Source: Actinopolyspora erythraea (lineage in GTDB: Bacteria; Actinomycetota; Actinomycetes; Mycobacteriales; Pseudonocardiaceae). From it: a DNA stretch of 64,000 bases. Positions 1 to 64,000 of this stretch are shown piece by piece. The translations under genes and the position numbers were made by a program. Numbering within the stretch: position 1 is the first letter of the stretch; every line of letters begins with the position of its first letter. The stretch is taken from contig NZ_CP022752.1 in NCBI RefSeq assembly GCF_002263515.1, positions 5,022,001 to 5,086,000 on the forward strand. Reading direction: 5' to 3'. The notes under the pieces are model-generated. The model saw nothing but the letters and a program-made list of their open reading frames with translations, was not told the DNA's origin and did no database searches.

Positions 1-116
1 CGCTCGGAGAATCGGCTACTTCACCACCGGGGGATACGAGCTCGACTGCCGAGCGGAGTTCAGTCGCGTCGGGCGCGGAGTCGTCGAACGCCGATCATGC
101 GGAGCCTGTCGAACGT

Positions 117-401
117 GTGCGCACCTCGGTACGAGGACGCCGCCAGGTGACGTTGCCGGAAAGCGTAGCCAAGGTTCTGGGAGTGACCGAGGGAGATGAT
201 CTCGAATTTACGGTCGACGAAGGCGGCACGGTCACAGTGCGCGGCTGGACCAGTATCCCTACGGATCAACGGTGGTTCTGGACTCCGGAATGGCAGGCCG
301 GAGAAGCCGAAGCGGATCAACAGATAGCCAACGGTGAGACCTCGAAGGGGTTCACCAGCGCTGCCGAGATGCTCGCTGACATCGACAACGAGGATGAGTG
401 A
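117..401 (+). CDS. AbrB/SpoVT-type antitoxin
   Basis: Predicted antitoxin of 94 residues. The N-terminal half (about residues 4-45) reads as a swapped-hairpin AbrB/MazE fold: a basic start with RGRRQVTLPE, then VLGVTEGDDLEF and VTVRGW, which matches the usual pattern of an R-x-T-LP strand followed by GDxL/V. The acidic C-terminal half, ending DIDNEDE, fits a toxin-wrapping tail. The GTG at 117 is the first plausible start; no strong ribosome-binding site is visible, and the frame is open upstream, so the true start may be earlier. It lies 6 bp before a RelE-like gene, the standard antitoxin-toxin order. Such antitoxins repress their own promoter. The family and pairing are confident; activity is inferred. 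Confidence 0.8.
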   Translation: MRTSVRGRRQVTLPESVAKVLGVTEGDDLEFTVDEGGTVTVRGWTSIPTDQRWFWTPEWQAGEAEADQQIANGETSKGFTSAAEMLADIDNEDE

Positions 402-407
402 ACCCCC

Positions 408-707
408 TTGGCCGTAGTCAAGCGGACGCCTCGATTCGAGAAGGACTTCAAGAAACTCACTCGTGAACAGCGCCGCACCTTTCAACATGTGCTCGACACG
501 AAGTTCCTCCCCGCGCTTGATCAGTCGCCACCGAGCTTCCCACCGTCGTTACGAGTGAAGCGTGTTCATGGCACCAACGGCGTGCGCGAGATGACTTGGG
601 ACGGAGACGGACGAATGACCTGGCAGTACGAGCTCGAACATGCCCCCGGCGTCACCACGGTGATTCTGCGTCGAGTCGGCACCCACGGTATTTTCGGTGA
701 CCCGTAA
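408..707 (+). CDS. RelE/YafQ-like toxin of a type II toxin-antitoxin pair
   Basis: Small basic protein of 99 residues with the look of a RelE/ParE-superfamily mRNA interferase. It opens with VKRTPRFEKDFKKLTREQRR, has a central V-RVHG strand with MTWDGDGRMTWQYE, and ends in a VILRRVGTHGIF strand that matches the RelE/YafQ C-terminus, where the H near the end is often catalytic. The start is TTG at 408, seven bases after the antitoxin stop. A ribosome-binding site is not clear, consistent with translational coupling to the antitoxin. Members of the family cut mRNA in the ribosome A site, but this has not been shown for this subgroup. Confidence 0.8.
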   Translation: MAVVKRTPRFEKDFKKLTREQRRTFQHVLDTKFLPALDQSPPSFPPSLRVKRVHGTNGVREMTWDGDGRMTWQYELEHAPGVTTVILRRVGTHGIFGDP

Positions 708-1208
708 AACCCAGGCGAGCCAGTTGAACGCCTGACGGCTCCCGTTCATCAACGATGACGCCACCTCGGTACGTCAAAGGATCGCGCCGCTGAGCTCACT
801 TTTCGAGATCATCACTGTGGCCATGCCCTGTCCCGGAAGGAACCGCCCGGCCGGGGATGAGGCGGGAAGGGACCCCAGTCGGGCGGTGGTGACCCGGTCG
901 CCGCGACACAACAGAGAGGTCGAGCGACGCCGGGGCGGCAACCGGGCTGCGGAGCACTTCGCGGTACCGGGGCACTCTGGACTCTGGGCAGGGTGTGGTT
1001 CTCTCGCGAGATCGCGACGCGGCGGGCCGGCCCTCGTAGGAACTTCGGGGATCTCGGCTCTCGACTGCCCCTCAGCCCTCGGCTGAGCCTCGACCGGCCC
1101 TCGGCTCGCCGGCGAAGCCCCGGTTCGCCAGCGAGGTCCCGGCTCATTCGACGGGACGAACGGGACAGCGGTGAGGCAACACCGGAAAACCGCGGGCAGA
1201 ACGACGGG
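708..1208. other. Non-coding interval after the toxin gene
   Basis: About 500 bp with open frames on both strands but no recognisable protein, ribosome-binding site or codon pattern. It contains the 10-bp palindrome TCTCGCGAGA at 1002-1011, related to the TTTCTCGCGAAA repeats seen elsewhere in the window. A hairpin with arms CTCAGCC (1071-1077) and GGCTGAG (1081-1087) sits about 120 bp beyond the stop of the minus-strand siderophore-interacting gene and could help end its transcript. The sequence around 1070-1120 is a loose repetition of CCTCGGCT. Confidence 0.5.
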
Positions 1209-2240
1209 TCAGCAGCGGCCCCGGCGCCAGTAGCCCATGAAGGCCACCGAGCCGCGCGGCACCCCGTAGCCCTGCACGGTCATCCGGCGCAGCCGCTTGA
1301 TGACACCGGCCTCCCCGGCGAGCCAGCCGTAGAGCTCCCCACCCGCGATGTCGAGCTTCGCACCGGCGCTCGACCCCGGCGCCTCGCTCTCGGGGATCTC
1401 CCAGAGCAGGTAGTTGTCCACGTCCACGTCCTCCAGCGCGGCGACGGCCTCGCTCGCCGCCGGGCAACCACCGGCCCCGTCGCCGCCGGAGCGGGAGCAC
1501 AGCTCCCCCAACGCGGTTTCGAGCCCCCGTTCCAGCAGCTCGCCGTGCTCGGCGCCCGCGACGTCGCGCGGCAGCCACCGGACGTCGATGCCCTCGGGAA
1601 CGTGGTCCCAGACCTGGACGTCCTCCCCGCTCGGCACCTCCAGGCATGCTATGCCCCGCGAGTCGGCGGGCAGCGATTCGAGGATGGCCGCCACCGCCGG
1701 GATCGCGGTCTCGTCCCCCGCCAGCAGCAGCCGCCGCGCCGTGGCGGGCGGGCACCACTCGCAGCCCCACATCCTGCCGGAACCGGGTCGGTCGGGCCCG
1801 AGGATGGCCACCTCGTCACCGACGTCGGCGGCGCCCGCCCAGGCCGAAGCCGGTCCGCTGGCCTCCTCGCCGGATCCGTGCAGCACGAAGTCGATGTCCA
1901 TCTCCGCCCGCTGGGGCCGGAACGCCCGCACGGTGTAGGTCCGCATGGTGGGGCGGATCTCCTCCGACATGGCCTGCCAGGCGGCGTACCAGTCCCGCCC
2001 CTCCGGCACGTCGGCCACGGTCCGTCCCGGCCGGGGCAGCAGCAGCTTGACGCGCTGGTCGACGCCACCCGCACCGAACGAGCGCAGCGCCTCGCCGGAG
2101 AAGGTCAGTCGCACGAAGTTGGGGCTCAGCTGTCGCCTTCCCGCCACCTCGACGGTGTACACCCGGTACTCGGGCCTGCCGGCCGCCTGGGATCGTGTGC
2201 TGGAGGGCGCCGTGCGCACCGTCCGGGCAGCAGGAGCCAT
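1209..2240 (-). CDS. Siderophore-interacting protein, flavin-dependent ferric-siderophore reductase
   Basis: Member of the SIP/ViuB family, which reduces Fe(III) in imported siderophores and frees iron in the cytoplasm. The FAD-binding barrel covers about residues 20-150, with the family pattern RVYTVEVAGRR, then FVRLTFSG and MRTYTVRAFRP. The nucleotide-binding half follows, with LLAGDETAIPAVAAILESLP and a C-terminal FMGYWRRGR, which is the family ending. The start is set at ATG 2240 because GGGAGG stands 6-7 bases upstream; an upstream GTG at 2258 lies before that site and is less likely. The protein is then 343 residues. An IdeR-type iron box lies 36-54 bp upstream, so expression should rise in low iron. 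No siderophore synthesis or uptake gene adjoins it. Confidence 0.92.
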   Translation of the reverse strand: MAPAARTVRTAPSSTRSQAAGRPEYRVYTVEVAGRRQLSPNFVRLTFSGEALRSFGAGGVDQRVKLLLPRPGRTVADVPEGRDWYAAWQAMSEEIRPTMRTYTVRAFRPQRAEMDIDFVLHGSGEEASGPASAWAGAADVGDEVAILGPDRPGSGRMWGCEWCPPATARRLLLAGDETAIPAVAAILESLPADSRGIACLEVPSGEDVQVWDHVPEGIDVRWLPRDVAGAEHGELLERGLETALGELCSRSGGDGAGGCPAASEAVAALEDVDVDNYLLWEIPESEAPGSSAGAKLDIAGGELYGWLAGEAGVIKRLRRMTVQGYGVPRGSVAFMGYWRRGRC

Positions 2241-2275
2241 GCCGGTCCTCCCAATCACGAGACGCTGTTCGTCAG

Positions 2276-2294
2276 TAAGGTTAGCCTACACTCA
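2276..2294. promoter_or_regulatory. IdeR/DmdR iron box
   Basis: The 19 bases TAAGGTTAGCCTACACTCA match the actinobacterial iron-box consensus TTAGGTTAGGCTAACCTAA at 14 positions directly, and at 16 when W and S positions are allowed. The left half is nearly perfect and the right half degenerate. It lies just upstream of the siderophore-interacting gene on the minus strand. Iron-loaded IdeR/DmdR would be expected to repress that gene here. Confidence 0.82.
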
Positions 2295-2473
2295 GCCCAA
2301 CTGGCGACAGGCGATCAAGGGTGTCTCATGACACATTCCGGCGACGCCGCCGCGGCTGAGCCGGGACCACCGCGCGACGGCGACGAGTTCCACCCCGCCC
2401 GGAACCGGAGCGGCGCGGGCCGCGTCCCAGCCACCGACCCCACCGACGAGAACGACCGCACGGGAGCGCCCTG

Positions 2474-3169
2474 ATGTACGTGGAGGACACCAGTTCCGGG
2501 GACGGCGACATCCGCATCGACATCGCCGACTCCGAGTACACCGCCGAGGCCAACTACGACCTGGACGACGACGGGGTGGACGAAACCGTCGCGGTGATGG
2601 CCGACGGGGGCTTCCTCGCCTACACCGACTCGGACGACGACGGCGAAGCCGACGTCATGCGCGCCATCGACGAGCGGGGCGAGGTCGTCGAGCAGGCGCG
2701 GCTGGACGAGTCCAGCGGCGAATGGGTCCGGGAGCGGCCGGACGGCTCGACGATCGGCGAACCGGGCGAGGAGGCCGACGGCCGCTCCATGGTGGTGGAC
2801 ACCCCGCAGGGCGACCGCGAGGTCGGGCCGCCGACGGAGGACACCAACAACGACGGCAGGGCCGACACCGCGATCGTCGACACCGAGCACGGCCAGATGA
2901 TGGTCACCGACGCCAACGGCGACGGCTCGGCGGACCAGATGGTCGAGATCAGCGACTCCGGAGAGGTGACCGTCGCCGAGCACACCGGCGACGGGGAGTG
3001 GACCGTGGTCGAACAGGGCCGGGTGGACGGACGGGGACAGTACGCCCCGGAGGAGCCCACCTCGCGGGTCAGCGGCACCGAGGACTGGCTCTGGAACGAC
3101 GAGGAGCGCGAGGGCACCAACCAGGGCCCCTCCGCTCCCGACCCGGCCGACGACTCGTACTGGGTGTGA
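2474..3169 (+). CDS. DUF6802-family Asp-rich protein
   Basis: Acidic protein of 231 residues built of repeated DxDxDG-like loops: DLDDDGVDET, DSDDDGEADV, DTNNDGRADT and DANGDGSADQ, spaced through residues 25-155. Each is followed by a short strand such as VAVMADGG or MMVTDANG. Loops of this kind bind calcium in dockerin and thrombospondin type 3 repeats, so calcium binding is a reasonable inference. The overall pattern, including SMVVDTPQGDREVG and EISDSGEVT, matches a protein family found in Saccharopolyspora relatives and annotated DUF6802. There is no signal peptide or membrane segment. ATG 2474 follows GGGAG at a normal distance. The function is unknown. Confidence 0.8.
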   Translation: MYVEDTSSGDGDIRIDIADSEYTAEANYDLDDDGVDETVAVMADGGFLAYTDSDDDGEADVMRAIDERGEVVEQARLDESSGEWVRERPDGSTIGEPGEEADGRSMVVDTPQGDREVGPPTEDTNNDGRADTAIVDTEHGQMMVTDANGDGSADQMVEISDSGEVTVAEHTGDGEWTVVEQGRVDGRGQYAPEEPTSRVSGTEDWLWNDEEREGTNQGPSAPDPADDSYWV

Positions 3170-3187
3170 CACCGCTCGACACGGTGT
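3169..3187 (+). terminator. Short hairpin at the end of the DUF6802 gene
   Basis: Arms ACACCG (3169-3174) and CGGTGT (3182-3187) enclose a 7-base loop and start in the stop codon of the DUF6802 gene. There is no T-tract. It may be a weak terminator or an RNA 3'-end stabiliser. Confidence 0.4.
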
Positions 3188-3386
3188 GAAATGTCTTCGG
3201 CGATTCCGTGCCGCCACCCGCCACTAACACGTCCGACCACAGAATCGGATCGGAATGTGCTCCGGAACACATCCGATTTTCGCGGGTTCGCTCGTGAATA
3301 ATCCTCCGAACGAGCGACCCCGCGAGGTCCGGAGCCGGAAAACGTCGATCCAACCCCCCGGAGCGACTGTCGAATTTCCGCGTCAC

Positions 3387-3436
3387 CCTGTCATCTGAAT
3401 CGATTCCCTTATCGTTCCTGTGAGGGAAGTGACAGG
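3387..3436. promoter_or_regulatory. Nested inverted repeats upstream of pckG
   Basis: Two inverted repeats are nested: CCTGTCA (3387-3393) with TGACAGG (3430-3436), and inside it TTCCCT (3404-3409) with AGGGAA (3423-3428). The interval also contains the palindrome GAATCGATTC. It is locally AT-richer than its surroundings and lies about 170 bp before the pckG start, where a promoter or regulator site is expected. No known operator consensus was recognised. Confidence 0.4.
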
Positions 3437-3492
3437 ACTGATCTCCGCCAACCCCCGCACATCCGGTTAGCCTCGGTGCATCCCCAAATGCA

Positions 3493-3559
3493 GCTCCGTC
3501 CGGATTTCCGGGCGGAGCGAAGCATTTTTTGAAAGCTCCGCCGGCCCGCGCGCCGGCGG
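3493..3559 (+). promoter_or_regulatory. Structured pckG leader with a terminator-like hairpin
   Basis: Hairpin 1 has 11-bp arms (3493-3503 and 3508-3518, one G-U pair, loop ATTT) and is followed after six bases by a run of six T (3525-3530), unusual in this GC-rich DNA. Hairpin 2 has arms CCGCCGG (3538-3544) and CCGGCGG (3553-3559). The segment GCTCCG at 3535-3540 repeats the left base of hairpin 1 and could pair with CGGAGC at 3513-3518, opening hairpin 1. The arrangement resembles an attenuator or the expression platform of a riboswitch, but it could also be the terminator of an upstream transcript. Confidence 0.5.
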
Positions 3560-3606
3560 TACGGAGAGAATCCGGGCTGTGGCGCCCAGTCAGGAGACAC
3601 GACGCG

Positions 3607-5436
3607 ATGACCGCTTTGACCATCCCCGGTCTCGACCAGGCCCCCGTGAATCACGAACGCCTGCTGTCATGGGTACGTGAGGTCGCGGAACTGACCACGC
3701 CCGAGCAAGTCGTGTGGTGCGACGGATCGCAGCAGGAGTGGGAACGGCTGACCAACCGACTGGTCGAGGCGGGCACCTTCAAGCGCCTGGACGACTCGAA
3801 GAAGCCCGAGTCGTTCTGGACGGCCTCCGATCCCACCGACGTCGCCCGGGTCGAGGAGCGCACCTTCATCTGCTCCCGCGACAAGAAGGACGCCGGGGTC
3901 ACGAACAACTGGATGGACCCCGACCAGATGAAGGCCACCATGACCGAGCTCTACCGGGGCTGCATGCGGGGCCGCACGATGTACGTCGTGCCCTTCTGCA
4001 TGGGTCCGGTGGAGGCCGAGCCGCCGAGGCTCGGCGTGGAGATCACCGACTCCGAGTACGTCGTGGTCTCCATGCACATCATGACGCGGATGGGCGACCG
4101 GGTGCTGGAGCGGTTCGCCGAGGGCGAGGACGTCGAGTTCGTGCCGGCCCTGCACTCGGTCGGCGCACCGCTCGAACCGGGCCAGCAGGACTCCGCCTGG
4201 CCGTGCAACGAGATCAAGTACATCACGCACTTCCCCGAGGAGCGGCTGATCTGGAGCTTCGGCTCCGGCTACGGGGGCAACGCGCTGCTGGGCAAGAAGT
4301 GCTACTCGCTGCGGATCGCCTCGGCGATGGCCCGGGACGAGGGCTGGCTCGCCGAGCACATGCTGATCCTGAAGCTGATCTCGCCCGAGGACAAGGTCTA
4401 CTACGTGGCCGCCGCCTTCCCGTCGGCGTGCGGCAAGACCAACCTCGCGATGCTGGAGCCGACCATCCCGGGCTGGCGCGTGGAGACGCTGGGGGACGAC
4501 ATCGCCTGGATGCGCTTCGGCGAGGACGGCAGGCTCTACGCGGTCAACCCGGAGGCCGGCTTCTTCGGCGTCGCACCGGGCACCAACTGGAAGACCAACC
4601 CGAACGCGATGCGCACCATCGAGCGGGGCAACTCCATCTTCACCAACGTCGCGCTGACCGATGACGACGACGTGTGGTGGGAGGAGATGGAGGGTCAGCC
4701 GCAGCACCTGACCGACTGGAAGCGGCAGGACTGGACGCCCGACTCGGACGAGAAGGCCGCCCACCCGAACTCCCGGTACTGCACGCCGATGTCGCAGTGC
4801 CCGATCCTGGCTCCCGAGTGGGACGACCCGCAGGGCGTCCCGATCTCGGCGATCCTGTTCGGCGGCAGGCGCAAGACCACGATCCCGCTGGTCAACGAGG
4901 CCTTCGATTGGCAGCACGGCGTCTTCATGGGGGCCACGCTGTCCTCGGAGAAGACGGCCGCCGCGGCGGGCAAGGTCGGCGAGGTGCGCCGCGACCCGAT
5001 GGCGATGCTGCCGTTCATCGGCTACAACGTCGGCGACTACTTCCAGCACTGGGTGAACATGGGCAAGGAGGCCGACGCCTCCAAGATGCCCAACATCTAC
5101 TACGTCAACTGGTTCCGCAGGGACCCCTCGGGCGAGAAGATCGTCTGGCCCGGTTTCGGGGAGAACTGCCGGGTGCTGAAGTGGATCGTGGACCGGCTGG
5201 AGGGCAACGCCGCCGCCGAGGAGACCGCGATCGGCCGGGTTCCCACGGCGGACCAGCTCGACCTCAGCGGGCTCGACGCCACCCGCGAGGAGATCGAGCA
5301 GTCCCTCGACGTGGACCTGTCGGAGTGGCGCGAGGAGCTGCCGCTGATCGAGGAGTGGTTCGACAAGATCGGCGAGGACCTGCCCACCTCGATGCGTGAC
5401 GAGCTGGAGGCTCTCAAGCAGCGCATCGGTGAGTGA
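3607..5436 (+). CDS. pckG: Phosphoenolpyruvate carboxykinase (GTP)
   Basis: Converts oxaloacetate and GTP to phosphoenolpyruvate, GDP and CO2, the entry step of gluconeogenesis and a main anaplerotic node in actinobacteria. The protein is 609 residues, the usual length. The phosphate-binding kinase-1a loop FPSACGKTN lies near residues 271-279, and the kinase-2 and metal region GDDIAWMRF follows near 298. Other family signatures are [28 protein letters not shown] and the guanine-binding WVNMG/NWFR region near 490-505. ATG 3607 is chosen because GGAG stands ten bases upstream; the frame extends to 3529 without a ribosome-binding site. The long structured leader suggests control after initiation. 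A large hairpin closes the gene. Confidence 0.97.
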
Positions 5437-5459
5437 GGGCCGGCTACCGTCTCACGAAT

Positions 5460-5506
5460 CCGAGGGGTGTCGAGATTCCGACTTCCGGAATGTCGACACC
5501 CCTCGG
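5460..5506 (+). terminator. Strong hairpin terminator after pckG
   Basis: A 14-bp perfect stem (5460-5473 with 5493-5506) continues, across one G-G mismatch, into a further 6-bp stem ATTCCG (5475-5480) with CGGAAT (5486-5491) around a 5-base loop. It begins 24 bp after the pckG stop. There is no T-tract, as is common for terminators in high-GC actinomycetes. Confidence 0.8.
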
Positions 5507-5825
5507 GTCACGGTACGTGTCGTTCGGAACGAATTCGCTCGCCCCGACCACTCGAAAGTGTGATTCAGGACTTCCCGGAATATCCAGCGGAACCGTCCGA
5601 TCGTGTGTAATTACGGATATTTTCGCGCGACCCCGGTTACCGGCCACCCTCGAATGAGCCGTGAGCGGGGCGAATGCCTCCGTCCCGTTTTCCGGTTCGT
5701 TCGCACTGCGTAGTAACACTCAGGGTCACCCGAGTAGGAATTGATTGGCCGGAACCGGACAAAACGGTGCACACTCGGACTCGTTCGAGAAAACCGGAAA
5801 GCCTGCACACCCCGGGAGGTGTGTC

Positions 5826-6104
5826 ATGGTCGATCTGGCGATGGTCGCACTGGTCCTGGTCGCGCTGTTGGCCGTCTGGCTGTTCCTGCGGGGAGCCGAC
5901 CGGGCGGGAGAACGCCGGGCCGCCGGATTCGCGCGCTACCGCAACCACCTCGGCAACCCCTCACCCGACGAACGACGAACCACCACCGACACCGAGCCCC
6001 CGGGCACCTCCGGTGCCTCGCACGGCCCGGGCGCCTACCGCTCCATGCTGTCGCTGCGCAGGAAGCAGTCCGGGACCGGCGGGGGCGACCAACCACCGCC
6101 GTGA
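5826..6104 (+). CDS. Small membrane protein of unknown function
   Basis: Predicted 92-residue protein with one N-terminal membrane segment (about residues 3-21, LAMVALVLVALLAVWLFLR) followed by a charged, Pro/Gly/Thr-rich cytoplasmic tail. The ATG at 5826 has an excellent ribosome-binding site (GGGAGG, seven bases away). The frame is open further upstream, but no other start has such a site. It stands alone between the pckG terminator and the convergent ABC transporter operon. No family was recognised. The tail is basic and low in complexity, so it may be disordered. Confidence 0.6.
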   Translation: MVDLAMVALVLVALLAVWLFLRGADRAGERRAAGFARYRNHLGNPSPDERRTTTDTEPPGTSGASHGPGAYRSMLSLRRKQSGTGGGDQPPP

Positions 6105-6192
6105 CCGACGAAACCGCGCCGAACCGGTTCCCGGCGGGCGACCACCCGGCGGTGGCTGATCACCGCGACCGAAACGGCGTCGACGCCCCGCC

Positions 6193-7002
6193 CTACCGGT
6201 CGTCGGTCGACTCCGAAGGTGTGAGCGGCTCACCGGGCCGCTCGGCCTCGGAGACCGCGTGGGTGGGGTTGAGCACCCGTGCCAGGAAGTTGCGGGTGCG
6301 CTCCCGCTGTGGATCGCCGATCACCTCGGCGGGGCTGCCCTGCTCGACGATGGCCCCACCGTCCATGAACAGCACCCGGTCGGCGACCTCGCGGGCGAAC
6401 TGCATCTCGTGGGTGACCACCAGCATGGTCATGCCCTCGTCGGCCAGTCCGCGCATCACGTCCAGCACGTCGCCGACCAGCTCCGGGTCCAGCGCGGAGG
6501 TCGGCTCGTCGAACAGCATCACGTCGGGGTCCATCGACAGCGACCTGGCGATGCCGACGCGCTGCTGCTGCCCACCGGACAGCTGCGCGGGCGTGGCGTT
6601 CTCCTTGTCGGCCAACCCGACCCTGCGCAGGTTCTCGCGGGCGGTCTCCTCCGCCCTGCGCTTGTCCCGCCCGAGCACCTTGCGCTGCGCGACGGTGAGG
6701 TTGCGCAGCACCGAGAGGTGCGAGAACAGGTTGAACTGCTGGAACACCATCCCGATGCGGGTGCGCGCCGCGTCGATGTCGGCGTCCGGATCGGTGAGCT
6801 CGACCCCGTCGACCACGATCCTGCCCGCGGTCGGCTGTTCGAGCAGGTTCACGCAGCGCAGGAAGGTGGACTTGCCGGAGCCGGAGGGCCCGATCACGCA
6901 GACGACCTCGCCCGCCTCGACGCGCTGGTCCACCCCGCTGAGGACCTCCAGCTCGCCGAAGGACTTGCGCAGTTCGGAGATCTCGATCTTTACGTCGCTC
7001 AT
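6193..7002 (-). CDS. Amino-acid ABC transporter ATP-binding protein
   Basis: ATPase subunit of a polar amino-acid importer of the GlnQ/HisP class, 269 residues. Walker A is GPSGSGKS (about 38-45), the Q-loop lies in [11 protein letters not shown], the signature is LSGGQQQR, Walker B is [14 protein letters not shown], and the switch histidine is in VVTHEM. It is the third gene of a minus-strand operon: binding protein, permease, ATPase, with 21 bp between the permease stop and this start. The C-terminal 25 residues beyond NPTHA are an unconserved Ser/Pro/Glu-rich tail. The substrate cannot be told from sequence; cationic amino acids or glutamine are typical for the family. Confidence 0.93.
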
Positions 7003-7023
7003 GTGAAGCTCCCTCGGCTGCCG

Positions 7024-7842
7024 TTACCGACCGTCGGGTCCGAACCTGCGTTCCAACCGCTGCTGCAGCACCGACAGCGGAATGGTGATGACCAGGTAGC
7101 ACAGCCCGACGACCAGGATCGGGGTCATACCCGGGTATCTGATCATCGCGGCCCGGCCGAACTGGGTGAGCTCCTGCTCGGCCAGCGTGGTAGCGAGCAC
7201 GAACGCCAGCGAGGAGTCCTTGGTCAGCAGGATCAGCTCGTTGGTCAGCGGCGGCAGGATGATGCGGAACGCCTGCGGGATGACGACGGTGATCGTCGCC
7301 CTGCCGTGCGACATCCCCAGCGAGCGGGCCGCCTCGAGCTGGCCGTTGGGCACCGCCTTGATGCCCGCGCGGATGGTCTCGGCCATGTAGGCGGAACCGA
7401 CGATGCCCAGCGCGAGCATGATCGTGACGTTGCGGCTGAAGCTGACGTTGTTGAAGGCGGTGGGAATGCCGATCCCGACCGCGAGGAACACCAGCAGGGC
7501 GGGCAGGCCGCGGAAGAACTCGATGTAGGCGCCGGAGATCCAGCGGTAGGGCGCCACCGAGGACAGCCGCATCAGCGCCAGCACCAGAGCCAGGCCGAGG
7601 CCGAAGACGAAGCCCAGCGCGGTGTAGACGACCGTGTTCAGCAGCGCGGTGCTGAGCACGGTGGGAAACATCGACCGGGCGACCTCGAGGTTGAGGAAGG
7701 CGTCCTGGATGCGTCCCCAGTCGGCCAGCAGCGCGGCCACGACCACGACCGCGAGCAGTACCGCGTACTGCACGCCGCGCCCGATCCTGGCGCGCTGGCG
7801 CTTACTCATCCCGCCGGCGGCGGGTCGGGATTGCACTGCCAT
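7024..7842 (-). CDS. Amino-acid ABC transporter permease
   Basis: Membrane subunit of the same importer, 272 residues, with about five to six hydrophobic segments. The HisM/GlnP signature is present: EFFRGLPALLVFL near the middle and the EAA loop EAARSLGMSHGRATITVVIPQAFRI's central residues E-A-A-R-S-L-G, which dock on the ATPase. The N-terminus has a short basic cytoplasmic stretch (SKRQRARIGRG) before the first membrane helix. The ATG at 7842 follows GGAG at five bases. A single permease gene is present, so the transporter probably uses a homodimer. Confidence 0.93.
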   Translation of the reverse strand: MAVQSRPAAGGMSKRQRARIGRGVQYAVLLAVVVVAALLADWGRIQDAFLNLEVARSMFPTVLSTALLNTVVYTALGFVFGLGLALVLALMRLSSVAPYRWISGAYIEFFRGLPALLVFLAVGIGIPTAFNNVSFSRNVTIMLALGIVGSAYMAETIRAGIKAVPNGQLEAARSLGMSHGRATITVVIPQAFRIILPPLTNELILLTKDSSLAFVLATTLAEQELTQFGRAAMIRYPGMTPILVVGLCYLVITIPLSVLQQRLERRFGPDGR

Positions 7843-7957
7843 CGAGGCTCCAGGGCAGTCGGAACGGCGGGAGCGCGGTCGGCGCCCCCGCCGAGACGTG
7901 CGAGGTCTTCGGTGCGGGCCGGCGTGTCCGGCTCCGGGGCCGGGCCGCTCACCGGGA

Positions 7958-8764
7958 TCAGCTGTCGGCCGGTGCCGTGCCGAACCACTTCTCGTACAGC
8001 CGGTCGTAGGTGCCGTCCCGCTTGGCCTCGGCCAGCACCTCGTTGATCTTGTTCTTCAGCTTGTCGTTGCCGGTCTTGACGCCGAAGCCGTAGCTCTCGT
8101 CGGTCCGCAGCTCCTTGGTGACCTCGAAGTTCCGGTTCTCCTTCTCGAAGTCGAGCAGCGCGAAGTCGTCGTTGATCACGGCGTCGACCTTTCCGGTCCG
8201 CATGCCCTGCAGCAGCAGCCCGAGGTCGGCGAACTGCTTGAGCGTGGCACCGTGCTGCTCGGCGTGCTCCTTGGCGTACTCGGCGCCGGTGGTGCCCTTC
8301 TGGTAACCCAGCGTTTTGCCCTCGAGCTTCGCGAGGCTGTCGATCCCGGAGTCCCTCGGGGCGAGTAGCGCCTGGGTGGCGTCGAAGTAGGGGTCGGAGA
8401 AGTCGAAGTTCTCCTCGCGGACGTCGTTGATCGTGATCGCGGCGGCGGCCACGTCGCAGTTGCCCACGTTGAGGGCCTGACCCGACTGGATGGTGGTGAA
8501 CGGGGAGTTGGTGACCTGCTGCTCGACGCCGAGGTCCTCGGCGACCAGGTCGATCAGGTCGATGTCGAAGCCGACGATCTCGCCGTCCTCGCGCGACTCG
8601 AACGGTTCGTAGGGGGCGTTGGTGCAGGTGGTCAGCTGGCCCTCGTTGACCAGCGGGACGCCCTTGGCCTCACCGCCACCACCGCCGCCGCAGCCCGCTG
8701 CCGCCACGACCAGCGCGAGCGCGGGTAACAGGGTCGCGGCCCGCAACGTTGTCCGACGCGCCAC
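7958..8764 (-). CDS. Amino-acid ABC transporter substrate-binding lipoprotein
   Basis: Extracellular solute-binding protein of family 3, 268 residues, anchored by a lipobox AAAGC near residue 24 and followed by a run of glycines that acts as a linker. Family features include YEPFESREDGEIVGFDIDLI, the ITINDVREENFDFSDPYF motif near the middle, and the C-terminal NEVLAEAKRDGTYDRLYEKWFG. It is the first gene of the operon; 115 bp separate it from the permease, enough for a differential-stability hairpin. The start is GTG 8764 behind GAGGAGGAG. It captures the amino acid and delivers it to the permease. Confidence 0.94.
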   Translation of the reverse strand: MARRTTLRAATLLPALALVVAAAGCGGGGGGEAKGVPLVNEGQLTTCTNAPYEPFESREDGEIVGFDIDLIDLVAEDLGVEQQVTNSPFTTIQSGQALNVGNCDVAAAAITINDVREENFDFSDPYFDATQALLAPRDSGIDSLAKLEGKTLGYQKGTTGAEYAKEHAEQHGATLKQFADLGLLLQGMRTGKVDAVINDDFALLDFEKENRNFEVTKELRTDESYGFGVKTGNDKLKNKINEVLAEAKRDGTYDRLYEKWFGTAPADS

Positions 8765-9104
8765 AGTGTCACTCCTCCTCGACGGGAATCCGGATGCCGG
8801 GATCCTGCCATCCTCCGGGACCGTTACAAACAGCTTCGCGTGTTTCGATCACGTCAAACCTCACTCGGAAGTGGGACAACTACACAGCGATCGAACACGC
8901 GACGCACCCACCGCGGCCCCGATCGAGCTGGATGCCAGACGAGATCGAGGTCAGCGGTCGCAACAGCGAACCATACGATACCGCTACTCTGTCCGGGTGA
9001 AGCATCGCGGGTAAGCAGCTGTCACCAAGCGTGATCAGAACGAGTCCGCGGCGAACCGGGCCCACATCCGACGGGCCCGGCCACGGACCACGGGCTCCCG
9101 GCGG
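8765..9104. other. Intergenic region upstream of the ABC importer operon
   Basis: About 340 bp between the importer operon, which starts leftward at 8764, and the end of the M20 peptidase gene at 9105. It must hold the importer promoter. The stretch around 8960-9000 is locally AT-richer. No operator consensus, hairpin with T-tract or small gene was recognised. Confidence 0.4.
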
Positions 9105-10520
9105 TCAACGCCGCGCGTGCGCGTCCAGCACGTAGGCGACGGCGGTGGTGACCCTGGCCGCGTAGTCGAGGTCCAGCGACTCGTCCGGCACGTGTGCGTT
9201 GCTGCCCGGCCCCAGCGCCCCGGTCACCACGAACTGGGCGTCCGGGTAGTTGTCGTGCAGCAGCCCCATGAACGGGATCGAACCGCCGAGCCCCATGGTG
9301 CGCCAACCGTTGCCGAACACCTCGGTGCTGGCCGCGTCCAGCGCGTCGTTCAACCACTCGGCGGTGTCGGGCGCGTTGAAGCCCTGCCCGGCCTCGGAGC
9401 GCCCGAACTCCACGCTCGCGCCGTAGGGGACGTCGGCCTCCAGCGCGGCCCGCACCGCGCGCAGCGCCTCGTCGGGATCGGCGGTGGGCGGGATCCGGAA
9501 GCTGAGGTCCAGCGTGGTGTACGGGCGCAGCACGTTGCCCGCGTCCGAGGGGTGCGGCAGCCCCTCGGCCCCGATCACCGACAGGGTGGGGCGCCACCAG
9601 TTGTTCAGCGCCAGCTCGGCCTCGTCGTCGACGACCGTGCGCATCCCCTCGGGCAGCTCGATCGAGTCGCGCACCAGACCGGGCGCGGCCGCCACGCACG
9701 AACGGGCCTCGGCCACCCGGTTCTCGGGGATGCGCACGTTCAGCTCGGGGATCAGGACCTCACCCGTCGCGGAGTCCTCCAGCCGGTCCAGCAGCCGCCG
9801 GGCGATCCGGAACGAATCGGGCACCAGCCCACTGGCCGCCCCGGAGTGCTGGCCCGTCTCCAGCACCCGCACCGTGACGTTGAGCTGCACCAGCCCCCGC
9901 AGCGAGGTGGTCAGCCAGAGCCGCTCGTAGTCCCCGCCACCGGAGTCCAGGCACACCACCAGCCCGATGCGGCCGAGCCGCTCACCGAGGTGCGCCAGGT
10001 AGGCGGGCAGGTCCGGGCTCCCGGACTCCTCGCCGGTCTCCAGCAGCAGCACGCAGCGCGGGTGCTCACCACCGTGCGCGCGCAGCGCCTCGATCGCGGT
10101 GACGGCCGCGTACCCGGAGTAACCGTCGTCCACGGCACCGCGCCCGTACAACCTGCCGTCGCGGACCACCGGTGTCCACGGCCCCAATCCCTCGGACCAG
10201 CCGCCGACCGGAGGCTGCTTGTCCAGGTGCCCGTAGAGCAGCGCGGTCTCGGAGCAGGCTCCCCCGGTCGCGGGCACGTCGACCAGCAGCAGCGGGCTCC
10301 GCCCCGGCAGCCGGACCACCTCGATCTCGGCACCGGCGATCTCGCGGGCGGCGATCCAGCCGCGCACGTGCTCGATCACCGCGTCCAGGTGCCCGCTGGC
10401 CTCCCACTCCGCGTCGAAGGTGGGCGAAACCGCCGGTATGGCGACCAGGCCGGAGAGGCTGGGAAGCACCGAGGAGTCCCATTGCTGACGTACGAAGTCG
10501 TTCACTGCTGTGCGGTCCAC
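9105..10520 (-). CDS. M20-family dipeptidase/metallopeptidase
   Basis: Predicted di-zinc aminoacyl or dipeptide hydrolase of the M20/ArgE/DapE family, 471 residues. The metal ligands are visible in order: GHLDKQP (His and Asp), the bridging Asp in GRGAVDDGYSG, the catalytic Glu pair in ETGEESGSPD, Asp in VVCLDSGGG, and the final His in GPGSNAHVPDE. The dimerisation lid carries TGQHSGAASGLVPD. The start is GTG at 10520, giving MDRTAV. It follows the importer operon on the same strand at some distance, and a role in breaking down imported peptides is possible but only inferred. Confidence 0.92.
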   Translation of the reverse strand: MDRTAVNDFVRQQWDSSVLPSLSGLVAIPAVSPTFDAEWEASGHLDAVIEHVRGWIAAREIAGAEIEVVRLPGRSPLLLVDVPATGGACSETALLYGHLDKQPPVGGWSEGLGPWTPVVRDGRLYGRGAVDDGYSGYAAVTAIEALRAHGGEHPRCVLLLETGEESGSPDLPAYLAHLGERLGRIGLVVCLDSGGGDYERLWLTTSLRGLVQLNVTVRVLETGQHSGAASGLVPDSFRIARRLLDRLEDSATGEVLIPELNVRIPENRVAEARSCVAAAPGLVRDSIELPEGMRTVVDDEAELALNNWWRPTLSVIGAEGLPHPSDAGNVLRPYTTLDLSFRIPPTADPDEALRAVRAALEADVPYGASVEFGRSEAGQGFNAPDTAEWLNDALDAASTEVFGNGWRTMGLGGSIPFMGLLHDNYPDAQFVVTGALGPGSNAHVPDESLDLDYAARVTTAVAYVLDAHARR

Positions 10521-10572
10521 ACCCGCGATCGTATTCCCACTCCTCGGGAAACCTCACCCGGCCTGGGCAGCA

Positions 10573-12156
10573 TCAGGGGCCACCACCGCCGCCACCTCCA
10601 CCTCCGCCGCCGTCAGCACCGGAGCCACCGTCAGCGGAACCCCCGCCACCACCGGGACCACCGGGGACGCTGCCACCGGAGTCCACCCCACCGCCACTCC
10701 GGCGGTCGGTCCGCCGGAACGGCACGGCGGGGACGGGGTTCTCGTAGAGGTGCGGAAGCGCGGCACGAACCAGCACCAGTCCCAGCGGTTCGGTGTCGTC
10801 GAAACGGACCGGGCCGAACGAGTCCGCCCCTCCCGAGACCTTCGGGACCGTGATCTCACCGGCTCGCAGCAGGTAACCGAGCATGCTCAGGTACCGGTCG
10901 GCCGTGAACTCCCCTCGGGCCGCCGCCACCAGGTGCTCGACCAGCGCCGCACGCCGTGGCGTCGTCACGCGGAAACGCTGCCTGCCCAGGAAGGTCCTCG
11001 CACGGGGTTTCCCTCGGACCTCCACCAGCCCCAGCTCCGCCAGTCGTCGGAGGTGGCGCCGGAACGGCCCCCGCGAACCGGTCTCCTCGAACGAACTGGT
11101 CCGGGCCTCGTAGATCCAGTGCGCGAAGCTCGCCCGGCCGTGTTCCGAAACGACCCGCCGCACGCGCAGCAGGGTCTCGTCCAACCACTCCTCCCCGGGT
11201 GGGGTGGACTCCACCGCACTCACAACCGGGGGTCCACCGGCCGAGTCCGGGCGGGTCACGTCGATGAGACCCCGCGAGAAGAGCTCGGCGAGTTCGGCGA
11301 TCGCCAGCAGCGCGACCACGGGCTCGTGGGCCTCCGGCACGGTCGTGAACCAGTGCTCCCGACCGAACAGCAGGACCAGCTCCCCCGGCATACCGGTCAG
11401 CACCGAGGAGACACCCGCCGCGGGGTCCCGCGCCGGCGGGCCGGTTCCCGCGTCCTCGCTCCCGCGCCGGGCAGCGCCGCCCGACTCCGTTCCGCGCGCG
11501 GAAGCCAGCAGCGCCTCCAGCGGGGCCAGTGACTCCGCCACGGCGGGCGAGACCCTGTTGGCGAGCCTCCTGCGCCGTGCGGTGCTGCCCATCCAGTTCC
11601 GGGCGCGCTGGTCGAGTGGCAGCGATTCGGTGAGACCACCGGCGCGTACCAGGAGCGCCAGCAACGCGGTGCGGTCGTCCAGCGGACGCTCACCCGAGGC
11701 GGTGAGCCTCAACTCGCCCAGCCGCTCGTCGCGCTCCCTCTCCGAGGAGGAGGCTTCCCGAGCCACATCCCCCGCCTGCCGTCCCGGCTCGTCCGTGGAT
11801 TCGGATCGCCCGGAGGGCGGGCGGTACTCCTCGAACGCGGAGCGCCGGATCGCGACCCACTCCGGCAGGCGGACCTCGCGGGGTGGTTCCTCGCTCCGTC
11901 GCGCCAACAGCGCCAACGCGCGATCCACCCGCTCGTCGCCTCGGAAGCGGTGGTCCACCGGCACGATCCCGACGTCGCCGAGCGACGAGCGCCGCAGTCG
12001 GACGCGACCACGCAGCACGAGTTCGGCCAGCTCGGCGGTGGCCACCACCAGGTCGCGATCGAGCCGTTGGACGGACTCACCCCAGCCGCGGTGCAGCAGC
12101 GGGGCGATCACGCTGGGCAGCGGAGTTTCCGCACCGTATCGCGGGTACGAGCTCAC
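10573..12156 (-). CDS. Double GPP34-family protein with a glycine-rich tail
   Basis: 527 residues containing two copies of a GPP34 (GOLPH3-like) fold. The first (about 1-230) has LDRDLVVATAELAELVLRGRV followed by a VGIVPVD strand; the second (about 290-470) has LLAIAELAELFSRGLIDV and a helical FRRHLRRLAELGLVEVRG segment. The linker between them (about 115-150) is charged and probably disordered. The C-terminus ends in a run of about eleven glycines. Eukaryotic GOLPH3 binds phosphoinositides; the bacterial family is uncharacterised. The GTG start at 12156 has no clear ribosome-binding site, so the transcript may be leaderless. A single-domain paralogue lies directly upstream on the same strand. 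Confidence 0.75.
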   Translation of the reverse strand: MSSYPRYGAETPLPSVIAPLLHRGWGESVQRLDRDLVVATAELAELVLRGRVRLRRSSLGDVGIVPVDHRFRGDERVDRALALLARRSEEPPREVRLPEWVAIRRSAFEEYRPPSGRSESTDEPGRQAGDVAREASSSERERDERLGELRLTASGERPLDDRTALLALLVRAGGLTESLPLDQRARNWMGSTARRRRLANRVSPAVAESLAPLEALLASARGTESGGAARRGSEDAGTGPPARDPAAGVSSVLTGMPGELVLLFGREHWFTTVPEAHEPVVALLAIAELAELFSRGLIDVTRPDSAGGPPVVSAVESTPPGEEWLDETLLRVRRVVSEHGRASFAHWIYEARTSSFEETGSRGPFRRHLRRLAELGLVEVRGKPRARTFLGRQRFRVTTPRRAALVEHLVAAARGEFTADRYLSMLGYLLRAGEITVPKVSGGADSFGPVRFDDTEPLGLVLVRAALPHLYENPVPAVPFRRTDRRSGGGVDSGGSVPGGPGGGGGSADGGSGADGGGGGGGGGGGP

Positions 12157-12222
12157 GTCGCGTGATCGTAGCGGCGGGAGCCGACACGCGAGACCGGTTC
12201 GCCGAAATCCTCCCCGTTCGGC

Positions 12223-12924
12223 TCAGCCGCCACCGCCGTCGCCGCCACCACCGCCGTCGCCGCCACCCGCACTGCCGACCGCGTGGGCGACAGCGGCACC
12301 GGCCGCGGCCACGGCGGCCGAAACGGCCCCTTCGAGGGGCTGCCCCTTGGCGATGTGCTTGAGCCTGCGCGACTGCCCCCGGTCGAGCGTGAGGAGTCGG
12401 CGATGCAGCCCGGTGGGGTAGGCGATCGCCACCAGCAGCGCCAACCGGTCGTCCAGCGAACGCTCGCCGCGAGCGAGCTGTCCCAGCTCGCCGATCAGCT
12501 CGTGCAGCAGGGCGCCGTGCGGTCGGTAGCGGTCGCGCGGAATGAAGCCGAGCAGCTTTTCGGGGATGTACTCCAGATACCCCCGCTGCCACAGTGACCA
12601 GCGCTGTTCCCGGAACGCGCCGCGACGCTCGGCCAGCCAGGTGCGGAAGGCGATCGGTTTGCCCTTCCTGGCGACCCGCTCCGCCAGCACCGACAGCGGA
12701 CGTTCCAACGGCTCGAAGCTCAGCGGGGTGGAGTCGAGCAGGCCGATTCTGACACTCCCGAGGGCGGAGCGGGTCAGTTCCGCGCGGCCGTGCATCACGA
12801 GCTCGGCGACCTCGGCGGCCGGAGTGACGACGTCGTGATTGACCCCGTTGTGTTGCCTGCCGTTCGGGCCGTGCAGCAACAGCACGATCTGGTCGGGCAG
12901 CGACAGCGACAGGTGTGCTTCCAC
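12223..12924 (-). CDS. GPP34-family protein with a glycine-rich tail
   Basis: 233 residues. The GPP34 pattern is clear: LSLPDQIVLLLHGPNGR at the start, AAEVAELVMHGRAELT, a long helical region, then LGFIPRDRYRPH, LAIAYPTGLHRRLL and the EGAVSAAVAAAGAAV helix near the end. The last 25 residues are glycine-rich with interspersed Asp. The paralogue encoded 66 bp downstream on the same strand also ends in a glycine run, so the two probably form an operon and may work together. The family is common in actinomycetes and has been proposed to bind lipids, by analogy with eukaryotic GOLPH3. The start is GTG 12924. Confidence 0.8.
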   Translation of the reverse strand: MEAHLSLSLPDQIVLLLHGPNGRQHNGVNHDVVTPAAEVAELVMHGRAELTRSALGSVRIGLLDSTPLSFEPLERPLSVLAERVARKGKPIAFRTWLAERRGAFREQRWSLWQRGYLEYIPEKLLGFIPRDRYRPHGALLHELIGELGQLARGERSLDDRLALLVAIAYPTGLHRRLLTLDRGQSRRLKHIAKGQPLEGAVSAAVAAAGAAVAHAVGSAGGGDGGGGGDGGGG

Positions 12925-13472
12925 GGCGGCGATGCTAGATCATGCGGGGTTCTCCGGGGACCGTTTCGCACGAATTCGGGCTCCACCTCCGGCACCGCCC
13001 CGGGGCCGTGGCCGAACCACCACAGCCCGCCCCGGGGGGGCACCATCACCCACCCCTTCGGGCGATAGCCCCGACGGAACAGCGCACACCCGAAGAGTAA
13101 TGAACCAAACACGTCAAGTGACAATCACTGATCCGAACCGATCCACCTCGGCGCTGACCAGTACCGGGACCAACGGAGAAAAGATCGGTTATACAACTGT
13201 CACAAAGCCGTCCATTGGAGTTCCACCCCTTTGATGACCTGCGAATTCTTCTCCCGCCGCTCGGGACTACGGTGCACCGGACAAGGTTTGCAGGCGGCAT
13301 CGATCTCTGTGGCGGGGCTCACGGAAGTGGCCGTTGTCATGCCAGGATGGCGAGGAGCGATCCAACGACCCCGATCGGATGACCCGAGCCCCAACCGGTC
13401 GACGGCTCCGCCCGGGGTAACCGGTCCCAACCGCCACAAGCGGTCGGGCCGGGGTGAGACGAGGAGATCCAC
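12925..13472. other. Intergenic region between the GPP34 gene and the E1 alpha gene
   Basis: About 550 bp between divergent genes, so promoters for both directions are expected. The part near 13180-13205 is AT-richer (GGTTATACAACTGTCACAAA). Nothing else was recognised: no operator consensus, small gene or RNA fold that stands out from the GC-rich background. Confidence 0.4.
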
Positions 13473-14729
13473 ATGTCCCCCGAACACTGGACGCGACCGA
13501 GCCGACCCGACGAACGCGATCGAATCGCGGACACGGCGGTGCCTGCCGCAACCTCAGCAACACCAACGAGGGAGCAGGTGATCGCCGGTTTGCGTGCGAC
13601 CAGCGAAGGCGGAGCCGACCTGGTTCAGCTCCTGACGCCTGAGGGTCAGCGGGTATCGCACCCGGACTTCGACATCGACATCACCGACGAACAGCTACGC
13701 GGCATGTACCGCGACATGGTGCTGGTGCGGCGTGCCGACCGCGAGGGCAACGCGCTGCAGCGCCAGGGCCAGCTCGGCATCTGGGTTCCGCTGCTCGGCC
13801 AGGAGGCCGCGCAGATCGGCGCCGGACGCGCACTGCTACCGCAGGACATGGCCTTCCCCAGCTACCGCGAGCACGGCGTCGCCTGGTGCCGGGGCATCGA
13901 CCCCACCGAACTGCTGGGCATCTTCCGCGGCACGGACCACGGCAGCTGGGACCCGAACGAGACCGGCATGGGCCTGTACACCATCGTCATCGGCAACCAG
14001 TGCGTGAACGCCACCGGCTACGCGATGGGGCAGAAGTTCGAGGGCAAGGTCGGCAACTCCGGGGACGACGCGACCGCCAACGAGGCCACCATGGTCTTCT
14101 TCGGCGACGGCGCCACCAGCCAGGGCGACGTGCACGAGGGCATGGTCTGGGCGTCGGTCTACGACGCGCCGGTGGTCTTCTTCTGCCAGAACAACCAGTG
14201 GGCCATCTCCGAACCGACCGAACGGCAGAGCCGGATCCCACTCTACGAGCGCGCCAAGGGCTACGGCTTCCCGGGAATCCGGGTCGACGGTAACGACGTG
14301 CTGGCCAGCCTCGCCGTCTCCCGCTGGGCCATGAACGAGGCCAGGCAGGGCAACGGACCGCTGCTCATCGAGGCGTTCACCTACCGCATGGACGCGCACA
14401 CGACCTCGGACGACGCCACGCGCTACCGCATGGGCGACGAGCTGGAGGCCTGGAAGCTCAAGGACCCGATCGAGCGCCTGCGGGTGCACCTGCTCCGGGA
14501 GCAGATCGCCGACCAGGAGTTCCTGGACGGTGTGGAGACCGAGGCCGACGAGCTGGCCGCCAGGTTCCGCCAGTTCTGCGTGGACATGTCGGACCCCCCG
14601 CCGGAACGGATCTTCTCGGCCGCCTACGCGGAGGAGAGCCCCGTGGTGGCGGCCCAGCGGGAGGACTACCTGGACTACCTTTCCGGCTTCGCCGACTCCG
14701 GCCACGACACCGAGGGGAGTGTTCGCTGA
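13473..14729 (+). CDS. bkdA: 2-oxoacid dehydrogenase E1 component, alpha subunit
   Basis: Thiamine-diphosphate subunit of a branched-chain 2-oxoacid or pyruvate dehydrogenase, 418 residues. It decarboxylates the 2-oxoacid and passes the acyl group to the E2 lipoyl arm. The ThDP motif runs from GDGATSQGDVHEG (about residue 211) to FFCQNNQWA. The phosphorylation-loop region appears as YRMDAHTTSDD. The ATG at 13473 follows GAGGAG. It is the first of three genes (E1 alpha, E1 beta, E2) with no E3 gene in the set. The assignment to branched-chain rather than pyruvate dehydrogenase rests on the operon type, because actinomycetes usually make acetyl-CoA with a homodimeric AceE; sequence alone does not settle it. 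Confidence 0.85.
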   Translation: MSPEHWTRPSRPDERDRIADTAVPAATSATPTREQVIAGLRATSEGGADLVQLLTPEGQRVSHPDFDIDITDEQLRGMYRDMVLVRRADREGNALQRQGQLGIWVPLLGQEAAQIGAGRALLPQDMAFPSYREHGVAWCRGIDPTELLGIFRGTDHGSWDPNETGMGLYTIVIGNQCVNATGYAMGQKFEGKVGNSGDDATANEATMVFFGDGATSQGDVHEGMVWASVYDAPVVFFCQNNQWAISEPTERQSRIPLYERAKGYGFPGIRVDGNDVLASLAVSRWAMNEARQGNGPLLIEAFTYRMDAHTTSDDATRYRMGDELEAWKLKDPIERLRVHLLREQIADQEFLDGVETEADELAARFRQFCVDMSDPPPERIFSAAYAEESPVVAAQREDYLDYLSGFADSGHDTEGSVR

Positions 14730-15748
14730 TGGCCGCGCCCACGATGGAATCGACCGGTTCGAGCACCACACCGACCCAGACGGTCACGATCGCCAAGGGC
14801 CTGAACATGGCCCTGCGCAACGCCATGGAGCGGGACCCGAAGGTCCTCGTCATGGGCGAGGACGTGGGCAAGCTCGGCGGTGTCTTCCGCATCACCGACG
14901 GGCTGCAGAAGGACTTCGGCGAGCACCGGGTGCTCGACACCCCGCTGGCCGAGTCGGGGATCATCGGCACCGCCATCGGCCTGGCGATGCGCGGGTTCCG
15001 CCCGGTCTGCGAGATCCAGTTCGACGGGTTCATCTTCCCCGGTTTCGACCAGATCGTGTCCCAGCTGTCCAAGATGCACTACCGCAGTCAGGGCAAGGTC
15101 AAGGTTCCCGTGGTCATCCGGGTCCCCTTCGGCGGCGGTATCGGGGCGGTGGAGCACCACTCCGAGTCCCCGGAGTCGCTGTTCGCCCACGTGGCCGGGC
15201 TGAAGGTGGTCTCCTGCTCCAACCCGGTGGACGCCTACTGGATGCTGCAGCAGGCCATCGACTGCGACGACCCGGTGCTGTTCTTCGAGCCGAAGCGCCG
15301 GTACTGGGAGAAGGGCCAGCTCGACCCGGAGGCCGAGCACCTGCCGCTGGTCAGCTCGGCCGTGCTGCGCACCGGATCCGACGTCACGGTCGCCACCTAC
15401 GGCCCGATGGTCAAGACCTGCATGGACGCGGCGACCGCGGCCGAGGAGGACGGCAACGACATCGAGGTCATCGACCTGCGTTCGCTGTCCCCGCTGGACC
15501 TGGGACCGGTCGCCGAGTCGGTGCGGCGCACCGGAAGGCTGGTCGTGGTCAGCGAGTCCCCGCCGGAGTCCTCGGTCACCTCGGAGGTGGCGACCCGGGT
15601 GCAGCAGGAGTGCTTCTATTCGCTGGAGGCCCCCGTGCTGCGGGTGAACGGATTCGACACGCCGTACCCGCCGAGCAAGCTCGAGGAGGGCTACCTGCCC
15701 GACCTCGATCGGGTGCTCGATGCGGTCGACCGTTCACTGGCTTACTGA
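14729..15748 (+). CDS. bkdB: 2-oxoacid dehydrogenase E1 component, beta subunit
   Basis: Second E1 subunit, 339 residues. The transketolase-like pyrimidine domain covers about 15-190, with MGEDVGKLGGVFRIT, the DTPLAESGIIGTAIGLAMRG motif and FDGFIFPGFDQIVSQLSKM. The C-terminal domain starts near 210, with DVTVATYGPMV and EVIDLRSLSPLD. The start codon overlaps the alpha-subunit stop by one base, which indicates translational coupling and 1:1 synthesis. The subunit forms an alpha2-beta2 E1 with the preceding gene. Confidence 0.88.
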   Translation: MAAPTMESTGSSTTPTQTVTIAKGLNMALRNAMERDPKVLVMGEDVGKLGGVFRITDGLQKDFGEHRVLDTPLAESGIIGTAIGLAMRGFRPVCEIQFDGFIFPGFDQIVSQLSKMHYRSQGKVKVPVVIRVPFGGGIGAVEHHSESPESLFAHVAGLKVVSCSNPVDAYWMLQQAIDCDDPVLFFEPKRRYWEKGQLDPEAEHLPLVSSAVLRTGSDVTVATYGPMVKTCMDAATAAEEDGNDIEVIDLRSLSPLDLGPVAESVRRTGRLVVVSESPPESSVTSEVATRVQQECFYSLEAPVLRVNGFDTPYPPSKLEEGYLPDLDRVLDAVDRSLAY

Positions 15749-15758
15749 GGGAGCTGGC

Positions 15759-17273
15759 ATGGCACAACTCAAGAACTTCCCGCTTCCGGACGTGGGTGAG
15801 GGCCTCACGGAGGCGGAGATCCTGAACTGGCGGATCCAGCCCGGTGACGCGGTCGAGCTCAACCAGATCATCGTGGAGATCGAGACGGCCAAGGCGTCGG
15901 TGGAACTGCCCTGCCCCTACGCGGGGACGATCAACGAACTGCTGGCCGAACCGGGGCAGACCGTGGAGGTCGGCACCCCGATCCTGACGATCGAGCCCGC
16001 CGGGGCCTCCGGCGACGACGCGGAAAGCACCGATCAGGGCGACGCCGAAGCGGACACGGGCCGGGCTGACTCCGCCGAGCAGGGCGGCAAGATCGGGGAG
16101 GAGGGCGCGGACGGCCGCATCGCCACGCTGGTGGGGTACGGGCCGCGCTCGACCAGCGCGAAGCGCCGTCCCCGCAAGAACGGTGCCACGAGCGGTTCCG
16201 GCGGCGGAGCAACCGGCTCGGGTGGGCGCCCCCCGGCCACCAACGGCACACCGGTCACGGCACCGGCGAGCAGCGGCGGCGCGCCGGTCAACGGCTCGGC
16301 CCCGCGGGCGGCGGAACAGGCACGCCCCGCTCCCGCTCCGGCATCGGGAACGGACCGGGCTTCCGGCGACCGGGTACCGCTGGCGAAGCCGCCGGTGCGC
16401 AAGCTGGCGAAGGACCTCGGCGTGGACCTGCGTTCGCTGCCGGGCTCCGGCAGCGGCGGCGTGATCACCAGGGAGGACGTGGAACGCGCGGCCTCCGGTG
16501 GCGGAGCCGCCACGACGCCGACGACGACCGGGGCGACCGGAACGGCGGCGACCACCGCCCAGGACCGCTCCGAGCGGGAACAGCGGGTCCCGATCAAGGG
16601 GGTCCGGAAGGCGACCGCGCAGGCCATGGTGGACAGCGCGTTCACCGCGCCGCACGTCACCGAGTTCCTGACGATCGACGTCACTCCGATGATGGAGTTC
16701 CGCGAGCGGCTCAAGAAGCACCCAGAGTTCCGGGACGTCAAGGTCACGCCGCTGGCGATCGCGTCCAAGGCGATGTGCCTGGCCGCGAAGCGGACACCGG
16801 ACGTCAACGCCTCCTGGGACGGCGAGTCGGGTGAGATCGTCTACAAGGACTACGTGCACCTCGGTGTGGCGGCGGCCACCGAACGCGGGCTGGTCGTGCC
16901 CAAGGTGCGCGACGCGGACGGGATGTCGCTGCGGGAGCTGGCCGTGGCGCTGGAGGAGTTGACCAGCACCGCGCGCGAGGGCAGGACCCCGCCGGAGGCG
17001 ATGACCAACGGCACGATCACGATCACGAACGTGGGCGTGTTCGGGGTGGACACCGGGACGCCGATCCTCAACCCGGGTGAGTCCGCGATCCTGGCCTTCG
17101 GCGCGATCCGCGAGATGCCCTGGGTGGTCGACGGCCAGGTGGTGCCGCGCCAGGTCTGTCAGCTGGCACTGAGCTTCGACCACCGCGTGGTGGACGGCCA
17201 GCAGGGCTCGCGGTTCCTCGCCGACGTCGGGGCGATACTCTCCGATCCGGGGATGGCCCTGACGTTCCAGTAG
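15759..17273 (+). CDS. bkdC: 2-oxoacid dehydrogenase E2, dihydrolipoamide acyltransferase
   Basis: Core of the complex, 504 residues. A single lipoyl domain occupies residues 1-80 with the lipoylated Lys45 in EIETAKAS. A long Ala/Pro/Gly linker (about 85-200) is interrupted by a basic stretch. The E1/E3-binding domain lies near 205-243 (VRKLAKDLGVDL...GSGSGGVITREDV). The acetyltransferase domain runs from about 275 to the end and carries the catalytic SFDHRVVDG near residue 474. ATG 15759 is preceded by GAGGGAG, and 10 bp separate it from the E1 beta stop. Two structured repeat elements follow downstream. Confidence 0.9.
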   Translation: MAQLKNFPLPDVGEGLTEAEILNWRIQPGDAVELNQIIVEIETAKASVELPCPYAGTINELLAEPGQTVEVGTPILTIEPAGASGDDAESTDQGDAEADTGRADSAEQGGKIGEEGADGRIATLVGYGPRSTSAKRRPRKNGATSGSGGGATGSGGRPPATNGTPVTAPASSGGAPVNGSAPRAAEQARPAPAPASGTDRASGDRVPLAKPPVRKLAKDLGVDLRSLPGSGSGGVITREDVERAASGGGAATTPTTTGATGTAATTAQDRSEREQRVPIKGVRKATAQAMVDSAFTAPHVTEFLTIDVTPMMEFRERLKKHPEFRDVKVTPLAIASKAMCLAAKRTPDVNASWDGESGEIVYKDYVHLGVAAATERGLVVPKVRDADGMSLRELAVALEELTSTAREGRTPPEAMTNGTITITNVGVFGVDTGTPILNPGESAILAFGAIREMPWVVDGQVVPRQVCQLALSFDHRVVDGQQGSRFLADVGAILSDPGMALTFQ

Positions 17274-17312
17274 GACCGGGGCGGGGCTCACGTGCCGGGT
17301 CGGCTACCGGCA

Positions 17313-17400
17313 CGTGAGTCGGCGCCTCGCCGCGTTGCGGGGCACCTCGAGTAGCGGCTACGCCACGTGCCCCGCTGCCTCGCGACGCATCCGACTCACG
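17313..17400 (+). repeat. Structured intergenic element B, copy 1
   Basis: The outer stem pairs CGTGAGTCGG (17313-17322) with CCGACTCACG (17391-17400). An inner stem pairs GCGGGGCAC (17337-17345) with GTGCCCCGC (17367-17375). A conserved 5' side strand (GCGCCTCGCCGCGTT) and 3' side strand (TGCCTCGCGACGCA) lie between the stems, and the tip holds GAGTAGCG with a GTAG/CTAC mini-hairpin. The copy at 35574-35661 has different bases in both stems that still pair. It lies 40 bp after the E2 stop. Confidence 0.7.
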
Positions 17401-17462
17401 CACCGGGGTTCCTCGCGCTGCTTCCCCGCGTGGTCACTACTCGACGGGCGGTCCCGGACAGC

Positions 17463-17484
17463 GGCGATTTCTCGCGAAATCGCC
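17463..17484. repeat. TTTCTCGCGAAA palindromic repeat, copy 1
   Basis: Arms GGCGATTTC (17463-17471) and GAAATCGCC (17476-17484) are separated by TCGC. The same core occurs at 23784-23803 and 56743-56758. The element abuts the left end of structured element A copy 1. Confidence 0.7.
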
Positions 17485-17587
17485 GGGCCTTCCTCGCGAG
17501 GCACTCCCCGGAGACGTGGCGTAGTACCTACTCGATGTCTCCGGACCCCGCAGCGAGGCCCCCGGAGGTTCCGCCACCCGCACCGCC
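17483..17587 (+). repeat. Structured intergenic element A, copy 1
   Basis: Stem P2 is CCGGAGAC (17508-17515) with GTCTCCGG (17537-17544). The apical loop contains the GTAG-TAC-CTAC mini-hairpin. The P1 part nearest the loop is CCTCGC (17492-17497) with GCGAGG (17553-17558), and a further CCGGG/CCCGG pairing follows. The internal loop has GAGG on the 5' side and CCCCGCA on the 3' side. The conserved tail GGTTCCGCCACCCGCACCGC ends 28 bp before the stop of the convergent PPOX gene. It is the most diverged of four copies. Confidence 0.75.
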
Positions 17588-17614
17588 ACGAAAAGCGAGT
17601 CGAGAACCTTCCTG

Positions 17615-18076
17615 TCAGCTGCGGTAGAAGTCGGTGATCCCGGCTCCGGGCCGCCAGGTGCGGATGAGCAGCCGGTCCTCGACCACGCTGGTGCGGGTGA
17701 TCTCGTGCGGCTCCCACCGGAACATGTGGAAGGTGCCGGGCTCGTGCTGGATCTCGACGCCGTAGGCGCGCAGCTCCTCGTCGTCGAGGACCTCCACGGC
17801 ACGCCCGGAGACCTTCACGTCCCCCTCGGTCATGTCGCCTGGGTGGGCGTGCAGCGCGGCGCGCGGGTCACGCCGCAGGTCGAGTGCCTTCAGCGCACGT
17901 GGCATCGAGCCCATGACGAGGTCACCCTCGCGGAACTGCACCTCGGTGCCGCTGACCCGGGGTGATCCGTCTCCGCGCAGTGTCGCCAGGACGTGGTGTT
18001 GATGTGCCTCGAAGCACCGCCTCGCGGCCGCCGCGAGCTCGGGGGCTTCGGTTTCGAACTGTTGCCAATCGGTCAC
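17615..18076 (-). CDS. PPOX-family (pyridoxamine 5'-phosphate oxidase-like) protein
   Basis: 153-residue split-barrel flavin- or F420-binding protein. Typical features are HHVLATLRGDGSPRVSG near residues 24-40, the strand LVMGSMPRALKALDLRRDPRAALHAH's core, in which M-x-R-A-L-K-A-L-D-L binds phosphate, then GDVKVSGRAVEV and a W-rich C-terminus with LLIRTWRPG. The start is GTG 18076 (VTDWQQFE); the open frame extends far upstream without a ribosome-binding site. Related mycobacterial proteins bind F420 or heme, but the cofactor cannot be assigned here. The gene stands alone, convergent to the dehydrogenase operon. Confidence 0.85.
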   Translation of the reverse strand: MTDWQQFETEAPELAAAARRCFEAHQHHVLATLRGDGSPRVSGTEVQFREGDLVMGSMPRALKALDLRRDPRAALHAHPGDMTEGDVKVSGRAVEVLDDEELRAYGVEIQHEPGTFHMFRWEPHEITRTSVVEDRLLIRTWRPGAGITDFYRS

Positions 18077-18224
18077 GGGGCCAACATCGCACGGACCCCC
18101 GACAAAACGGGTCGTCAACGAGCGATCGGTGTGGGTGCCCGCTCGGTGCCGCACCCGTGAGCGAACCGTCTCCGGGAACCCCGGCGGCGGAAACCACGCC
18201 GACGGACCTGCGTCGCCGGGTGGC

Positions 18225-18743
18225 TCACTCCTCCTTGCGCCTGCGCCCCCCGCGCTGCGCGGCCGCACCCGCCACGGCCTGTGCGGCGGAGTTGGAGTTC
18301 TGCCCCTCGGAGGAGGTGTGCTGGCCGGAACCGTGCGCCCCCGAGTCGGCGCCGTCGGTGGTCTCTGCGGTCTTGGCGGACTGGCCGGAAGCCCCCTCGG
18401 ACTGCTGCCCGCGGGCTTTCGAAGTCCCGTTCGAGATGGCCGAGTCGGAGCTCTGCTGGGCGGCTCGCTGCGCATCCGCTCGGCGGGAACCGCCGGAGCC
18501 GCTCTCGGACTGCTCGTTCTTCCCGGTGGCGTGCTGCTGCTCGGAACCCTGCTCTCCGCCCGCAGCGGCGGCCTTCGCCTGCTCGGTGGCCGGCTCGGCT
18601 TCCGGTGGCTGGGTGGCCGATGGGCCCTCCGGAAAGTCGAACTCGTGCGACTCGAAGTCGTGCACCTCGATCTCCGGCAGTTCGAGCTCGCTGTTGAGCT
18701 CACCGAAGATCGGTGTTCCGGGGTCGGATGTCGCCTTGCTCAC
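18225..18743 (-). CDS. Intrinsically disordered Ser/Gln/Ala-rich protein
   Basis: 172 residues of low-complexity sequence with no recognised domain. The first 45 residues are acidic and contain ELNSELELPEIEVHDFESHE followed by FDFPEG. The rest is Ser/Gly/Gln/Ala/Glu-rich, and the end is basic (RGGRRRKEE). No signal peptide or membrane segment is present. The GTG at 18743 has an excellent ribosome-binding site (GGGAGG, eight bases upstream), which is the best evidence that this is a gene. The acidic conserved-looking head and basic tail suggest a partner-binding peptide on a flexible chain, but no function is proposed. Confidence 0.6.
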   Translation of the reverse strand: MSKATSDPGTPIFGELNSELELPEIEVHDFESHEFDFPEGPSATQPPEAEPATEQAKAAAAGGEQGSEQQHATGKNEQSESGSGGSRRADAQRAAQQSSDSAISNGTSKARGQQSEGASGQSAKTAETTDGADSGAHGSGQHTSSEGQNSNSAAQAVAGAAAQRGGRRRKEE

Positions 18744-19316
18744 CGCTTCGCCCTCCCAATCACTCTCGAAGCGAGCCGGGATCCTGCCGGTGCCTCACGT
18801 CTGACGGAGATCCCGACCTGGTGTACCCGAGCGTGGGCACCGCGAATCCCCGGCGGTGACTCGCGGCCCGCGAACGGCCCGGTGACCGCCCGCGTCAACA
18901 CAACCCGGGGGTACACGATCGCCGTAGGAGAAGCCGATCAATCTCACCTGTTCGGGTGAAGTGCGTACCGGCTTCGCCCAACCGCGACCCACCAGCATTC
19001 CAGAGAAACAAAGTGGAAACAGGCGACAATTCCGAACCGTGGCAAAGGCCACTCGGCGCTTGCGAGCTTGCTCACAGCGTTGTTCCCGCACCCCAAGTCA
19101 CACCTCCCCAGACGGGGGAGTGACGCAGCATACGTAACGAGAAACCGTCCAGTATCCGGGAGCGGGCTGCGCCACGCGGACGGGTACGTCCCCGTTCGGA
19201 CGCACCCGTCCGGCCGGTCGAACGGCTCGACCTTCCGTCACCCACCGGCCGGACGCGAACGACCCGGCCACACCGCGCGCCGGAGGACCTCCGCCGACAG
19301 AACCCCCGGAGAGCGA
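18744..19316. other. Intergenic region with no recognised feature
   Basis: About 570 bp between two minus-strand genes. It must carry the promoter of the disordered-protein gene. A moderately AT-rich part lies near 19000-19035. Open frames here lack ribosome-binding sites and family resemblance. No repeat shared with the rest of the window was seen. Confidence 0.4.
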
Positions 19317-20525
19317 TCAGGGAATGTGCCGCCCCGAGACCGCCCTGGCCACCACCAACTGCTGGATCTGCTCGGTGCCCTCGAAGATGTCGTAGATCTT
19401 GGCGTCCCGGTGCATCCGCTCCACCGGGTACTCCCGGGTGTAGCCGCTGCCGCCCAGGATCTGGATGGCCCGCTCGGTGGCCCAGGTCGCCACCCGGCCC
19501 GCCTTGAGCTTGGACATCGACCCCTCTCCCGAGGTGAACGGTATCTCGTTGCGACCCATCCAGGCTGCCCGCCAGACCAGCATCCTGGCCGCGTCGATCT
19601 CGGTGCGCATGTCGGCCAGCGTGAAGGCGATCCCCTGGTTGTCGATGATGGGGCGTCCGAAGGTCTCCCGCTGCCGCGCGTACTCCAGCGCGTGCTCGTA
19701 GGCCGCCCGTGCGATCCCGATCGCCTGCGAACCGACGGTGGGGCGCGAGAGCTCGAAGGTGCGCATCGCCTGCGAGCTGGACTTGCCGCCCTCCCTGGCG
19801 CGCGCGAGCCGTTCGTCCAGCTTCTCCTTGCCCCCGAGCAGGCACCTGCCCGGGACCCGCACGTCGTCCAGGAAGACGTCGGCGGTGTGCGAGGCCCGCA
19901 GCCCGTGCTTTCGGATCTTGCTAGGCGCGGACAGCCCCGGAGTACCGGGCGGGACCACGAAGGCGGCCTGGCCGCGCGGGCCGAGCTCGGGGTCAACCAC
20001 GGCCTGCACCACGTGCACGTTGGCGATCCCACCGTTGGTCGCCCAGGCCTTGTGCCCGTTGAGCACCCACTCGTCGGTGGCCTCGTCGTAGACCGCGCGG
20101 GTGCGCATCGCGGCCACGTCCGACCCCGCCTCGGGTTCGGAGGAGCAGAACGCGGCCACCTGGGGTTCGTCGACATCGCCGTAGCACTGCGGAACCCACT
20201 CGGCGAGCTGGTCGGGAGTGCCGGAGGAGAAGATCCCGGCCACCGCGAGGGTGGTGCCGAAGATCGCCATGCCGATGCCGCCGTCGCCCCAGAACAGTTC
20301 CTCGTTGGCGATGGGCAGCGAGAGCCCGGTCTCGTCGGCCCAGAACGTCGCCAGCGTCTCGAAGCTGTAGAGGCCGACCTTGGCCGCCTCGGAGATGATC
20401 GGCCAGGGAGTCTCCTCCCGCTCGTCCCACTCCGCCGCCGCGGGGCGGATCTCCTTCTCGGCGAAGCCGTGTAACCAGTCGCGCAGTTCCTGGTGCTCTT
20501 CGGTGAGTTCCAGCGAGAAGCTCAT
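19317..20525 (-). CDS. Acyl-CoA dehydrogenase
   Basis: FAD enzyme that introduces the alpha-beta double bond in acyl-CoA, 402 residues. Domains run in the usual order: N-terminal helices (1-120), middle barrel with AAFCSSEPEAGSDVAAM and KAWATNGG (about 128-160), and C-terminal helices with YARQRETFGRPI, ILGGSGYTREYPVERMHRDAK and the catalytic Glu in IFEGTEQIQQL. The order of the two Glu motifs is that of the fadE type. An SCP2-domain gene lies 151 bp upstream on the same strand, and both are downstream of a divergent TetR gene, suggesting a small lipid or sterol degradation unit. The substrate is unknown. Confidence 0.92.
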   Translation of the reverse strand: MSFSLELTEEHQELRDWLHGFAEKEIRPAAAEWDEREETPWPIISEAAKVGLYSFETLATFWADETGLSLPIANEELFWGDGGIGMAIFGTTLAVAGIFSSGTPDQLAEWVPQCYGDVDEPQVAAFCSSEPEAGSDVAAMRTRAVYDEATDEWVLNGHKAWATNGGIANVHVVQAVVDPELGPRGQAAFVVPPGTPGLSAPSKIRKHGLRASHTADVFLDDVRVPGRCLLGGKEKLDERLARAREGGKSSSQAMRTFELSRPTVGSQAIGIARAAYEHALEYARQRETFGRPIIDNQGIAFTLADMRTEIDAARMLVWRAAWMGRNEIPFTSGEGSMSKLKAGRVATWATERAIQILGGSGYTREYPVERMHRDAKIYDIFEGTEQIQQLVVARAVSGRHIP

Positions 20526-20676
20526 TGGTGTCCTCGGGGTCGGTGATGACGGTCGTCGTACGGAACGGGCCGCTGTCGGCCCGGGGTGTGCGGCGAACCC
20601 CGCCCGTGGGGTAGGCGGTCGGCGCCGCCGTACTCGGGTGTGGCCCGGATTCGCCGTCGGACCGCGTCGCGGGCGG

Positions 20677-21270
20677 TCAGCCCTTGGGGATCTGGAAGAG
20701 CTTGGTCAGCCCGGCCGCGAAGCCCACGTCACCGGCCACCTTGAGCCTGCCCTTCATGAACAGCATGGGGGCCGAGGCGTTGCTCGAAGCGAGCTTGAGC
20801 AGGTCCACCGGGCCGAGCATGACGGTGGCCCTGGGTTCGCGCTCCGGCGTCTTGCTCACCGTGCAGGTGCCACCGGAGAGCACGCACTCGTAGCGCAGCA
20901 CCCCGGACTCGTCGGACTCGTCCCCTTCGGAGGAGCCCTCGGAGGCGGTCCCGCCGAGGTCGATGCGCCAGCGCACCACGGCCTCGGTGCTCTTGGCCTT
21001 GTCCGATCGGTAGTGCTCGCCCATACGGCGGAACAGCTCGTCGAGGATTCGCTCCGCCAGCTCGGGCCGCGCCATGACGTCGCGCAGCTGCTCGTCCGAG
21101 GCCCGGGAGATGAGCCTGGCGAACTGCTCCGGTTCCAGCGAGCTGAGATCGACGTCGGTGTCGGCGGCGGCGAGTTCGGAGGCCGCTTCCAGCAGCCCGA
21201 CGAACTCCTCCCGGCTGACCTGTTTCGGATCGGTGGTCGCCAACGCGGCGATGGGGTCGGAATCCGACAT
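20677..21270 (-). CDS. SCP2 sterol-binding domain protein
   Basis: 197 residues. The N-terminal 80 residues are acidic and helical (EFVGLLEAASELAAADTDVD, then a domain with EQFARLISRASDEQLRDVMA). The C-terminal half is an SCP2-like lipid-binding fold: VVRWRIDLGG, YECVLSGGTCTVS, PRATVMLGPVDLLKLASSNAS and MKGRLKVAGDVGFAAGL. Such domains bind fatty-acyl or sterol ligands. The ATG at 21270 is chosen for the GGAGG six bases upstream; a start at 21282 would destroy that spacing. It is divergent from a TetR regulator, with two palindromic operators between them, so it is probably derepressed by an acyl-CoA or sterol ligand. Confidence 0.88.
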   Translation of the reverse strand: MSDSDPIAALATTDPKQVSREEFVGLLEAASELAAADTDVDLSSLEPEQFARLISRASDEQLRDVMARPELAERILDELFRRMGEHYRSDKAKSTEAVVRWRIDLGGTASEGSSEGDESDESGVLRYECVLSGGTCTVSKTPEREPRATVMLGPVDLLKLASSNASAPMLFMKGRLKVAGDVGFAAGLTKLFQIPKG

Positions 21271-21282
21271 GTTGTCCTCCAT

Positions 21283-21318
21283 TATCTACTCACGAGTAAG
21301 ACTACTCCCGAGTAGATA
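21283..21318. promoter_or_regulatory. Double palindromic operator between SCP2 and TetR genes
   Basis: Two 12-bp palindromes of the form TACTC-NN-GAGTA stand at 21287-21298 (TACTCACGAGTA) and 21303-21314 (TACTCCCGAGTA), 16 bp centre to centre. The flanks TATC and GATA make the whole 36-bp block nearly palindromic. It ends 38 bp before the TetR start and begins 13 bp before the SCP2 start, so a bound regulator would block both promoters. Confidence 0.8.
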
Positions 21319-21356
21319 GACCGGCAATACAACCCCCTGATCGATACTGTTCTACC

Positions 21357-22040
21357 GTGCCAAGAGTGCAGGACGCGAGACACGACCGGACCGAGCAGTC
21401 CGGAAACCCCGCAAAACCACGGTCCAGACGTCTGCCCCGCCAGGTACGCGAGCGCCAGATCCTCGACGCCGCCGTGACCGTGTTCGCCAGGTACGGCTAC
21501 CACGAGGCGGCGATGGACGAGATCTCCGAAGTCGCGGGGATCTCCAAACCCATGATCTACGCCTACCTCGGCGCCAAGGACGAGCTCTTCGTGGCCTGCA
21601 TCCGGCGGGAGGCGAACCGGCTGATCGACTCGATCACCCAGGCGGTCGACGCGGACCTGAACCCGGACGAACAGCTCTGGCGCGGCTTGCACGCCTTCTT
21701 CGAGTACGTCAACGACAACCGAGCCAGCTGGACCGTCCTGCACCGCCAGGCGAGCGTGCAGGGACAGCCCTTCACCGCCGAGCTCTCCGAGTGGCGCGAG
21801 CGCGCGCTCAACCTGGTCGCCGGACTGCTGGCCCGCGCCGGGGGCAGCAGCGAGCAGCCGGTGCAGCTGGAGCAGATGCAACCGTTCGCGGCCGCCCTCG
21901 TGGGGGCGGGCGAGTCCATGCTGGACTGGTGGATAGACCATCCGGAGTACACCGCCGACGCGCTGTCGATGCGCCTGATGAACCTGGTCTGGATGGGGTT
22001 CGGCGACATGGTCCAGGGGCGCCGCTGGAAGCCCTCGTGA
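21357..22040 (+). CDS. TetR-family regulator
   Basis: 227 residues. The N-terminal helix-turn-helix (about residues 30-75) reads RQILDAAVTVFARYGYHEA, then MDEISEVAGISKPMIYAYLG and KDELF. The C-terminal ligand domain has WTVLHRQASV and a WWIDHPEYTADALSMRLMNLV helix. The GTG at 21357 is the first start after the operator; the ribosome-binding site is weak, so the transcript may be short-leadered. It most likely represses itself and the divergent SCP2 gene (and possibly the acyl-CoA dehydrogenase) in the absence of a lipid ligand. Confidence 0.9.
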   Translation: MPRVQDARHDRTEQSGNPAKPRSRRLPRQVRERQILDAAVTVFARYGYHEAAMDEISEVAGISKPMIYAYLGAKDELFVACIRREANRLIDSITQAVDADLNPDEQLWRGLHAFFEYVNDNRASWTVLHRQASVQGQPFTAELSEWRERALNLVAGLLARAGGSSEQPVQLEQMQPFAAALVGAGESMLDWWIDHPEYTADALSMRLMNLVWMGFGDMVQGRRWKPS

Positions 22041-22106
22041 CCGGTCCGCGGGACCGCGGCCCGATCCGCGCGGGATCGACAACGAAACGATCGAACGGAG
22101 GAAATC

Positions 22107-22742
22107 TTGCGTCTGACCCACTACGGGCACGCCTGCGTGCTCGTCGAGACCTCGGCGGCGCGGCTGCTGATCGACCCGGGCGCGTTCTCACACGACTTCG
22201 AGGCGCTGCGTGACCTGGACGCGGTGCTGCTCACCCACCAGCACCACGACCACCTGGACCTGGAACGGCTCCCGGACGTGCTGCGCAACAACCCGAACGC
22301 CCGGCTGGTCGCCGACACCGAGTCCGCCACCGCCCTGTCCGAGAAGGGGATCGAGGCCGAGACGGCCCGGCCCGGCGACGCCTTCGAGCTCGCCGGAGTG
22401 GCGATCAACGTCGTCGGCGGTCAGCACGCCGTGATCCACCCGGACATCCCCCGCATAGCCAACATCGGCTACCTGGTCGAGCACGGCGCCTTCTACCACC
22501 CCGGCGACTCCTTCCACGTCCCCGAGCAGCGGGTGGACGTGCTCGGGCTGCCCACCGGCGCGCCCTGGCTGAAGGCCTCCGAGGCGGTGGACTTCCTGCG
22601 AGCGATGCGGCCCCGCGTGGCGGTACCGATCCACGAGGCCGTGCTGTCCATGCCGCGGATGCACTACGGGCTGTTCGAACGGCTCGGCCCGGAGGGAACC
22701 ACCGTCACCGTGCTCAACCGTGGCGAACCGACCGGGGTGTGA
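22107..22742 (+). CDS. MBL-fold metallo-hydrolase (UlaG/YtnP-like)
   Basis: 211-residue metallo-beta-lactamase-fold hydrolase. The metal motif HxHxDH is HQHHDH at residues 44-49, with further ligands likely in GGQHAVIH (about 111-118), in YHPGDSFHVPE (near 132) and in VPIHEAVL (near 177). Proteins of this short class hydrolyse lactones, phosphodiesters or sulfatides. The start is TTG 22107 behind GGAGG. It lies 66 bp after the TetR gene on the same strand and may be co-transcribed with it. The substrate is not evident. Confidence 0.87.
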   Translation: MRLTHYGHACVLVETSAARLLIDPGAFSHDFEALRDLDAVLLTHQHHDHLDLERLPDVLRNNPNARLVADTESATALSEKGIEAETARPGDAFELAGVAINVVGGQHAVIHPDIPRIANIGYLVEHGAFYHPGDSFHVPEQRVDVLGLPTGAPWLKASEAVDFLRAMRPRVAVPIHEAVLSMPRMHYGLFERLGPEGTTVTVLNRGEPTGV

Positions 22743-22873
22743 CGGCCTCCTCCGGCCCGGCGTTCGGTGTCCCACGGGGCTGCGGGGCGGCTGGGCCGCT
22801 TCCCGCACCCGCGAGCGCCGGGCACGCGGCACCCGCCCGGGAGCGGCCTCGCGGCGAGCGTCGTCGCAGCCGA

Positions 22874-23626
22874 TCAGCTGGTCAGCGGGTCCGGATTCGG
22901 AACACCGCGCACCGCCAGGGCCGGATGCGGCGGCCCCGGCGGAGGCGCGACCAGTTCCGGGTAGGTCGCGGGCAGGGCGCCGTGCGAGAGCGCCAGGTCG
23001 ATCGCGTCGTGGACCGCCGCGCGGCGGGCCGGGCGGTCCAGGTCCCCGGCCGAGACGGCGAACCTGATCAGCCCCGGACCACCTCGGATCTCCCGCTCCG
23101 CCGCCGAGCGCAGCTCCCGGCAGCGAGCGGACTCACCCCGACCCCCGGAGAGGGTCCTCACCCGCGTGCGCAGCACCCGCCCGGTGCGCAGATCCCGCAA
23201 CAGCTCCGGCTCGACGCAGGCGCCGAATCCGGCCGCGCGCAGGGCCGCCAGCGTTCCCGCCGAGGTCCGGCCGCCCAGCGGCGCGAACACCTCGGAACCG
23301 AGACCGGCCGCCTCGAGAACCGCGTTCGCCGCGGTCAACCGCAACCCGGCCTCGTGGCGGGGACGGCGCCGGTCGTCGTGGAACCCACGGGTGCGAGCCG
23401 GACGGGGTGGTTCGAGACCGTGCAGCACCAGCGCGTCGCCCGAGGTGACGCGCTCGCGCAACCAGTCGGTCACGGCGGAGCCGCTCAGCAGCGGGGCGGG
23501 AACGAGCAGCGACAGCCGCACCCGCGAGCGGTCCAGCCGCGCGGCGAAGCGGGCGCAGCGGAGGAGGTCCCGCTCACCGCTCATGTCGTACAACGAGACC
23601 ACGAGCCGTGTACTCACGGTGCTCAT
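22874..23626 (-). CDS. DUF2334 / polysaccharide-deacetylase-like protein
   Basis: 250 residues resembling the DUF2334 branch of the NodB-like deacetylase fold. The pattern is LVVSLYDMSGERDLLRC at the start, then RLSLLVPAPLL, DALVLHGLEPP, EAGLRLTAANAVLEAAGLGSEVF, and a C-terminal RRAAVHDAIDLALSHG helix. The catalytic Asp-Asp of true deacetylases is not conserved in the usual place (SLYDMS), so activity is uncertain. ATG 23626 is chosen because homology begins there; the longer frame upstream covers a palindromic repeat. It is convergent with the metallo-hydrolase gene. No signal peptide was seen, so a cytoplasmic location is likely. Confidence 0.7.
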   Translation of the reverse strand: MSTVSTRLVVSLYDMSGERDLLRCARFAARLDRSRVRLSLLVPAPLLSGSAVTDWLRERVTSGDALVLHGLEPPRPARTRGFHDDRRRPRHEAGLRLTAANAVLEAAGLGSEVFAPLGGRTSAGTLAALRAAGFGACVEPELLRDLRTGRVLRTRVRTLSGGRGESARCRELRSAAEREIRGGPGLIRFAVSAGDLDRPARRAAVHDAIDLALSHGALPATYPELVAPPPGPPHPALAVRGVPNPDPLTS

Positions 23627-23781
23627 GGCGCCAGACCGGACTGTCGTGCCGGTGACCGGCTGATGAAACCGACATGACCTCCCGGGAAAACCCGCGCGGC
23701 GGGACTCGTCGAGCCAACACGCCCGGACGGTGTCCGGTTCTCGCGCTGCCGTTCGGAGCGGCTCGACCGCACCGGCGCGGC

Positions 23782-23804
23782 GTCGATTTCTCGCGAAATC
23801 GCCG
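23782..23804. repeat. TTTCTCGCGAAA palindromic repeat, copy 2
   Basis: Arms CGATTTC (23784-23790) and GAAATCG (23795-23801), loop TCGC, followed by CCGGGCCT exactly as at copy 1. It lies in the 514-bp gap upstream of the DUF2334 gene. A partial left half of element A (GGTTCTCCCGTGCGG) follows at about 23916-23931. Confidence 0.7.
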
Positions 23805-24010
23805 GGCCTCGGCATCGGAGCCGCCGGAGCACCGCTCACGGCCGAAGCCCCTGCCGCTCCCACAGCTCGCCCCCACAGGACGAACCCCGACCACCCTCGT
23901 GGTCAGCACCGCCGCCGGTTCTCCCGTGCGGTCCTCCTCGGCGCGCAGCGCCGAACACCCCCACCCACGCGGGCCGAACTCCTACCACGCCCACACCTGG
24001 CACCGCCGCG

Positions 24011-24120
24011 GGTTCTCACGGGTCGTCTCGCGAGGACGGCCTCGACGTGGCGTAGTACCTACTCGATGTCGAGGCCCCCGCAACGAGACGGCTCGTGAGG
24101 TTCCGCCACCCGCACCGCGA
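24011..24120 (+). repeat. Structured intergenic element A, copy 2
   Basis: Best-formed copy. P1 pairs 24015-24030 with 24084-24099, 16 bp with two G-U pairs and no mismatch. P2 pairs GCCTCGAC (24039-24046) with GTCGAGGC (24068-24075), entirely different bases from the other copies, and is a compensatory set. The apical loop again holds GTAG-TAC-CTAC, and the internal loop has CGAGGACG and CCCCGCAA. The tail GGTTCCGCCACCCGCACCGC follows. It ends about 20 bp before the stop of convergent purC. Confidence 0.85.
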
Positions 24121-24140
24121 GGCAAACCGAGGAAGGATTC

Positions 24141-25025
24141 TCAACCAGGCCAGTTGGTGAGATCACGTCCGGTTATCCGCTCGTACGCCTCCACATAGCG
24201 CGCCCGGGTGGCCGCCACGACCTCCTCGGGCAACGGGGGCGGCGCAGCGTCGGAGGCGCGGTCCCACCCGGACTCCGGCGAGGTCAGCCAGTCGCGCACG
24301 TACTGCTTGTCGAAGGAGGGCTGCGACCTGCCGGGCACGTACTCGTCGGTGGGCCAGTACCGCGAGGAGTCCGGGGTCAGCACCTCGTCGGCGAGCACCA
24401 GCGCGCCGTCGGCGGCGAGGCCGAACTCGAACTTGGTGTCGGCCAGGATCACCCCGCGCGTGCGGGCGTGCTCGGCGGCCCGCTCGTAGATCCGCAGCGT
24501 GGTGTCCCGCAGCCGCTCGGCGCGCTCCCGGCCGACGGTGGCGGCCACCGCCGCCAGGCTCACGTTCTCGTCGTGCTCGCCCAGTTCCGCCTTGGTGGCA
24601 GGGGTGAAGATCGGCTCCGGCAGCCGCGAGGCCTCGGTGAGGCCGTCGGGCAGCGGCACGCCGCAGACCTCGCCGGTCTCGCGGTACTCGGTCAGCCCGG
24701 AACCGCTGAGGTAGCCGCGCGCGACGCACTCGACGGGCAGCATCTCCAGTTTGCGCACCAGCAGCGCCCTGCCGCGCACCTCGTCCGGGATGCGCGGGTC
24801 CTCGGCGGCCACGAAGTGGGAGTCGACCAGATCGCCGAGCAGTTCGAACCAGAACACGCTCATGGCGGTCAGCACCCGGCCCTTGTCCGGGATCGGCGTC
24901 TCCAGCACGTGATCGTAGGCGGAGACCCGGTCGGAGGCGACCATCAGCAGGTGCTCGTCGTCCACCTCGTAGAGCTCGCGGACCTTGCCCGCTGCCACCG
25001 GACGGTATTCGGAAAGCGCGACCAC
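24141..25025 (-). CDS. purC: SAICAR synthetase (phosphoribosylaminoimidazole-succinocarboxamide synthase)
   Basis: Joins CAIR and aspartate with ATP, step eight of de novo purine synthesis. 294 residues. Signatures are [23 protein letters not shown]'s key residues G-K-V-R-x-x-Y near residue 12, [38 protein letters not shown] and the metal-binding [12 protein letters not shown]. The GTG at 25025 is chosen because the family starts here; the upstream frame has no ribosome-binding site. It is divergent from tenA, and element A copy 2 follows it. Purine genes in this window are spread as separate minus-strand units (purB, purC, purD, purA). Confidence 0.95.
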
Positions 25026-25167
25026 GGTTCGGAATTCTGCCTCACCCGAACGGCCGACGGGCCAACGGGCCGCCGTTGCGGCAGAGTACGTGGGGGAGCG
25101 AACCAGCGCGCTCCCGCCGAGCGCGCCTGGCGGGCGGGCCGGGTACGTGACGAGCAGGAGGTCGGGC

Positions 25168-25833
25168 TTGGAGTCGACCGAACACGGCGGGGAGTTCACC
25201 GAGTGGATGCGGCGGCGCAGCGAACCGGACTTCGGGGCCGTGGTCGCCCATCCGTTCACCGACGCCCTGTTCGAGGGGGCGGTTCCCCGCGAGCGGATGC
25301 GCGGCTACCTGGTGCAGGACTACCAGTTCGTGGATCTCTTCCTCGCCCTGCTGGGGGCCGGGATGGCCAGGGCCGACCGGCACGCCTCGCGGCTGCGCAT
25401 CGCGGGCGGCGTCGCGGTGCTCACCGGTGTCGAGGACGACTACTTCCGCCGCGCCTTCGACGCGCTGGAGGTTCCCGAACGGGAGCGGAACGCGCCGGAG
25501 CGGGACGGGGCCACGGTGGCGTTCCGCGAACTGCTGGGTGACACGGCCGAGCGGGGCGGTTACGCCGACGTCCTGACCGTGCTGACCGTGGCCGAGTGGT
25601 CCTACCTGGAGTGGGCCAGTCGCGCCCCGGACCGGTTGCCGGGGGACTTCGTGCAGGCGGAGTGGATCACGCTGCACAACGGCCCCGACTTCGCCGAGTG
25701 GGTGCGCTGGCTGCGCGGCGAGCTGGACCGGGTGGCCGGGGAGCTGGACGAGCGCGAACGGGCGAGGTGCCTGCGGCTGTTCCAGCTCGCCACCCGGTAC
25801 GAGCGGGACTTCTTCGACGCGCACTGGGGTTAG
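25168..25833 (+). CDS. tenA: TenA-family aminopyrimidine aminohydrolase
   Basis: 221-residue all-helical protein of the TenA/thiaminase II family, which salvages degraded thiamine pyrimidine. Family segments are [23 protein letters not shown]'s central residues F-x-x-A-L-x-x-[21 protein letters not shown], and the C-terminal [17 protein letters not shown]. The usual active-site Cys is not obvious: the segment [13 protein letters not shown] holds the conserved Tyr/Glu region, but no CxxY motif is visible, so this may be the TenA_E subclass. The start is TTG 25168 with a perfect AGGAGG six bases upstream. It sits between purC and purB with opposite orientation. Confidence 0.78.
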
Positions 25834-25853
25834 GCCGCCGAGCTGCCCTGCCG

Positions 25854-25890
25854 CGCTGCCCCGCAGCGGTGGTGCGCGGCGATGCCGCGC
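25854..25890. terminator. Bidirectional terminator between tenA and purB
   Basis: Two hairpins in tandem: CGCTGC (25854-25859) with GCAGCG (25863-25868), loop CCC; then GCGCGGC (25874-25880) with GCCGCGC (25884-25890), loop GAT. They lie between the convergent stops of tenA and purB and can serve both strands. Confidence 0.65.
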
Positions 25891-25921
25891 GGAGTCACCA
25901 GCGTCCCCGGCGGAGGGCCCC

Positions 25922-27355
25922 TCAGAGGATCGGCGAGGGCGTGTAGCCCGCCGCCTCCGGGTGGCGGTCGGTGATGTCGCTGATCTCCTCGGTGACCTCG
26001 CGCACCTGCGCCGCGGCGGCGCCGGTGAACTCCAGCGGGTCGGAGAGCAGCTGCCCGAGCCGCTCGCGGTCCAGTGGCAGCCGCTCGTCGGCGGCCAGCC
26101 TGTCGAGCAGGTCGTTGCGCTCCAGCCCGCGCTCACGCATGTCCAGCGCGACCGCGACCGCGTTCTCCTTGATGGCCTCGTGGGCGGTCTCCCTGCCGAC
26201 GCCCTCCCGCACGGCGGCCATGAGCACCTTGGTGGTGGCCAGGAACGGCAGGTAGCGGTCGAGCTCACGGGAGATCACGGCCGGGAAGGCGCCGAACTCG
26301 TCGAGCACGGTCAGCAGCGTCTCCAGCAACCCGTCGAACGCGAAGAACGCGTCGGGCAGCGCCACGCGCCGCACCACCGAGCAGGAGACGTCCCCCTCGT
26401 TCCACTGGTCCCCGGCCAGCTCGCCCGACATCGAGACGTAGCCCCGCAGCACCACCGCGAGGCCGTTGATCCGCTCGCAGGAGCGGGTGTTCATCTTGTG
26501 CGGCATCGCGCTGGAACCGACCTGACCGGGCTTGAAGCCCTCGGTGACCAGCTCCTGCCCGGCCATCAGCCGGACGGTCTTGGCCAGGCTGGAGGGCGCG
26601 GCCGCCAGCTGGGAGAGCGTGGTCAGCACCTCGAAGTCCAGCGAACGCGGGTAGACCTGGCCGACGCTGCCCAGCACCTTGCCGAAACCGAGGTGCCCGG
26701 CGACCCTGCGTTCCAGCTGGGCGAGCTTGTCCCGGTCACCGTCGAGGAGGTCCAGCGCGTCCTGCGAGGTCCCCACTGGTCCCTTGATGCCGCGCAGCGG
26801 GTAGCGCGCCAGCAGATCCTCCAGCCGCCGGAAGGCGACGATCATCTCGTCGGCCGCCGTGGCGAACCGCTTGCCCAGGGTGGTGGCCTGGGCGGCGACG
26901 TTGTGCGAGCGCCCCGCCATGACCAGCTCGCCGTGCTCGGTGGCGAGCTGCCCCAGGCGGGCGAGCACGGCCACGGTGCGGTCGCGCACGTGCTCCAGGC
27001 TGCGACGGATCTGGAGCTGCTCGACGTTCTCGGTCAGATCGCGCGAGGTCATGCCCTTGTGGATCTGCTCGTGCCCGGCGAGCGCGTTGAACTCCTCGAT
27101 GCGGGCCTTGACGTCGTGCCGGGTGACGCGCTCCCGCTCCGCGATGGAGTCGAGGTCGACCCGTTCCAGCACCCGCTCGTAGTCCTCGATCACCCCGTCG
27201 GGGACCTCGACGCCGAGCTCGGCCTGCGCCCGCAGCACCGCCAGCCACAGCTTGCGCTCCAGCACGATCTTGTGCTCCGGCGACCAGAGCCTGACCAGTT
27301 CGGGCGAGGCGTAGCGGGAGGCGAGGGGGTCGGGAATGCTGGGCTTGTCCGTCAC
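25922..27355 (-). CDS. purB: Adenylosuccinate lyase
   Basis: Splits SAICAR and adenylosuccinate to release fumarate, acting twice in purine synthesis. 477 residues. The fumarase-superfamily signature SSAMPHKMN lies near residue 283, preceded by QVGS, and TSRDLTEN and GRSHNVAAQATTLGKRF mark the other active-site segments. The start is taken at GTG 27355 (VTDKPSIP), where homologues begin; a TTG at 27379 is possible. No strong ribosome-binding site is visible, so translation may be leaderless. A truncated sigma-factor gene ends just upstream on the same strand. Confidence 0.95.
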   Translation of the reverse strand: MTDKPSIPDPLASRYASPELVRLWSPEHKIVLERKLWLAVLRAQAELGVEVPDGVIEDYERVLERVDLDSIAERERVTRHDVKARIEEFNALAGHEQIHKGMTSRDLTENVEQLQIRRSLEHVRDRTVAVLARLGQLATEHGELVMAGRSHNVAAQATTLGKRFATAADEMIVAFRRLEDLLARYPLRGIKGPVGTSQDALDLLDGDRDKLAQLERRVAGHLGFGKVLGSVGQVYPRSLDFEVLTTLSQLAAAPSSLAKTVRLMAGQELVTEGFKPGQVGSSAMPHKMNTRSCERINGLAVVLRGYVSMSGELAGDQWNEGDVSCSVVRRVALPDAFFAFDGLLETLLTVLDEFGAFPAVISRELDRYLPFLATTKVLMAAVREGVGRETAHEAIKENAVAVALDMRERGLERNDLLDRLAADERLPLDRERLGQLLSDPLEFTGAAAAQVREVTEEISDITDRHPEAAGYTPSPIL

Positions 27356-27419
27356 GAGTGGTGAGGATACTTCCACCAACGGATGAACGCGCCGGGCGGC
27401 CCCGGTGCGGCCGGGCCGC

Positions 27420-27650
27420 CAACACCGGGCTGTGCCGTTCGTCGAACCAGGCCCGCATCAGCGTTTTGCGCGCGTAGCGCGGGGCTGTGCTCTCGTTGAC
27501 CCGCCACCAAACCCGGTAGAGCTTGACGAACGTGTTCTGCACCAGGTCCTCGGCCAGGTGCCAGTCACCGCACAACAGGTAGGCCGAGCGCCGTAACTGC
27601 GTCGTGTGGGTACGTGCGAAGGTCCGGAACGACTCTTCGCTCTCCCGCAT
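27420..27650 (-). pseudogene. Truncated SigE-family sigma factor (region 2 only)
   Basis: The first 75 residues match the N-terminal domain of SigE-family ECF sigma factors: EESFRTFARTHTTQLRRSAY, LLCGDWHLAEDLVQNTFVKLY, VWWRVNESTAPRYARKTLMR and AWFDERHSP. The intact paralogue at 29710-30228 has the same order with RRPWRRE next. Here homology stops there, and region 4, which binds the -35 element, is missing. The frame runs on into the antisense of purB. The ATG at 27650 with GAGGAG upstream is intact, so the loss is at the 3' end, most likely a deletion that joined it to purB. Confidence 0.7.
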
Positions 27651-27784
27651 TGGCTACACTCCTCTTCCGTGCCGCGCCCCCTGATACGCGCGGAGCCGGG
27701 ACGGGGTTGCACGCGAGTCGGATCGGTCCGGGCCGGGCGGGGGCGGATGCGGACCTCTCGCGGGAACGCCGCTCGGGGTGGGGC

Positions 27785-28369
27785 TCAGAGCAGCTGGGCG
27801 CGCAGCATCCGGCGCGCGGCTCCCCTCGGGTCGGGATCGCTCTCGATGAGGGCGTTGACCACGGCCCCGTCCACCAGCGCGATCAGTTCGAGCATGCGCT
27901 CACGACCGATGTCCATCCCCGAGCGTCGGAAGATCTCGGCCAGCAGCTCGTGCAGCCGCGCGTGCAGATCGCGCATGGACTCGGCGAGGTAGGGGCGTCT
28001 GGGCGATCCCACCAGGCGTTCGTACCGCAGCAGCACGGACTCGGTGCCGCCGTCGCGGGAGTCGGTGCCCAGCAGCATGTCCAGCACCAGCTCGACCACC
28101 TCCTCGCCGCCGGGCGGCTGCTCGGACAGCTCCTCCAGCCTGCGCCTGCCCTCGGCGAGTTCCTCCTCCGCCTCGTGGCGGACCGCCGCGGTGATCAGCT
28201 CCTCCAGCGAGTCGAAGTAGTAGGTGGTGGCGGCCAGCGGCAGTTGGGCGCGTTCGGCCACCGCGCGGTGCCGGATCGCCGCGAAACCGCCCTCGGAGAG
28301 CAGTTCGGCCGCCGCGACCACGAGCAGGTGCCGCCGCCGTTCACCTTTCGGGGTACTCGCCGCCGTCAT
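27785..28369 (-). CDS. TetR-family regulator of the SMR exporter
   Basis: 194 residues. The N-terminal DNA-binding domain reads RRRHLLVVAAAELLSEGGFAA, VAERAQLPLAATTYYF and SLEELITAAVRHEAEEEL. The ligand domain has LLRYERLVGSPRRPYLAESMRDLHARLHEL's core L-L-x-R-Y-E and a GAVVNALIE helix. It is the second gene after an SMR exporter on the same strand (136 bp apart). A 26-bp palindrome in front of the exporter is the likely operator. ATG 28369 has AGGA eight bases upstream; ATG 28387 is an alternative. Confidence 0.88.
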   Translation of the reverse strand: MTAASTPKGERRRHLLVVAAAELLSEGGFAAIRHRAVAERAQLPLAATTYYFDSLEELITAAVRHEAEEELAEGRRRLEELSEQPPGGEEVVELVLDMLLGTDSRDGGTESVLLRYERLVGSPRRPYLAESMRDLHARLHELLAEIFRRSGMDIGRERMLELIALVDGAVVNALIESDPDPRGAARRMLRAQLL

Positions 28370-28505
28370 CGCGTCGATCCTAGCCATCCCGGCCGCCCGG
28401 CTGGGGGATGTGAGGCGACGATCTCGCGGCGTCCCGCCCGCCGATGCTCGCCCGGTCCTCCCGGTGGGGGAGCCACGGGAGGGCGACGGGCAGCCGGGCT
28501 CCGGA

Positions 28506-28829
28506 TCAGTGCCCGACCCCGGCCAGGTTGAGGCCGAGCACCCCGGCGATGATCAGCACGATCGACAGGATCTTGAGCACCGAGACGGCATCGCCGAGCC
28601 AGACCATGCCGATGAGGGCGGTAAGCGCCGCGCCGACGCCCGTCCACACCGCGTAGGCCGGTCCGACCGGCAGCAGGCGCATCGACCACGCCAGCCCCGC
28701 GAAGCTGCCCGTGGCCAGCACCAGGAAGGCCAGGCTGGGCACGAGCCTGCTGAATCCCTCCGAGAGCTTGAGCGAGATCGCCCAGCCCGCTTCGAGCGCT
28801 CCGGAGAACAACAGCACCAGCCAAGCCAT
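28506..28829 (-). CDS. Small multidrug resistance (SMR) exporter
   Basis: 107-residue protein with four membrane segments, the size of EmrE, QacE and Gdx. The essential membrane Glu is in FSGALEAGWAISLK, near residue 13. Other SMR features are LPVGPAYAVWTGVGAALTALIGM and the C-terminal KILSIVLIIAGVLGLNL. The GAG-E-A-G-W-A-I-x-L-K order resembles the Gdx/SugE guanidinium-exporter branch, as does the WTGVGA segment, but no guanidine riboswitch was found upstream. ATG 28829 matches the family start; the GTG at 28838 is closer to the ribosome-binding site GGAAGGA and may also be used. A TetR gene follows. Confidence 0.9.
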   Translation of the reverse strand: MAWLVLLFSGALEAGWAISLKLSEGFSRLVPSLAFLVLATGSFAGLAWSMRLLPVGPAYAVWTGVGAALTALIGMVWLGDAVSVLKILSIVLIIAGVLGLNLAGVGH

Positions 28830-28890
28830 GGTGAGCACGTCCTTCCACGATCGGCGACACGAACGACGCTTCAGGTGAGGAGACTACCCG

Positions 28891-28916
28891 CAAAGTGGCA
28901 CGCCCGTACCACTTTG
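28891..28916. promoter_or_regulatory. Palindromic operator upstream of the SMR exporter
   Basis: Arms CAAAGTGG (28891-28898) and CCACTTTG (28909-28916) with partly symmetrical interior CACGCCCGTA. It lies 62 bp upstream of the exporter start. The TetR protein encoded two genes down is the natural candidate to bind it and repress the exporter until a drug or cation binds. Confidence 0.75.
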
Positions 28917-29015
28917 GTGGGCGAAGCCACCACAGCACGGACATCGTCACCGAACGACACCACGACTCGGCATGACCGGCAGTACGAGAGGCACCGGAGC
29001 GCCTCACTCACCGGC

Positions 29016-29696
29016 TCAGAGTTCGCCCGCCAACCGCTCCGCTATCCGGGGCAACCCGGTCTCGTGGGGCGGTTCCCCCCCGGAGTCGGAGCTACTGCGC
29101 AGGATCAGCCCGCGCCCGCTGCCGGTGCGCACGACCACCTGCACCCCGTCACCCCGGCGCTGCAACTTCGCCTCCCCCTCGGCGGGCACCGAGGAGGCCG
29201 CCCCCAGGATCGCGGTCACGTTGCCGTTGGACCCATCGGCGCGCAGCTGGAAGGAGGCGGTGCGCGTTCCCTCGGGGCACTGCTCGGCCGCCACGGGCAC
29301 GCTGGCCTCGCCGACCTCGGGCAGCTGCTCGGACAGCGCGGTCGCCAGCTCCGGGTCGGGCGGGCCGCAACCGGAGGAGCGGTCCCCCGGCACGGAGAGC
29401 GCGGTGGGCGCGGGCTGCTGGCTACCCACCCGAGGTTCGGGTTCGCTCGCTCCTCCCGAGACCCCCGGAGCGGTGTGCTCGGCCTGGTTGGCCGACTCCG
29501 GGACCAGCCAACCCGTTCCGAAGCCGAGTCCGCCGACCAGCACGGCCAGCACCACCAGGGAGCCACCAGCCGCACCGACCCGACGCCGGGCCGTCACCCG
29601 CCGTGAAGCCCTGGCGATGTCCTCGGCGTCGAATGTCGCTTCGGGGGTGGGGCCCGCCGCGTCGCGGAACAGGTCCGCGAGCTCCTCCTCTCGCAC
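29016..29696 (-). CDS. Membrane protein encoded after a SigE-family sigma factor (putative anti-sigma)
   Basis: 226 residues. A cytoplasmic N-terminal segment of about 50 residues (EEELADLFRDAAG, then DAEDIARASRRVTARRRV) precedes one membrane helix (about 55-78, GAAGGSLVVLAVLVGGLGFG). The extracellular part has no known domain and two Cys residues (CGPPD, EQCPEG) that could form a disulfide. The sigma-factor stop overlaps the ribosome-binding site of this gene; the GTG at 29696 has GGAGG about ten bases upstream. Coupled sigma and membrane-partner genes are typical of sigma/anti-sigma pairs, which is the basis of the assignment. Confidence 0.65.
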   Translation of the reverse strand: MREEELADLFRDAAGPTPEATFDAEDIARASRRVTARRRVGAAGGSLVVLAVLVGGLGFGTGWLVPESANQAEHTAPGVSGGASEPEPRVGSQQPAPTALSVPGDRSSGCGPPDPELATALSEQLPEVGEASVPVAAEQCPEGTRTASFQLRADGSNGNVTAILGAASSVPAEGEAKLQRRGDGVQVVVRTGSGRGLILRSSSDSGGEPPHETGLPRIAERLAGEL

Positions 29697-29709
29697 TTCC
29701 TTCACCTCC

Positions 29710-30228
29710 TCACGACATCGACCGCAGGTCACCGAGCGAATCACCGAGAGCGGCTCGCAGCGCCTCCAGCCCCCGGGCGGTCTGGCTCTTCACGTTGCCC
29801 TCGCTGCACTTCATGACCTCGGCGACACCGGCCACGTCGAGCCCCTCCAGATAGCGCAGCACCAGCACCGCCCGCTGTTTCGGCGGCACCATCCGCAGCC
29901 CGGCGAGCAACGTGCGTCGGGTGACGACGGAGTCGTCCATGTCGACGCCGTCGGCGGAGCGCTCGGGCAGCTCCTCCACCGCCCGCTCCCGCCGCCAGGG
30001 CCTGCGCGAGTCGTCGATCACCGCGCGGGTGAGGGTGCGACGTACGTAGGCGTCCAGCGCCTCCTTGTCGCGGATCTTGCGCCACCTGCGGTGCACCGCT
30101 ATGAACGCGTTCTGCGTCAGGTCGTCCGCTCGGTGCCAGTCCCCGCACATCATGTACGCCATCCGACGCACCGCCTCTCGCCGAGCCGCGAAGTACTCCG
30201 CGAACTCCTGCTCCTCGCGTTGCTCCAC
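29710..30228 (-). CDS. SigE-family ECF RNA polymerase sigma factor
   Basis: 172 residues. Region 2 (about 5-75) includes FAEYFAARREAVRRMAYMMC, GDWHRADDLTQNAFIAVHRRW and YVRRTLTRAVIDD. Region 4 (about 110-165) includes VPPKQRAVLVLRYLEGLDVA and the helix-turn-helix VAEVMKCSEGNVKSQTARGL. The GTG at 30228 follows GGAGG at seven bases. It is co-transcribed with a membrane-anchored partner and divergent from threonine aldolase. A palindrome CGACACGTGTC lies about 20-30 bp upstream. A truncated paralogue lies 2 kb away beside purB. Confidence 0.9.
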   Translation of the reverse strand: MEQREEQEFAEYFAARREAVRRMAYMMCGDWHRADDLTQNAFIAVHRRWRKIRDKEALDAYVRRTLTRAVIDDSRRPWRRERAVEELPERSADGVDMDDSVVTRRTLLAGLRMVPPKQRAVLVLRYLEGLDVAGVAEVMKCSEGNVKSQTARGLEALRAALGDSLGDLRSMS

Positions 30229-30396
30229 GCGGAAGCCTCCGCTCGTTGCGTGCCGACACGTGTCAGGACGGAACGTCCACCGTTCAAGGTTGCACGCCGG
30301 TAACGGGCGATCACCACACCCCCGGCGGAAAACCGGATCCCCGCAGGTCCGCTTACCCGGTACTGCACGACCGGCCACATGTGGTGTGATCCTTTC

Positions 30397-31416
30397 GTGA
30401 CCAACACAGCCCCGATCGATCTACGTTCCGACACCGTTACCCGCCCCGACGAGCGGATGACCGCGGCGATGGCCGACGCCGAGGTCGGCGACGACGTGCT
30501 CGACCGCGACCCAACCATGCGCGAGCTGGAGCTCAGGGTCGCGGAGCTGCTGGGCACCGAGGACGCGCTGTGGGTCCCCAGCGGCACCATGGGGAATCTG
30601 ATCGCGCTCTCGCTGCACCTGCGGCGCGGGGACCGGTTCCTGGCACCACGTGGTGCGCACGTGCTGACCCACGAGCTGGGCTCGGCGGCGTGGCTGGCGG
30701 GCGGGATGCCCGAGCCGCTGAGCTGGGACGCGGGCCCGGGCAGGCCCAGCGCCCGGCTGGTGCGTTCCGAGTCCGCCGACGGCGGCGGGTACGACTCGCT
30801 GCGCAGCAGCCTGCTGTGCCTGGAGAACACCCACAACGAGGCGGGCGGCGCGGTGATCCCGCCGGACGAGCACGCACAGCTGGTGGCGGCGGCCCGCGAC
30901 AACGGCCTGCGCGTCCACGTGGACGGAGCGCGCATCTTCAACGCGGCGGTCGCGCTGGGCGTGCAGCCCGCCGCGCTGACGGTCGGCGCGGACACGGTGC
31001 AGACCTGCCTGAGCAAGGGGCTCGGCGCTCCGGTCGGCTCCGCGGTGGCCGGCAGCGGCGAGTTCGTCGAGGAGGCGCGGCGGATGCGCAAGATGCTCGG
31101 CGGCGGAGTGCGGCAGGGCGGCGTGCTCGCGGCGGCCGGGCTGGTGGCCCTGGAGGGCTTCGACCGGCTGCGCAGCGACCACGACAACGCGGCACGGCTG
31201 GCGACCGGCCTGACCGAGCTGGGTTGGAACGTCACCCCGCCGCGGACGAACATCGTGCTGGCCGCCGTGCCCGATGTCGGGCACAGTCTGGAATGGCTGC
31301 GCGGGCTCGGCGTGCTCGCGGTTCCGATGGCGGGCCGGGTGCGCTTCGTGACCCACCGCGACGTCGGCCCAACCGACATCGACGAAGTACTGCGCCGGGT
31401 GGGGAACGCGAGCTGA
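30397..31416 (+). CDS. ltaE: Low-specificity L-threonine aldolase
   Basis: PLP enzyme that splits L-threonine (and allo-threonine) into glycine and acetaldehyde, 339 residues. Fold-type I features: IDLRSDTVTRPDERM at the start, VPSGTMGNLIAL, GAHVLTHELGSAAWLAGG, LENTHNEAGGAV, VDGARIFNAAVALG, and the PLP lysine in TCLSKGLGAPVG near residue 205. The GTG at 30397 is preferred because the family starts with TAPIDLRSDT a few residues on. An HAD hydrolase follows after 21 bp, probably in one operon. Confidence 0.93.
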   Translation: MTNTAPIDLRSDTVTRPDERMTAAMADAEVGDDVLDRDPTMRELELRVAELLGTEDALWVPSGTMGNLIALSLHLRRGDRFLAPRGAHVLTHELGSAAWLAGGMPEPLSWDAGPGRPSARLVRSESADGGGYDSLRSSLLCLENTHNEAGGAVIPPDEHAQLVAAARDNGLRVHVDGARIFNAAVALGVQPAALTVGADTVQTCLSKGLGAPVGSAVAGSGEFVEEARRMRKMLGGGVRQGGVLAAAGLVALEGFDRLRSDHDNAARLATGLTELGWNVTPPRTNIVLAAVPDVGHSLEWLRGLGVLAVPMAGRVRFVTHRDVGPTDIDEVLRRVGNAS

Positions 31417-31437
31417 CGAACCGGAGGGAGAACGGGA

Positions 31438-32082
31438 ATGGGCGACACGGCGAGCGGCCAACCGCGCTGGGTCGTTTTCGACTACGGCGAGGTCATCAGC
31501 CAACCTACCCGGGCGCTACCGCGCATCACCACCGCGCTGGGCGTCGACGGGGCGGCGCTGGACCGCGTCAGCGCGGCGTACTTCGCCGAGCGCGACGCCT
31601 ACGACCGGGGCCTCGGCGACCACGAGTACTGGAGCGCGGTGGGCAAGCGACTGGGCGCGGACGTGGACGCGGCGCTGGCGCGGGAGCTGACCCGCCTCGA
31701 CGTGGCTGGCTGGTCGGAGACCGACCCGGACACGCTACTGCTGCTGGCGGAGCTGACCGCATCCGGAACCCCGCTGGCACTGCTGTCCAACGCGCCGGGG
31801 TCGTTCGCGCGGCAGGCGGAGCGCACCCGCTGGATGGAGCACTTCCACCACGTGGTGTTCTCCGCCGACGTCGGAACGGCCAAGCCGGACGGGGAGATCT
31901 GGCGGGTGCTGCTCGACCGGCTCGACGACGCCCCCGAGCGGTGCCTGTTCTTCGACGACCGCGAGCCCAACGTGACGGCGGCCCGCGCGGCCGGGCTGCA
32001 CGCCCTGCGCTGGCAGGGCGCCGAGTGGGCGCGGGAGGTGCTGCGCTCGTACGGGTTGCTCCCGGCCACGAGCGGCGACTGA
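31438..32082 (+). CDS. HAD-superfamily hydrolase, YihX-like subclass
   Basis: 214-residue haloacid-dehalogenase-like hydrolase. Motif I is VVFDYGEVIS: the nucleophile Asp is present, but the +2 acid is Gly, as in the YihX/epoxide-hydrolase-N type (FDxG). Motif II is LALLSNAPG, motif III is the Lys in GTAKPDGEIW, and motif IV is CLFFDDREPNV. A helical cap lies between motif I and II (about residues 20-90). The ATG at 31438 follows GGAGGGAG. Sugar-phosphate phosphatase activity is typical of the subclass. It follows threonine aldolase and ends at a strong hairpin. Confidence 0.85.
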   Translation: MGDTASGQPRWVVFDYGEVISQPTRALPRITTALGVDGAALDRVSAAYFAERDAYDRGLGDHEYWSAVGKRLGADVDAALARELTRLDVAGWSETDPDTLLLLAELTASGTPLALLSNAPGSFARQAERTRWMEHFHHVVFSADVGTAKPDGEIWRVLLDRLDDAPERCLFFDDREPNVTAARAAGLHALRWQGAEWAREVLRSYGLLPATSGD

Positions 32083-32112
32083 GCCCGCCGAGCGAGCGGC
32101 TCGGCGGGGCTC
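32081..32112. terminator. Terminator hairpin after the HAD gene
   Basis: Arms GAGCCCGCCGAGC (32081-32093) and GCTCGGCGGGGCTC (32099-32112), a 13-bp stem with one bulged G and a 5-base loop, overlapping the HAD stop codon. It also serves the convergent small membrane-protein gene. Confidence 0.7.
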
Positions 32113-32150
32113 AGCGGAGCGCTCGCCACTCCAGGGGAGCGGCGGCGGGC

Positions 32151-32354
32151 TCAGCGGAGCTGGCGGCTCCGGCTCCCACCGCCCACCTGACGGTTGTCAC
32201 GCTTGGCCCACCCCACGGCCGCGGTGATCAGGAACAGCGCACCACCGACCACCGCGAGCCAGAACAGGCCCTTGACCACGAAACCGATCACGGCGCCGGC
32301 CACCGAGAGCACCAGCCACAGGGCCAGCAACCCGAGAACGACCTTCCACCACAT
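32151..32354 (-). CDS. Small membrane protein
   Basis: 67 residues with two membrane segments, MWWKVVLGLLALWLVLSVAG and LFWLAVVGGALFLITAAVGW, and a basic C-terminal tail (GGGSRSRQLR). Very similar small proteins (MWWK- start) are common in actinomycetes and are annotated only as hydrophobic proteins. ATG 32354 is chosen because the membrane protein starts there; a GGTGAG precedes it. It is monocistronic. No function is proposed. Confidence 0.75.
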   Translation of the reverse strand: MWWKVVLGLLALWLVLSVAGAVIGFVVKGLFWLAVVGGALFLITAAVGWAKRDNRQVGGGSRSRQLR

Positions 32355-32656
32355 GCTGCTCACCTCACCACGAGTGCACGGCTCCGCCTGCGCACGGGAA
32401 CCGGCCGCCGGCCGGCCACCGCCGATCCGGAAGCCACCTCCTCCAGGTTCCCACAGTTCGGTGGTCGTGCCCCACTCCTCGGGGGAGAACTCGGGGAAAA
32501 TCTCGGGGTGGCCGCGGCGCCGGGAAGCCGGGAGCGTTTGGTCGGCTCTCGACACGCTCGGCCGACAAGGCGCGTGATCGACGTTCCCCGGCACGCGAGC
32601 GCCGAACCCCCACTCACGCCACTCGCACCGCCGCGCTCGCGATCCGATCACCAGCG
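32355..32656. other. Intergenic interval before element A copy 3
   Basis: Holds the promoter region of the small membrane-protein gene. The part at 32475-32515 repeats CTCGGGG three times. The segment around 32595-32625 resembles the DNA upstream of element A copy 2 (GCGCCGAAC and CCCCAC motifs), so the repeat unit may extend left of its hairpin. Confidence 0.35.
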
Positions 32657-32760
32657 GGTTCTCCGGTGCTGCTCTCGCGAGGACGCCGGAGACGTCGTGT
32701 AGTTACTACCCGATGTCTCCGGCCCCGCAGCGAGAGCCGTGCGGGAGGTTCCGCCACAGC
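32657..32760 (+). repeat. Structured intergenic element A, copy 3
   Basis: P1 pairs 32661-32678 with 32730-32747, 18 positions with two G-U pairs and two mismatches. P2 pairs CCGGAGAC (32686-32693) with GTCTCCGG (32715-32722). The apical mini-hairpin is GTAG-TTA-CTAC. The internal loop is GAGGACG opposite CCCCGCA. The tail GGTTCCGCCA follows. It ends about 40 bp before the stop of convergent purD. Confidence 0.85.
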
Positions 32761-32793
32761 GCCATCCGGGCACAGCGCATCGAAGGACAGTTC

Positions 32794-34077
32794 CTAGTTC
32801 CGGGCGAAGTCGCCGTCGCCGGGGAGGGCGACCTCACCGCGCGCGGCGCGCGCCGCGATGTCGGTGCGGTAGTGCGCCCCGGGCAGGTGCACCCCGTCCA
32901 CGCGCCGGTAGACCTCCTGCCGCGCCGACTCCAGGTCCTCCCCGGTGGCGACCACGGACAGCACGCGACCTCCCGCCGAGAGCACCGCCCCGTCGGTTTC
33001 GCGCCTGCGGGTGCCGGAGTGCAGCACGCCGGGCCCGTCGCTGCCGCCGATGACGTCGTCGGTGCGCGGCCTGCCCGGGTACCCCTCGGCGGCCAGGATC
33101 ACGGTCACGGCGGCGCCGGGCTCCCACTCGGGCTCTGGCGCCTCGGCCAGCTCCCCGTTGGCGACCGCCGTGAGCAGGCTCGACAGCGGAGTGCGGAGCA
33201 TGGCCAGCACCGCCTGCGTCTCGGGGTCGCCGAAGCGGCAGTTGAACTCGATGACCTGCGGTCCGTCCGAGGTCAGCGCCAACCCGGCGTAGAGCAGCCC
33301 GGAGTAGGGCGTGCCGCGCCGCGCGAGCTCCTCGACGGTGGGGCGCACGACGGTGTCGACGACCTGGTCGACCATTCCCTCCGGCGCCCAGGGCAGCGGG
33401 GCGTAGGCCCCCATGCCGCCGGTGTTGGGGCCCGCGTCGCCGTCACCGACGCGCTTGAAGTCCTGCGCGGGCAGCAGCGGACGCACCGTGGTGCCGTCGA
33501 CCAGACACAGCAGCGAGGCCTCTGGGCCGTCGAGGAACGACTCCAGCAGCACCGGGTGGCCGTCCTCCAGCAGCTTCAGGGCGTGGGCACGGGCGGCGTC
33601 GAAGTCGCTGGTGACCAGCACCCCCTTGCCCCCGGCCAGCCCGTCGTCCTTGACCACCCAGGTGGGGCCGAAGTTGACCAGCGCGGCGTCCAGCTTCGCC
33701 GGGTTGTCCACGGTCTCGCTGTGCGCGGTCGGCACACCGGCCGAGAGCATGACGTCCTTGGCGAAGGCCTTCGAGCCCTCGATGCGTGCCGCCGCCCTGG
33801 AGGGGCCGAAGCAGGGCACACCGGCCGCCCGAACGGCGTCGGCGGCGCCCGCCACCAGGGGGGTCTCCGGCCCGAAGACCACCAGGTCCGCCCGCCACTT
33901 CAGGGCGAGTTCGGCCATCTCATCGGGGGCGGCCACGTCCACCGAGTACGACTCGGCGATCATCGCGGTGCCCGCGTTGCCGGGAGCGCACGCCAGGGCG
34001 GTCACCTCCGGGTCGCGGGAGAGCGCCCGCAGGATCGCGTGTTCCCTGCCGCCTGCACCAATCACGAGGATGCGCAC
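32794..34077 (-). CDS. purD: Phosphoribosylamine-glycine ligase (GAR synthetase)
   Basis: ATP-grasp enzyme of step two of purine synthesis, 427 residues. N-domain: [13 protein letters not shown] at the start and [17 protein letters not shown]-grasp core: [18 protein letters not shown] near residue 140, then [30 protein letters not shown] and [16 protein letters not shown], the metal-binding signature. The start is GTG 34077, where the nucleotide-binding motif begins; the frame continues upstream without homology. It is divergent from a secreted phosphodiesterase gene. Element A copy 3 follows the stop. Confidence 0.95.
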
Positions 34078-34336
34078 GCCCCGCAGCGTAAAGCTTCGCC
34101 GGACGGACGGGTCCTCGCCCCCCACCGAGCGGTGACCGACACGACCTCGGTTGTTCATCACGATGTCGTCGCGGGTTTCGCCGCCGTGACCGAGGATGGT
34201 GCCGACCGACTTCCCGGCCCGCTTCAGCGGGTGTCCGCCGTGCTCGGGTGTCCGGGCGGTGTCGCCCGCTTCCCCGGCGCGGACACGGCCACCCGCCCGA
34301 ACCGGGCCGGGAGAACCACTATCGAGGAGGTTATTC

Positions 34337-35491
34337 GTGCCGCTGAGACGGATGCGCGGTATCGCGCTGCTCTGCACGGCGACCGTCGCGGCGCTGCCCG
34401 CGCTCGCCGTGTCCTCCGCCGCCCAGCCGGACAACGCCGCGAAGCGTCCGAACGCCGAACGACATCACCCGAAGGGGGACGAGACGATCCAGGTCTTCGG
34501 CCACCGCGGAGCACCGGGCTATCGGCCGGAGCACACCCTGGCCTCCTACGAACTGGCGGCGCGGACGGGCGCCGACCACATCGAGCCCGACCTGGTCTCG
34601 ACCAAGGACGGGGTGCTCGTCGCCAGGCACGAGAACGAGATCAGCGGCACCACCGACGTGGCCGAGCACCCGGAGTTCGCCGACCGCAGGACCACCAAGG
34701 TCATCGACGGTGAGGAGGTGACCGGCTGGTTCACCGAGGACTTCACCCTGGCCGAGCTCAAGACGCTGCGGGCGACCGAACGGCTGCCCGAGCTCAGGCA
34801 GCGCAACACCGTCTACGACGGACGTTTCGAGATCCCGACCTTCCAGGAGGTCATCGAACTCAAGCGGGAGCTGTCCCACGAGCTCGGCAGGCGGATCGGC
34901 ATCGTGCCGGAGATCAAGCACCCGAGCTACTTCCGGTCCGTCGGGCTCGCCATCGAGCCCCGCGTGGTGCACGCGCTCAACCGCAACGGGCTGAACCACC
35001 CGCACGCCGAGGTGGCGGTGCAGTCCTTCGAGGTGGGCAACCTGCGGTGGCTGGACCGACGGCTGCGCGTCGACCTGGTGCAGCTGGTGTGGAGCAGCGG
35101 CGCGCCGTACGACTTCGTCGAGAGCGGGGATCCGCGCGACTACGCCGACATGGTCACCCCGGCGGGGCTGCGCGAGATGTCCGAGTACGCCGACTGGGTG
35201 GCTCCGGTTTCCACCATGATCCTGCCCAGGGACGAGGAGGGCTACCTCACCGAGCCCACCAGCCTGGTCGCCGACGCCCACGAGGCGGGGCTGCGGGTGG
35301 TCACCTACACGGTGCGGGCCGAGAACGCCTTCCTGCCCGCCGACTTCCGCACCTCGGAGGTCGACAGCGCCTACGGCGACGTGTTCGGCTTCCTCCGCGC
35401 GCTGTTCGGCACCGGGGTGGACGCGGTGTTCGCCGACCAGCCCGACATCGCCCACCACGCGCGGCAGGAGTGGGAGCCCCACTCGGCGTAG
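34337..35491 (+). CDS. Secreted glycerophosphodiester phosphodiesterase
   Basis: 384 residues with a twin-basic signal region [22 protein letters not shown], cut after an Ala near residue 27-30. The GDPD barrel starts with [19 protein letters not shown], where His and Arg are catalytic, then [29 protein letters not shown] with the metal Glu/Asp and second His. Further barrel parts are [11 protein letters not shown] and VQSFE. It releases glycerol-3-phosphate from phospholipid head groups for phosphate or carbon supply. GTG 34337 has GAGGAGG six bases upstream. It is divergent from purD. Elements B and A follow it. Confidence 0.92.
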
Positions 35492-35573
35492 TCGGTCGCT
35501 CGGCGGAACCACCGGGGGCGCCTCGCCGCGTTGTTGGGCCGATCGCTCCGGCGTGGTGGTCGCGTAGCTGGCA

Positions 35574-35661
35574 CGTGAGGCGGCGCCTCGCCGCGTTGGG
35601 CCGCTGGTGAGTAGCGACCCACGCGGCGAGTCGGCCCTGCCTCGCGACGCACCCGCCTCAC
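35574..35661 (+). repeat. Structured intergenic element B, copy 2
   Basis: The outer stem pairs GTGAGGCGG (35575-35583) with CCGCCTCAC (35653-35661); compared with copy 1, one T-A pair is replaced by G-C. The inner stem pairs GGGCCG (35598-35603) with CGGCCC (35632-35637) in place of the GCGGGGCAC stem. The side strands GCGCCTCGCCGCGTT and TGCCTCGCGACGCA and the apical GAGTAGCG are kept. A partial left duplicate stands at 35519-35540. Confidence 0.7.
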
Positions 35662-35790
35662 ACGCCGGAGTCCCGCGCGCCGCGACACGCGGGGTTCCGC
35701 GACCGACGTCCCCGGCAGGGCCGACACCTCAGCTACGCCAAGCGGCGCCAGCCGCTTACGGCCACGCCCGCCCCACCGGCACCGCCGCGG

Positions 35791-35892
35791 GTTCTCCCGT
35801 GCGGCTCTCGCGAGGACGGCCGGAGACGTTGTGTGTACCTACCCGATGTCTCCGGCACCCGCAGCGAGAGCCGTGCGAGAGGTTCCGCCAAG
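35791..35892 (+). repeat. Structured intergenic element A, copy 4
   Basis: P1 pairs 35794-35811 with 35864-35881, 18 positions with two G-U pairs and one mismatch. P2 pairs CCGGAGAC (35820-35827) with GTCTCCGG (35848-35855). The apical loop is one base shorter than in other copies (GTGTACCTAC). The internal loop is GAGGACGG opposite CACCCGCA. The tail GGTTCCGCCA ends about 40 bp before the stop of convergent purA. Confidence 0.85.
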
Positions 35893-35928
35893 CGACCAGC
35901 TACGCGGGTCGACCAACCGGAAACGTAG

Positions 35929-37215
35929 TCACGCCATCCGGTGACGCACGATGGTCTGATCCCGCCCCGGGCCGACCCCGATCGCCGAGATCCGCGCCTG
36001 CGCCAGCTCCTCCAACCGCTCGATGTAGGCGCGGGCGTTGGCGGGCAGTTCCTCGAAGGTGCGCGCCCCGCTGATGTCCTCACGCCAGCCGGGCATCTCC
36101 TCGTAGACCGGCACGGCGTGGTGCACGCCGGTCTGGGTCATCGGCATCTCGGAGGTGCGCATCCCGTCGACGTCGTAGGCCACGCAGATCGGCACCGTCT
36201 CCAGTCCGGACAGCACGTCCAGCTTGGTCAGGAAGTAGTCGGTGATGCCGTTGACCCTGGTCGCGTAGCGCGCGATCACCGCGTCGAACCAACCGGTCCG
36301 CCGGTCCCTTCCGGTGTTCACGCCGACCTCACCGCCGACCTTGCGCAGGTTCTCGCCCGCCTCGTCGGTGAGCTCGGTGGGGAACGGCCCCGAGCCGACC
36401 CGCGTGGTGTAGGCCTTGAGGATGCCGATCACCGAGTCGATGCGGCTCGGCCCGATCCCCGCCCCGGCGCAGGCGCCGCCCGCCGTGGGGTTGGAGGAGG
36501 TCACGAACGGGTAGGTGCCGTGGTCGACGTCGAGCAGCGTGCCCTGCGAGCCTTCGAGCAGCACCGTCTCGTTCCTGCTCAGCGCCTGGTCCAGCATGAG
36601 CTTGGTCTCGGCCACCCGGCCCGCGAACCGCTCGGCCTGCGCCAGCACCGTGTCGACGACCTCCTCCGGGTCCATCGCGCGCCGGTTGTAGACCTTGACC
36701 AGCACCTGGTTCTTGTACTCCAGGGCCGCCTCGACCTTCTGCCGCAGGATCTTCTCGTCCAGCACGTCCTGCGCCCGCACGCCGACCCGGGCGACCTTGT
36801 CCTGGTAGCAGGGACCGATTCCCCGGCCGGTGGTGCCGATGCGCTTCTTACCGAGGTAGCGCTCGGTGACGCGGTCCATGGCCACGTGGTAGGGCATCAC
36901 CAGGTGCGCGTCGGCCGACAGCGAGAGCTTGGAGGTGTCCACCCCGCGCGACTCCAGGCCGTCCAGCTCCTCCAGCAGGGCCTCCGGGCTGACCACCACA
37001 CCGTTGCCGATCACGTTGTGCACCTCGGGGCTGAGGATCCCCGAGGGGATCAGCTTCAGCGCGAAGTCCTGGCCGTCCGGCAACACCACCGTGTGACCCG
37101 CGTTGTTGCCACCCTGATAGCGGACAACCCACTGCGCCTGCTCGCCGAGCAGGTCGGTCGCCTTACCCTTTCCCTCGTCACCCCACTGGGCGCCGATCAA
37201 CACGATTGCCGGCAT
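35929..37215 (-). CDS. purA: Adenylosuccinate synthetase
   Basis: GTP-dependent ligase that makes adenylosuccinate from IMP and aspartate, 428 residues. Signatures: [15 protein letters not shown] with the P-loop at residues 7-20, [12 protein letters not shown], the catalytic [39 protein letters not shown], and the GTP-binding TKLDVLSG near the end. The ATG at 37215 follows GGAG. It is divergent from an uncharacterised gene; a divergent conserved gene is found at the same place in mycobacteria. Element A copy 4 lies beyond the stop. Confidence 0.97.
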
Positions 37216-37360
37216 GTGAAACTCCAACCTGTCACTGGAGGCGGTCTGTGCAACTGGTAACGGCGGGTCATCGCTGTCGGTGGCCACGGGTGCGCCGCCA
37301 CACCGAGGAAGGCCCGGCACCCGCTAATGCCGGTCGATCAGGGTAAACCAGGAGCTCAAC

Positions 37361-38065
37361 GTGACTACCACCGCACTATCCTGCGGAAACATCGAACGCG
37401 AAGCACGCCCGGCCCGTTCCGACGTGCGGTGGTTCGACCTGCCGCCCCAGCCGTCACGCACCGACTTGGACCCGATACTGCGCGAGGCCGAGGGCCGTGT
37501 GGTGGTGCACGGCACGGACGCGGATCTGGCCGCCGTGGTGCTGCGGCTGCTGCGTAAGAATCTACTAGCGGAGCTGTCCGTGGGCTACGTCCCGGTCACG
37601 CGTTCCCCGGCGAGCTCGGTGTGGGCCATCCCACCGGGGGACTTCGGGACCGCGCTGGACCACCCGGCGAAAGCGGCCCCGCTGATCAGGGACGACTCCG
37701 GTGGGGTGCTGCTGGGGCGCGGCGCGATCGCGCCGATCACCGGCCAGGTGTACTGCGACGACCAACGCGTGCTGCACGGCTCCGCGCGTGCCGTGGAGGT
37801 CTTCCCGGACGCCGACGCCCCCGCGCTGCCCGAGCCCACCGACGACCCGCTGACCACGCAGCCCGCGCCGGTCACGACCGGGGTGGTGACCGTGGTGACC
37901 ACCCGGAGGTGGCTACGACGGCGGCGCGAGTCGGCGCGCGGGCGCGCGATGCAGGCCAGTTTCGAGGAGACCGCGGTCCTGCGGGACGGTGTGGCGCACC
38001 CGCGACCGCTGCACCGCTGTGCCTGGTACCGGCACACCCGAGACCTGCTGCTGGCACGGCCCTGA
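37361..38065 (+). CDS. Conserved actinobacterial protein of unknown function, divergent from purA
   Basis: 234 residues. It begins with a poorly conserved segment, then DLDPILREAEGRVVVHGTDADLAAVVLRLLRKNLLAELSVGYVPV, which looks like a nucleotide-binding alpha/beta unit. SSVWAIPP, IRDDSGGVLLGRGAIAPITGQVYCDDQRVLHG and a C-terminal RWYRHTRD-type Trp/Tyr/His-rich tail (CAWYRHTRDLLL) follow. A diacylglycerol-kinase-like catalytic domain is possible by the GYVPV pattern but not established. The GTG at 37361 has AGGAG six bases upstream. An uncharacterised gene occupies the same place beside purA in Mycobacterium. Confidence 0.65.
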   Translation: MTTTALSCGNIEREARPARSDVRWFDLPPQPSRTDLDPILREAEGRVVVHGTDADLAAVVLRLLRKNLLAELSVGYVPVTRSPASSVWAIPPGDFGTALDHPAKAAPLIRDDSGGVLLGRGAIAPITGQVYCDDQRVLHGSARAVEVFPDADAPALPEPTDDPLTTQPAPVTTGVVTVVTTRRWLRRRRESARGRAMQASFEETAVLRDGVAHPRPLHRCAWYRHTRDLLLARP

Positions 38066-38207
38066 GCTCCGCCCGCCGGGTGACGGGAGGAGGATCACCC
38101 GCCGTGGGATTGTGCTCGCCGGAACACGGCCGGGAAACTGATCACCGCGAACCGTCCCCGAGCGGGTTCCCCTTCGCAGGGCGGACCCGGCTACACGTGG
38201 AGGCATC

Positions 38208-38864
38208 ATGCCGGTCGGGAAGGCGTCGCGTGCGGCGACGGCCGTGCTTCCCCTGCTCGCGGTGCTCAGTTGCGCGACCCTCCCGCCCGGGGAGGACACG
38301 GACTCGGCCGGGAACCCGCCGGGCGCGCCCGACGTCGCGCGGGCCGAGGAGATGCTCGCCGGGCTGCGGACCGCCCCGGAGGGCTCGATGGACGGCTACG
38401 ACCGGGACGAGTTCCCGCACTGGGACGAGGCCGAGGGCGAGAACTGCAACGTCCGGGAACGGGTGCTCATCCGGGACGGGGAGAACGTGCGCACCGGTTC
38501 GGACTGCTACCCCACCTCGGGGACCTGGCACAGTCCCTACGACGACGGCACGTGGACCGACCCCTCCGACCTGCACATAGACCACGTGGTGCCGCTGGCG
38601 GCGGCGTGGCGTTCCGGCGCCTCCGACTGGACGAGGGAGAAGCGCGAGCGGTTCGCCAACGACCTCGACGGGCCGCAGCTGCTGGCGGTCACCGACAGCG
38701 TCAACCAGTCCAAGGGCGACGAGACGCCGGACGAGTGGCTGCCGCCGGACGAGGGCGCCCACTGCGACTACGCGAGGTTCTGGGTGGGCACCAAGCACAA
38801 CTGGGAGTTGAGCGTCACCCGGGCGGAGCGGTCGGCGCTGCGGGACGTGCTCGAAGGCTGCTGA
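38208..38864 (+). CDS. Secreted HNH endonuclease-like lipoprotein
   Basis: 218 residues with a lipobox (LAVLSC) around residue 22, so the protein is exported and lipid-anchored. The HNH (DUF1524-like) core is visible: DLHIDHVVPLAAAWRSGASDW with the metal His and Asp, then ERFANDLDGPQLLAVTDSVNQSKGD with the Asn, and DEWLPPDE. Four Cys (NCNVRE, DCYPTSG, HCDYAR, EGC at the end) could form two disulfides, fitting an extracellular enzyme. Proteins of this class are common in actinomycetes and probably act on environmental DNA. The ATG at 38208 has GGAGG six bases upstream. Confidence 0.88.
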   Translation: MPVGKASRAATAVLPLLAVLSCATLPPGEDTDSAGNPPGAPDVARAEEMLAGLRTAPEGSMDGYDRDEFPHWDEAEGENCNVRERVLIRDGENVRTGSDCYPTSGTWHSPYDDGTWTDPSDLHIDHVVPLAAAWRSGASDWTREKRERFANDLDGPQLLAVTDSVNQSKGDETPDEWLPPDEGAHCDYARFWVGTKHNWELSVTRAERSALRDVLEGC

Positions 38865-38882
38865 CCGGGACCTCCACGTCCG

Positions 38883-38901
38883 GCGGTGCCCCCGGCACCG
38901 C
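38883..38901. terminator. Terminator hairpin between HNH and FUSC genes
   Basis: Arms GCGGTGCC (38883-38890) and GGCACCGC (38894-38901), loop CCC. The stem lies between convergent stops. Confidence 0.7.
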
Positions 38902-38916
38902 TCTACCCCACCGGCC

Positions 38917-40044
38917 TCACTCCGGGGGCCGGTCGGTGGGTGGGTCCGGCGAGTCGCCGTCGGACTCCGGGTGGAGGGAGGGGAGGGTGGCGAGCGCCTC
39001 GGAGCGGCTCAGCCCGGTGGCCTGCAACAGGTCCACCGTGATGGACCGGATCTGCAGCACCACCACCTGCATGGAGAAGTCCGTCTCGGAGACCAGGCGC
39101 ACCGTGGTGCGCCGCGCCACCGCCCGGACCGCTTCCCTGGTGCGCAGCGGCTCCGAACCGTCCGCGAGCTCGTCGCGCAGCAGCACCACCACTCCGGCCA
39201 GCTCCTCCAGCATGCCGGGCACCGCGTCGGGGACCGGTTCCTCGTCGCGCAGCGCGGCCAGCGCGCGCCGGGCGAGCACCCGCGTGTTGCGCAGCGCCCG
39301 GTCGATCGGGGTGGCCGCCACCTTGTAGTGCTCCAGGTCGGCGCGGTTGCGCCAGCGGATCGGTGCGAACCTGGCTATCTCGTCACCGGTGGCCAGCGCG
39401 GAGCGCAGTTCCTCCACCGAGCGGTGGCTCTTGCGGGCGGCGGCGAGCACGTCGGAAGCGGCCGAGCTGTCCTCGCCCGCCATGGCGGCGGAGATACCGC
39501 GCAGCGCCTCGGCCAGCGAACCGAGCACCACCCTGCCGTAGCGGTGGGCCACGGCGAGGGGGTTCTGGGGCAGCAGTGCGGCCACGAGCAGACCGACCAC
39601 GCCGCCGATGGCCGCGTCCACCATGCGGTTCAGCCCACCGGCCGTGGCCGGTGGGAGCAGGGTGGCGACCAGCACGGAGGAGGAGGCGGCCTGCATGACG
39701 ATCACACCGCCCGCGTCCAGCAGCACGGCGGCGCTCATCGCGAGGGCGACGACCAGCGCGATCTGCCACGCCCCGGTGCCGATGACCGAGATCAGCACGT
39801 CGCCGACCCCGACGCCGACGCTGACCCCCACGACCAGCTCGGCCGCGCGGCGCAACCGCTGCCCCAGCGAGACGCCGAGGGCGATCACTCCGGCTATCGG
39901 CGCGAAGAAGGGTTCGGGGTGGCCCACCACGTGCCGGGCGAGCAGCCAGGCGATTCCGGCGGAGATCGCGCACTGCACGATCGGGATGCCGCTCCGCAGC
40001 AGGCGCTGCGCTCGTCGGACCAGTTCCTGACGCAATCGCTGCAC
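38917..40044 (-). CDS. FUSC-like / aromatic acid exporter family membrane protein
   Basis: 375 residues. The N-terminal half has about six membrane segments beginning with IVQCAISAGIAWLLARHVVG and PFFAPIAGVIALGVSLGQRLRRAAELVVG, the FUSC family pattern with the conserved R-R-x-x-E-L-x-x-G after helix 2. The C-terminal half is soluble and helical (RALRNTRVLARRALAALRD, then LLRDEL). The family includes the p-hydroxybenzoic acid efflux protein AaeB and phosphate-bound yeast relatives, but actinobacterial members are uncharacterised. The start is GTG 40044. It is monocistronic. Confidence 0.8.
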   Translation of the reverse strand: MQRLRQELVRRAQRLLRSGIPIVQCAISAGIAWLLARHVVGHPEPFFAPIAGVIALGVSLGQRLRRAAELVVGVSVGVGVGDVLISVIGTGAWQIALVVALAMSAAVLLDAGGVIVMQAASSSVLVATLLPPATAGGLNRMVDAAIGGVVGLLVAALLPQNPLAVAHRYGRVVLGSLAEALRGISAAMAGEDSSAASDVLAAARKSHRSVEELRSALATGDEIARFAPIRWRNRADLEHYKVAATPIDRALRNTRVLARRALAALRDEEPVPDAVPGMLEELAGVVVLLRDELADGSEPLRTREAVRAVARRTTVRLVSETDFSMQVVVLQIRSITVDLLQATGLSRSEALATLPSLHPESDGDSPDPPTDRPPE

Positions 40045-40284
40045 GCCGTCATTGTCCGGCAGTCACGACACGTGATCCGGACAACCCGGCCCCCTCGGCG
40101 CGGGGTCGGGGCCCACGCCGGGCCCGGGAGGGTCACCGGGAGCGGCGCGGGGCGCTGTTCGAGCTCTCCCGCACGGGGCGGGCCGCGGGAAGGTTCCGCC
40201 CCGGCGGAGCACGGCGGGGCGGCGCGCCCCACCGGGAGCGGACCGGGTCACCACCCGGTCCGCCGGTACGGGCTCATCTCCCGC

Positions 40285-40698
40285 TCATATCCCGTTGGCC
40301 TCCAGGGAGGCCGGGTCGCTGTCGGCCAGCAGCTGGGCACAGCGGTCGTACTCCTCGTCCTCACCGATGGCCTTGGCCGCCTTGGCCAGCATCGCCACGG
40401 AACGCAGCACGCCCTGGTTGGGGCGGTGCTGCCACGGCACCGGGCCGAAGCCCTTCCAGCCCGCCTTGCGCAGCGCGTCCAGTCCCCGGTGGTAGCCGGT
40501 ACGCGCGTAGGCGTAGGCGGCCACCGGCTGTTCGGACTCCAACGCGCGTTCGGCGAGCCGGGACCAGGCCTCGCTGTGGGTGGGGTGCCGCGCGGCCACT
40601 TCGGAGGGGTCGTCGCCCCGGTCCAGCTCCGCCTGCGCTTCGGGGTTCTCCGGCAGCAGCGTCTCCGGGGGTTCCAGGAGGTTTCCTCGCGTCGTCAT
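40285..40698 (-). CDS. DUF3151 protein
   Basis: 137 residues of the actinobacterial family DUF3151: NLLEPPETLLPENPEA at the start, then HSEAWSRLAERALE, AYAYARTGYHRGLDALR, GWKGFGPVPWQHRPNQGVLR and CAQLLADSDP at the end. The ATG at 40698 follows AGGATGAG. The family has no known function; the Trp- and His-rich centre is its most conserved part. It stands near purA, as in mycobacteria. Confidence 0.85.
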   Translation of the reverse strand: MTTRGNLLEPPETLLPENPEAQAELDRGDDPSEVAARHPTHSEAWSRLAERALESEQPVAAYAYARTGYHRGLDALRKAGWKGFGPVPWQHRPNQGVLRSVAMLAKAAKAIGEDEEYDRCAQLLADSDPASLEANGI

Positions 40699-40716
40699 GG
40701 TCTCATCCTGCCAGCC

Positions 40717-40804
40717 ACGCACCCGCGCGTTCGCGGCGTGAGCCTTTCGCCCGCAGGCTCGCGGCAGAGGGCTACGCACGCACCCGCGCGTTCGCGGCGT
40801 GAGC
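40717..40804. repeat. Pair of 27-bp hairpin repeats
   Basis: The 27-bp unit beginning ACGCACCCGCGCG and ending CGGCGTGAGC occurs identically at 40717-40743 and 40778-40804, 61 bp apart. Each can fold with CGCG/CGCG and ACGC/GCGT arms around CGTT. It lies upstream of the DUF3151 gene and beyond the end of the minus-strand gene at 41134. Confidence 0.75.
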
Positions 40805-41133
40805 GCGCCGCACCGAACTCGGCACGTTCGGGGGAACCACACCGGTCCGGCGGTTGTGGGAGTCCGACTCCGGTGAACCACCGGTGCCGGTGGTGTTCGG
40901 TGCCGACCACGAGACGCCGCGTCCCACCTGTCCGACGACCGATCCGCCCGGGCACGTCCCTGGCCGGAGGCGGCCCGGCTCGGGTGTGCCCGAGGAGGTC
41001 GTCGCCCAGACCGAGTGGAGGGCTCGTCCTCGGCGACTCGACCGTCCGGCCCCGGAGCACCTCACGAGCAGCGGCCGTGCCGAGGTCTTCCGCCGTCGCG
41101 GGCGGGATGGCCTCGGCACCTTCCGCGCACTCC
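40805..41133. other. Intergenic interval with no recognised feature
   Basis: About 330 bp between two minus-strand genes, after the hairpin-repeat pair. Open frames on both strands lack ribosome-binding sites and homology. No further repeat or operator was seen. Confidence 0.35.
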
Positions 41134-41589
41134 CTACCGGGACGCGTTGTCGTACAACGGTGTCCGCCAGCCCAAGACGTAGAGCACCAGCTTGCACGCC
41201 AGATAGCAGAAAAACAGCACTACCACAGGTGTGCTGCCCACTCCCGTGAAAAGGGCGACCAACCCGGCGATCGCCGCTGCCGATGCCAGCGCCAGTGAAA
41301 GCACGAACCCGGCCCAGCGGAAGGTCGGCGATTCTTTGAGTCCGCCCGTCTTCAATGGCATACTCACTCGTTCATCCGAACGGATCGCGAACAGGGGGAG
41401 AATTCCGCCCATGACGGGAGCGGTTACTCCGACAAGATACATGTACGTGTAGCCGTCCTCGTGCGCGCACGCGTTGGCCTCGGCAACGATGACGCCGGAA
41501 GCGGCCTCGACAACGACAGCCCACGGGCCCGGTGCGATCGCCCCGACCAGGGCTCCGACCCCGCCGGTCGCGTTGATCCTGTTCCGCAC
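41134..41589 (-). CDS. Membrane protein of unknown function
   Basis: 151 residues with about four membrane segments, including VGALVGAIAPGPWAVVVEAA, YMYLVGVTAPVMGGILPLFA, FVLSLALASAAAIAGLVALF and VVLFFCYLACKLVLYVLGW. The loops are short. GTG 41589 is the only start, and no ribosome-binding site is visible; a later start is possible. No family was recognised. It is isolated between two gene-poor intervals. Confidence 0.5.
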   Translation of the reverse strand: MRNRINATGGVGALVGAIAPGPWAVVVEAASGVIVAEANACAHEDGYTYMYLVGVTAPVMGGILPLFAIRSDERVSMPLKTGGLKESPTFRWAGFVLSLALASAAAIAGLVALFTGVGSTPVVVLFFCYLACKLVLYVLGWRTPLYDNASR

Positions 41590-42263
41590 CCAGGAATCGA
41601 AGGCGGCAGCTCAACCGGCACACCAGCGGCAAAAGACACCGAACAACCAACCAGGGGCGGTCCGACAACTCGAACGACGTTTCGATCATTCAAGACAATT
41701 AGTTTTTCGCGACACACCCAACCATAATGCGCACAGCGGCGGAAAACGGACGGGATCGACGATCTCCCACGTGAATCCCCTGCGATGAGGTTCGACGCGT
41801 TGTTTCAGGAAGAGTCGTTTTTCTGTGACGCACCCGACCGACCGGTCGAGTTGGTGGAGCCGCTCCGACTTTCCCCCGGATTCGGCCGGTGCCGCGACGG
41901 CCCGGTGCGGCGAACCGGGCCGGTTTCCCGACTTCCGGGGGGCGTGTCCCACCACTGGCTCCGAAGTCGGCTGACGAGCTCGACCGGTCGGTACGGGGCG
42001 CCCTCGCACCAGCCACGTGCACACGCACCCTTGGAAGGCCCCACCGAGTGCTGGATCACATCGGTTACGACGAGCTCACCGGCATCAACGTGTGGGGACC
42101 CGGGCACGATGTCACGGCAGTGCCCACGGGGCGTCAGCGTGATTCCGCACCCGTCCCTCCCGGACGTGGCGGAGGGAACGGGCTCGTACTGGACCGGTCG
42201 TCCCCGGCGGGCCCACTCGAGGCGGGCTCCGGGGACAACCGACCTGCCGAGTCCCCGGCCGCC
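41590..42263. other. Gene-poor interval with a long-distance inverted repeat
   Basis: About 670 bp with no convincing gene. It contains the 14-bp inverted repeat ACCGACCGGTCGAG (41837-41850) and CTCGACCGGTCGGT (41979-41992), 128 bp apart. Two similar AT-rich segments, GTTTTTCGCGACACACCC near 41703 and GTTTTTCTGTGACGCACCC near 41817, stand 114 bp apart. The region could be a decayed mobile element or a regulatory area for flanking genes. Confidence 0.45.
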
Positions 42264-42545
42264 TCAGCCGAGCCAGCTTCCGGTGAGGGGCTTCCACTCC
42301 CGAACGGTGGTCTCGGCCAGCACGCCCTCCTTGGCGTAGGGGTCCTCGGCCAGGATGCGGTCGAGTTCGGCGCGGTCGGCGGCCTCGTAGACCAGCATCC
42401 CGCCGTCACCGTCGGCGAAGGGGCCCGCCGACAGCAGCACGCCGCGGTCGGCGAGGTCCTTGGAGTAGTCGCGGTGCGCGGAGCGGACCCGTTCGAGCAG
42501 TTCGCGGTCGTCGCTGTACCGGATGTTTACGACGAAAGTAGGCAT
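42264..42545 (-). CDS. YciI-family protein
   Basis: 93 residues of the YCII ferredoxin-like fold: MPTFVVNIRYSDDRELLERV, RSAHRDYSKDLADRGVLLSAGPF with the conserved His, GGMLVYEA and DPYAKEGVLAETTVREW with the Asp-Pro-Tyr. Some members are dehydrochlorinases or act next to ECF sigma factors. The ECF sigma gene next to it, divergently oriented, is the common pairing for this family (YCII-related/DUF1330-type partners). The ATG is at 42545. Confidence 0.88.
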   Translation of the reverse strand: MPTFVVNIRYSDDRELLERVRSAHRDYSKDLADRGVLLSAGPFADGDGGMLVYEAADRAELDRILAEDPYAKEGVLAETTVREWKPLTGSWLG

Positions 42546-42642
42546 CGAAGGACCTTTCGGACGGCGTGTTGGTCACAAGTTTCTTGCGGACATTACCCAT
42601 TACGCAGACGAGCGGGGGTGCGAGCCGGTAACTTGCGGAGTC

Positions 42643-43227
42643 GTGATCGGGGACGGAACCAGCGGAGTGGAACGCTCGGTCGAGCGCACGCTCGGCCACC
42701 TACGTGTTCTGGACGGAGCGGACGAACAGGAAGAGCAGAGCCAGGCACCGCTGACACTGGAGGACCTCTACCGCAAACAGCAGATGCGGATGGTGCGGTT
42801 GGCCATCCTGCTGGTCGACGACCCGGCCACCGCCGAGGACGTGGTGCAGGAGGCCTTCACCGGCCTGTACCGCAACTGGTCCCAGTTGCGGGACTCCAAG
42901 GCCGCCGTGGGGTACCTGCGCACGGCCGTGGTCAACGGCAGTCGTTCGGTGCTGCGCAGGCGCAAGACCGCGCGGGAGTACCAGCCGCCGCACCAGCCCG
43001 ACGCGCGCTCCGCCGAGTCGCTGGCGATGCTGTCCAGCGAGCACCAGGCGATCGTGGCCGCGTTGGGGCACCTGCCGCGCAGGCAGCGTGAGGTGTTGGT
43101 GCTGCGCTACTACGGCAACATGTCGGAGAGCGAGATCGCCGAGGCCACCGGTGTCTCCAAGGGGACGGTGAAATCGACGGCCAGTCGCGCGCTGGAGGCG
43201 TTGCAGAAGCAGCTCGGCAGCGCCTGA
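42643..43227 (+). CDS. SigE-family ECF RNA polymerase sigma factor
   Basis: 194 residues. A 35-residue acidic N-terminal extension precedes region 2 (EDLYRKQQMRMVRLAILLV, DDPATAEDVVQEAFTGLYRNW, LRTAVVNGSRSVLRRRK) and region 4 (LGHLPRRQREVLVLRYYGNM, EIAEATGVSKGTVKSTASRALEA). The GTG at 42643 is chosen; the frame runs 120 bases further up, overlapping the divergent YciI gene. No anti-sigma gene adjoins it. The sequence GGTAAC about 15 bp upstream could be a -35 element for its own promoter. Confidence 0.85.
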   Translation: MIGDGTSGVERSVERTLGHLRVLDGADEQEEQSQAPLTLEDLYRKQQMRMVRLAILLVDDPATAEDVVQEAFTGLYRNWSQLRDSKAAVGYLRTAVVNGSRSVLRRRKTAREYQPPHQPDARSAESLAMLSSEHQAIVAALGHLPRRQREVLVLRYYGNMSESEIAEATGVSKGTVKSTASRALEALQKQLGSA

Positions 43228-43320
43228 TCGCTCGGTGGCGGGGGCGGTGCCTCACGCCGCTCCCCGCCGCTGGTGTCCCCTCATGTGATGTCCGACACGC
43301 TGCGTGGCGTTTCGTTCACC

Positions 43321-43346
43321 AACTGAATCGATTCATTCGTTCAGTT
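43321..43346. promoter_or_regulatory. Inverted repeat upstream of nagA
   Basis: Arms AACTGAA (43321-43327) and TTCAGTT (43340-43346) with an AT-rich centre. It lies 38 bp before the DasR box. It may be an operator or the end of the sigma-factor transcript. Confidence 0.45.
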
Positions 43347-43383
43347 CCCCCGAAAGAGCGGCACACACCACGTCTCGCACAGG

Positions 43384-43395
43384 TGGTGTAGACCA
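43384..43395. promoter_or_regulatory. DasR-responsive element (dre)
   Basis: TGGTGTAGACCA differs from the DasR core TGGTCTAGACCA at one base, and the flanking G and A fit the longer consensus. It lies 113 bp upstream of nagA, a known DasR target in Streptomyces. Glucosamine-6-phosphate would be expected to release the repressor. Confidence 0.82.
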
Positions 43396-43507
43396 AAATG
43401 GGGTGGATGTCGCAGGATCGAACCCGAAACCGGAAACGTTCGCCCGGCAACACGGGGCGCCTCCCACGGCACCGACCGCAGCCGCTCCTGGAAGGAACGC
43501 CGACACC

Positions 43508-44683
43508 TTGAGCAACGAAGCAACCGCACCGTCACTGATCGGCGGCAGGATCGTCACCGACGAGGGGGCGCCCCGGGACGGCTGGATCCGCATCGAGCGG
43601 GGGCGGATCGCCGAGATCGGCGAGGGCCCCGTTCCCGGTGGAGCGCCGGACCTCGACGGCCGCTGGATCGTGCCGGGATTCGTGGACATCCACTGCCACG
43701 GAGGCGGGGGCGGCTCGCTGACCAGCCGCGATCAACACCAGATCAGCAGGGCGGTGGACGCGCACCGCGCCCACGGCACCACGACCATGCTGGCCAGCCT
43801 GGTCACGGCCTCGATCCCGCAGCTGCGGGAGCAGATCGAGTCCCTGCTCGAACCGGTGGCGGCGGGCCAGCTCGCCGGGATCCACCTGGAGGGGCCGTTC
43901 CTGTCCGCCGTCCGCTGCGGCGCCCACGACACCGACATGCTCCGCCCACCCGATCCGGAAACCGTGACCGAACTGCTGGAGGCGGGCCGTGGCGCCGTCC
44001 GGATGGTCACGCTGGCTCCGGAGCTCGACGGCGCCGTCGAGGCCGTGAAGCAGCTCTCCGAGGCCGGGGTGATCGCCGCCGTGGGGCACACCGACGCGGT
44101 GGCCGAGCAGGTGCGCCCGGCGGTCGAGGCCGGGGCCACCGTGGCCACCCATCTGTTCAACGGGATGCGGCCGCTGCACCACCGCGAACCCGGCCCGGTG
44201 GGGACCCTGCTGGACGACGAGCGGATCACCGTCGAACTGATCTGCGACATGGTGCATCTGCACCCGACGGTGGCGCGACTGGTAGCCCGCCACGCCGGTC
44301 CCGCCCGCACGGTCGCCGTCACCGACGCGATCAGCGCCACGGAGGCGGGCGACGGCCACTACGAACTGGGCAGCCTGCCGCTGACCGTGACCAACGGCGA
44401 GCCGAGGCTGGCGGACGGTTCGCTGGCGGGCAGCACGCTGACCATGGACACGGCGCTGCGCAACCTGGTGGAGCGCTGCGGCCTGAGCCTGCCGGAGGCG
44501 GTGGCGGCCTGCGCCACGAAACCCGCCGAGCTGCTGGGGCTGTCCGACCGGCTCGGCTCGATCCGCCCCGGCCTGGAGGCCGACCTCGTGGTGCTCGACG
44601 AAGGACTACGACCCCGGCACGTGCTCAAGAGCGGCTCGGTGGTGTCCGGGAACCTCGCCGGCAGCGACCCGGCGGCGAGGTGA
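43508..44683 (+). CDS. nagA: N-acetylglucosamine-6-phosphate deacetylase
   Basis: Removes acetate from GlcNAc-6-phosphate to give GlcN-6-phosphate for glycolysis or peptidoglycan recycling, 391 residues. The amidohydrolase metal site is VDIHCHGGGG near residue 60, with the HLEGPF Glu (near 130), VGHTDA and ATHLFNGMRPLHHREPG His, and the catalytic Asp in VAVTDAIS. The C-terminal LADGSLAGSTLTMD and IRPGLEADLVVLD are family ends. The TTG at 43508 is used because the family begins there; GGAAGGAA stands 11 bases upstream. It is controlled by a DasR box. Confidence 0.95.
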   Translation: MSNEATAPSLIGGRIVTDEGAPRDGWIRIERGRIAEIGEGPVPGGAPDLDGRWIVPGFVDIHCHGGGGGSLTSRDQHQISRAVDAHRAHGTTTMLASLVTASIPQLREQIESLLEPVAAGQLAGIHLEGPFLSAVRCGAHDTDMLRPPDPETVTELLEAGRGAVRMVTLAPELDGAVEAVKQLSEAGVIAAVGHTDAVAEQVRPAVEAGATVATHLFNGMRPLHHREPGPVGTLLDDERITVELICDMVHLHPTVARLVARHAGPARTVAVTDAISATEAGDGHYELGSLPLTVTNGEPRLADGSLAGSTLTMDTALRNLVERCGLSLPEAVAACATKPAELLGLSDRLGSIRPGLEADLVVLDEGLRPRHVLKSGSVVSGNLAGSDPAAR

Positions 44684-44728
44684 GGACCGCCTCCCCCGGG
44701 AAAGCACCCGGGTGCCTACGCTGAGGTC

Positions 44729-44965
44729 ATGAGTACGTCCTCGACCGGCGGGGAACCGGACCCGGAGCGGATGCTCTCCGCGGCGCTGCGCGCCCAGGCG
44801 ACGGGCAACGCCACCCCGGAGACCCGCGAAGCACCCGGCTCGGAGCCGCCGCGGCGGTCGGAGCGGTCGGAACCGCGACGCCTACCGGTGCTCGGCGTGC
44901 TGCTCTACGCCCTGCTGCTGGGAATCGTGGTCGGCGGGGTCGCGGGCGTGGTCTCGCTGCTCTGA
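44729..44965 (+). CDS. Small tail-anchored membrane protein
   Basis: 78 residues: a hydrophilic N-terminal part with PERMLSAALRAQATG and Pro/Arg-rich linker, then one C-terminal membrane helix, VLGVLLYALLLGIVVGGVAG. The ATG at 44729 has GAGG only two bases upstream, a poor spacing. The start LSAALRAQATG resembles the head of other actinomycete small membrane proteins. It is next to, and convergent with, the DUF368 gene. No function is known. Confidence 0.6.
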   Translation: MSTSSTGGEPDPERMLSAALRAQATGNATPETREAPGSEPPRRSERSEPRRLPVLGVLLYALLLGIVVGGVAGVVSLL

Positions 44966-45013
44966 GCCCGCCCGCCGGCCGCTCCACGGTCGCCGGGGGC
45001 GTCCGTCCCCGGT

Positions 45014-45952
45014 TCACCCCACCCGCGAGATCCGCTCGGTGGGTTCGTCGTCGGTCCGCCCGTTGCGCAGCGCCAGGTGCTCGATCACCAGGACCGCCGT
45101 CACCAGCGCCACCCCCAGCAGGAAGAACAGCACCGTCACCCCGACGCCGTCCGAGGGGGCCAGCAGCTCGCGCTGCTCGGTCTGCCACGGCCACAGCGCG
45201 CGCAGGCAACCGGCCATGAGGCCGGTCATCACGACCAGCGTGATCCGCCTGCGGTGTTCCAGCAGCCACTGCAGCAGCTTGACGAACAGCGCCAGGCCGA
45301 TGACCGCGCCCAGCGCGAAGGTCGCGATGTAGCCGAGGTCCCTGTCGTTGAGGGCCGAGATCGTCGTCTCGTAGAGGCCGAACGAGAGCAGGAAGAAGGA
45401 GCCGGAGACCCCGGGCAGCACCAGGGCGCAGACCGCCACGGCGGCCGCCAGCGCGACGAACAGCGGGTTGGGCGAGACCGAGGTGGGCGGCAGGCTCGTG
45501 AGCCCGAAGGCCAGCGCGGCGACCACGACGGCGGTGACGACCTCGGAGGCGCGCCAGCGCCCGCCGATCATGGAGATGGGCACCCACAGCGAGGCGAGCA
45601 CCAGCCCGAGGAACACCGCGCGCGAGGACACCGGGTGGTCGTGCAGCACCGGCTCCAGCAGTTTCGCGGCGATCAGCGCGGCGCACACCAACCCGATCAG
45701 AGCGGGCAGCACCACGTCCCAGCGCACGCGCCGGAACTCGGCGGCTGCCCGGGAGAACCCCGCGCCGCGCGGCACGTCGGCCACGGCCAGCCGCAGCGCG
45801 CTGAGCAGATGTCCGGCGGATCCGATCAGTGCTTCGTAGATTCCGGTGACCAGGGCGATCGTCCCACCGCTGACCCCGGGGACGACCTCGGCGGTGCCGA
45901 TGAGCGCACCGCGGACCAGGTTCGCTAGATACGCGCGCAACGAGTTGAGCAT
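45014..45952 (-). CDS. DUF368 polytopic membrane protein (PopT-like)
   Basis: 312 residues with about eight to nine membrane segments. The family signature is RGALIGTAEVVPGVSGGTIALVTGIYE at the start (residues 12-40 contain the internal repeat) and its second copy LVLPGVSGSFFLLSFGLYE around residue 185. DUF368 proteins of Gram-positive bacteria (PopT) have been shown to recycle undecaprenyl phosphate across the membrane, so the same role in cell-wall synthesis is likely. ATG 45952 is chosen by fit to the family; a longer start at 45988 is possible. The ribosome-binding site is not decisive. Confidence 0.85.
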   Translation of the reverse strand: MLNSLRAYLANLVRGALIGTAEVVPGVSGGTIALVTGIYEALIGSAGHLLSALRLAVADVPRGAGFSRAAAEFRRVRWDVVLPALIGLVCAALIAAKLLEPVLHDHPVSSRAVFLGLVLASLWVPISMIGGRWRASEVVTAVVVAALAFGLTSLPPTSVSPNPLFVALAAAVAVCALVLPGVSGSFFLLSFGLYETTISALNDRDLGYIATFALGAVIGLALFVKLLQWLLEHRRRITLVVMTGLMAGCLRALWPWQTEQRELLAPSDGVGVTVLFFLLGVALVTAVLVIEHLALRNGRTDDEPTERISRVG

Positions 45953-46169
45953 GACCTGCTTTTCATTGTCGGACACTGAGAGAACCAACGACGGCGCAGC
46001 CGGGAGCGAGTTCGCGCCGGAGAGGTCCGGCGGGAGGGGTTCGCCCGGTTCGCGTGAGCACGACCCTACCGACCGGCCTCATGATGCCACCCGTGCGTGA
46101 TCCAAAGCTCTCCAGGTGGAGCCCGCCGCTGACGCCCGCCCGTGGGCCGGGCGGTTGGGGCGCCGGAGT

Positions 46170-46898
46170 TCACCACGCGTTCTCCAGCCGGGCGTGCTGC
46201 CGGATCCAGGTGTGCATGACGATTCCGGAGGCGACCCCGGCGTTGATCGACCGCGTGGAACCGAACTGGGCTATGGAGACCACCAGGTCGGCTATCCGGC
46301 GGGAGTCCTCGCCGAGTCCGGGGCCCTCCTGCCCGAACAGCAGCACGCAGTCGGCGGGCAGGGCGACTCGTTCGATCGGGGTGGCGCCGGGCGTGTTGTC
46401 CACCGCGACCACGCGCAGCGAGTGCTCGTCGGCGTAGGAGCGCAGCTCGTCGAGGTCCGGGTGGTGGCGCACGTGCTGGTAGCGGTCGGTGACCATCGCC
46501 CCGCGCCGGTTCCACCGCCTGCGGCCGACGATGTGAACCTCCCGCGCGGCGAAGGCGTTGGCGGTGCGCACGACCGTTCCGATGTTGTGGTCGTGCTGGA
46601 AGTTCTCGATCGCGACGTGGAAGCCGTGCCGCCGCCGGTCCAGGTCGGCCACGATGGCCGGACGGCGCCAGTAGCGGTAGTGGTCCACCACGTTGCGGCT
46701 GTCACCGTGTTCCAGCAGCTCGGGGTCGTAGCGCTCGTCGGTGGGCCACTCCCCCTCCCATGGGCCGACACCGACCTGGGCTCCCCACTCGGTCGGCCCC
46801 GGTTCGGCCGCCTGCCGGTCGGGGTCGCCGGCGGCGGTCGCTCGGTGCTCGTCCTCGGGGACGGCCCGGTGCTGTCGGGCGGGGTCTTCGGAACTCAC
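46170..46898 (-). CDS. TrmH/SpoU-family RNA 2'-O-methyltransferase
   Basis: 242 residues with the SPOUT trefoil-knot motifs: motif 1 DHNIGTVVRTANAFAAREV (about 105-125), motif 2 LLFGQEGPGLGED, motif 3 QFGSTRSINAGVASGIVMHTW. A 40-residue polar N-terminal extension precedes the domain. It methylates the 2' oxygen of a tRNA or rRNA nucleotide. The GTG at 46898 follows GAGGAG. It is next to pyrE on the same strand, as in mycobacteria. Confidence 0.92.
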   Translation of the reverse strand: MSSEDPARQHRAVPEDEHRATAAGDPDRQAAEPGPTEWGAQVGVGPWEGEWPTDERYDPELLEHGDSRNVVDHYRYWRRPAIVADLDRRRHGFHVAIENFQHDHNIGTVVRTANAFAAREVHIVGRRRWNRRGAMVTDRYQHVRHHPDLDELRSYADEHSLRVVAVDNTPGATPIERVALPADCVLLFGQEGPGLGEDSRRIADLVVSIAQFGSTRSINAGVASGIVMHTWIRQHARLENAW

Positions 46899-47028
46899 CG
46901 GGACTCCTCGTTCTCGTCGGGGGTGCCGGGGCCGTTTCGGGCTCCGCTCCCGCCGCCCGCACGGTCCACCCCCGGCGGGGCCGGACCGCGCCGGGTGCCC
47001 GGCGGGAGCGGTGGGCGGGTCCCGCGTC

Positions 47029-47607
47029 TCACTCCAGCCCCAGGTCGGCCAGCCCGAGCAACGTGCGGTACGGCAGCCCCGCGGCTTCGATGGCCTCGCG
47101 GGCTCCGGTGTCCCGGTCCACCACCGTGGCGACCCCGACGATCTCGGCGCCTTCTTCCCGGAGGGCTTCGACGGCGGTGAGCACGCTCTCTCCGGTGGTC
47201 GAGGTGTCCTCCACGGCCAGTACGCGGCGGCCGGAGACGTCGGGGCCCTCGATGCGGCGCTGCATGCCGTGCCGCTTGGTGTTCTTGCGCACCACGAACG
47301 CGTCCACGGGATCTCCGGAGGCGTGCAGCACGGCGGTGGCCACCGGGTCGGCGCCGAGGGTGAGACCGCCCACGGCGGTGTAGTTCCAGTCGGCGGTCAG
47401 CTGCCGGAGCAGCGCTCCGATCAGCGGGGCGGCCTCGTGGTGCAGTGTCGCTCTGCGCAGGTCCACGTAGTAGTCGGCCTGTCGTCCCGAGGACAGCGTG
47501 ACTGGCTCGTGGACCACCGTGAGATCCCGGACGAGGCGGGCGAGCTGGTCGCGACGTTGCTGGTCAACGGTAGTGTGCGCGGGTCGTTCCTCCACGGCGG
47601 GCAGCAT
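47029..47607 (-). CDS. pyrE: Orotate phosphoribosyltransferase
   Basis: Transfers orotate to PRPP in pyrimidine synthesis, 192 residues. The type I PRT core includes TLSSGRQADYYVDLRRATLHHEA's S-G-R-x-x-x-Y-Y, GGLTLGADPVATAV, FVVRKNTKRHG and the PRPP loop VLAVEDTSTTGESVL. ATG 47607 is chosen; the first 20 residues are variable, and the frame is open to 47646. It is followed by the TrmH gene after 130 bp on the same strand. No other pyrimidine gene is in the window. Confidence 0.95.
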   Translation of the reverse strand: MLPAVEERPAHTTVDQQRRDQLARLVRDLTVVHEPVTLSSGRQADYYVDLRRATLHHEAAPLIGALLRQLTADWNYTAVGGLTLGADPVATAVLHASGDPVDAFVVRKNTKRHGMQRRIEGPDVSGRRVLAVEDTSTTGESVLTAVEALREEGAEIVGVATVVDRDTGAREAIEAAGLPYRTLLGLADLGLE

Positions 47608-47768
47608 ACCGCGCCGATGGGTGACCTTTTGGGCCGCTGCCGGCACAGCTTTCCATCAAATTACCCCATGCGGCGGCCGATTATCGCCACGAACTAATAA
47701 TCTCACCCAATCGTGTGTACAAATAGGGATGCGTTTCGAAAAAAGAACCAAGGGTTAATATTCCCGCC

Positions 47769-48266
47769 ATGACATCAATCGCCGAAGTCCGCCCCATCAA
47801 GAACAGCGACGTCCCGGAAATACTCGAACTGGGCGAGGAGCTTTTCGACACCTCTGTCTTTCCGTACAGCATGTGGTCGCTGAGCGCCATCGCCAAACAC
47901 CTTGATCAACAACCGGAGGCCTGCCACGTGGCCGAGGCGGGAACGCTCAAGGTCGGATTCGTGCTGGCATCGATGCCGTTTTTCGACAGGAAGGACTGGG
48001 GTTACGTCGAATGGATCGCGCTGCGCCCCGATTTCCGGGGAAGGGCGCTGGCGACCGAACTGGGCGACGCCAGCCTCCGGGCGCTGTACCGCTCGGGGGC
48101 GAACCGGGTGGTGGCCGACATCGACGCCTCCAACCGGGAGTCCAAGCTGCTGGCGCGCTCGATGGGGTTCACCGAGCTGACCACGGTGACCCTGTTCGCC
48201 GGGCCGAGCCTGGACTGGGTCAAGTCTCCCGAGCGGGGCGAGAAGGTCCTCAGCGGCGAGGCCTGA
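47769..48266 (+). CDS. GNAT-family N-acetyltransferase
   Basis: 165 residues of the GCN5 acetyltransferase fold. Motif A is VEWIALRPDFRGRALATELGD, with R/Q-x-x-G-x-A binding acetyl-CoA, and motif B is SNRESKLLARSMGFTEL. The first half is unusually AT-rich and its codon use is less biased, which hints at transfer or recent arrival. The ATG at 47769 has no good ribosome-binding site; TTAATATT 8-15 bases upstream could be a -10 box, so the mRNA may be leaderless. The substrate is unknown. Confidence 0.85.
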   Translation: MTSIAEVRPIKNSDVPEILELGEELFDTSVFPYSMWSLSAIAKHLDQQPEACHVAEAGTLKVGFVLASMPFFDRKDWGYVEWIALRPDFRGRALATELGDASLRALYRSGANRVVADIDASNRESKLLARSMGFTELTTVTLFAGPSLDWVKSPERGEKVLSGEA

Positions 48267-48432
48267 CCGGCGGCACCGGCCCTCGGAGGTCGCGGTTCGT
48301 GGTCCCCGTCCCCGCGCGGCGACCACGGGCCGGAGGGCAGGCGCACGTCCCCGACCCGGAACCCGCGCGGCGGACGAGGCGGACCGGTACCGGCCGGTGG
48401 TGGATCTCCGGCCGGGCCGGTCCGCCCGGCGG

Positions 48433-48486
48433 CAGCGGCCGCTCGGCAGGGGCCGCTCGGCAGGGGCGGTCGGCAGGGGCGGTCGG
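48433..48486. repeat. Tandem 13-14-bp minisatellite
   Basis: Four units in a row: CAGCGGCCGCTCGG, CAGGGGCCGCTCGG, CAGGGGCGGTCGG and CAGGGGCGGTCGG. It lies between the convergent GNAT and methyltransferase genes. Confidence 0.7.
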
Positions 48487-48512
48487 CGACGAGCCGCTCG
48501 GGGTGGGGACGC

Positions 48513-49370
48513 TCAGCTCGGGAACAGCACTTCGTCCCGGCGCAGCGTGAGGATCATGATCCCGACCTCGGGAAGCTCGCGCCAGGCGCTGACGGTGGCG
48601 ATCGCGCGCTCGGCCAGTTCGGCTCCCAGCACACGTTCGATCTCGTCCCAGCCGTCGCGCAACCGGCGCAGCGCCCTCGGCCAGGTGGGCATCGTGTTCT
48701 CGGTGATGTCGACGAACTCCACCGGTGACAGCCCGGCGGCGTTGGCGAGCTCGACGTGTCGTTGGAGCGTATCGAGCGAGACGGCCTGGATCAGCTCGTA
48801 GTACTCGGCGGTTCGGTGGCGCAGCCGTTCACTGGCCGGGACTCGCGCGAAGGGGGCCTCCAGCACGAGACGTCCGCCGGGGCGCAGCAGGCGGGCCATG
48901 CTGGGCAGCAGTTCCGCCAGTTCGAAGTGCGGGGAGGACTCCAGCGACATCACCGCATCGAAGGCCCCCGGGCGGAACGGCGGGTTGAGCGCGTCCGCGT
49001 ACTCGAAGGAGACGTAGTGCGAGACCCCGCTCGCGCTGGCATGGGTGGCAGCTTCCCGCAGCGCACGGCGGTTGACGTCGATGCCGGTGACGTCGGCTCC
49101 GGTGCGGAGCCCGGCCGAGACGGCCGGACGGCCGTTGCCGCAGCCCAGATCCAGCACCCGGTCGCCCGGGCCCACGCCGAGTTTGTCGGTCACGAATTCC
49201 GTCAGCCGACGGGAAGCGTCCTCCAGGGAACTGTCATCCTCGCTGTCGTACCAGTACCCGTTGTGCAGATCGGGCCCCCAGTACTTTTCGGCCAACGGTG
49301 CGAACCGTTCGTAGGCTTCCTCGATACCGGTCGCTGGAAGCGCCGATCCCAATCCGGTTCGGTTTGACAT
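48513..49370 (-). CDS. SAM-dependent methyltransferase
   Basis: 285 residues. The class I motif I is VLDLGCGNGRPAV near residue 95, motif post-I is VTGIDVN, motif II is FDAVMSLESSPHF and motif III LLRPGGRLVL. The N-terminal EAYERFAPLAEKYWG and LHNGYWYDSEDD segment resembles methyltransferases of glycosylated antibiotics and small sugars (RebM-like) and the UbiE group. ATG 49370 has GGAG seven bases upstream. It stands alone, so no pathway is implied. Confidence 0.82.
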   Translation of the reverse strand: MSNRTGLGSALPATGIEEAYERFAPLAEKYWGPDLHNGYWYDSEDDSSLEDASRRLTEFVTDKLGVGPGDRVLDLGCGNGRPAVSAGLRTGADVTGIDVNRRALREAATHASASGVSHYVSFEYADALNPPFRPGAFDAVMSLESSPHFELAELLPSMARLLRPGGRLVLEAPFARVPASERLRHRTAEYYELIQAVSLDTLQRHVELANAAGLSPVEFVDITENTMPTWPRALRRLRDGWDEIERVLGAELAERAIATVSAWRELPEVGIMILTLRRDEVLFPS

Positions 49371-49630
49371 GTCGTGTCTCCGGTTCTCGGTGAAACTCGT
49401 TGCCGAATGACTCCTGAAAAGATGACAGCCTTCCGGAAACCGTGTCGGTGGGTGACGCTCGCGGAAGTCGTCCGGAGCACTCCTCGCGGGACAAAACACC
49501 CAGGACTTCCGGTGATGTTGTCACCGCGGAGAAAGTAGCAGTACTTCCGAGCGGACGTGTTACCACACCCGGGGGAACACGACATGACCAATTTTCATTT
49601 TTAGTGCTCCGCGTGCGGCGAGCCGCCGGG

Positions 49631-49695
49631 CCGGGCGCGGAACCGGACGCCGGGCCGGGCGCCGACTCGGGCGCGGACTCGGGCGCGGAACCGGG
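49631..49695. repeat. Tandem 12-bp minisatellite
   Basis: Five and a half units of the type TCGGGCGCGGAC / CCGGGCGCGGAA, from 49631 to 49695. It lies between the SDR and methyltransferase genes in a 497-bp gap with no gene. A plus-strand frame reads it as GADSGADSGAEPG, but without a ribosome-binding site or homology. Confidence 0.7.
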
Positions 49696-49867
49696 AACGA
49701 CGAGGGCGCCGCTCCCACGGCTCGCCCACCTCGCGGGATTCGCCGAAGCCGGCTCGTTCGGGGGACCGGCGGCGCGGTGCCCGCGCGATGCCGGTCCCGC
49801 CGGAGCCGGAGCGCGGCGGTTCCGCCGCCCCGAGGGTGCGGAGCGGACGGGCGGGAGGTTCGGCCGG

Positions 49868-50641
49868 TCAGGTACGTCCCGGGGCGGTGCGGGTCACCAC
49901 GAACCGCTGCAACCGGTTCGGGATCAGTTTGCCTAGGGCGACCACGGCCTTGTACTGCGCGCCCGGGATCGAGACGGTGCGGCCGCGGCGCAGGTCGCGC
50001 AGCGCCTCGTGCACCAGCGTGTCCGCGTCCAGCCAGAACACCTTGGGCAGCCCGCTCATCTCCAGCTGGGCCCGCTGGTGGAACTCGGTGCGGGTGAAGC
50101 CCGGGCACAGCGCCATGACCCGCACGCCCGTTCCCGCCAGCGAGGCGGAGAGGCCCTCGGAGAACGTGGTGACCCAGGCCTTGGTGGCCGAGTAGGTGGA
50201 ACCGGACATGGCGAAGAAACCGGCCACACTGGACACGTTGATCACGTCGCCGCGCCCGAGGTCGCGCATCACCGGGACCACGGCGCGGGTCAGTCGCAGC
50301 ACCGCGGTGACGTTGAGGTCCACCTGTTGCCGCAGGGTCTCGGGGTCGGTGTCCCAGAAGGCGCCCGAGGTGCCGAACCCGGCGTTGTTCACCAGCAGGT
50401 CGATCGGCCTGGTCGCGTCGCCGAGGCGTCGCTCCACCCCGGCGAGCTCCTCCTCGCGGGTGAGGTCGGCGGGCAGCTGCTCGGTGGCGGTACCGTGGCG
50501 GTCGCGCAGGAACTCGGCCAGCGAGGCCAGCCGCTCGGAGTCACGGGCGACGAGCACCAGGTCGTAGCCCTCTGCCGCGAGCCTGCGGGCGAAAGCTCGC
50601 CCGATGCCGGCGGTGGCGCCGGTTACGAGAGCGGTAGACAT
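49868..50641 (-). CDS. Short-chain dehydrogenase/reductase
   Basis: 257-residue SDR. The cofactor motif is [13 protein letters not shown] at residues 6-18, the NNAG motif is LLVNNAGFG, and the catalytic triad is Ser in NVSSVAGFF and YSATK. The position of Asp/Arg after strand 2 ([10 protein letters not shown]) favours NADP(H). The C-terminal part has [22 protein letters not shown] and a basic end. Related actinomycete proteins are called SDR family oxidoreductases of unknown substrate. The ATG is at 50641. Confidence 0.9.
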
Positions 50642-50782
50642 GCCCCGAACCCTACCCGCGAGTCACCGCGAGTCCCGCCGTCGCCGAAGTCTCCCGGCAC
50701 GGCCGTGGGGAGTTCGGAGGCGGCGGGCCGGGTGATGGGAAGGCGGGTGCGGGAGACAGGAGAATCACTCCTGATCAATCGC

Positions 50783-51115
50783 GGGCCGCCTCCACGGAAG
50801 TGGAGAGCACGCCAGGACGTACACCGGCACCATCGAGAAGTACGGTCCACCTCCACGCACGTGGAGAGCACGTCCGGCGGGGTCACGCACTCGCACCTGG
50901 TGACGGTCCACCTCCACGCACGTGGAGAGCACCCAATGACGTGAACCCCGCCTGGCGCGCATCGCGGTCCACCTCCACGCACGTGGAGAGCACGGGAACG
51001 ACAGGGCCATGAAGATGGACCGGGCCGGTCCACCTCCACGCACGTGGAGAGCACGCCGGGCTCGTCAATCGCGACTACGAAGAGGACGGTCCACCTCCAC
51101 GCACGTGGAGAGCAC
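50783..51115 (-). CRISPR. CRISPR array 1, type I-E-like repeat, 6 repeats
   Basis: Repeats start at 50783, 50844, 50905, 50966, 51027 and 51088, exactly 61 bp apart, with 28-29-bp repeats and 32-33-bp spacers. Read on the minus strand, the repeat opens GTGCTCTCCACG, has a CGTGGAG arm, and ends GGTGGACCG, the type I-E pattern of actinomycetes. The palindrome is CTCCACG/CGTGGAG with loop CA. The leftmost repeat (50783) is degenerate, so the leader is on the right and transcription runs leftward. All spacers are unique within the window. No cas gene is nearby. Confidence 0.97.
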
Positions 51116-51248
51116 CCTCTGCGACCTGCGACGTTACAACCGCCGCTGCACGTTTTCACACCACCACGACATCAGGGCACCACCCCTCGACCGTGGGCTC
51201 GGCACTTCTCGATCCACTCAGGACAGGAGCCATCGTAGCCTCGGCAAC
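51116..51248 (-). promoter_or_regulatory. Leader of CRISPR array 1
   Basis: The 133 bp to the right of the last perfect repeat closely match the flank of array 2 (52933-53064). They begin CCTCTGCGACCTGCGACGTT, include GCACGTTTTCACACCACC, and end GGAGCCATCGTAGCCTCGGC. A conserved flank next to the non-degenerate end identifies it as the leader with the promoter. Confidence 0.85.
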
Positions 51249-51550
51249 GAACCCAACCGACACCTCGATCTACCTACACGCGGAGGCGAGCCGAAGAGCC
51301 GCCGCGTGACACTCACGCACCCGAGGACGCGGGCGGACAGCTGGAACACAACCACACCGAAGAAATCCCACGGGCAACCGGACGACTCCACACCAACCCC
51401 ACCCCAAGCGGCCCCGTTGACACTCCGAATACATCAGAGCCGCGCGAGAAACCGGAGCGGCCAGAGTTCGCGACGATATTCGAGCTCTGGCCGACCGGAT
51501 ACGTCATCATCGAGGTGTCGCGGCTGTCGCCGATCTGCTAGACCAGCTCC

Positions 51551-52432
51551 ATGACGATCACCACGGCTGAGATTGAGGCCCGCGCGATGCGTCACGCGAT
51601 CGCGCTGTCGGCATGGGGACGCGGTACGACCAGCCCGAATCCTCCGGTGGGGTGCGTGGTGCTCGACAGCGACGGGCGGTCGGTCGGGCAGGGCTGGCAT
51701 CGCCGGAAAGGCGAGCCCCACGCCGAGGCCCACGCCCTCGCCCAGGCGGGACGCGCCGCCGCTGGCGGGACCGCCGTGGTCACCCTCGAACCCTGCTGCC
51801 ACCACGGACACACCCCGCCCTGCCATCGGGCACTGATCGAGGCGGGGATCGCCCGCGTGGTCATCGCCGTCCTCGACCCGACCTCCCGAGGACGCGGCGG
51901 TGCCGCCCTGCTGCACGAGGCCGGAATCGGGGTGGCCGTGGGCTTCCTCGCCGAAGAAGCCCACCTGGTGCTCGGCCCGTGGCTGGCCGCGCTGGAGCGG
52001 CAGCGCCCCGTGCTCACCTGGGGCTGTTCCCTCACCCCGCGAGGAACCCTGACAAGCGATGCCACAGCCCTGCCACGCGAGATCGACACCCTCGTCCACG
52101 ACGACACAACCGCGACCACCGCCACCGAGTGGCCCACCTCCAGGCCGCTGTTCACACTGCCGAACGATCCGCACCACGCCCTCGACGCGCTCCACCACGA
52201 CGGAACCCGAACCGCCGGACTGGCCGTGGACCACGTGACAGCCCAGCCGTACCTCGACACCGGCCTGATCGACCACATCGAGGCCCACAGCGCACACGAA
52301 GCGGCACACCTTCCGAACCTGCCCGACGGATACCGACTGGCCCAGATCTCACACCTGAACAACGGCCTCCGACTGTCCCTGAGCAGAAACAGCACGAACG
52401 CCCAAACCCCCAGCCCCAGTTCTCAGCGCTGA
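51551..52432 (+). CDS. RibD-like deaminase with a degenerate reductase domain
   Basis: 293 residues. The N-terminal deaminase domain is intact: MRHAIALSAWGRGTTSPNPPVG, the zinc and catalytic HAEAHAL (about residue 57), and the two zinc Cys in EPCCHHGHTPPC, then RVVIAVLDPT and GRGGAALLHEAGI. The C-terminal half aligns in position with the RibD reductase (RPVLTWGCSLTPRG), but the usual DGRxA and later nucleotide-binding motifs are absent, so it may not reduce. It stands between two CRISPR arrays, starting 303 bp after leader 1. A riboflavin gene would normally sit with ribA/ribB/ribH; none is here. No good ribosome-binding site. Confidence 0.8.
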   Translation: MTITTAEIEARAMRHAIALSAWGRGTTSPNPPVGCVVLDSDGRSVGQGWHRRKGEPHAEAHALAQAGRAAAGGTAVVTLEPCCHHGHTPPCHRALIEAGIARVVIAVLDPTSRGRGGAALLHEAGIGVAVGFLAEEAHLVLGPWLAALERQRPVLTWGCSLTPRGTLTSDATALPREIDTLVHDDTTATTATEWPTSRPLFTLPNDPHHALDALHHDGTRTAGLAVDHVTAQPYLDTGLIDHIEAHSAHEAAHLPNLPDGYRLAQISHLNNGLRLSLSRNSTNAQTPSPSSQR

Positions 52433-52476
52433 GCCACGACACCCGCCCTCTCGCCCCGGGCAGATTCCACAAAACA

Positions 52477-52932
52477 CGGTCCACCTTCACGCCCGTGGAG
52501 AGCACTTTCGAGTGGTAACGCCGTTACCACTCCTACGCGGTCCACCTCCACACGCGTGGAGAGCACACGGGCAGCGCGCGCTGATCGAACACTACCGGCG
52601 GTCCACCTCCACGCCCGTGGAGAGCACGATCGCGGCGCGGATCGCGGCCGGGGCGCGGCCGGTCCACCTCCACGCCCGTGGAGAGCACGCAACCTGTTCG
52701 CGCTCCTCCTCGAACACGAGCGGTCCACCTCCACGCCCGTGGAGAGCACGCCCACCCCACGAGCGCGTTCTTCGGGATGCCCGGTCCACCTCCACGCCCG
52801 TGGAGAGCACGATGAGCTGAATTTCAAGGACTGGCCGACCAGCGGTCCACCTCCACGCCCGTGGAGAGCACGATATGCAGAGCAACACCCGGTCGAGCAC
52901 GATCGGTCCACCTCCACGCCCGTGGAGAGCAC
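52477..52932 (-). CRISPR. CRISPR array 2, type I-E-like repeat, 8 repeats
   Basis: 29-bp repeats start at 52477, 52538, 52599, 52660, 52721, 52782, 52843 and 52904, with 32-bp spacers (61-bp period). The repeat differs from array 1 by C for A in the loop (CTCCACG-CC-CGTGGAG). The first repeat on the left (52477) has TTCAC for TCCAC, and the second (52538) has CACACGCG; these ends are leader-distal. The leftmost spacer holds a perfect inverted repeat. No spacer is shared with array 1. Transcription is leftward from the leader at 52933. Confidence 0.97.
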
Positions 52933-53064
52933 CCTCTGCGACCTGCGACGTTACAACCGGCGTTGCACGTTTTCACACCACCGCGACATCGGGACACCGT
53001 ACATCGACCGTGGGCTCAGTACTTCTCGACCGGTTCCGGCCAGGAGCCATCGTAGCCTCGGCAA
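52933..53064 (-). promoter_or_regulatory. Leader of CRISPR array 2
   Basis: Matches the leader of array 1 over about 132 bp: CCTCTGCGACCTGCGACGTT at the array edge and GGAGCCATCGTAGCCTCGGC at the far end, with scattered substitutions in between. It is on the side of the undegenerated repeat. Confidence 0.85.
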
Positions 53065-53214
53065 CCGAGCTTCCCGATCACGTCGTGGCGAGGGCAGGGC
53101 AGTTGTCTGCCCGGAGCACCGGCACACTCCCCGTACACCACGACAAACCAGCACGGCCGGAGACACGAAAAGTCCCGCCCGATGGCACACCGAGCGGGAC
53201 TTCATGAAACCGGA

Positions 53215-53424
53215 TCAGCCACCGAAGCGGTCACTTTTGAGCGCTTCGACGAACGAGGACCACGCGGCCTTACCGAACGGCAGCACGGGGCTGTCCTCGC
53301 CGAGCTTGCTGTCGGCGACACCGGTGGCGGTGGGCACGTGCGCCACCATGACGCAAGCGGAGCCGCCGCCGTTGCTGCGGCCGGACTTGTACCAGCGAGC
53401 CTGACTGAAGTCTGGAGTAGTCAT
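53215..53424 (-). CDS. DUF397 protein
   Basis: 69 residues. The DUF397 pattern is W-Y-K-S-G-R-S-N-G-G-G-S-A-C-V-x-V at residues 11-27, then VADSKLGEDSPVLPFGKAAWSSFVEALKSD. ATG 53424 is chosen for AAGGAG six bases upstream; the longer frame has no site. DUF397 proteins pair with Scr1-type regulators in actinomycetes, where the pair is described as a toxin-antitoxin-like module. The regulator gene is 465 bp upstream on the same strand, after another DUF397 gene. Confidence 0.92.
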   Translation of the reverse strand: MTTPDFSQARWYKSGRSNGGGSACVMVAHVPTATGVADSKLGEDSPVLPFGKAAWSSFVEALKSDRFGG

Positions 53425-53557
53425 GAGATGCTCCTTCACCGTACTCATCCTTCATCGACAATCGTATGGATAAAAGCGGCGGATATCCCCGGCTTCAGCG
53501 CCCGATCGGCTAAGACGGCGAAGGGCGAGCCGCACGGCCCGACTTCCCCAGAACACC

Positions 53558-53584
53558 CACTCCACCTCCGCACATGGAGAGCAC
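53558..53584 (-). repeat. Degenerate orphan CRISPR repeat
   Basis: The 27 bases beginning CACTCCACCTCCGCACATGG and ending AGAGCAC match the array repeat except for GG to AC near the left end, one deleted base in the left arm, and G to A next to the loop. It lies 494 bp to the right of leader 2, with no neighbouring repeat at 61 bp. Confidence 0.75.
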
Positions 53585-53689
53585 GAAACGTCCCGAGCGG
53601 TGCGGCGATACTCTGTTGGGCAGTGTTCTATGCTCAAAAACGACCACCGGACGCAGTTACCAGCGCTAGCTGCGTCCGGTGCGGTCTCG

Positions 53690-53878
53690 TCAGTAACTAC
53701 GCTTCACCGTGTTGAGAAACGATCCCCACTGGTCGCCGGTGAACACCAGCGTGCCGCCATCGCGGTTTTTGGTGTCCCGAACGCCGACAACGTCAGCGGC
53801 ACTCCCCACCTCGACGCAGTTGCCGGTGTTGCCGCTGTAACTCGACGTGCGCCAGGTAAGGTGCTGTTCGACCGTCAT
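53690..53878 (-). CDS. DUF397 protein
   Basis: 62 residues with the short DUF397 pattern: LTWRTSSYSGNTGNCVEVG, VVGVRDTKNRDGGTLVFTGDQWGSFL. The ATG at 53878 follows AAGGGCTGAG. It starts 10 bp after the stop of the Scr1-type regulator, so the two are co-transcribed; this is the canonical regulator-DUF397 arrangement. The second DUF397 gene further on differs in sequence and is probably a duplicate. Confidence 0.92.
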   Translation of the reverse strand: MTVEQHLTWRTSSYSGNTGNCVEVGSAADVVGVRDTKNRDGGTLVFTGDQWGSFLNTVKRSY

Positions 53879-53888
53879 CTCAGCCCTT

Positions 53889-54761
53889 TCATCGGTGTTG
53901 GTAGTACTCGCGCTTCACCCTATCGACGAGATCGCGTGATTCGTCTTCAGGCAGCGCAGCATTGCGGAGGCGTTGGTAGGCAGTCGCATACGTCTGGATG
54001 ACTGAGTTCTCTTCAGGGTAGGTAGCTCCCGCCACGTCCTCGACGTAGGCCATGACACCGGTTGAATCCAAGCGCAAGAGCACAAACGCTGCCTTGGCTA
54101 TGTACGCCTCGTCGTGATTCGGCGTCGAGTTCGGCCGAAACGGGAGAACATGAAAGCTCACGTTCGGCAGCTCTGAAAGCTCGTTCAAGTGTGTGAGCTG
54201 CTGACGCATGATCGCGTCATCCCCGATGACGCGATGAAGTGCCGTCTCTTGCAGCACGACACTGACCTTGGGAGCGTCCTCCTTGGTAAGTACCGCTTTC
54301 CGGTTCATTCTCGTCTTGACCTGCTGTTCGAGCTCCTGAGTCGAAGCGAGCGGGTATCCCGCTCGCAGCAGGACGCGCGCGTAGTCCTCGGTTTGCAGAA
54401 GACCGGTCACGATCTCGCTCTCGTAGATGGAGAGTTCGGTTGCTTCGGACTCCATGACCAGGAAACGCCGGAACCAGTCAGGAACGCTGTCCCTATAGTT
54501 CCCCTTCTTACGTGGTTTCGGCACCGCCGCCAGACGCAGCGCTTCCGCTGCCTGGGAATCGTCTGCCCCGTAGCGCTCCAACAGGGCGCTGACCTCGTCG
54601 GACTTGATGGCCTGTTTGCCGTTCTCCATCTTGGAGATCTTGGCTGTGGAACACCCCAGGTGCTCAGCGGCGTCGGAAGCGTTCAGATCCGCGTCCTCCC
54701 GAAGCCGTCGCAGCAGAATCCCCAACTGGATCAACACGACCTGTGGATCCTCAGTGGCCAT
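53889..54761 (-). CDS. Scr1-family helix-turn-helix regulator (XRE + DUF5753)
   Basis: 290 residues. The N-terminal XRE domain covers 12-70: LGILLRRLREDADLNASDAAEHLGCSTAKISKMENGKQ's core E-H-L-G-C-S-T-A-K-I-S-K-M-E-N-G. The C-terminal DUF5753 domain has WFRRFLVMESEATELSIYESEIVTGLLQTEDYAR's L-S-I-Y-E-x-x-x-V-x-G-L-L-Q-T and a PNVSFHVLPF strand. Members control antibiotic production and sporulation in Streptomyces and act with DUF397 proteins. The ATG at 54761 has GGAGGAGG about ten bases upstream. The palindrome at 54831 is the likely autoregulatory operator. Confidence 0.93.
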   Translation of the reverse strand: MATEDPQVVLIQLGILLRRLREDADLNASDAAEHLGCSTAKISKMENGKQAIKSDEVSALLERYGADDSQAAEALRLAAVPKPRKKGNYRDSVPDWFRRFLVMESEATELSIYESEIVTGLLQTEDYARVLLRAGYPLASTQELEQQVKTRMNRKAVLTKEDAPKVSVVLQETALHRVIGDDAIMRQQLTHLNELSELPNVSFHVLPFRPNSTPNHDEAYIAKAAFVLLRLDSTGVMAYVEDVAGATYPEENSVIQTYATAYQRLRNAALPEDESRDLVDRVKREYYQHR

Positions 54762-54830
54762 CCGAGACGCCTCCTCCATCACGTCAACACGGCAAACGCC
54801 AACCCGATCAAGCACTCACAGCTATACACG

Positions 54831-54877
54831 ACAGTGTTAGACACTGTGTTGTCAACTCGAAAGTTTCGCGATACTGT
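54831..54877. promoter_or_regulatory. Divergent promoter and operator of the Scr1-type regulator
   Basis: The palindrome ACAGTGT-TAG-ACACTGT stands at 54831-54847. On the minus strand a perfect TTGACA (complement of 54850-54855) abuts it. On the plus strand TTGTCA (54849-54854) and TACTGT (54872-54877) are 17 bp apart, the right spacing for a vegetative promoter facing right. Both promoters would be covered by a bound regulator. Confidence 0.6.
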
Positions 54878-54914
54878 AAGATCTTGATAGTGGGTAATCA
54901 CTAAGATACGAAAC

Positions 54915-55013
54915 GTGAGCATCCAGACGAGACAGAGGTGCCTAGTGCCCCGAAGAACAGACAGCCGCGCAGACATCAAAACGGCCTCATCGGAGGACAC
55001 GTCCGAGCAGTGA
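54915..55013 (+). CDS. Possible small gene divergent from the Scr1-type regulator
   Basis: A 32-codon frame from GTG 54915 (MSIQTRQRCLVPRRTDSRA, ending TSEDTSEQ-like EDTSEQ) has a possible promoter 38 bp upstream and a perfect 32-bp palindromic terminator 89 bp downstream. A second in-frame GTG at 54945 (VPRRTDSR) has AGAGG upstream and would give 22 residues. No homology was recognised. The transcript may instead be a small RNA. Confidence 0.3.
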   Translation: MSIQTRQRCLVPRRTDSRADIKTASSEDTSEQ

Positions 55014-55101
55014 GGAGTCCAGTTCAGAGGTGTAGCGGTGCTAGCGGGGTGAACTCGCAGAGCACCGGTGATCTGAAAGTCGAGTCATCGGTGTTGTGAC
55101 C

Positions 55102-55133
55102 GCTCGTCCGGTGGTGGCCACCACCGGACGAGC
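55102..55133 (+). terminator. Perfect 32-bp palindrome, probable terminator
   Basis: Sixteen-base arms from 55102-55117 and 55118-55133 are exact reverse complements (ends GCTCGTCCGG and CCGGACGAGC) with no spacer. It stands in the gap between the regulator and the next plus-strand genes, facing a possible transcript starting near 54884. Confidence 0.65.
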
Positions 55134-55291
55134 AGCCCTTCCCGCGTACAGCCGCCAAGCATCACGCGGGGATGGCTCCCTCAGCCAGTTACTACTGATG
55201 TGGAGCGTTGTTGATGCTATCGCCTGGGAGGAGACGTGTCGCTACGCGTCTCGACTCGCCGCACTCTGACCGCCCGGTGGGGGTGGTGTGA

Positions 55292-55570
55292 GTGCGGCCG
55301 CTGTTTCCGCGTAGCCCGGTGTTTCTGGTGCTGGCCGCCACCGAGGCCGATCACCACTACGGCCAGCCGCCCCGGCTGCACGCCCTCGAGCACCACCCGG
55401 CCAACTACACCGCCTCGTGGGTGTTGAGTCTGTGCCGCATGCGGCTCGGACTCGGCGAGATGCTCGATATCGGTGCCCCGGAGGCTGATCCCGAGTTGTG
55501 CGCCCCGTGCTGCTCCACGATCGCGGTGTCGAGTTTCCGGGGACGGGTGGTGCGCCATGCCCACCAGTGA
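55292..55570 (+). CDS. Small Cys/His-containing protein of unknown function
   Basis: 92 residues. It contains LAATEADHHYGQPPRLHALEHHPANYTASWVLSLCRMRL and, near the end, DPELCAPCCSTIAVSSF, a CxxCC cluster that could bind a metal with the nearby His residues. Similar short proteins occur in Saccharopolyspora relatives. The start at GTG 55292 has only a weak purine-rich site. Its 3' end overlaps the next gene by 14 bp in another frame, so translation is coupled. Confidence 0.6.
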   Translation: MRPLFPRSPVFLVLAATEADHHYGQPPRLHALEHHPANYTASWVLSLCRMRLGLGEMLDIGAPEADPELCAPCCSTIAVSSFRGRVVRHAHQ

Positions 55571-56075
55571 ACGCTCTGTTCCCCCGCCTCGGTTCGTCAC
55601 CGGGCTTGGTTCGGGCGAGATCCACGCCACCGCCCCTTACCAGCGCCAGGCCAGCGCTCGTGCTGGCCGAGGCTTCGTGGCCTGCCTGTGCGGCGCGGTG
55701 ATTGAACTCGCGCCACAGCCGCCGGACCGAATCCTGGCCGGGTGGCACCACTACTGCCGCGTGTGCACCCAACACCTACTCGCCGCCAGTGATCACCACC
55801 CGCCGAGTCCGACGAACACCTACGAACCCTGGCTGCACGAGCTCGCCCACCTCGACGATTCAGCCACCGTGGACGACGTATCGGAGTGGTCGGTCGTGCC
55901 GTGTCGCCAGCAACGGCACGGCCGGGCCCAACTACGCCTGAAACCCACCGCCTCCGGCATCGCGATCCTGGCCCCCGCCCGAGGCGCGGCCTCACTGCTG
56001 AGCCTCACCGAAGCCCGACAACTACGCGACGCGCTGGATACGGCCATCGGTGTCAGAGCGGGGTGGTCCTCGTGA
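55557..56075 (+). CDS. Zinc-ribbon-like protein of unknown function
   Basis: 172 residues. A probable zinc ribbon is formed by FVACLCGAV and WHHYCRVCTQHLL (CxC ... CxxC, about residues 45-75). The C-terminal half is an alpha/beta region with TASGIAILAPARGAASLLSLTEARQLRDALDTAI. The ATG at 55557 overlaps the upstream gene. It is followed by a gene whose start overlaps its stop by four bases. No family was recognised. The pattern of short coupled genes suggests a mobile or plasmid-derived set. Confidence 0.6.
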   Translation: MPTSERSVPPPRFVTGLGSGEIHATAPYQRQASARAGRGFVACLCGAVIELAPQPPDRILAGWHHYCRVCTQHLLAASDHHPPSPTNTYEPWLHELAHLDDSATVDDVSEWSVVPCRQQRHGRAQLRLKPTASGIAILAPARGAASLLSLTEARQLRDALDTAIGVRAGWSS

Positions 56076-56608
56076 CGCTGACCCTGCTGCTGCTCGTGCT
56101 GCGCCACCTGCTCAGCGGAAACCGCCTCTCGCGGAGAAACAGCGTCCGCAGTGGAAACAACAGCCCTTCTCCCGGTACCGCTGATCCTCCTACTGGCACG
56201 GCCAACCCGGCCACCGACACACTGAACAAGCCCGACCGCCACGCCTGGTTCACCAGCAGGCACGAAGCCCAATGGCACGCCTGCCCCGCCAACACCGCAC
56301 TCCGACACTCCGGGCTGCGGGCACTGTGCGGACACCTGGCCCGACACGGCCCCTACCGAGCCCGAGCCAGCCCCGCACCACCCGAACACGACGGGGACGG
56401 CCGCTCGGTCTGCGACGCCTGCCTGCACACCATCGGGCACCTTCCGCCCCACCCGCCGCGAACACTTCCACTGTGGAACACACACGGCGACACCGGACAA
56501 GGCCGGACCACCCACGATCCCGACGAGCCCGAGGCATCTTCCGGGGAACTCCCCCGTAGTCCTCATCCAGCAGGGACCGGTCACCACGGTCTCCCAGCCG
56601 TGGCCTGA
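56072..56608 (+). CDS. Membrane-anchored Cys/His-rich protein of unknown function
   Basis: 178 residues. An N-terminal membrane segment (VTLTLLLLVLRHLL) is followed by a polar Ser/Thr/Pro linker and a Cys/His-rich region: WHACPANTALRHSGLRALCGHLARHG, then RSVCDACLHTIGHLPPH. This could bind zinc. The GTG at 56072 overlaps the previous stop (GTGA). The end has a Pro/His-rich tail. Function is unknown, but the same layout of Cys/His motifs appears in the neighbour upstream. Confidence 0.55.
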   Translation: MTLTLLLLVLRHLLSGNRLSRRNSVRSGNNSPSPGTADPPTGTANPATDTLNKPDRHAWFTSRHEAQWHACPANTALRHSGLRALCGHLARHGPYRARASPAPPEHDGDGRSVCDACLHTIGHLPPHPPRTLPLWNTHGDTGQGRTTHDPDEPEASSGELPRSPHPAGTGHHGLPAVA

Positions 56609-56742
56609 CCATCCACTCCAGACCCGGGCGCGTGTCGTGAACCCCCCGACACCTCCGGCACGCGCCCGCCCGGCCCCGCACACCGCCGTGCGGGGCCACC
56701 CACACCGTCAACGTCCCACGACATCACCACCCCAGATACGTC

Positions 56743-56758
56743 CATTTCTCGCGAAATC
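56743..56758. repeat. TTTCTCGCGAAA palindromic repeat, copy 3
   Basis: ATTTC-TCGC-GAAAT at 56744-56757, with CGG beyond on the right as in other copies. It lies in the 300-bp gap between two plus-strand genes. Confidence 0.65.
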
Positions 56759-56914
56759 GGCACCACGCACCCAGAACCACCCCCGAACCCGGTGCCGCGC
56801 CGGACCCTCCCCTCCCCACCCGGCACGGCACCACCCCGGCCGGGAACGAGGTCGCTCCCACCTCGCACCCGGCCGGGGACCTCCGCACCACACACCACCC
56901 CAGAAACAACAACG

Positions 56915-57241
56915 ATGCCCAAACCCTGCCCCACCACCACGATCCTGCTGCGCGAATGCGCCGGAACCGGACTGGCCACAGCCGCCTTCGCCTACAGCGG
57001 ATGGATCACCCTCGTCCTGAGCCTGTCCCTCGTCACCACGATCACCCACCCCGACGAACCAGGCATCGAACTCCACGCGTTCTTCGGCGCACTGGCCTGC
57101 CTGCTGTGGTGGACAGGCACAGGCGGACTACGCCTCGCCGGATGGCCATCGACCTGGCCCGTGACCACCGGCCTGACACTCACCGCCATCCACACGACCG
57201 AACTCGCCGTCATGACGGTGGCGATTCACCATTCCGGCTGA
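56915..57241 (+). CDS. Small polytopic membrane protein
   Basis: 108 residues with three membrane segments: YSGWITLVLSLSLVTTI, LHAFFGALACLLWWTG and VTTGLTLTAIHTTELAVMTVAI. A loop includes THPDEPGIE. The ATG at 56915 is preceded by a weak site; the upstream frame carries no homology. It is the last of the plus-strand set of small genes and is convergent with the next gene. No family was recognised. Confidence 0.55.
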   Translation: MPKPCPTTTILLRECAGTGLATAAFAYSGWITLVLSLSLVTTITHPDEPGIELHAFFGALACLLWWTGTGGLRLAGWPSTWPVTTGLTLTAIHTTELAVMTVAIHHSG

Positions 57242-57488
57242 AGCCGAGCATCGCCACGAACCCGCCCGGGAGCCGATTCCCACCCGCCTGGCACTCGCTC
57301 TCGCCCGATCCCCGCGCTCACGGACCCGTCCGGAACCTCGCCGCACGGCCTGGTCCACGACCGCGGAGAAACACGGGGCGCCCGCTCCCACGAGCCGGGC
57401 ACACCCCGCGGCGGACACCCCGTGGGGCAGGACGCGCGCGGCGTAACACACGGCGGCGCCCCGCGTGCCCCGCCGCGCCCGGGGACGC
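57242..57488. other. Intergenic interval at the right edge of the accessory region
   Basis: About 250 bp between convergent genes. No terminator with a clear T-tract, repeat or small gene was recognised. Confidence 0.35.
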
Positions 57489-58208
57489 TCAGGCGGTGTC
57501 GTCCTCGGTGGGGCGCTCGGGCAGGAGCTCGTCCTCGGGAGTCTCGGCGGGGGTCTCGCCGTTGGGGTCCACTTCGAACGGATCGATCAGGTCGGCCAGC
57601 CTGCCCAGCGCGCGCAACGCGCTCTCCAGCTGCTCCGGTTCGGCAGCGGCGGGTTCCAGCGCGGCGAGCACCCAGTCGTTCTCGGCCCAGACCACGGTCA
57701 CGTCGTCGCCGAACTCCTCGACCGCGTCGACCACGTCCGGTTTGACCAGTGGCCGGGCCGTGGCGACGTCGCCCACGAACGCGTAGCGGGAACCGACCGG
57801 CCCGAGCAGGTCCAGTTCGGACTCCGGCGGCACGGGCACCTCCGGCAACCACAGTTCGAGCGTCGTGGCCACGACGCGGCGGCAGCGGAGCCCGAGCAGC
57901 ACCGCCACCGTCCTGCCCCCGACCACGAGGTCGAGCACGGAGACCTGGCGCCTGCCGTCGGCGGTGAAGGTGGAGCCCGCGACGATATCGGTGGCCACCG
58001 CGCCGTTGTACTGCGGCAGCAGGCCCCGCTCCCACTTGGTCGGCAGCACTTGGTCGAACTCGGCGAACTGCCACCCGCGCAGCGCCGCCCAACGTCTTCT
58101 TTCCCTGTTCTTCGCCGTCCGCCGCGCGTGGTCGGTGATCAGCAGCGTGACGCCCGCCGCTGTCGCGACCGCCGCCACGGCGAACCAGACCCATGCAGGT
58201 ATGCCCAC
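57489..58208 (-). CDS. Single-pass membrane protein of unknown function
   Basis: 239 residues with one N-terminal membrane segment (VGIPAWVWFAVAAVATAAGVTLLI) and a cytoplasmic alpha/beta domain: RRRWAALRGWQFAEFDQVLPTKW, VSVLDLVVGGRTVAVLLGLRCRRVVATTLELWLPE, YAFVGDVATARPLVKPDVVDAV and VTVVWAENDWVLAALEP. The end is acidic. Similar proteins are found in other actinomycetes without a named function. The start is GTG 58208, just before the membrane segment; the frame runs a little further up. Confidence 0.65.
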   Translation of the reverse strand: MGIPAWVWFAVAAVATAAGVTLLITDHARRTAKNRERRRWAALRGWQFAEFDQVLPTKWERGLLPQYNGAVATDIVAGSTFTADGRRQVSVLDLVVGGRTVAVLLGLRCRRVVATTLELWLPEVPVPPESELDLLGPVGSRYAFVGDVATARPLVKPDVVDAVEEFGDDVTVVWAENDWVLAALEPAAAEPEQLESALRALGRLADLIDPFEVDPNGETPAETPEDELLPERPTEDDTA

Positions 58209-58318
58209 ACGCGCAGGGTAGTCGGCCGGTGGATCAGTGCGAAGATCACCTGGGGTGGATTCCGGCAAACTGCCCGGTGAGCGAGCGACGGCGAACCGAT
58301 TTCACTTGATCGTGCTGG

Positions 58319-58945
58319 TCAGGCATCCCCGGGAACGCACATCCGGTAGACCTCGTCCCAGTCCGGCGCGCTGCCGGGCAGGGACGCCCCTTCGCCGCGC
58401 AGGCCGGGCAGCAGCAGTTCGAGGTAGCGCTCACGCAGCTCGGCGCGGCGCTCCTCGTCGGTGGCCAGCGGCGGATTGAGGTGCTTGAACAGCAGGAACA
58501 CGTCGGCCGAGCCGAGGTCGGCCCGCAGCTGCCCCGCGCGCCGCGCGGCGGTCACCAGCCGCTCGATGAGCTCGATCATGCGCCGCCGCAGCCCCTGGAG
58601 CTCCTCGGAGACCTCCTCGGCGTCCTCGTAGGGCGGCAGCACGACACCGATGCCCGCGTGCGCCCGCAGGCAGCCGCGCAGGAACCGCTCGAAGGCCGAC
58701 CACGGATCCGCCTCCGCTTCCCTGGCGGCCTCGGCCTCGGCGATGACGCGGCTCGTCGCGGCGATCCGGACGTGCTCGGCCAGTTCCCGCTTGTTCGGGT
58801 AGCGCCGGTAGATGCTGGCGACCCCCACCCCTGCCAGTTCGGCTATCTCGGAGACGGGGGCGGCGAAACCCTGCTGCGCGAACACCTCGCGAGCCGCGCT
58901 GACGACGCGCTCGTCGTAGTCCGTCGCGTGCTGCGGTGTGGGCAT
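58319..58945 (-). CDS. TetR-family regulator of the adjacent MFS exporter
   Basis: 208 residues. Helix-turn-helix: VVSAAREVFAQQGFAAPVSEIAELAGVGVASIYRRYPNK. Ligand domain: WSAFERFLRGCLRAHAGIG and RRRMIELIERLVTAARRAGQLRADLG with a C-terminal VFLLFKHLNPPL helix. ATG 58945 is chosen by the start of the domain. It is divergent from an MFS exporter, with two 19-bp operators between them. Loss of repression by an exported compound is the usual mode. Confidence 0.9.
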   Translation of the reverse strand: MPTPQHATDYDERVVSAAREVFAQQGFAAPVSEIAELAGVGVASIYRRYPNKRELAEHVRIAATSRVIAEAEAAREAEADPWSAFERFLRGCLRAHAGIGVVLPPYEDAEEVSEELQGLRRRMIELIERLVTAARRAGQLRADLGSADVFLLFKHLNPPLATDEERRAELRERYLELLLPGLRGEGASLPGSAPDWDEVYRMCVPGDA

Positions 58946-58964
58946 GGCCACAGCGTACCCCGGA

Positions 58965-59018
58965 GCGGAATGATCCGTTCCGGGGTGGTGTTGCCCGGCG
59001 CGGAATAACTCGTTCCGG
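58965..59018. promoter_or_regulatory. Twin operator between TetR and MFS genes
   Basis: Two direct copies of GCGGAATRAYYCGTTCCGG occur at 58965-58983 and 59000-59018, 35 bp apart centre to centre. Each is itself an imperfect palindrome (CGGAA ... TTCCG). One lies near the TetR start and one just before the exporter's ribosome-binding site. Confidence 0.82.
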
Positions 59019-59031
59019 TGAGGAGAAGTCC

Positions 59032-60261
59032 ATGCCGCCCGACCCCACCGCCACGACGGCCGCCCCGGCGACCGGCAGGACGCGCCACAGCCGACTGTCC
59101 GGCACCGGATCGTTCGCGCTGGCGGGAGCCCTTCTCGCGGTGTTCCTGATGGCCTCCACGGCACCCTCCCCCATGTACGCCGTCTACCAGCGGGAGTGGG
59201 GCTTCTCCAGCACGGTGCTGACCGTGGTCTTCGCCGTGTACATGATCGGGATCCTCACGGCGCTGCTGCTGTTCGGCTCGCTGTCCGACCACCTGGGACG
59301 GCGGCCGGTGCTGCTCGGGGCGGTGGGCCTGGAGATCGTCTCGCTGCTGGTGCTGGCGTTCGCGCCCGGAGTGGGCTGGTTGTGCGCGGGGCGGATCCTG
59401 CAGGGGCTGGCCACCGGAGCGGTAACCAGCGCCGTGAGCGCCACCCTGCTGGACTTCCAGCCACCGGGCAGCGGACGCGGGCCACTGGTGAACGGGATCG
59501 CAGCCTCGGCCGGTATGGCGGTCGGCTCGGCGATGGCGGGCGCGCTGGTGCAGTTCGCACCGGCGCCGACCGAGCTGAGCTACCTCGTGCTGATCGCCGC
59601 GCTGGCGGTCCTGTTCCTCGGGGTGCTGGCGATGCCCGAGCCCGTGACCGGCCCCACCGCCCCGGCCAGGCGGATACTGCGCCCGCAGCGGCCGATCGTG
59701 CCGGAAGGGCAGGGGCGGACGTTCGCGCTGCTGGCCACCACCATGCTGGCCGCCTGGACGGTCGGCGGGATGTTCATGTCGCTGGGCCCGTCGGTGGCGG
59801 GTGGACTGGTCGAGGGCGGCTCCCACTTCGTCGGCGGGCTGACCGTGACGGCGCTGGCGGGGGTCGGCAGCGTCGGGCAGGTGCTGGCCTCGGGGTGGCA
59901 CGGCACCCGCGCGGTACGGCTGGCGGTCCCGCTGCTGCTGATCGGGCTGGCCGCCGTGGCGGCGGCGGTGGTCCTCGCGAGCGCCGCCCTGCTGTTCGGC
60001 GGCTCGGTCGTGCTGGGAGCGGGCTGGGGGCTGATGTTCATGGGCGGCTTCCGGATGCTCAGCGCCCTGGCGAAACCCGAGCAGCGCGCGGGTACCTCGG
60101 CGATGATCTACGTGGTCGCCTACCTGTCCGCCGGGGGCGCCAGCATCCTGCTCGGTTACCTGACCACACTGTTCGGACTGAACACCGCCACGATCGTCTT
60201 CGCCGTGGCGGCGGGCGTGTTCACCGTGCTGGCCGGGATCGGCAGCGGCAGGACTCGCTGA
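59032..60261 (+). CDS. MFS transporter, drug-efflux type
   Basis: 409 residues with about twelve membrane segments. The family motif A between helices 2 and 3 is LLFGSLSDHLGRRPVLLGA, and the antiporter motif C region is in helix 5 (GIAASAGMAVGSAMAG). The N-terminal 25 residues are polar and Thr/Ala-rich. The ATG at 59032 has GAGGAG upstream. It is divergent from a TetR regulator with twin operators. The exported compound is unknown. Confidence 0.9.
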   Translation: MPPDPTATTAAPATGRTRHSRLSGTGSFALAGALLAVFLMASTAPSPMYAVYQREWGFSSTVLTVVFAVYMIGILTALLLFGSLSDHLGRRPVLLGAVGLEIVSLLVLAFAPGVGWLCAGRILQGLATGAVTSAVSATLLDFQPPGSGRGPLVNGIAASAGMAVGSAMAGALVQFAPAPTELSYLVLIAALAVLFLGVLAMPEPVTGPTAPARRILRPQRPIVPEGQGRTFALLATTMLAAWTVGGMFMSLGPSVAGGLVEGGSHFVGGLTVTALAGVGSVGQVLASGWHGTRAVRLAVPLLLIGLAAVAAAVVLASAALLFGGSVVLGAGWGLMFMGGFRMLSALAKPEQRAGTSAMIYVVAYLSAGGASILLGYLTTLFGLNTATIVFAVAAGVFTVLAGIGSGRTR

Positions 60262-60463
60262 CCGGCAGCGGTATCACCCGGGCAGGCTCCCCCGATCGGT
60301 TCGTCGGGTTCGCCCTGGCGTTCGGCGCCACGGCAGCGGGGTTCCCGTAAGTGGTCAACCCGCCCACGGCCGAACCACGAGCGCGGCCACCCCGGACGGC
60401 TCCCGACCGCCCCGGCGCCGCGACCACGTTCCCGGCTCGCGTGCCGGGCCGGGAACGCTCCGG

Positions 60464-61303
60464 TCAGCGACGCGACGAGTCGAGCACCGCGGCCACGACC
60501 GCCTCCGGGGCGTCGTCGGGAACCAGGTGCCCCGCCTCGGGGACGACGCCGAACTCGGTGTGCGGCATGCGCTCGGCCAACGCCCTACCCCGTTCGAGGG
60601 GAACCCACGCGTCGCGCTCGCCCCACAGCAGCGTGACCGGACAGCGGACCTCGTCGTAGCGGTCCTGGATCTCGTCGGTGTGGCGGTCGTGCATCTGGGC
60701 GATCTGGCGGTAGAACGCGGCCTGCCCCCGCTCCCCCGACCAGGGTTCGAGGTAGTACCGCATCTCCCGCTCGGACAACGAGCGGCACACCGCCCCGCCG
60801 ATGTAGGCGCGCAGGACCGCCTCGTGGACGTAGGCGGGCAGTTCGCCGAACGCGGCCTCGTGGCGCCGGGCCGTCCGCACGAACTCCGAACCGTGCGGGC
60901 TGAGCGCCACCGGGTCGATCAACGTCATCGAGCGGTAGTCGCGGCCGTCGAGCAGGTGGGTGCGCAGCGCGGTGGTCCCGCCGAAGTCGTGGCCGACCAC
61001 GTGCGGGGAATCGATCCCCCAGTGGTCGAGCAGCTCGGCGAAGACCCTGTTCTGCACCCCCAGCGACACGTCCTGCCCGGCCTTCTTCTCGGAGCGGCCG
61101 TAGCCGAGCAGGTCGAAGTAGTACACCCGGTGGTGACGGGCGAGTTGCGGTGCGATCCGCCGCCACACCACCGAGGAGAACGGCGTGCCGTGCAGCAGGA
61201 CCACGGGGGTGCCCTCCCCCACGACTCCGTAACGGACCTCCTGACCACGGAACTCGAACACCTCGGGCGGGTTCCACGTCTCGCGGTCCGGCGTCTCGAA
61301 CAT
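60464..61303 (-). CDS. Alpha/beta hydrolase with Asp nucleophile
   Basis: 279 residues of the alpha/beta-hydrolase fold. Oxyanion hole: VVLLHGTPFSS. Nucleophile elbow: VVGHDFGGTTAL, with Asp rather than Ser, as in haloalkane dehalogenases and epoxide hydrolases. The acid is probably the Asp in LWGERDAWVP and the His is in VPEAGHLVPDD. A cap domain lies between (residues 130-200, with Tyr-rich EMRYYLEPWSGERG). The ATG at 61303 is preceded by AGGGG. It is divergent from a CGNR regulator with an inverted repeat between. Confidence 0.88.
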   Translation of the reverse strand: MFETPDRETWNPPEVFEFRGQEVRYGVVGEGTPVVLLHGTPFSSVVWRRIAPQLARHHRVYYFDLLGYGRSEKKAGQDVSLGVQNRVFAELLDHWGIDSPHVVGHDFGGTTALRTHLLDGRDYRSMTLIDPVALSPHGSEFVRTARRHEAAFGELPAYVHEAVLRAYIGGAVCRSLSEREMRYYLEPWSGERGQAAFYRQIAQMHDRHTDEIQDRYDEVRCPVTLLWGERDAWVPLERGRALAERMPHTEFGVVPEAGHLVPDDAPEAVVAAVLDSSRR

Positions 61304-61305
61304 AA

Positions 61306-61334
61306 CTAACCCCTTTATTGGATCTTATGGTTAG
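61306..61334. promoter_or_regulatory. Inverted repeat between hydrolase and CGNR genes
   Basis: Arms CTAACC (61306-61311) and GGTTAG (61329-61334) enclose an AT-rich centre (TTTATTGGATCTTAT) within a GC-rich background. It lies three bases from the hydrolase start and 61 bp before the CGNR gene, so it probably holds an operator and the -10 boxes. Confidence 0.65.
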
Positions 61335-61394
61335 CATGGTTGCCGTGGCCCACCGAACTGTCAACCCGACCGGCGACGCGCTCGCGGAGGAGAA

Positions 61395-62000
61395 ATGGCC
61401 GACTGGTCCGCTGCCGCCCTGATCGGCGATCACCCGGCGCTGCTCTTCGTCAACACGGTCGGAGGCCGCACCAGAGCCCGCGACGTGGAGTACCTGCACG
61501 AGTTCACCGACGCGGCCGACTGGGCACACGCGGCCGGGCTGCTCGAACCGCAGGAGCACGAGTACCTGCTCAGCCGCGCGGCGCACGACCCGGCGGAAGC
61601 GGGCGGGGCGCTGGCGGAACTGCGCGAACAACGCGAGGCGCTGCACGCGTTCCTGCTCGCGGGAGTGGAACGGATCCGATGCGAGCGGGCCGTCCGGGAC
61701 AGGGTCAAGGCCGACATCCTGGCCGCCCAGCGGGAGGCCGAACCCACGGAGCTGTTCCGCGACCGACGTAGCTGGGTGTTCGACGTGGCCCGTCTGGGGC
61801 CGCGCCTGGTGGCCCGCAGGGCCGCGCTGGCGAGCGCGGAACTGCTGCTGAGCGAACAGCGATCACTGATCGGCGTGTGCGGCCGGTGCTCGTGGCTCTT
61901 CCTGGACCCGTCCCCGAGCCGACGACGCCGGTGGTGCTCGATGGCGATCTGCGGCAACAGGGCCAAGGTCGAACGCCACCAGCGGGGCCGGGGCCGGTGA
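61395..62000 (+). CDS. CGNR zinc-finger regulator
   Basis: 201 residues. The N-terminal ABATE-type domain has LLFVNTVGGRTRARDVEYLHEFTD and WAHAAGL, then a long helical middle. The C-terminal zinc finger reads GVCGRCSWLFLDPSPSRRRRWCSMAICGNRAKVERHQRG, containing the eponymous CGNR. These proteins are transcription factors that commonly stand next to hydrolases, here a divergent alpha/beta hydrolase. The ATG at 61395 has GGAGGAG upstream. It probably controls the hydrolase. Confidence 0.9.
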   Translation: MADWSAAALIGDHPALLFVNTVGGRTRARDVEYLHEFTDAADWAHAAGLLEPQEHEYLLSRAAHDPAEAGGALAELREQREALHAFLLAGVERIRCERAVRDRVKADILAAQREAEPTELFRDRRSWVFDVARLGPRLVARRAALASAELLLSEQRSLIGVCGRCSWLFLDPSPSRRRRWCSMAICGNRAKVERHQRGRGR

Positions 62001-62092
62001 CACCGGCCGTGCGCACCGACGCGGCGGTTCCGCCGGAATCCCCCGGCCACCGGCTCTCTCCGCCGCGCACGAGCCCCGGGACGCCTCCGTCG

Positions 62093-63265
62093 TCACGCCA
62101 CCGCGCCGCTCCGCGACGACGGCGCCCACCGGACCGGCCGGAACAGCCCACCCCGGTAACCGGCGCGTGCCGTGCGCACGGCCACGGTGAGCCAGGCGAG
62201 CACCAGCAGCAGGTAGAGCACCACGGCGACCACTACGAACAGCGCGGCGCCGGTGCGGGCGGCCAGAGCGCTGGTGCCGGTCACGACGGTCCCCACCGGG
62301 AAGGTGAAGCTCCACCAGGTCAGCGCGAAGGGCATCCCGACGCGGACGGTGCGCAGGGTGAGCGCGGCGGCCAGCACGAGCCAGACGACGGCGAACCCCC
62401 AGGCCGACACGCCGTAGAACAGCCCCAGGGCCTCGGCCGCCCCGCCGTAGGGAGCGGGCAGGACCTCCCCGGCCGGCCGGGCCAGCAGGTTGGCGGCCGT
62501 GACCGACTGGCCGAGCGGCCCGAGCACGATCCACACCGTGGGGACGCCCTCGGCGGCGCCGGTCTTGTGGTGCACCAGGCGCTGCCAGAGCTGCGGAACG
62601 ACGAACAGCGTGGCGAACAGGCTGATGCCGAACATCGCGTAGCACCCCAGCAGCATGGTCAGCCTCGGCTGACCCGGCGGCAGGTGCTCGACCAGCAGGG
62701 CACCGTTGGCGGCCGAGACCATCGGAGGCACCACGGGCATCAGCCATCCCCCGAAAGCGGCGTCCCGCGCTATGTCGTGCGTGGTCATCATCAGGTAGGG
62801 AATCCACGCGGTCGTGACCAGCCCCAGCACGGTCCCGGCCGTCCACAGCACCCAGTCCGCGGTCAACGCTGGGCCGAGCCCGATCCAGTCCCTGCCCAGC
62901 AGCAGCGCGCCCGCGCCTACCGTCATCAGCGCCATCGGGGGAGCGCCCCAGAACTGCGCCATGACCGGGTCGCGGGCGTGCCCGCGCGCCGTCGCGGGGT
63001 GGCGGAGCCAGTGCACCACCCACGCGGCGGTGAGTGCGAGGAGCAGCAGCGCGCCGAGCGCCCACACCACCGTGGCCGCGACGCGCGTGCCGGGCAACCA
63101 CACCGGCAGCGTCGCCGCGGCGTTGGCCACGATGCCGGTCCCCATCACGGAGGCGAACCAGTTGGGGCCGAGCCAGGCGAAGACCTGGGCCGGGTGGTCG
63201 AGTTCGCGCAACGGGCCGGAGCGGCGGGCCGCAACGGCCTCCTCGGTGAGGGGCGTGCTGGTCAT
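62093..63265 (-). CDS. TDT-family transporter (TehA/SLAC1 type)
   Basis: 390 residues with about ten membrane segments, the tellurite/dicarboxylate transporter fold. The pore Phe is expected in the fifth helix; LFATLFVVPQLW and FALTWWSFTFPVGTVVTGT are family-like segments. The N-terminal LGPNWFASVMGTGIVANAA is the conserved start. Bacterial members export sulfite, malate or tellurite derivatives. The ATG at 63265 follows GGAGG. It is divergent from a LysR regulator, the common layout for sulfite-exporter genes. Confidence 0.9.
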   Translation of the reverse strand: MTSTPLTEEAVAARRSGPLRELDHPAQVFAWLGPNWFASVMGTGIVANAAATLPVWLPGTRVAATVVWALGALLLLALTAAWVVHWLRHPATARGHARDPVMAQFWGAPPMALMTVGAGALLLGRDWIGLGPALTADWVLWTAGTVLGLVTTAWIPYLMMTTHDIARDAAFGGWLMPVVPPMVSAANGALLVEHLPPGQPRLTMLLGCYAMFGISLFATLFVVPQLWQRLVHHKTGAAEGVPTVWIVLGPLGQSVTAANLLARPAGEVLPAPYGGAAEALGLFYGVSAWGFAVVWLVLAAALTLRTVRVGMPFALTWWSFTFPVGTVVTGTSALAARTGAALFVVVAVVLYLLLVLAWLTVAVRTARAGYRGGLFRPVRWAPSSRSGAVA

Positions 63266-63335
63266 GCCTCCACCCTGGTTCGGTTCGCCGTGGCAGAGTA
63301 GCCCCGCTCCGGTTGGGAACGCATAAGCTGTGCCT

Positions 63336-64000
63336 ATGCCTTCTCGGCCGTTACCCCGGTCGGTGCGCGACCTGACCGGCTACGAGCTGCTGCTGAGCGT
63401 GGCCGAACTCGGCAGCATCGGGCAGGCGGCCCGCCGACACGACATGTCACAGCCCGCCGCCAGCGCACGGCTACGGCAGCTGGAGGCCGACGTCGGCGCC
63501 GCGCTACTGGAACGACGCCCGCGCGGCACCCGGTTGACCACGGCGGGCGAGCTCGTGGCGAGCTGGGCGCAGGCCACGGTCGAAGCGGCCTCGGACCTGG
63601 CGGCGGGCATCACGGCGCTGCGCGCCGACCACCACGGCCACGTCCGGATCGCGGCGAGCCTGACGGTGGCCGAGTACCTGCTGCCCCGCTGGCTGATCGC
63701 GCTGCGGGCGGCCGACCCCGAGACCGTGGTCGCGCTGGACTCGGGCAACTCGACGGAGGTCGAGGCGGGTGTGCTCGCGGGAGAGGTGGACATCGGGTTC
63801 GTCGAGGGCCCGGAGGTCGCGAGTGGACTGTCCTCGCGCGAGGTCGCCAGGGACGAGCTCGCGCTGGTCGTGGCCCCGTCCCACCCCTGGGCCGGCCGCA
63901 GGCGGAACCCGAGGGCGGCGGAGCTGGCCGCCACCTCGCTGGTCAGCAGGGAACGCGGCTCCGGGACCCGGCTGGCGCTGGAACGGGCGCTGGCGGAGCG
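63336..64000 (+). CDS. LysR-family regulator, cut by the window end
   Basis: The first 221 codons are present; the stop lies beyond the window. The helix-turn-helix (about 12-70) reads TGYELLLSVAELGSIGQAARRHDMSQPAASARLRQLEADVGAALLER's core with GSIGQAARRHDMSQPAASARL. The effector domain starts with HVRIAASLTVAEYLLPRWL and LDSGNSTEVEAGVLAGEVDIGFVEG, as in CysB/CbbR-like proteins that sense an anion or metabolite. The ATG at 63336 lacks a clear ribosome-binding site. It is divergent from the TDT transporter, 70 bp away, and probably activates it. Confidence 0.9.
   Translation, partial: MPSRPLPRSVRDLTGYELLLSVAELGSIGQAARRHDMSQPAASARLRQLEADVGAALLERRPRGTRLTTAGELVASWAQATVEAASDLAAGITALRADHHGHVRIAASLTVAEYLLPRWLIALRAADPETVVALDSGNSTEVEAGVLAGEVDIGFVEGPEVASGLSSREVARDELALVVAPSHPWAGRRRNPRAAELAATSLVSRERGSGTRLALERALAE

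Follow-up and report, generated by a model that had tools for sequence, protein, structure and literature searches.

The window analysed here, a stretch of 64,000 nucleotides, spans bases 5,022,001-5,086,000 of the closed 5,243,930-bp chromosome of Actinopolyspora erythraea and carries several copies of a structured intergenic repeat, element A, next to the stop codons of genes on the opposite strand (Table 1). The four copies that a first-pass annotation had located from the letters alone are present where it placed them, and three of them lie behind pur genes, as assigned by Pfam. Compared with dinucleotide shuffles, the plus strand of copies 1-4 folds far better than expected (z=-4.4, -7.0, -6.5 and -7.6, against -2.4, -2.0, -3.9 and -3.3 for the minus strand), and the core pattern has two matches in the window versus none in 100 shuffles. 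The inner stem P2 pairs as CCGGAGAC/GTCTCCGG in copies 1, 3 and 4 and as GCCTCGAC/GTCGAGGC in copy 2, as had been described. The internal loop said to be common to all four is not complete in copy 1 (17483-17587), the weakest of the four, which is without the GAGGACG side, reads GAGGCACTCC at this point and has an atypical left arm.

Table 1. Element A copies in the window and the features beside them (R1, covariance model described in the text)
Feature	Position	Strand	Basis
Fifth copy, hybrid of element A apex and element B outer stem	17294..17413	-	R1 50.7 bits
Copy 1 core hairpin, atypical left arm	17467..17587	+	R1 71.3 bits
TGA stop codon of PNPOx-domain gene, facing copy 1	17615..17617	-	Open reading frame and Pfam PF01243
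Small hairpin TCGGCGCGCAGCGCCGA left of copy 2 (hairpin 1 module)	23938..23954	+	Sequence; recurs at many copies
Copy 2 core hairpin	24001..24119	+	R1 119.4 bits; z -7.0
Tail between copy 2 core and purC stop codon	24120..24140	+	Weakly conserved among copies
TGA stop codon of purC-like gene (SAICAR synthetase)	24141..24143	-	Open reading frame, PF01259
Copy 3 core hairpin	32647..32767	+	R1 115.3 bits
TAG stop codon of purD-like gene	32794..32796	-	PF01071, PF02844, PF02843
Hairpin 1 AAGCGGCGCCAGCCGCTT left of copy 4	35740..35757	+	Sequence; module common to other genera
Copy 4 core hairpin	35780..35901	+	R1 115.4 bits
TGA stop codon of purA-like gene	35929..35931	-	PF00709

A fifth copy faces the stop codon of a plus-strand lipoyl acyltransferase gene that ends at 17273 (PF00198), and both ends of a convergent gene pair can carry an element (17294-17413 and 17467-17587). 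The outer stem of this hybrid belongs to a second palindromic family at gene ends, element B, of the form GGCACGTGAGTCGGCGCC...GTAG...CTAC..., which occurs in the window at about 35571-35669 and 17294-17413 and elsewhere at loci L067 and L068; elements A and B have the tail letters CGTAGCTGGTTGC and the GTAG/CTAC apex in common. The left flanks of Actinopolyspora copies are built of exchangeable modules, namely small hairpins, 24-bp units (GCCGAACTCCnACCACnCnCGCAG) and a separate dispersed palindrome (GGCGATTTCTCGCGAAATCGCC, for example at 17463-17484 of the window), and a hairpin of the form AAGCGGCGnAGCCGCTT or TCAGCGGCGGAGCCGCTGA is common left of copies in other genera.

An Rfam search of the window gave no match above threshold; the best hit below it, at copy 2, was Guanidine-II (13.3 bits, E=2.2, gathering threshold 32). 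Intrinsic terminators were considered and rejected, no U-tract terminator being found at the copies; the two terminator-like sites in 17000-36400 both lie at 26469-26489.

Distribution, fold and placement of element A

An initial DNA search returned 42 matches in the A. erythraea genome, and a covariance model built from 29 aligned copies (R1; E<=0.01) returned 143, the weakest at 31 bits, or at least 140 without three opposite-strand duplicates (150 candidates scored), so that the description of a four-copy element could not be kept. With R1, 16 of 61 genomes were positive, this one included, all from the same family; they comprise all ten genomes of the genus Actinopolyspora (G006 with 3 matches only) and representatives of six other genera. 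A second model (R2), made from 89 matches of other genera and applied to the best 12 candidates per genome, placed the element in 80 of 297 genomes and in 15 of the 46 genera of the family. Plasmid, phage and viral collections searched with the core or its pattern yielded no match, and the family was not recognised in the literature searched, which consisted of open-licence papers. Among the 140 matches listed for A. erythraea no copy lies between 1,478,000 and 2,708,900 (1.23 Mb), and a similar gap is seen at 2.04-2.77 Mb among the 93 matches listed for G022, a genome of another genus; these copy-free stretches are possibly the non-core region.

In larger alignments the stems vary with pairing kept and the loops stay fixed, as the annotation had proposed from four copies. 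Across 111 aligned copies of A. erythraea, 95.4% of the cells pair and both sides have changed in 110 cells, compared with 22.7 +- 4.2 after shuffling; across 89 copies from other genera, 95.6% pair and both sides have changed in 508 cells against 153 (each alignment includes one opposite-strand duplicate). Covariation, the absence of which from a larger alignment had been named as grounds for giving up the selected fold, thus exceeds shuffles in both sets, although the cells count sequences rather than events and swapping among sites inflates the counts. The loops and some of the wobble pairs are nearly fixed across genera, among them GUU/GUU near the base and a wobble near the apex.

The annotation had also used G-U pairs to assign the functional RNA to the plus strand, an argument that depends on five positions at which wobble pairs are common or fixed. 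When these five are excluded, the 111 copies of A. erythraea show no such asymmetry (49 GU versus 59 AC), whereas pairs without a regular wobble in 88 copies from other genera (the duplicate dropped) do (87 versus 28). Such sequence comparison speaks for the plus strand, whether RNA or single-stranded DNA, outside the genus and not inside it.

Neighbouring genes were predicted by a simple caller based on codon usage, for which the fetched DNA served as training set, and 122 of the 140 copies had enough context. None of the 122 lies within a called gene. The right-hand gene is antisense, its stop codon facing the element, in 102 of them, and this stop codon lies within 45 bp of the model end in 88 of the 122 (median 26 bp for the 102); the left neighbour is unbiased (64 plus, 56 minus, two without). 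The same arrangement recurs elsewhere, with a facing stop codon within 60 bp for 17 of 21 copies in G021, 33 of 49 in G022 and 12 of 16 in other genera. The genes that bear the element differ mostly between genera: only one of 32 stop-facing genes in G022 and one of 17 in G021 are in common with A. erythraea, and one further pair is shared between G022 and G021 and one between G034 and G022. A polarity with respect to replication was considered and set aside, since the excess of copies directed against the fork (83 of 122) is explained by gene direction and the copies without a stop-facing right neighbour divide 11 to 9; fork polarity is stronger in G022 (75 of the 93 matches listed) and G021 (25 of the 27 listed), figures from which gene direction is not separated out.

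Conserved positions and exchanged sequences

Six congeners were compared with A. erythraea at ten of its sites, which fall into three regions, with coordinates read by hand; three more (G001, G002 and G007), for which only the first region was seen, stand outside the site count. The element occupies nine of the ten sites in G009 and in G004, eight in G008, seven in G003, one in G005 and none in G006. Matching DNA is mostly 93-97% identical to A. erythraea in G008 and 82-92% in G004 and G009. Copy 3, at purD, is lost or decayed in G008, a near relative. The orthologous copies are mostly no more alike than paralogous ones: the G008 ortholog is the best match among the 122 A. erythraea copies at two of eight sites and ranks 8th to 76th at the remaining ones, and in G009 the ortholog ranks first at none of nine. 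Over five congeners, mean ortholog identity is 0.74-0.83 for the core versus 0.48-0.65 for the left flank.

Where orthologous copies differ on both sides of a pair, pairing is kept in 67 cases and not kept in four. Because variants are swapped among sites, the double changes are in part transfers of variants that already matched, and not compensations that arose independently. In G000 and G008 the flanks of site 69a are nearly identical except for one missing 24-bp unit on the left, and the core between them differs, a pattern that looks like gene conversion. A segment of about 390 bp between convergent stop codons is inverted in G001 relative to G002 or G005, with collinear genes and an element near each end; this is the purA intergenic region (L131/L132 against L133 and L134). 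At the purC site of G009 (L126), an insertion of about 1.4 kb lies left of the element and, as judged by eye, carries a putative TnpB-type IS gene.

Units with IS5-type ends in related genomes

In two genomes of the same family, G248 and G307, copies selected for their identical scores show element A within near-identical units of about 205-240 bp with unrelated flanks. The unit ends in G248 are inverted copies of AGCCTGTCTTTGAAC, usually with CTNAG before them, and the 15-base end sequence occurs 181 times (<=1 mismatch) versus once for a reversed control. Twenty G248 loci, mostly chosen for paired ends, were fetched; two of them (L385, L386) showed one end only. In the other 18, which hold 19 innermost units, the same TNA stands on both sides of 14 units, the IS being two of these, and TNA is found at 33 of the 38 ends. 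Unit lengths range from 141 to 338 bp, apart from two units 962-963 bp long, which code for an IS5-family transposase of 277 aa (NF033580, 199.5 bits against a cut-off of 110; PF13340 and PF01609). The units and the 962-bp IS share (A/T)GCCTGTCTTTGA ends and nearly identical inverted repeats; both IS copies sit inside element A copies, one of them at the CTGAG of the right arm, and among the transposase loci of the genome eight have the same score and one more comes close. NF033580 has matches in all eight genomes tested, above the cut-off in seven, which is weak evidence as IS5 elements are common.

Three of the innermost G248 units, of 141-144 bp, have the ends without a detected core, and these coreless units are probably further MITEs of the same IS. 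Units of 141-162 bp with the same IS5-type ends and no detected element A core were seen at L380-L383.

At 13 G248 loci with a unit of 200-300 bp, 16 alternative end pairs were read; the right neighbour is antisense in 14 of the 15 rows that have one, at a distance of 1-67 bp in 13 of these rows. The core-to-stop distance, given for four of five copies, is 27, 34, 52 and 27 in G248 versus a median of 26 in A. erythraea. At four loci (L349, L353, L418 and L420) the gene-side TNA is itself the stop codon of the facing gene; a duplicated stop codon was not seen at these four, where the best-matching unit has TGA/TCA three times and TCT/TCA once. In G021, five of the 21 copies have a right end that agrees with the G248 repeat in at least 12 of 16 positions, two of these ends lying directly after the stop codon. 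Agreement on both sides, in at least 9 of 12 positions, is seen for five of the 21; by eye, three of these (L322, L324 and L326) are flanked by TCA on either side, and the right-hand TCA is the stop codon. The three near-identical copies in G307 have CTAG or TTAG at their ends and do not follow the stop-codon rule. In sum, the data show only weakly that the stop codon itself is duplicated.

The G248 type of end is not found beside the copies in A. erythraea. In a profile test that returned 12-16 of 16 matching positions for nine G248 copies as a positive control, none of the 122 A. erythraea copies reached 12 of 16 on either side, and 49 copies in G022 and 16 in other genera were likewise negative. 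A. erythraea has an IS5-family IS of its own (L397), which ends in GAGCCTGTTCCTGAACT, is flanked by TAA on each side and contains an open transposase frame, and G022 also has one with TNA-type flanks; beside the 122 copies, ends of the resident A. erythraea IS matched at best 12 of 16 positions, with means equal to those of shuffles. An exact-substring test, which is weak for degenerate repeats, gave no signal of terminal repeats or of target duplication in A. erythraea and other genomes. As their ends are undetectable, the A. erythraea copies are therefore old or moved otherwise, and we infer that those in the window are relics of an IS5-type MITE.

Origin and possible role of the element

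Because transposon-like units are present in a related genome, the most fitting reading of the copies is that of old mobile repeats in which the hairpin has been kept unusually well, and not that of four separate regulatory RNAs. We consider it probable that element A belongs to a family of IS5-type MITEs for which the TNA target makes stop codons safe landing sites, and of which the Actinopolyspora copies are old and converted. Element A would be the core of short non-autonomous transposable elements, the complete unit of about 205-240 bp having a short inverted repeat at each end and, between the two, hairpin 1, then the 100-nt core hairpin and a tail. The transposase of full-length IS5-family elements with nearly the same ends would move such a unit into T-N-A and duplicate the three bases. 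The stop codons TGA and TAA fit this target. Insertion at them would do no harm as long as the gene still has a stop after the duplication, and targeting of this kind would bring the unit's right end to lie next to the stop, which agrees with the placement observed. The Actinopolyspora insertions would be old ones that presumably entered by the route seen in G248, with the stop codon as the duplicated target; their inverted repeats would have decayed while the copies stayed at the same gene ends across species, and ectopic gene conversion would have overwritten the cores repeatedly with those of other copies, leaving uniform loops and stems exchanged as matched pairs. The annotation had named recent mobile-element insertions without a transcript as grounds against its reading; a mobile origin is indeed likely, but the copies here are not recent. 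Beside the negative end and duplication results, the differing TNA at the G248 stop codons and the G307 copies, further points count against the preferred reading: a palindromic TNA target does not explain the fixed orientation, a plain MITE would not require a core that is conserved across 15 genera with differing terminal repeats, and a copy-free stretch of 1.23 Mb is unlike what is expected of most mobile elements.

A reading compatible with the MITE origin, and one we regard as possible though tentative, is that the hairpin is a gene-end device useful to the host, in which plus-strand RNA would stop or process antisense transcripts coming from downstream; selection would keep one oriented folded element per gene end, and mobility would only supply them. 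Such an antisense barrier is the most tempting function because the plus strand is what these transcripts would contain. The placement rule holds in A. erythraea, G021, G022 and other genera (88/122, 17/21, 33/49 and 12/16), elements can occur at both ends of convergent pairs, nine of ten sites are retained in both G004 and G009, cores are better kept than left flanks, and the excess of GU over AC outside the genus points the same way. RNA-seq data from S. erythraea are reported to show an enrichment of antisense transcription at gene 3' ends (PMC3610266), which is compatible with such a device and not specific to it. Yet different genera carry the element at different genes, G008 has lost its purD copy or keeps it in decayed form, G006 has only three matches, the copies are without a U-tract terminator, and A. 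erythraea gives no strand signal outside the wobble sites. Those same balanced GU and AC counts are what is expected if a double-stranded palindrome is maintained, and orthologs differ by matched stems (67 against 4); both would fit correction of a quasipalindrome, in which template switching within the hairpin matches the arms and covariation does not reflect selection. We think this unlikely as an account of the family, since it would erase loops and unpaired or wobble positions such as GUU/GUU and the near-apex wobble, which are nearly fixed across genera.

Two further explanations fare much worse. Short imperfect palindromes with strand polarity at gene ends recall REP-like repeats moved as single-stranded hairpins by a Y1 transposase (RAYT/TnpA), and A. 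erythraea has two Y1_Tnp genes; these IS200/IS605-like TnpA loci (L031 and L032, at 4,019,197 and 4,468,733) have no element nearby, however, and G002, G008 and G022 hold many copies and no Y1_Tnp match. Movement by Y1-type enzymes is not known to make target duplications, and TNA duplications are present in G248. The distribution of Y1_Tnp relative to the copies speaks against such a mover, and the explanation as a whole is very improbable. The pur genes at three of the four window copies and the covariation could suggest a cis-regulatory RNA of purine and other core genes that is tied to its loci and inherited only vertically, but with 140 matches genome-wide, little sharing of genes between genera and orthologs that mostly resemble each other no more than paralogs do, this is hardly credible; what is seen in place of a set of locus-specific regulatory elements is a family of dispersed repeats that is mobile in a relative.

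Among known systems, IS5-family MITEs are the closest, being short, with ends near-identical to those of a co-resident IS, 3-bp TNA duplications, many copies and nesting, as in G248; the relevant IS5 subgroup is presumably IS1031-like, with its TNA target. Element A differs from them by its 100-nt core hairpin with kept loops and covarying stems, by different terminal repeats across genera and by stop-codon sites with a fixed orientation, and in Actinopolyspora it keeps the core while the ends are undetectable. ERIC/IRU and BOX repeats are long imperfect intergenic palindromes with modular flanks, which element A resembles by description, and it has in addition an identified target and a candidate mover. 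REP/BIME repeats with RAYT are gene-end palindromes with strand polarity; element A is alike in its polarity at gene ends and does not depend on Y1_Tnp. Integron attC sites are imperfect palindromes beside stop codons with a strand preference, three traits that element A also has, although by eye it is without an attC-type R-box pair and stands as single copies behind many genes.

On a more far-reaching reading, gene ends in these actinobacteria could be slots for an exchangeable, oriented hairpin cassette, a functional core that different IS5-type ends have carried and that is kept to guard 3' ends, for example against antisense read-through, with the slots evolving in concert by conversion, replacement and inversion of whole cassettes; judged from sequence comparison, this is speculative.

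Taken together, the family suggests a concrete reason why repeats pile up behind genes in GC-rich genomes, in that a transposase targeting TNA finds stop codons, where the gene can stay intact. It also provides a natural system for the concerted evolution of short repeats, in which position is kept and sequence is swapped, and a warning for RNA discovery that covariation within a repeat family can reflect the exchange of matched variants. If the hairpin acts on antisense transcripts, it would represent a transposon-derived gene-end device in 15 genera.
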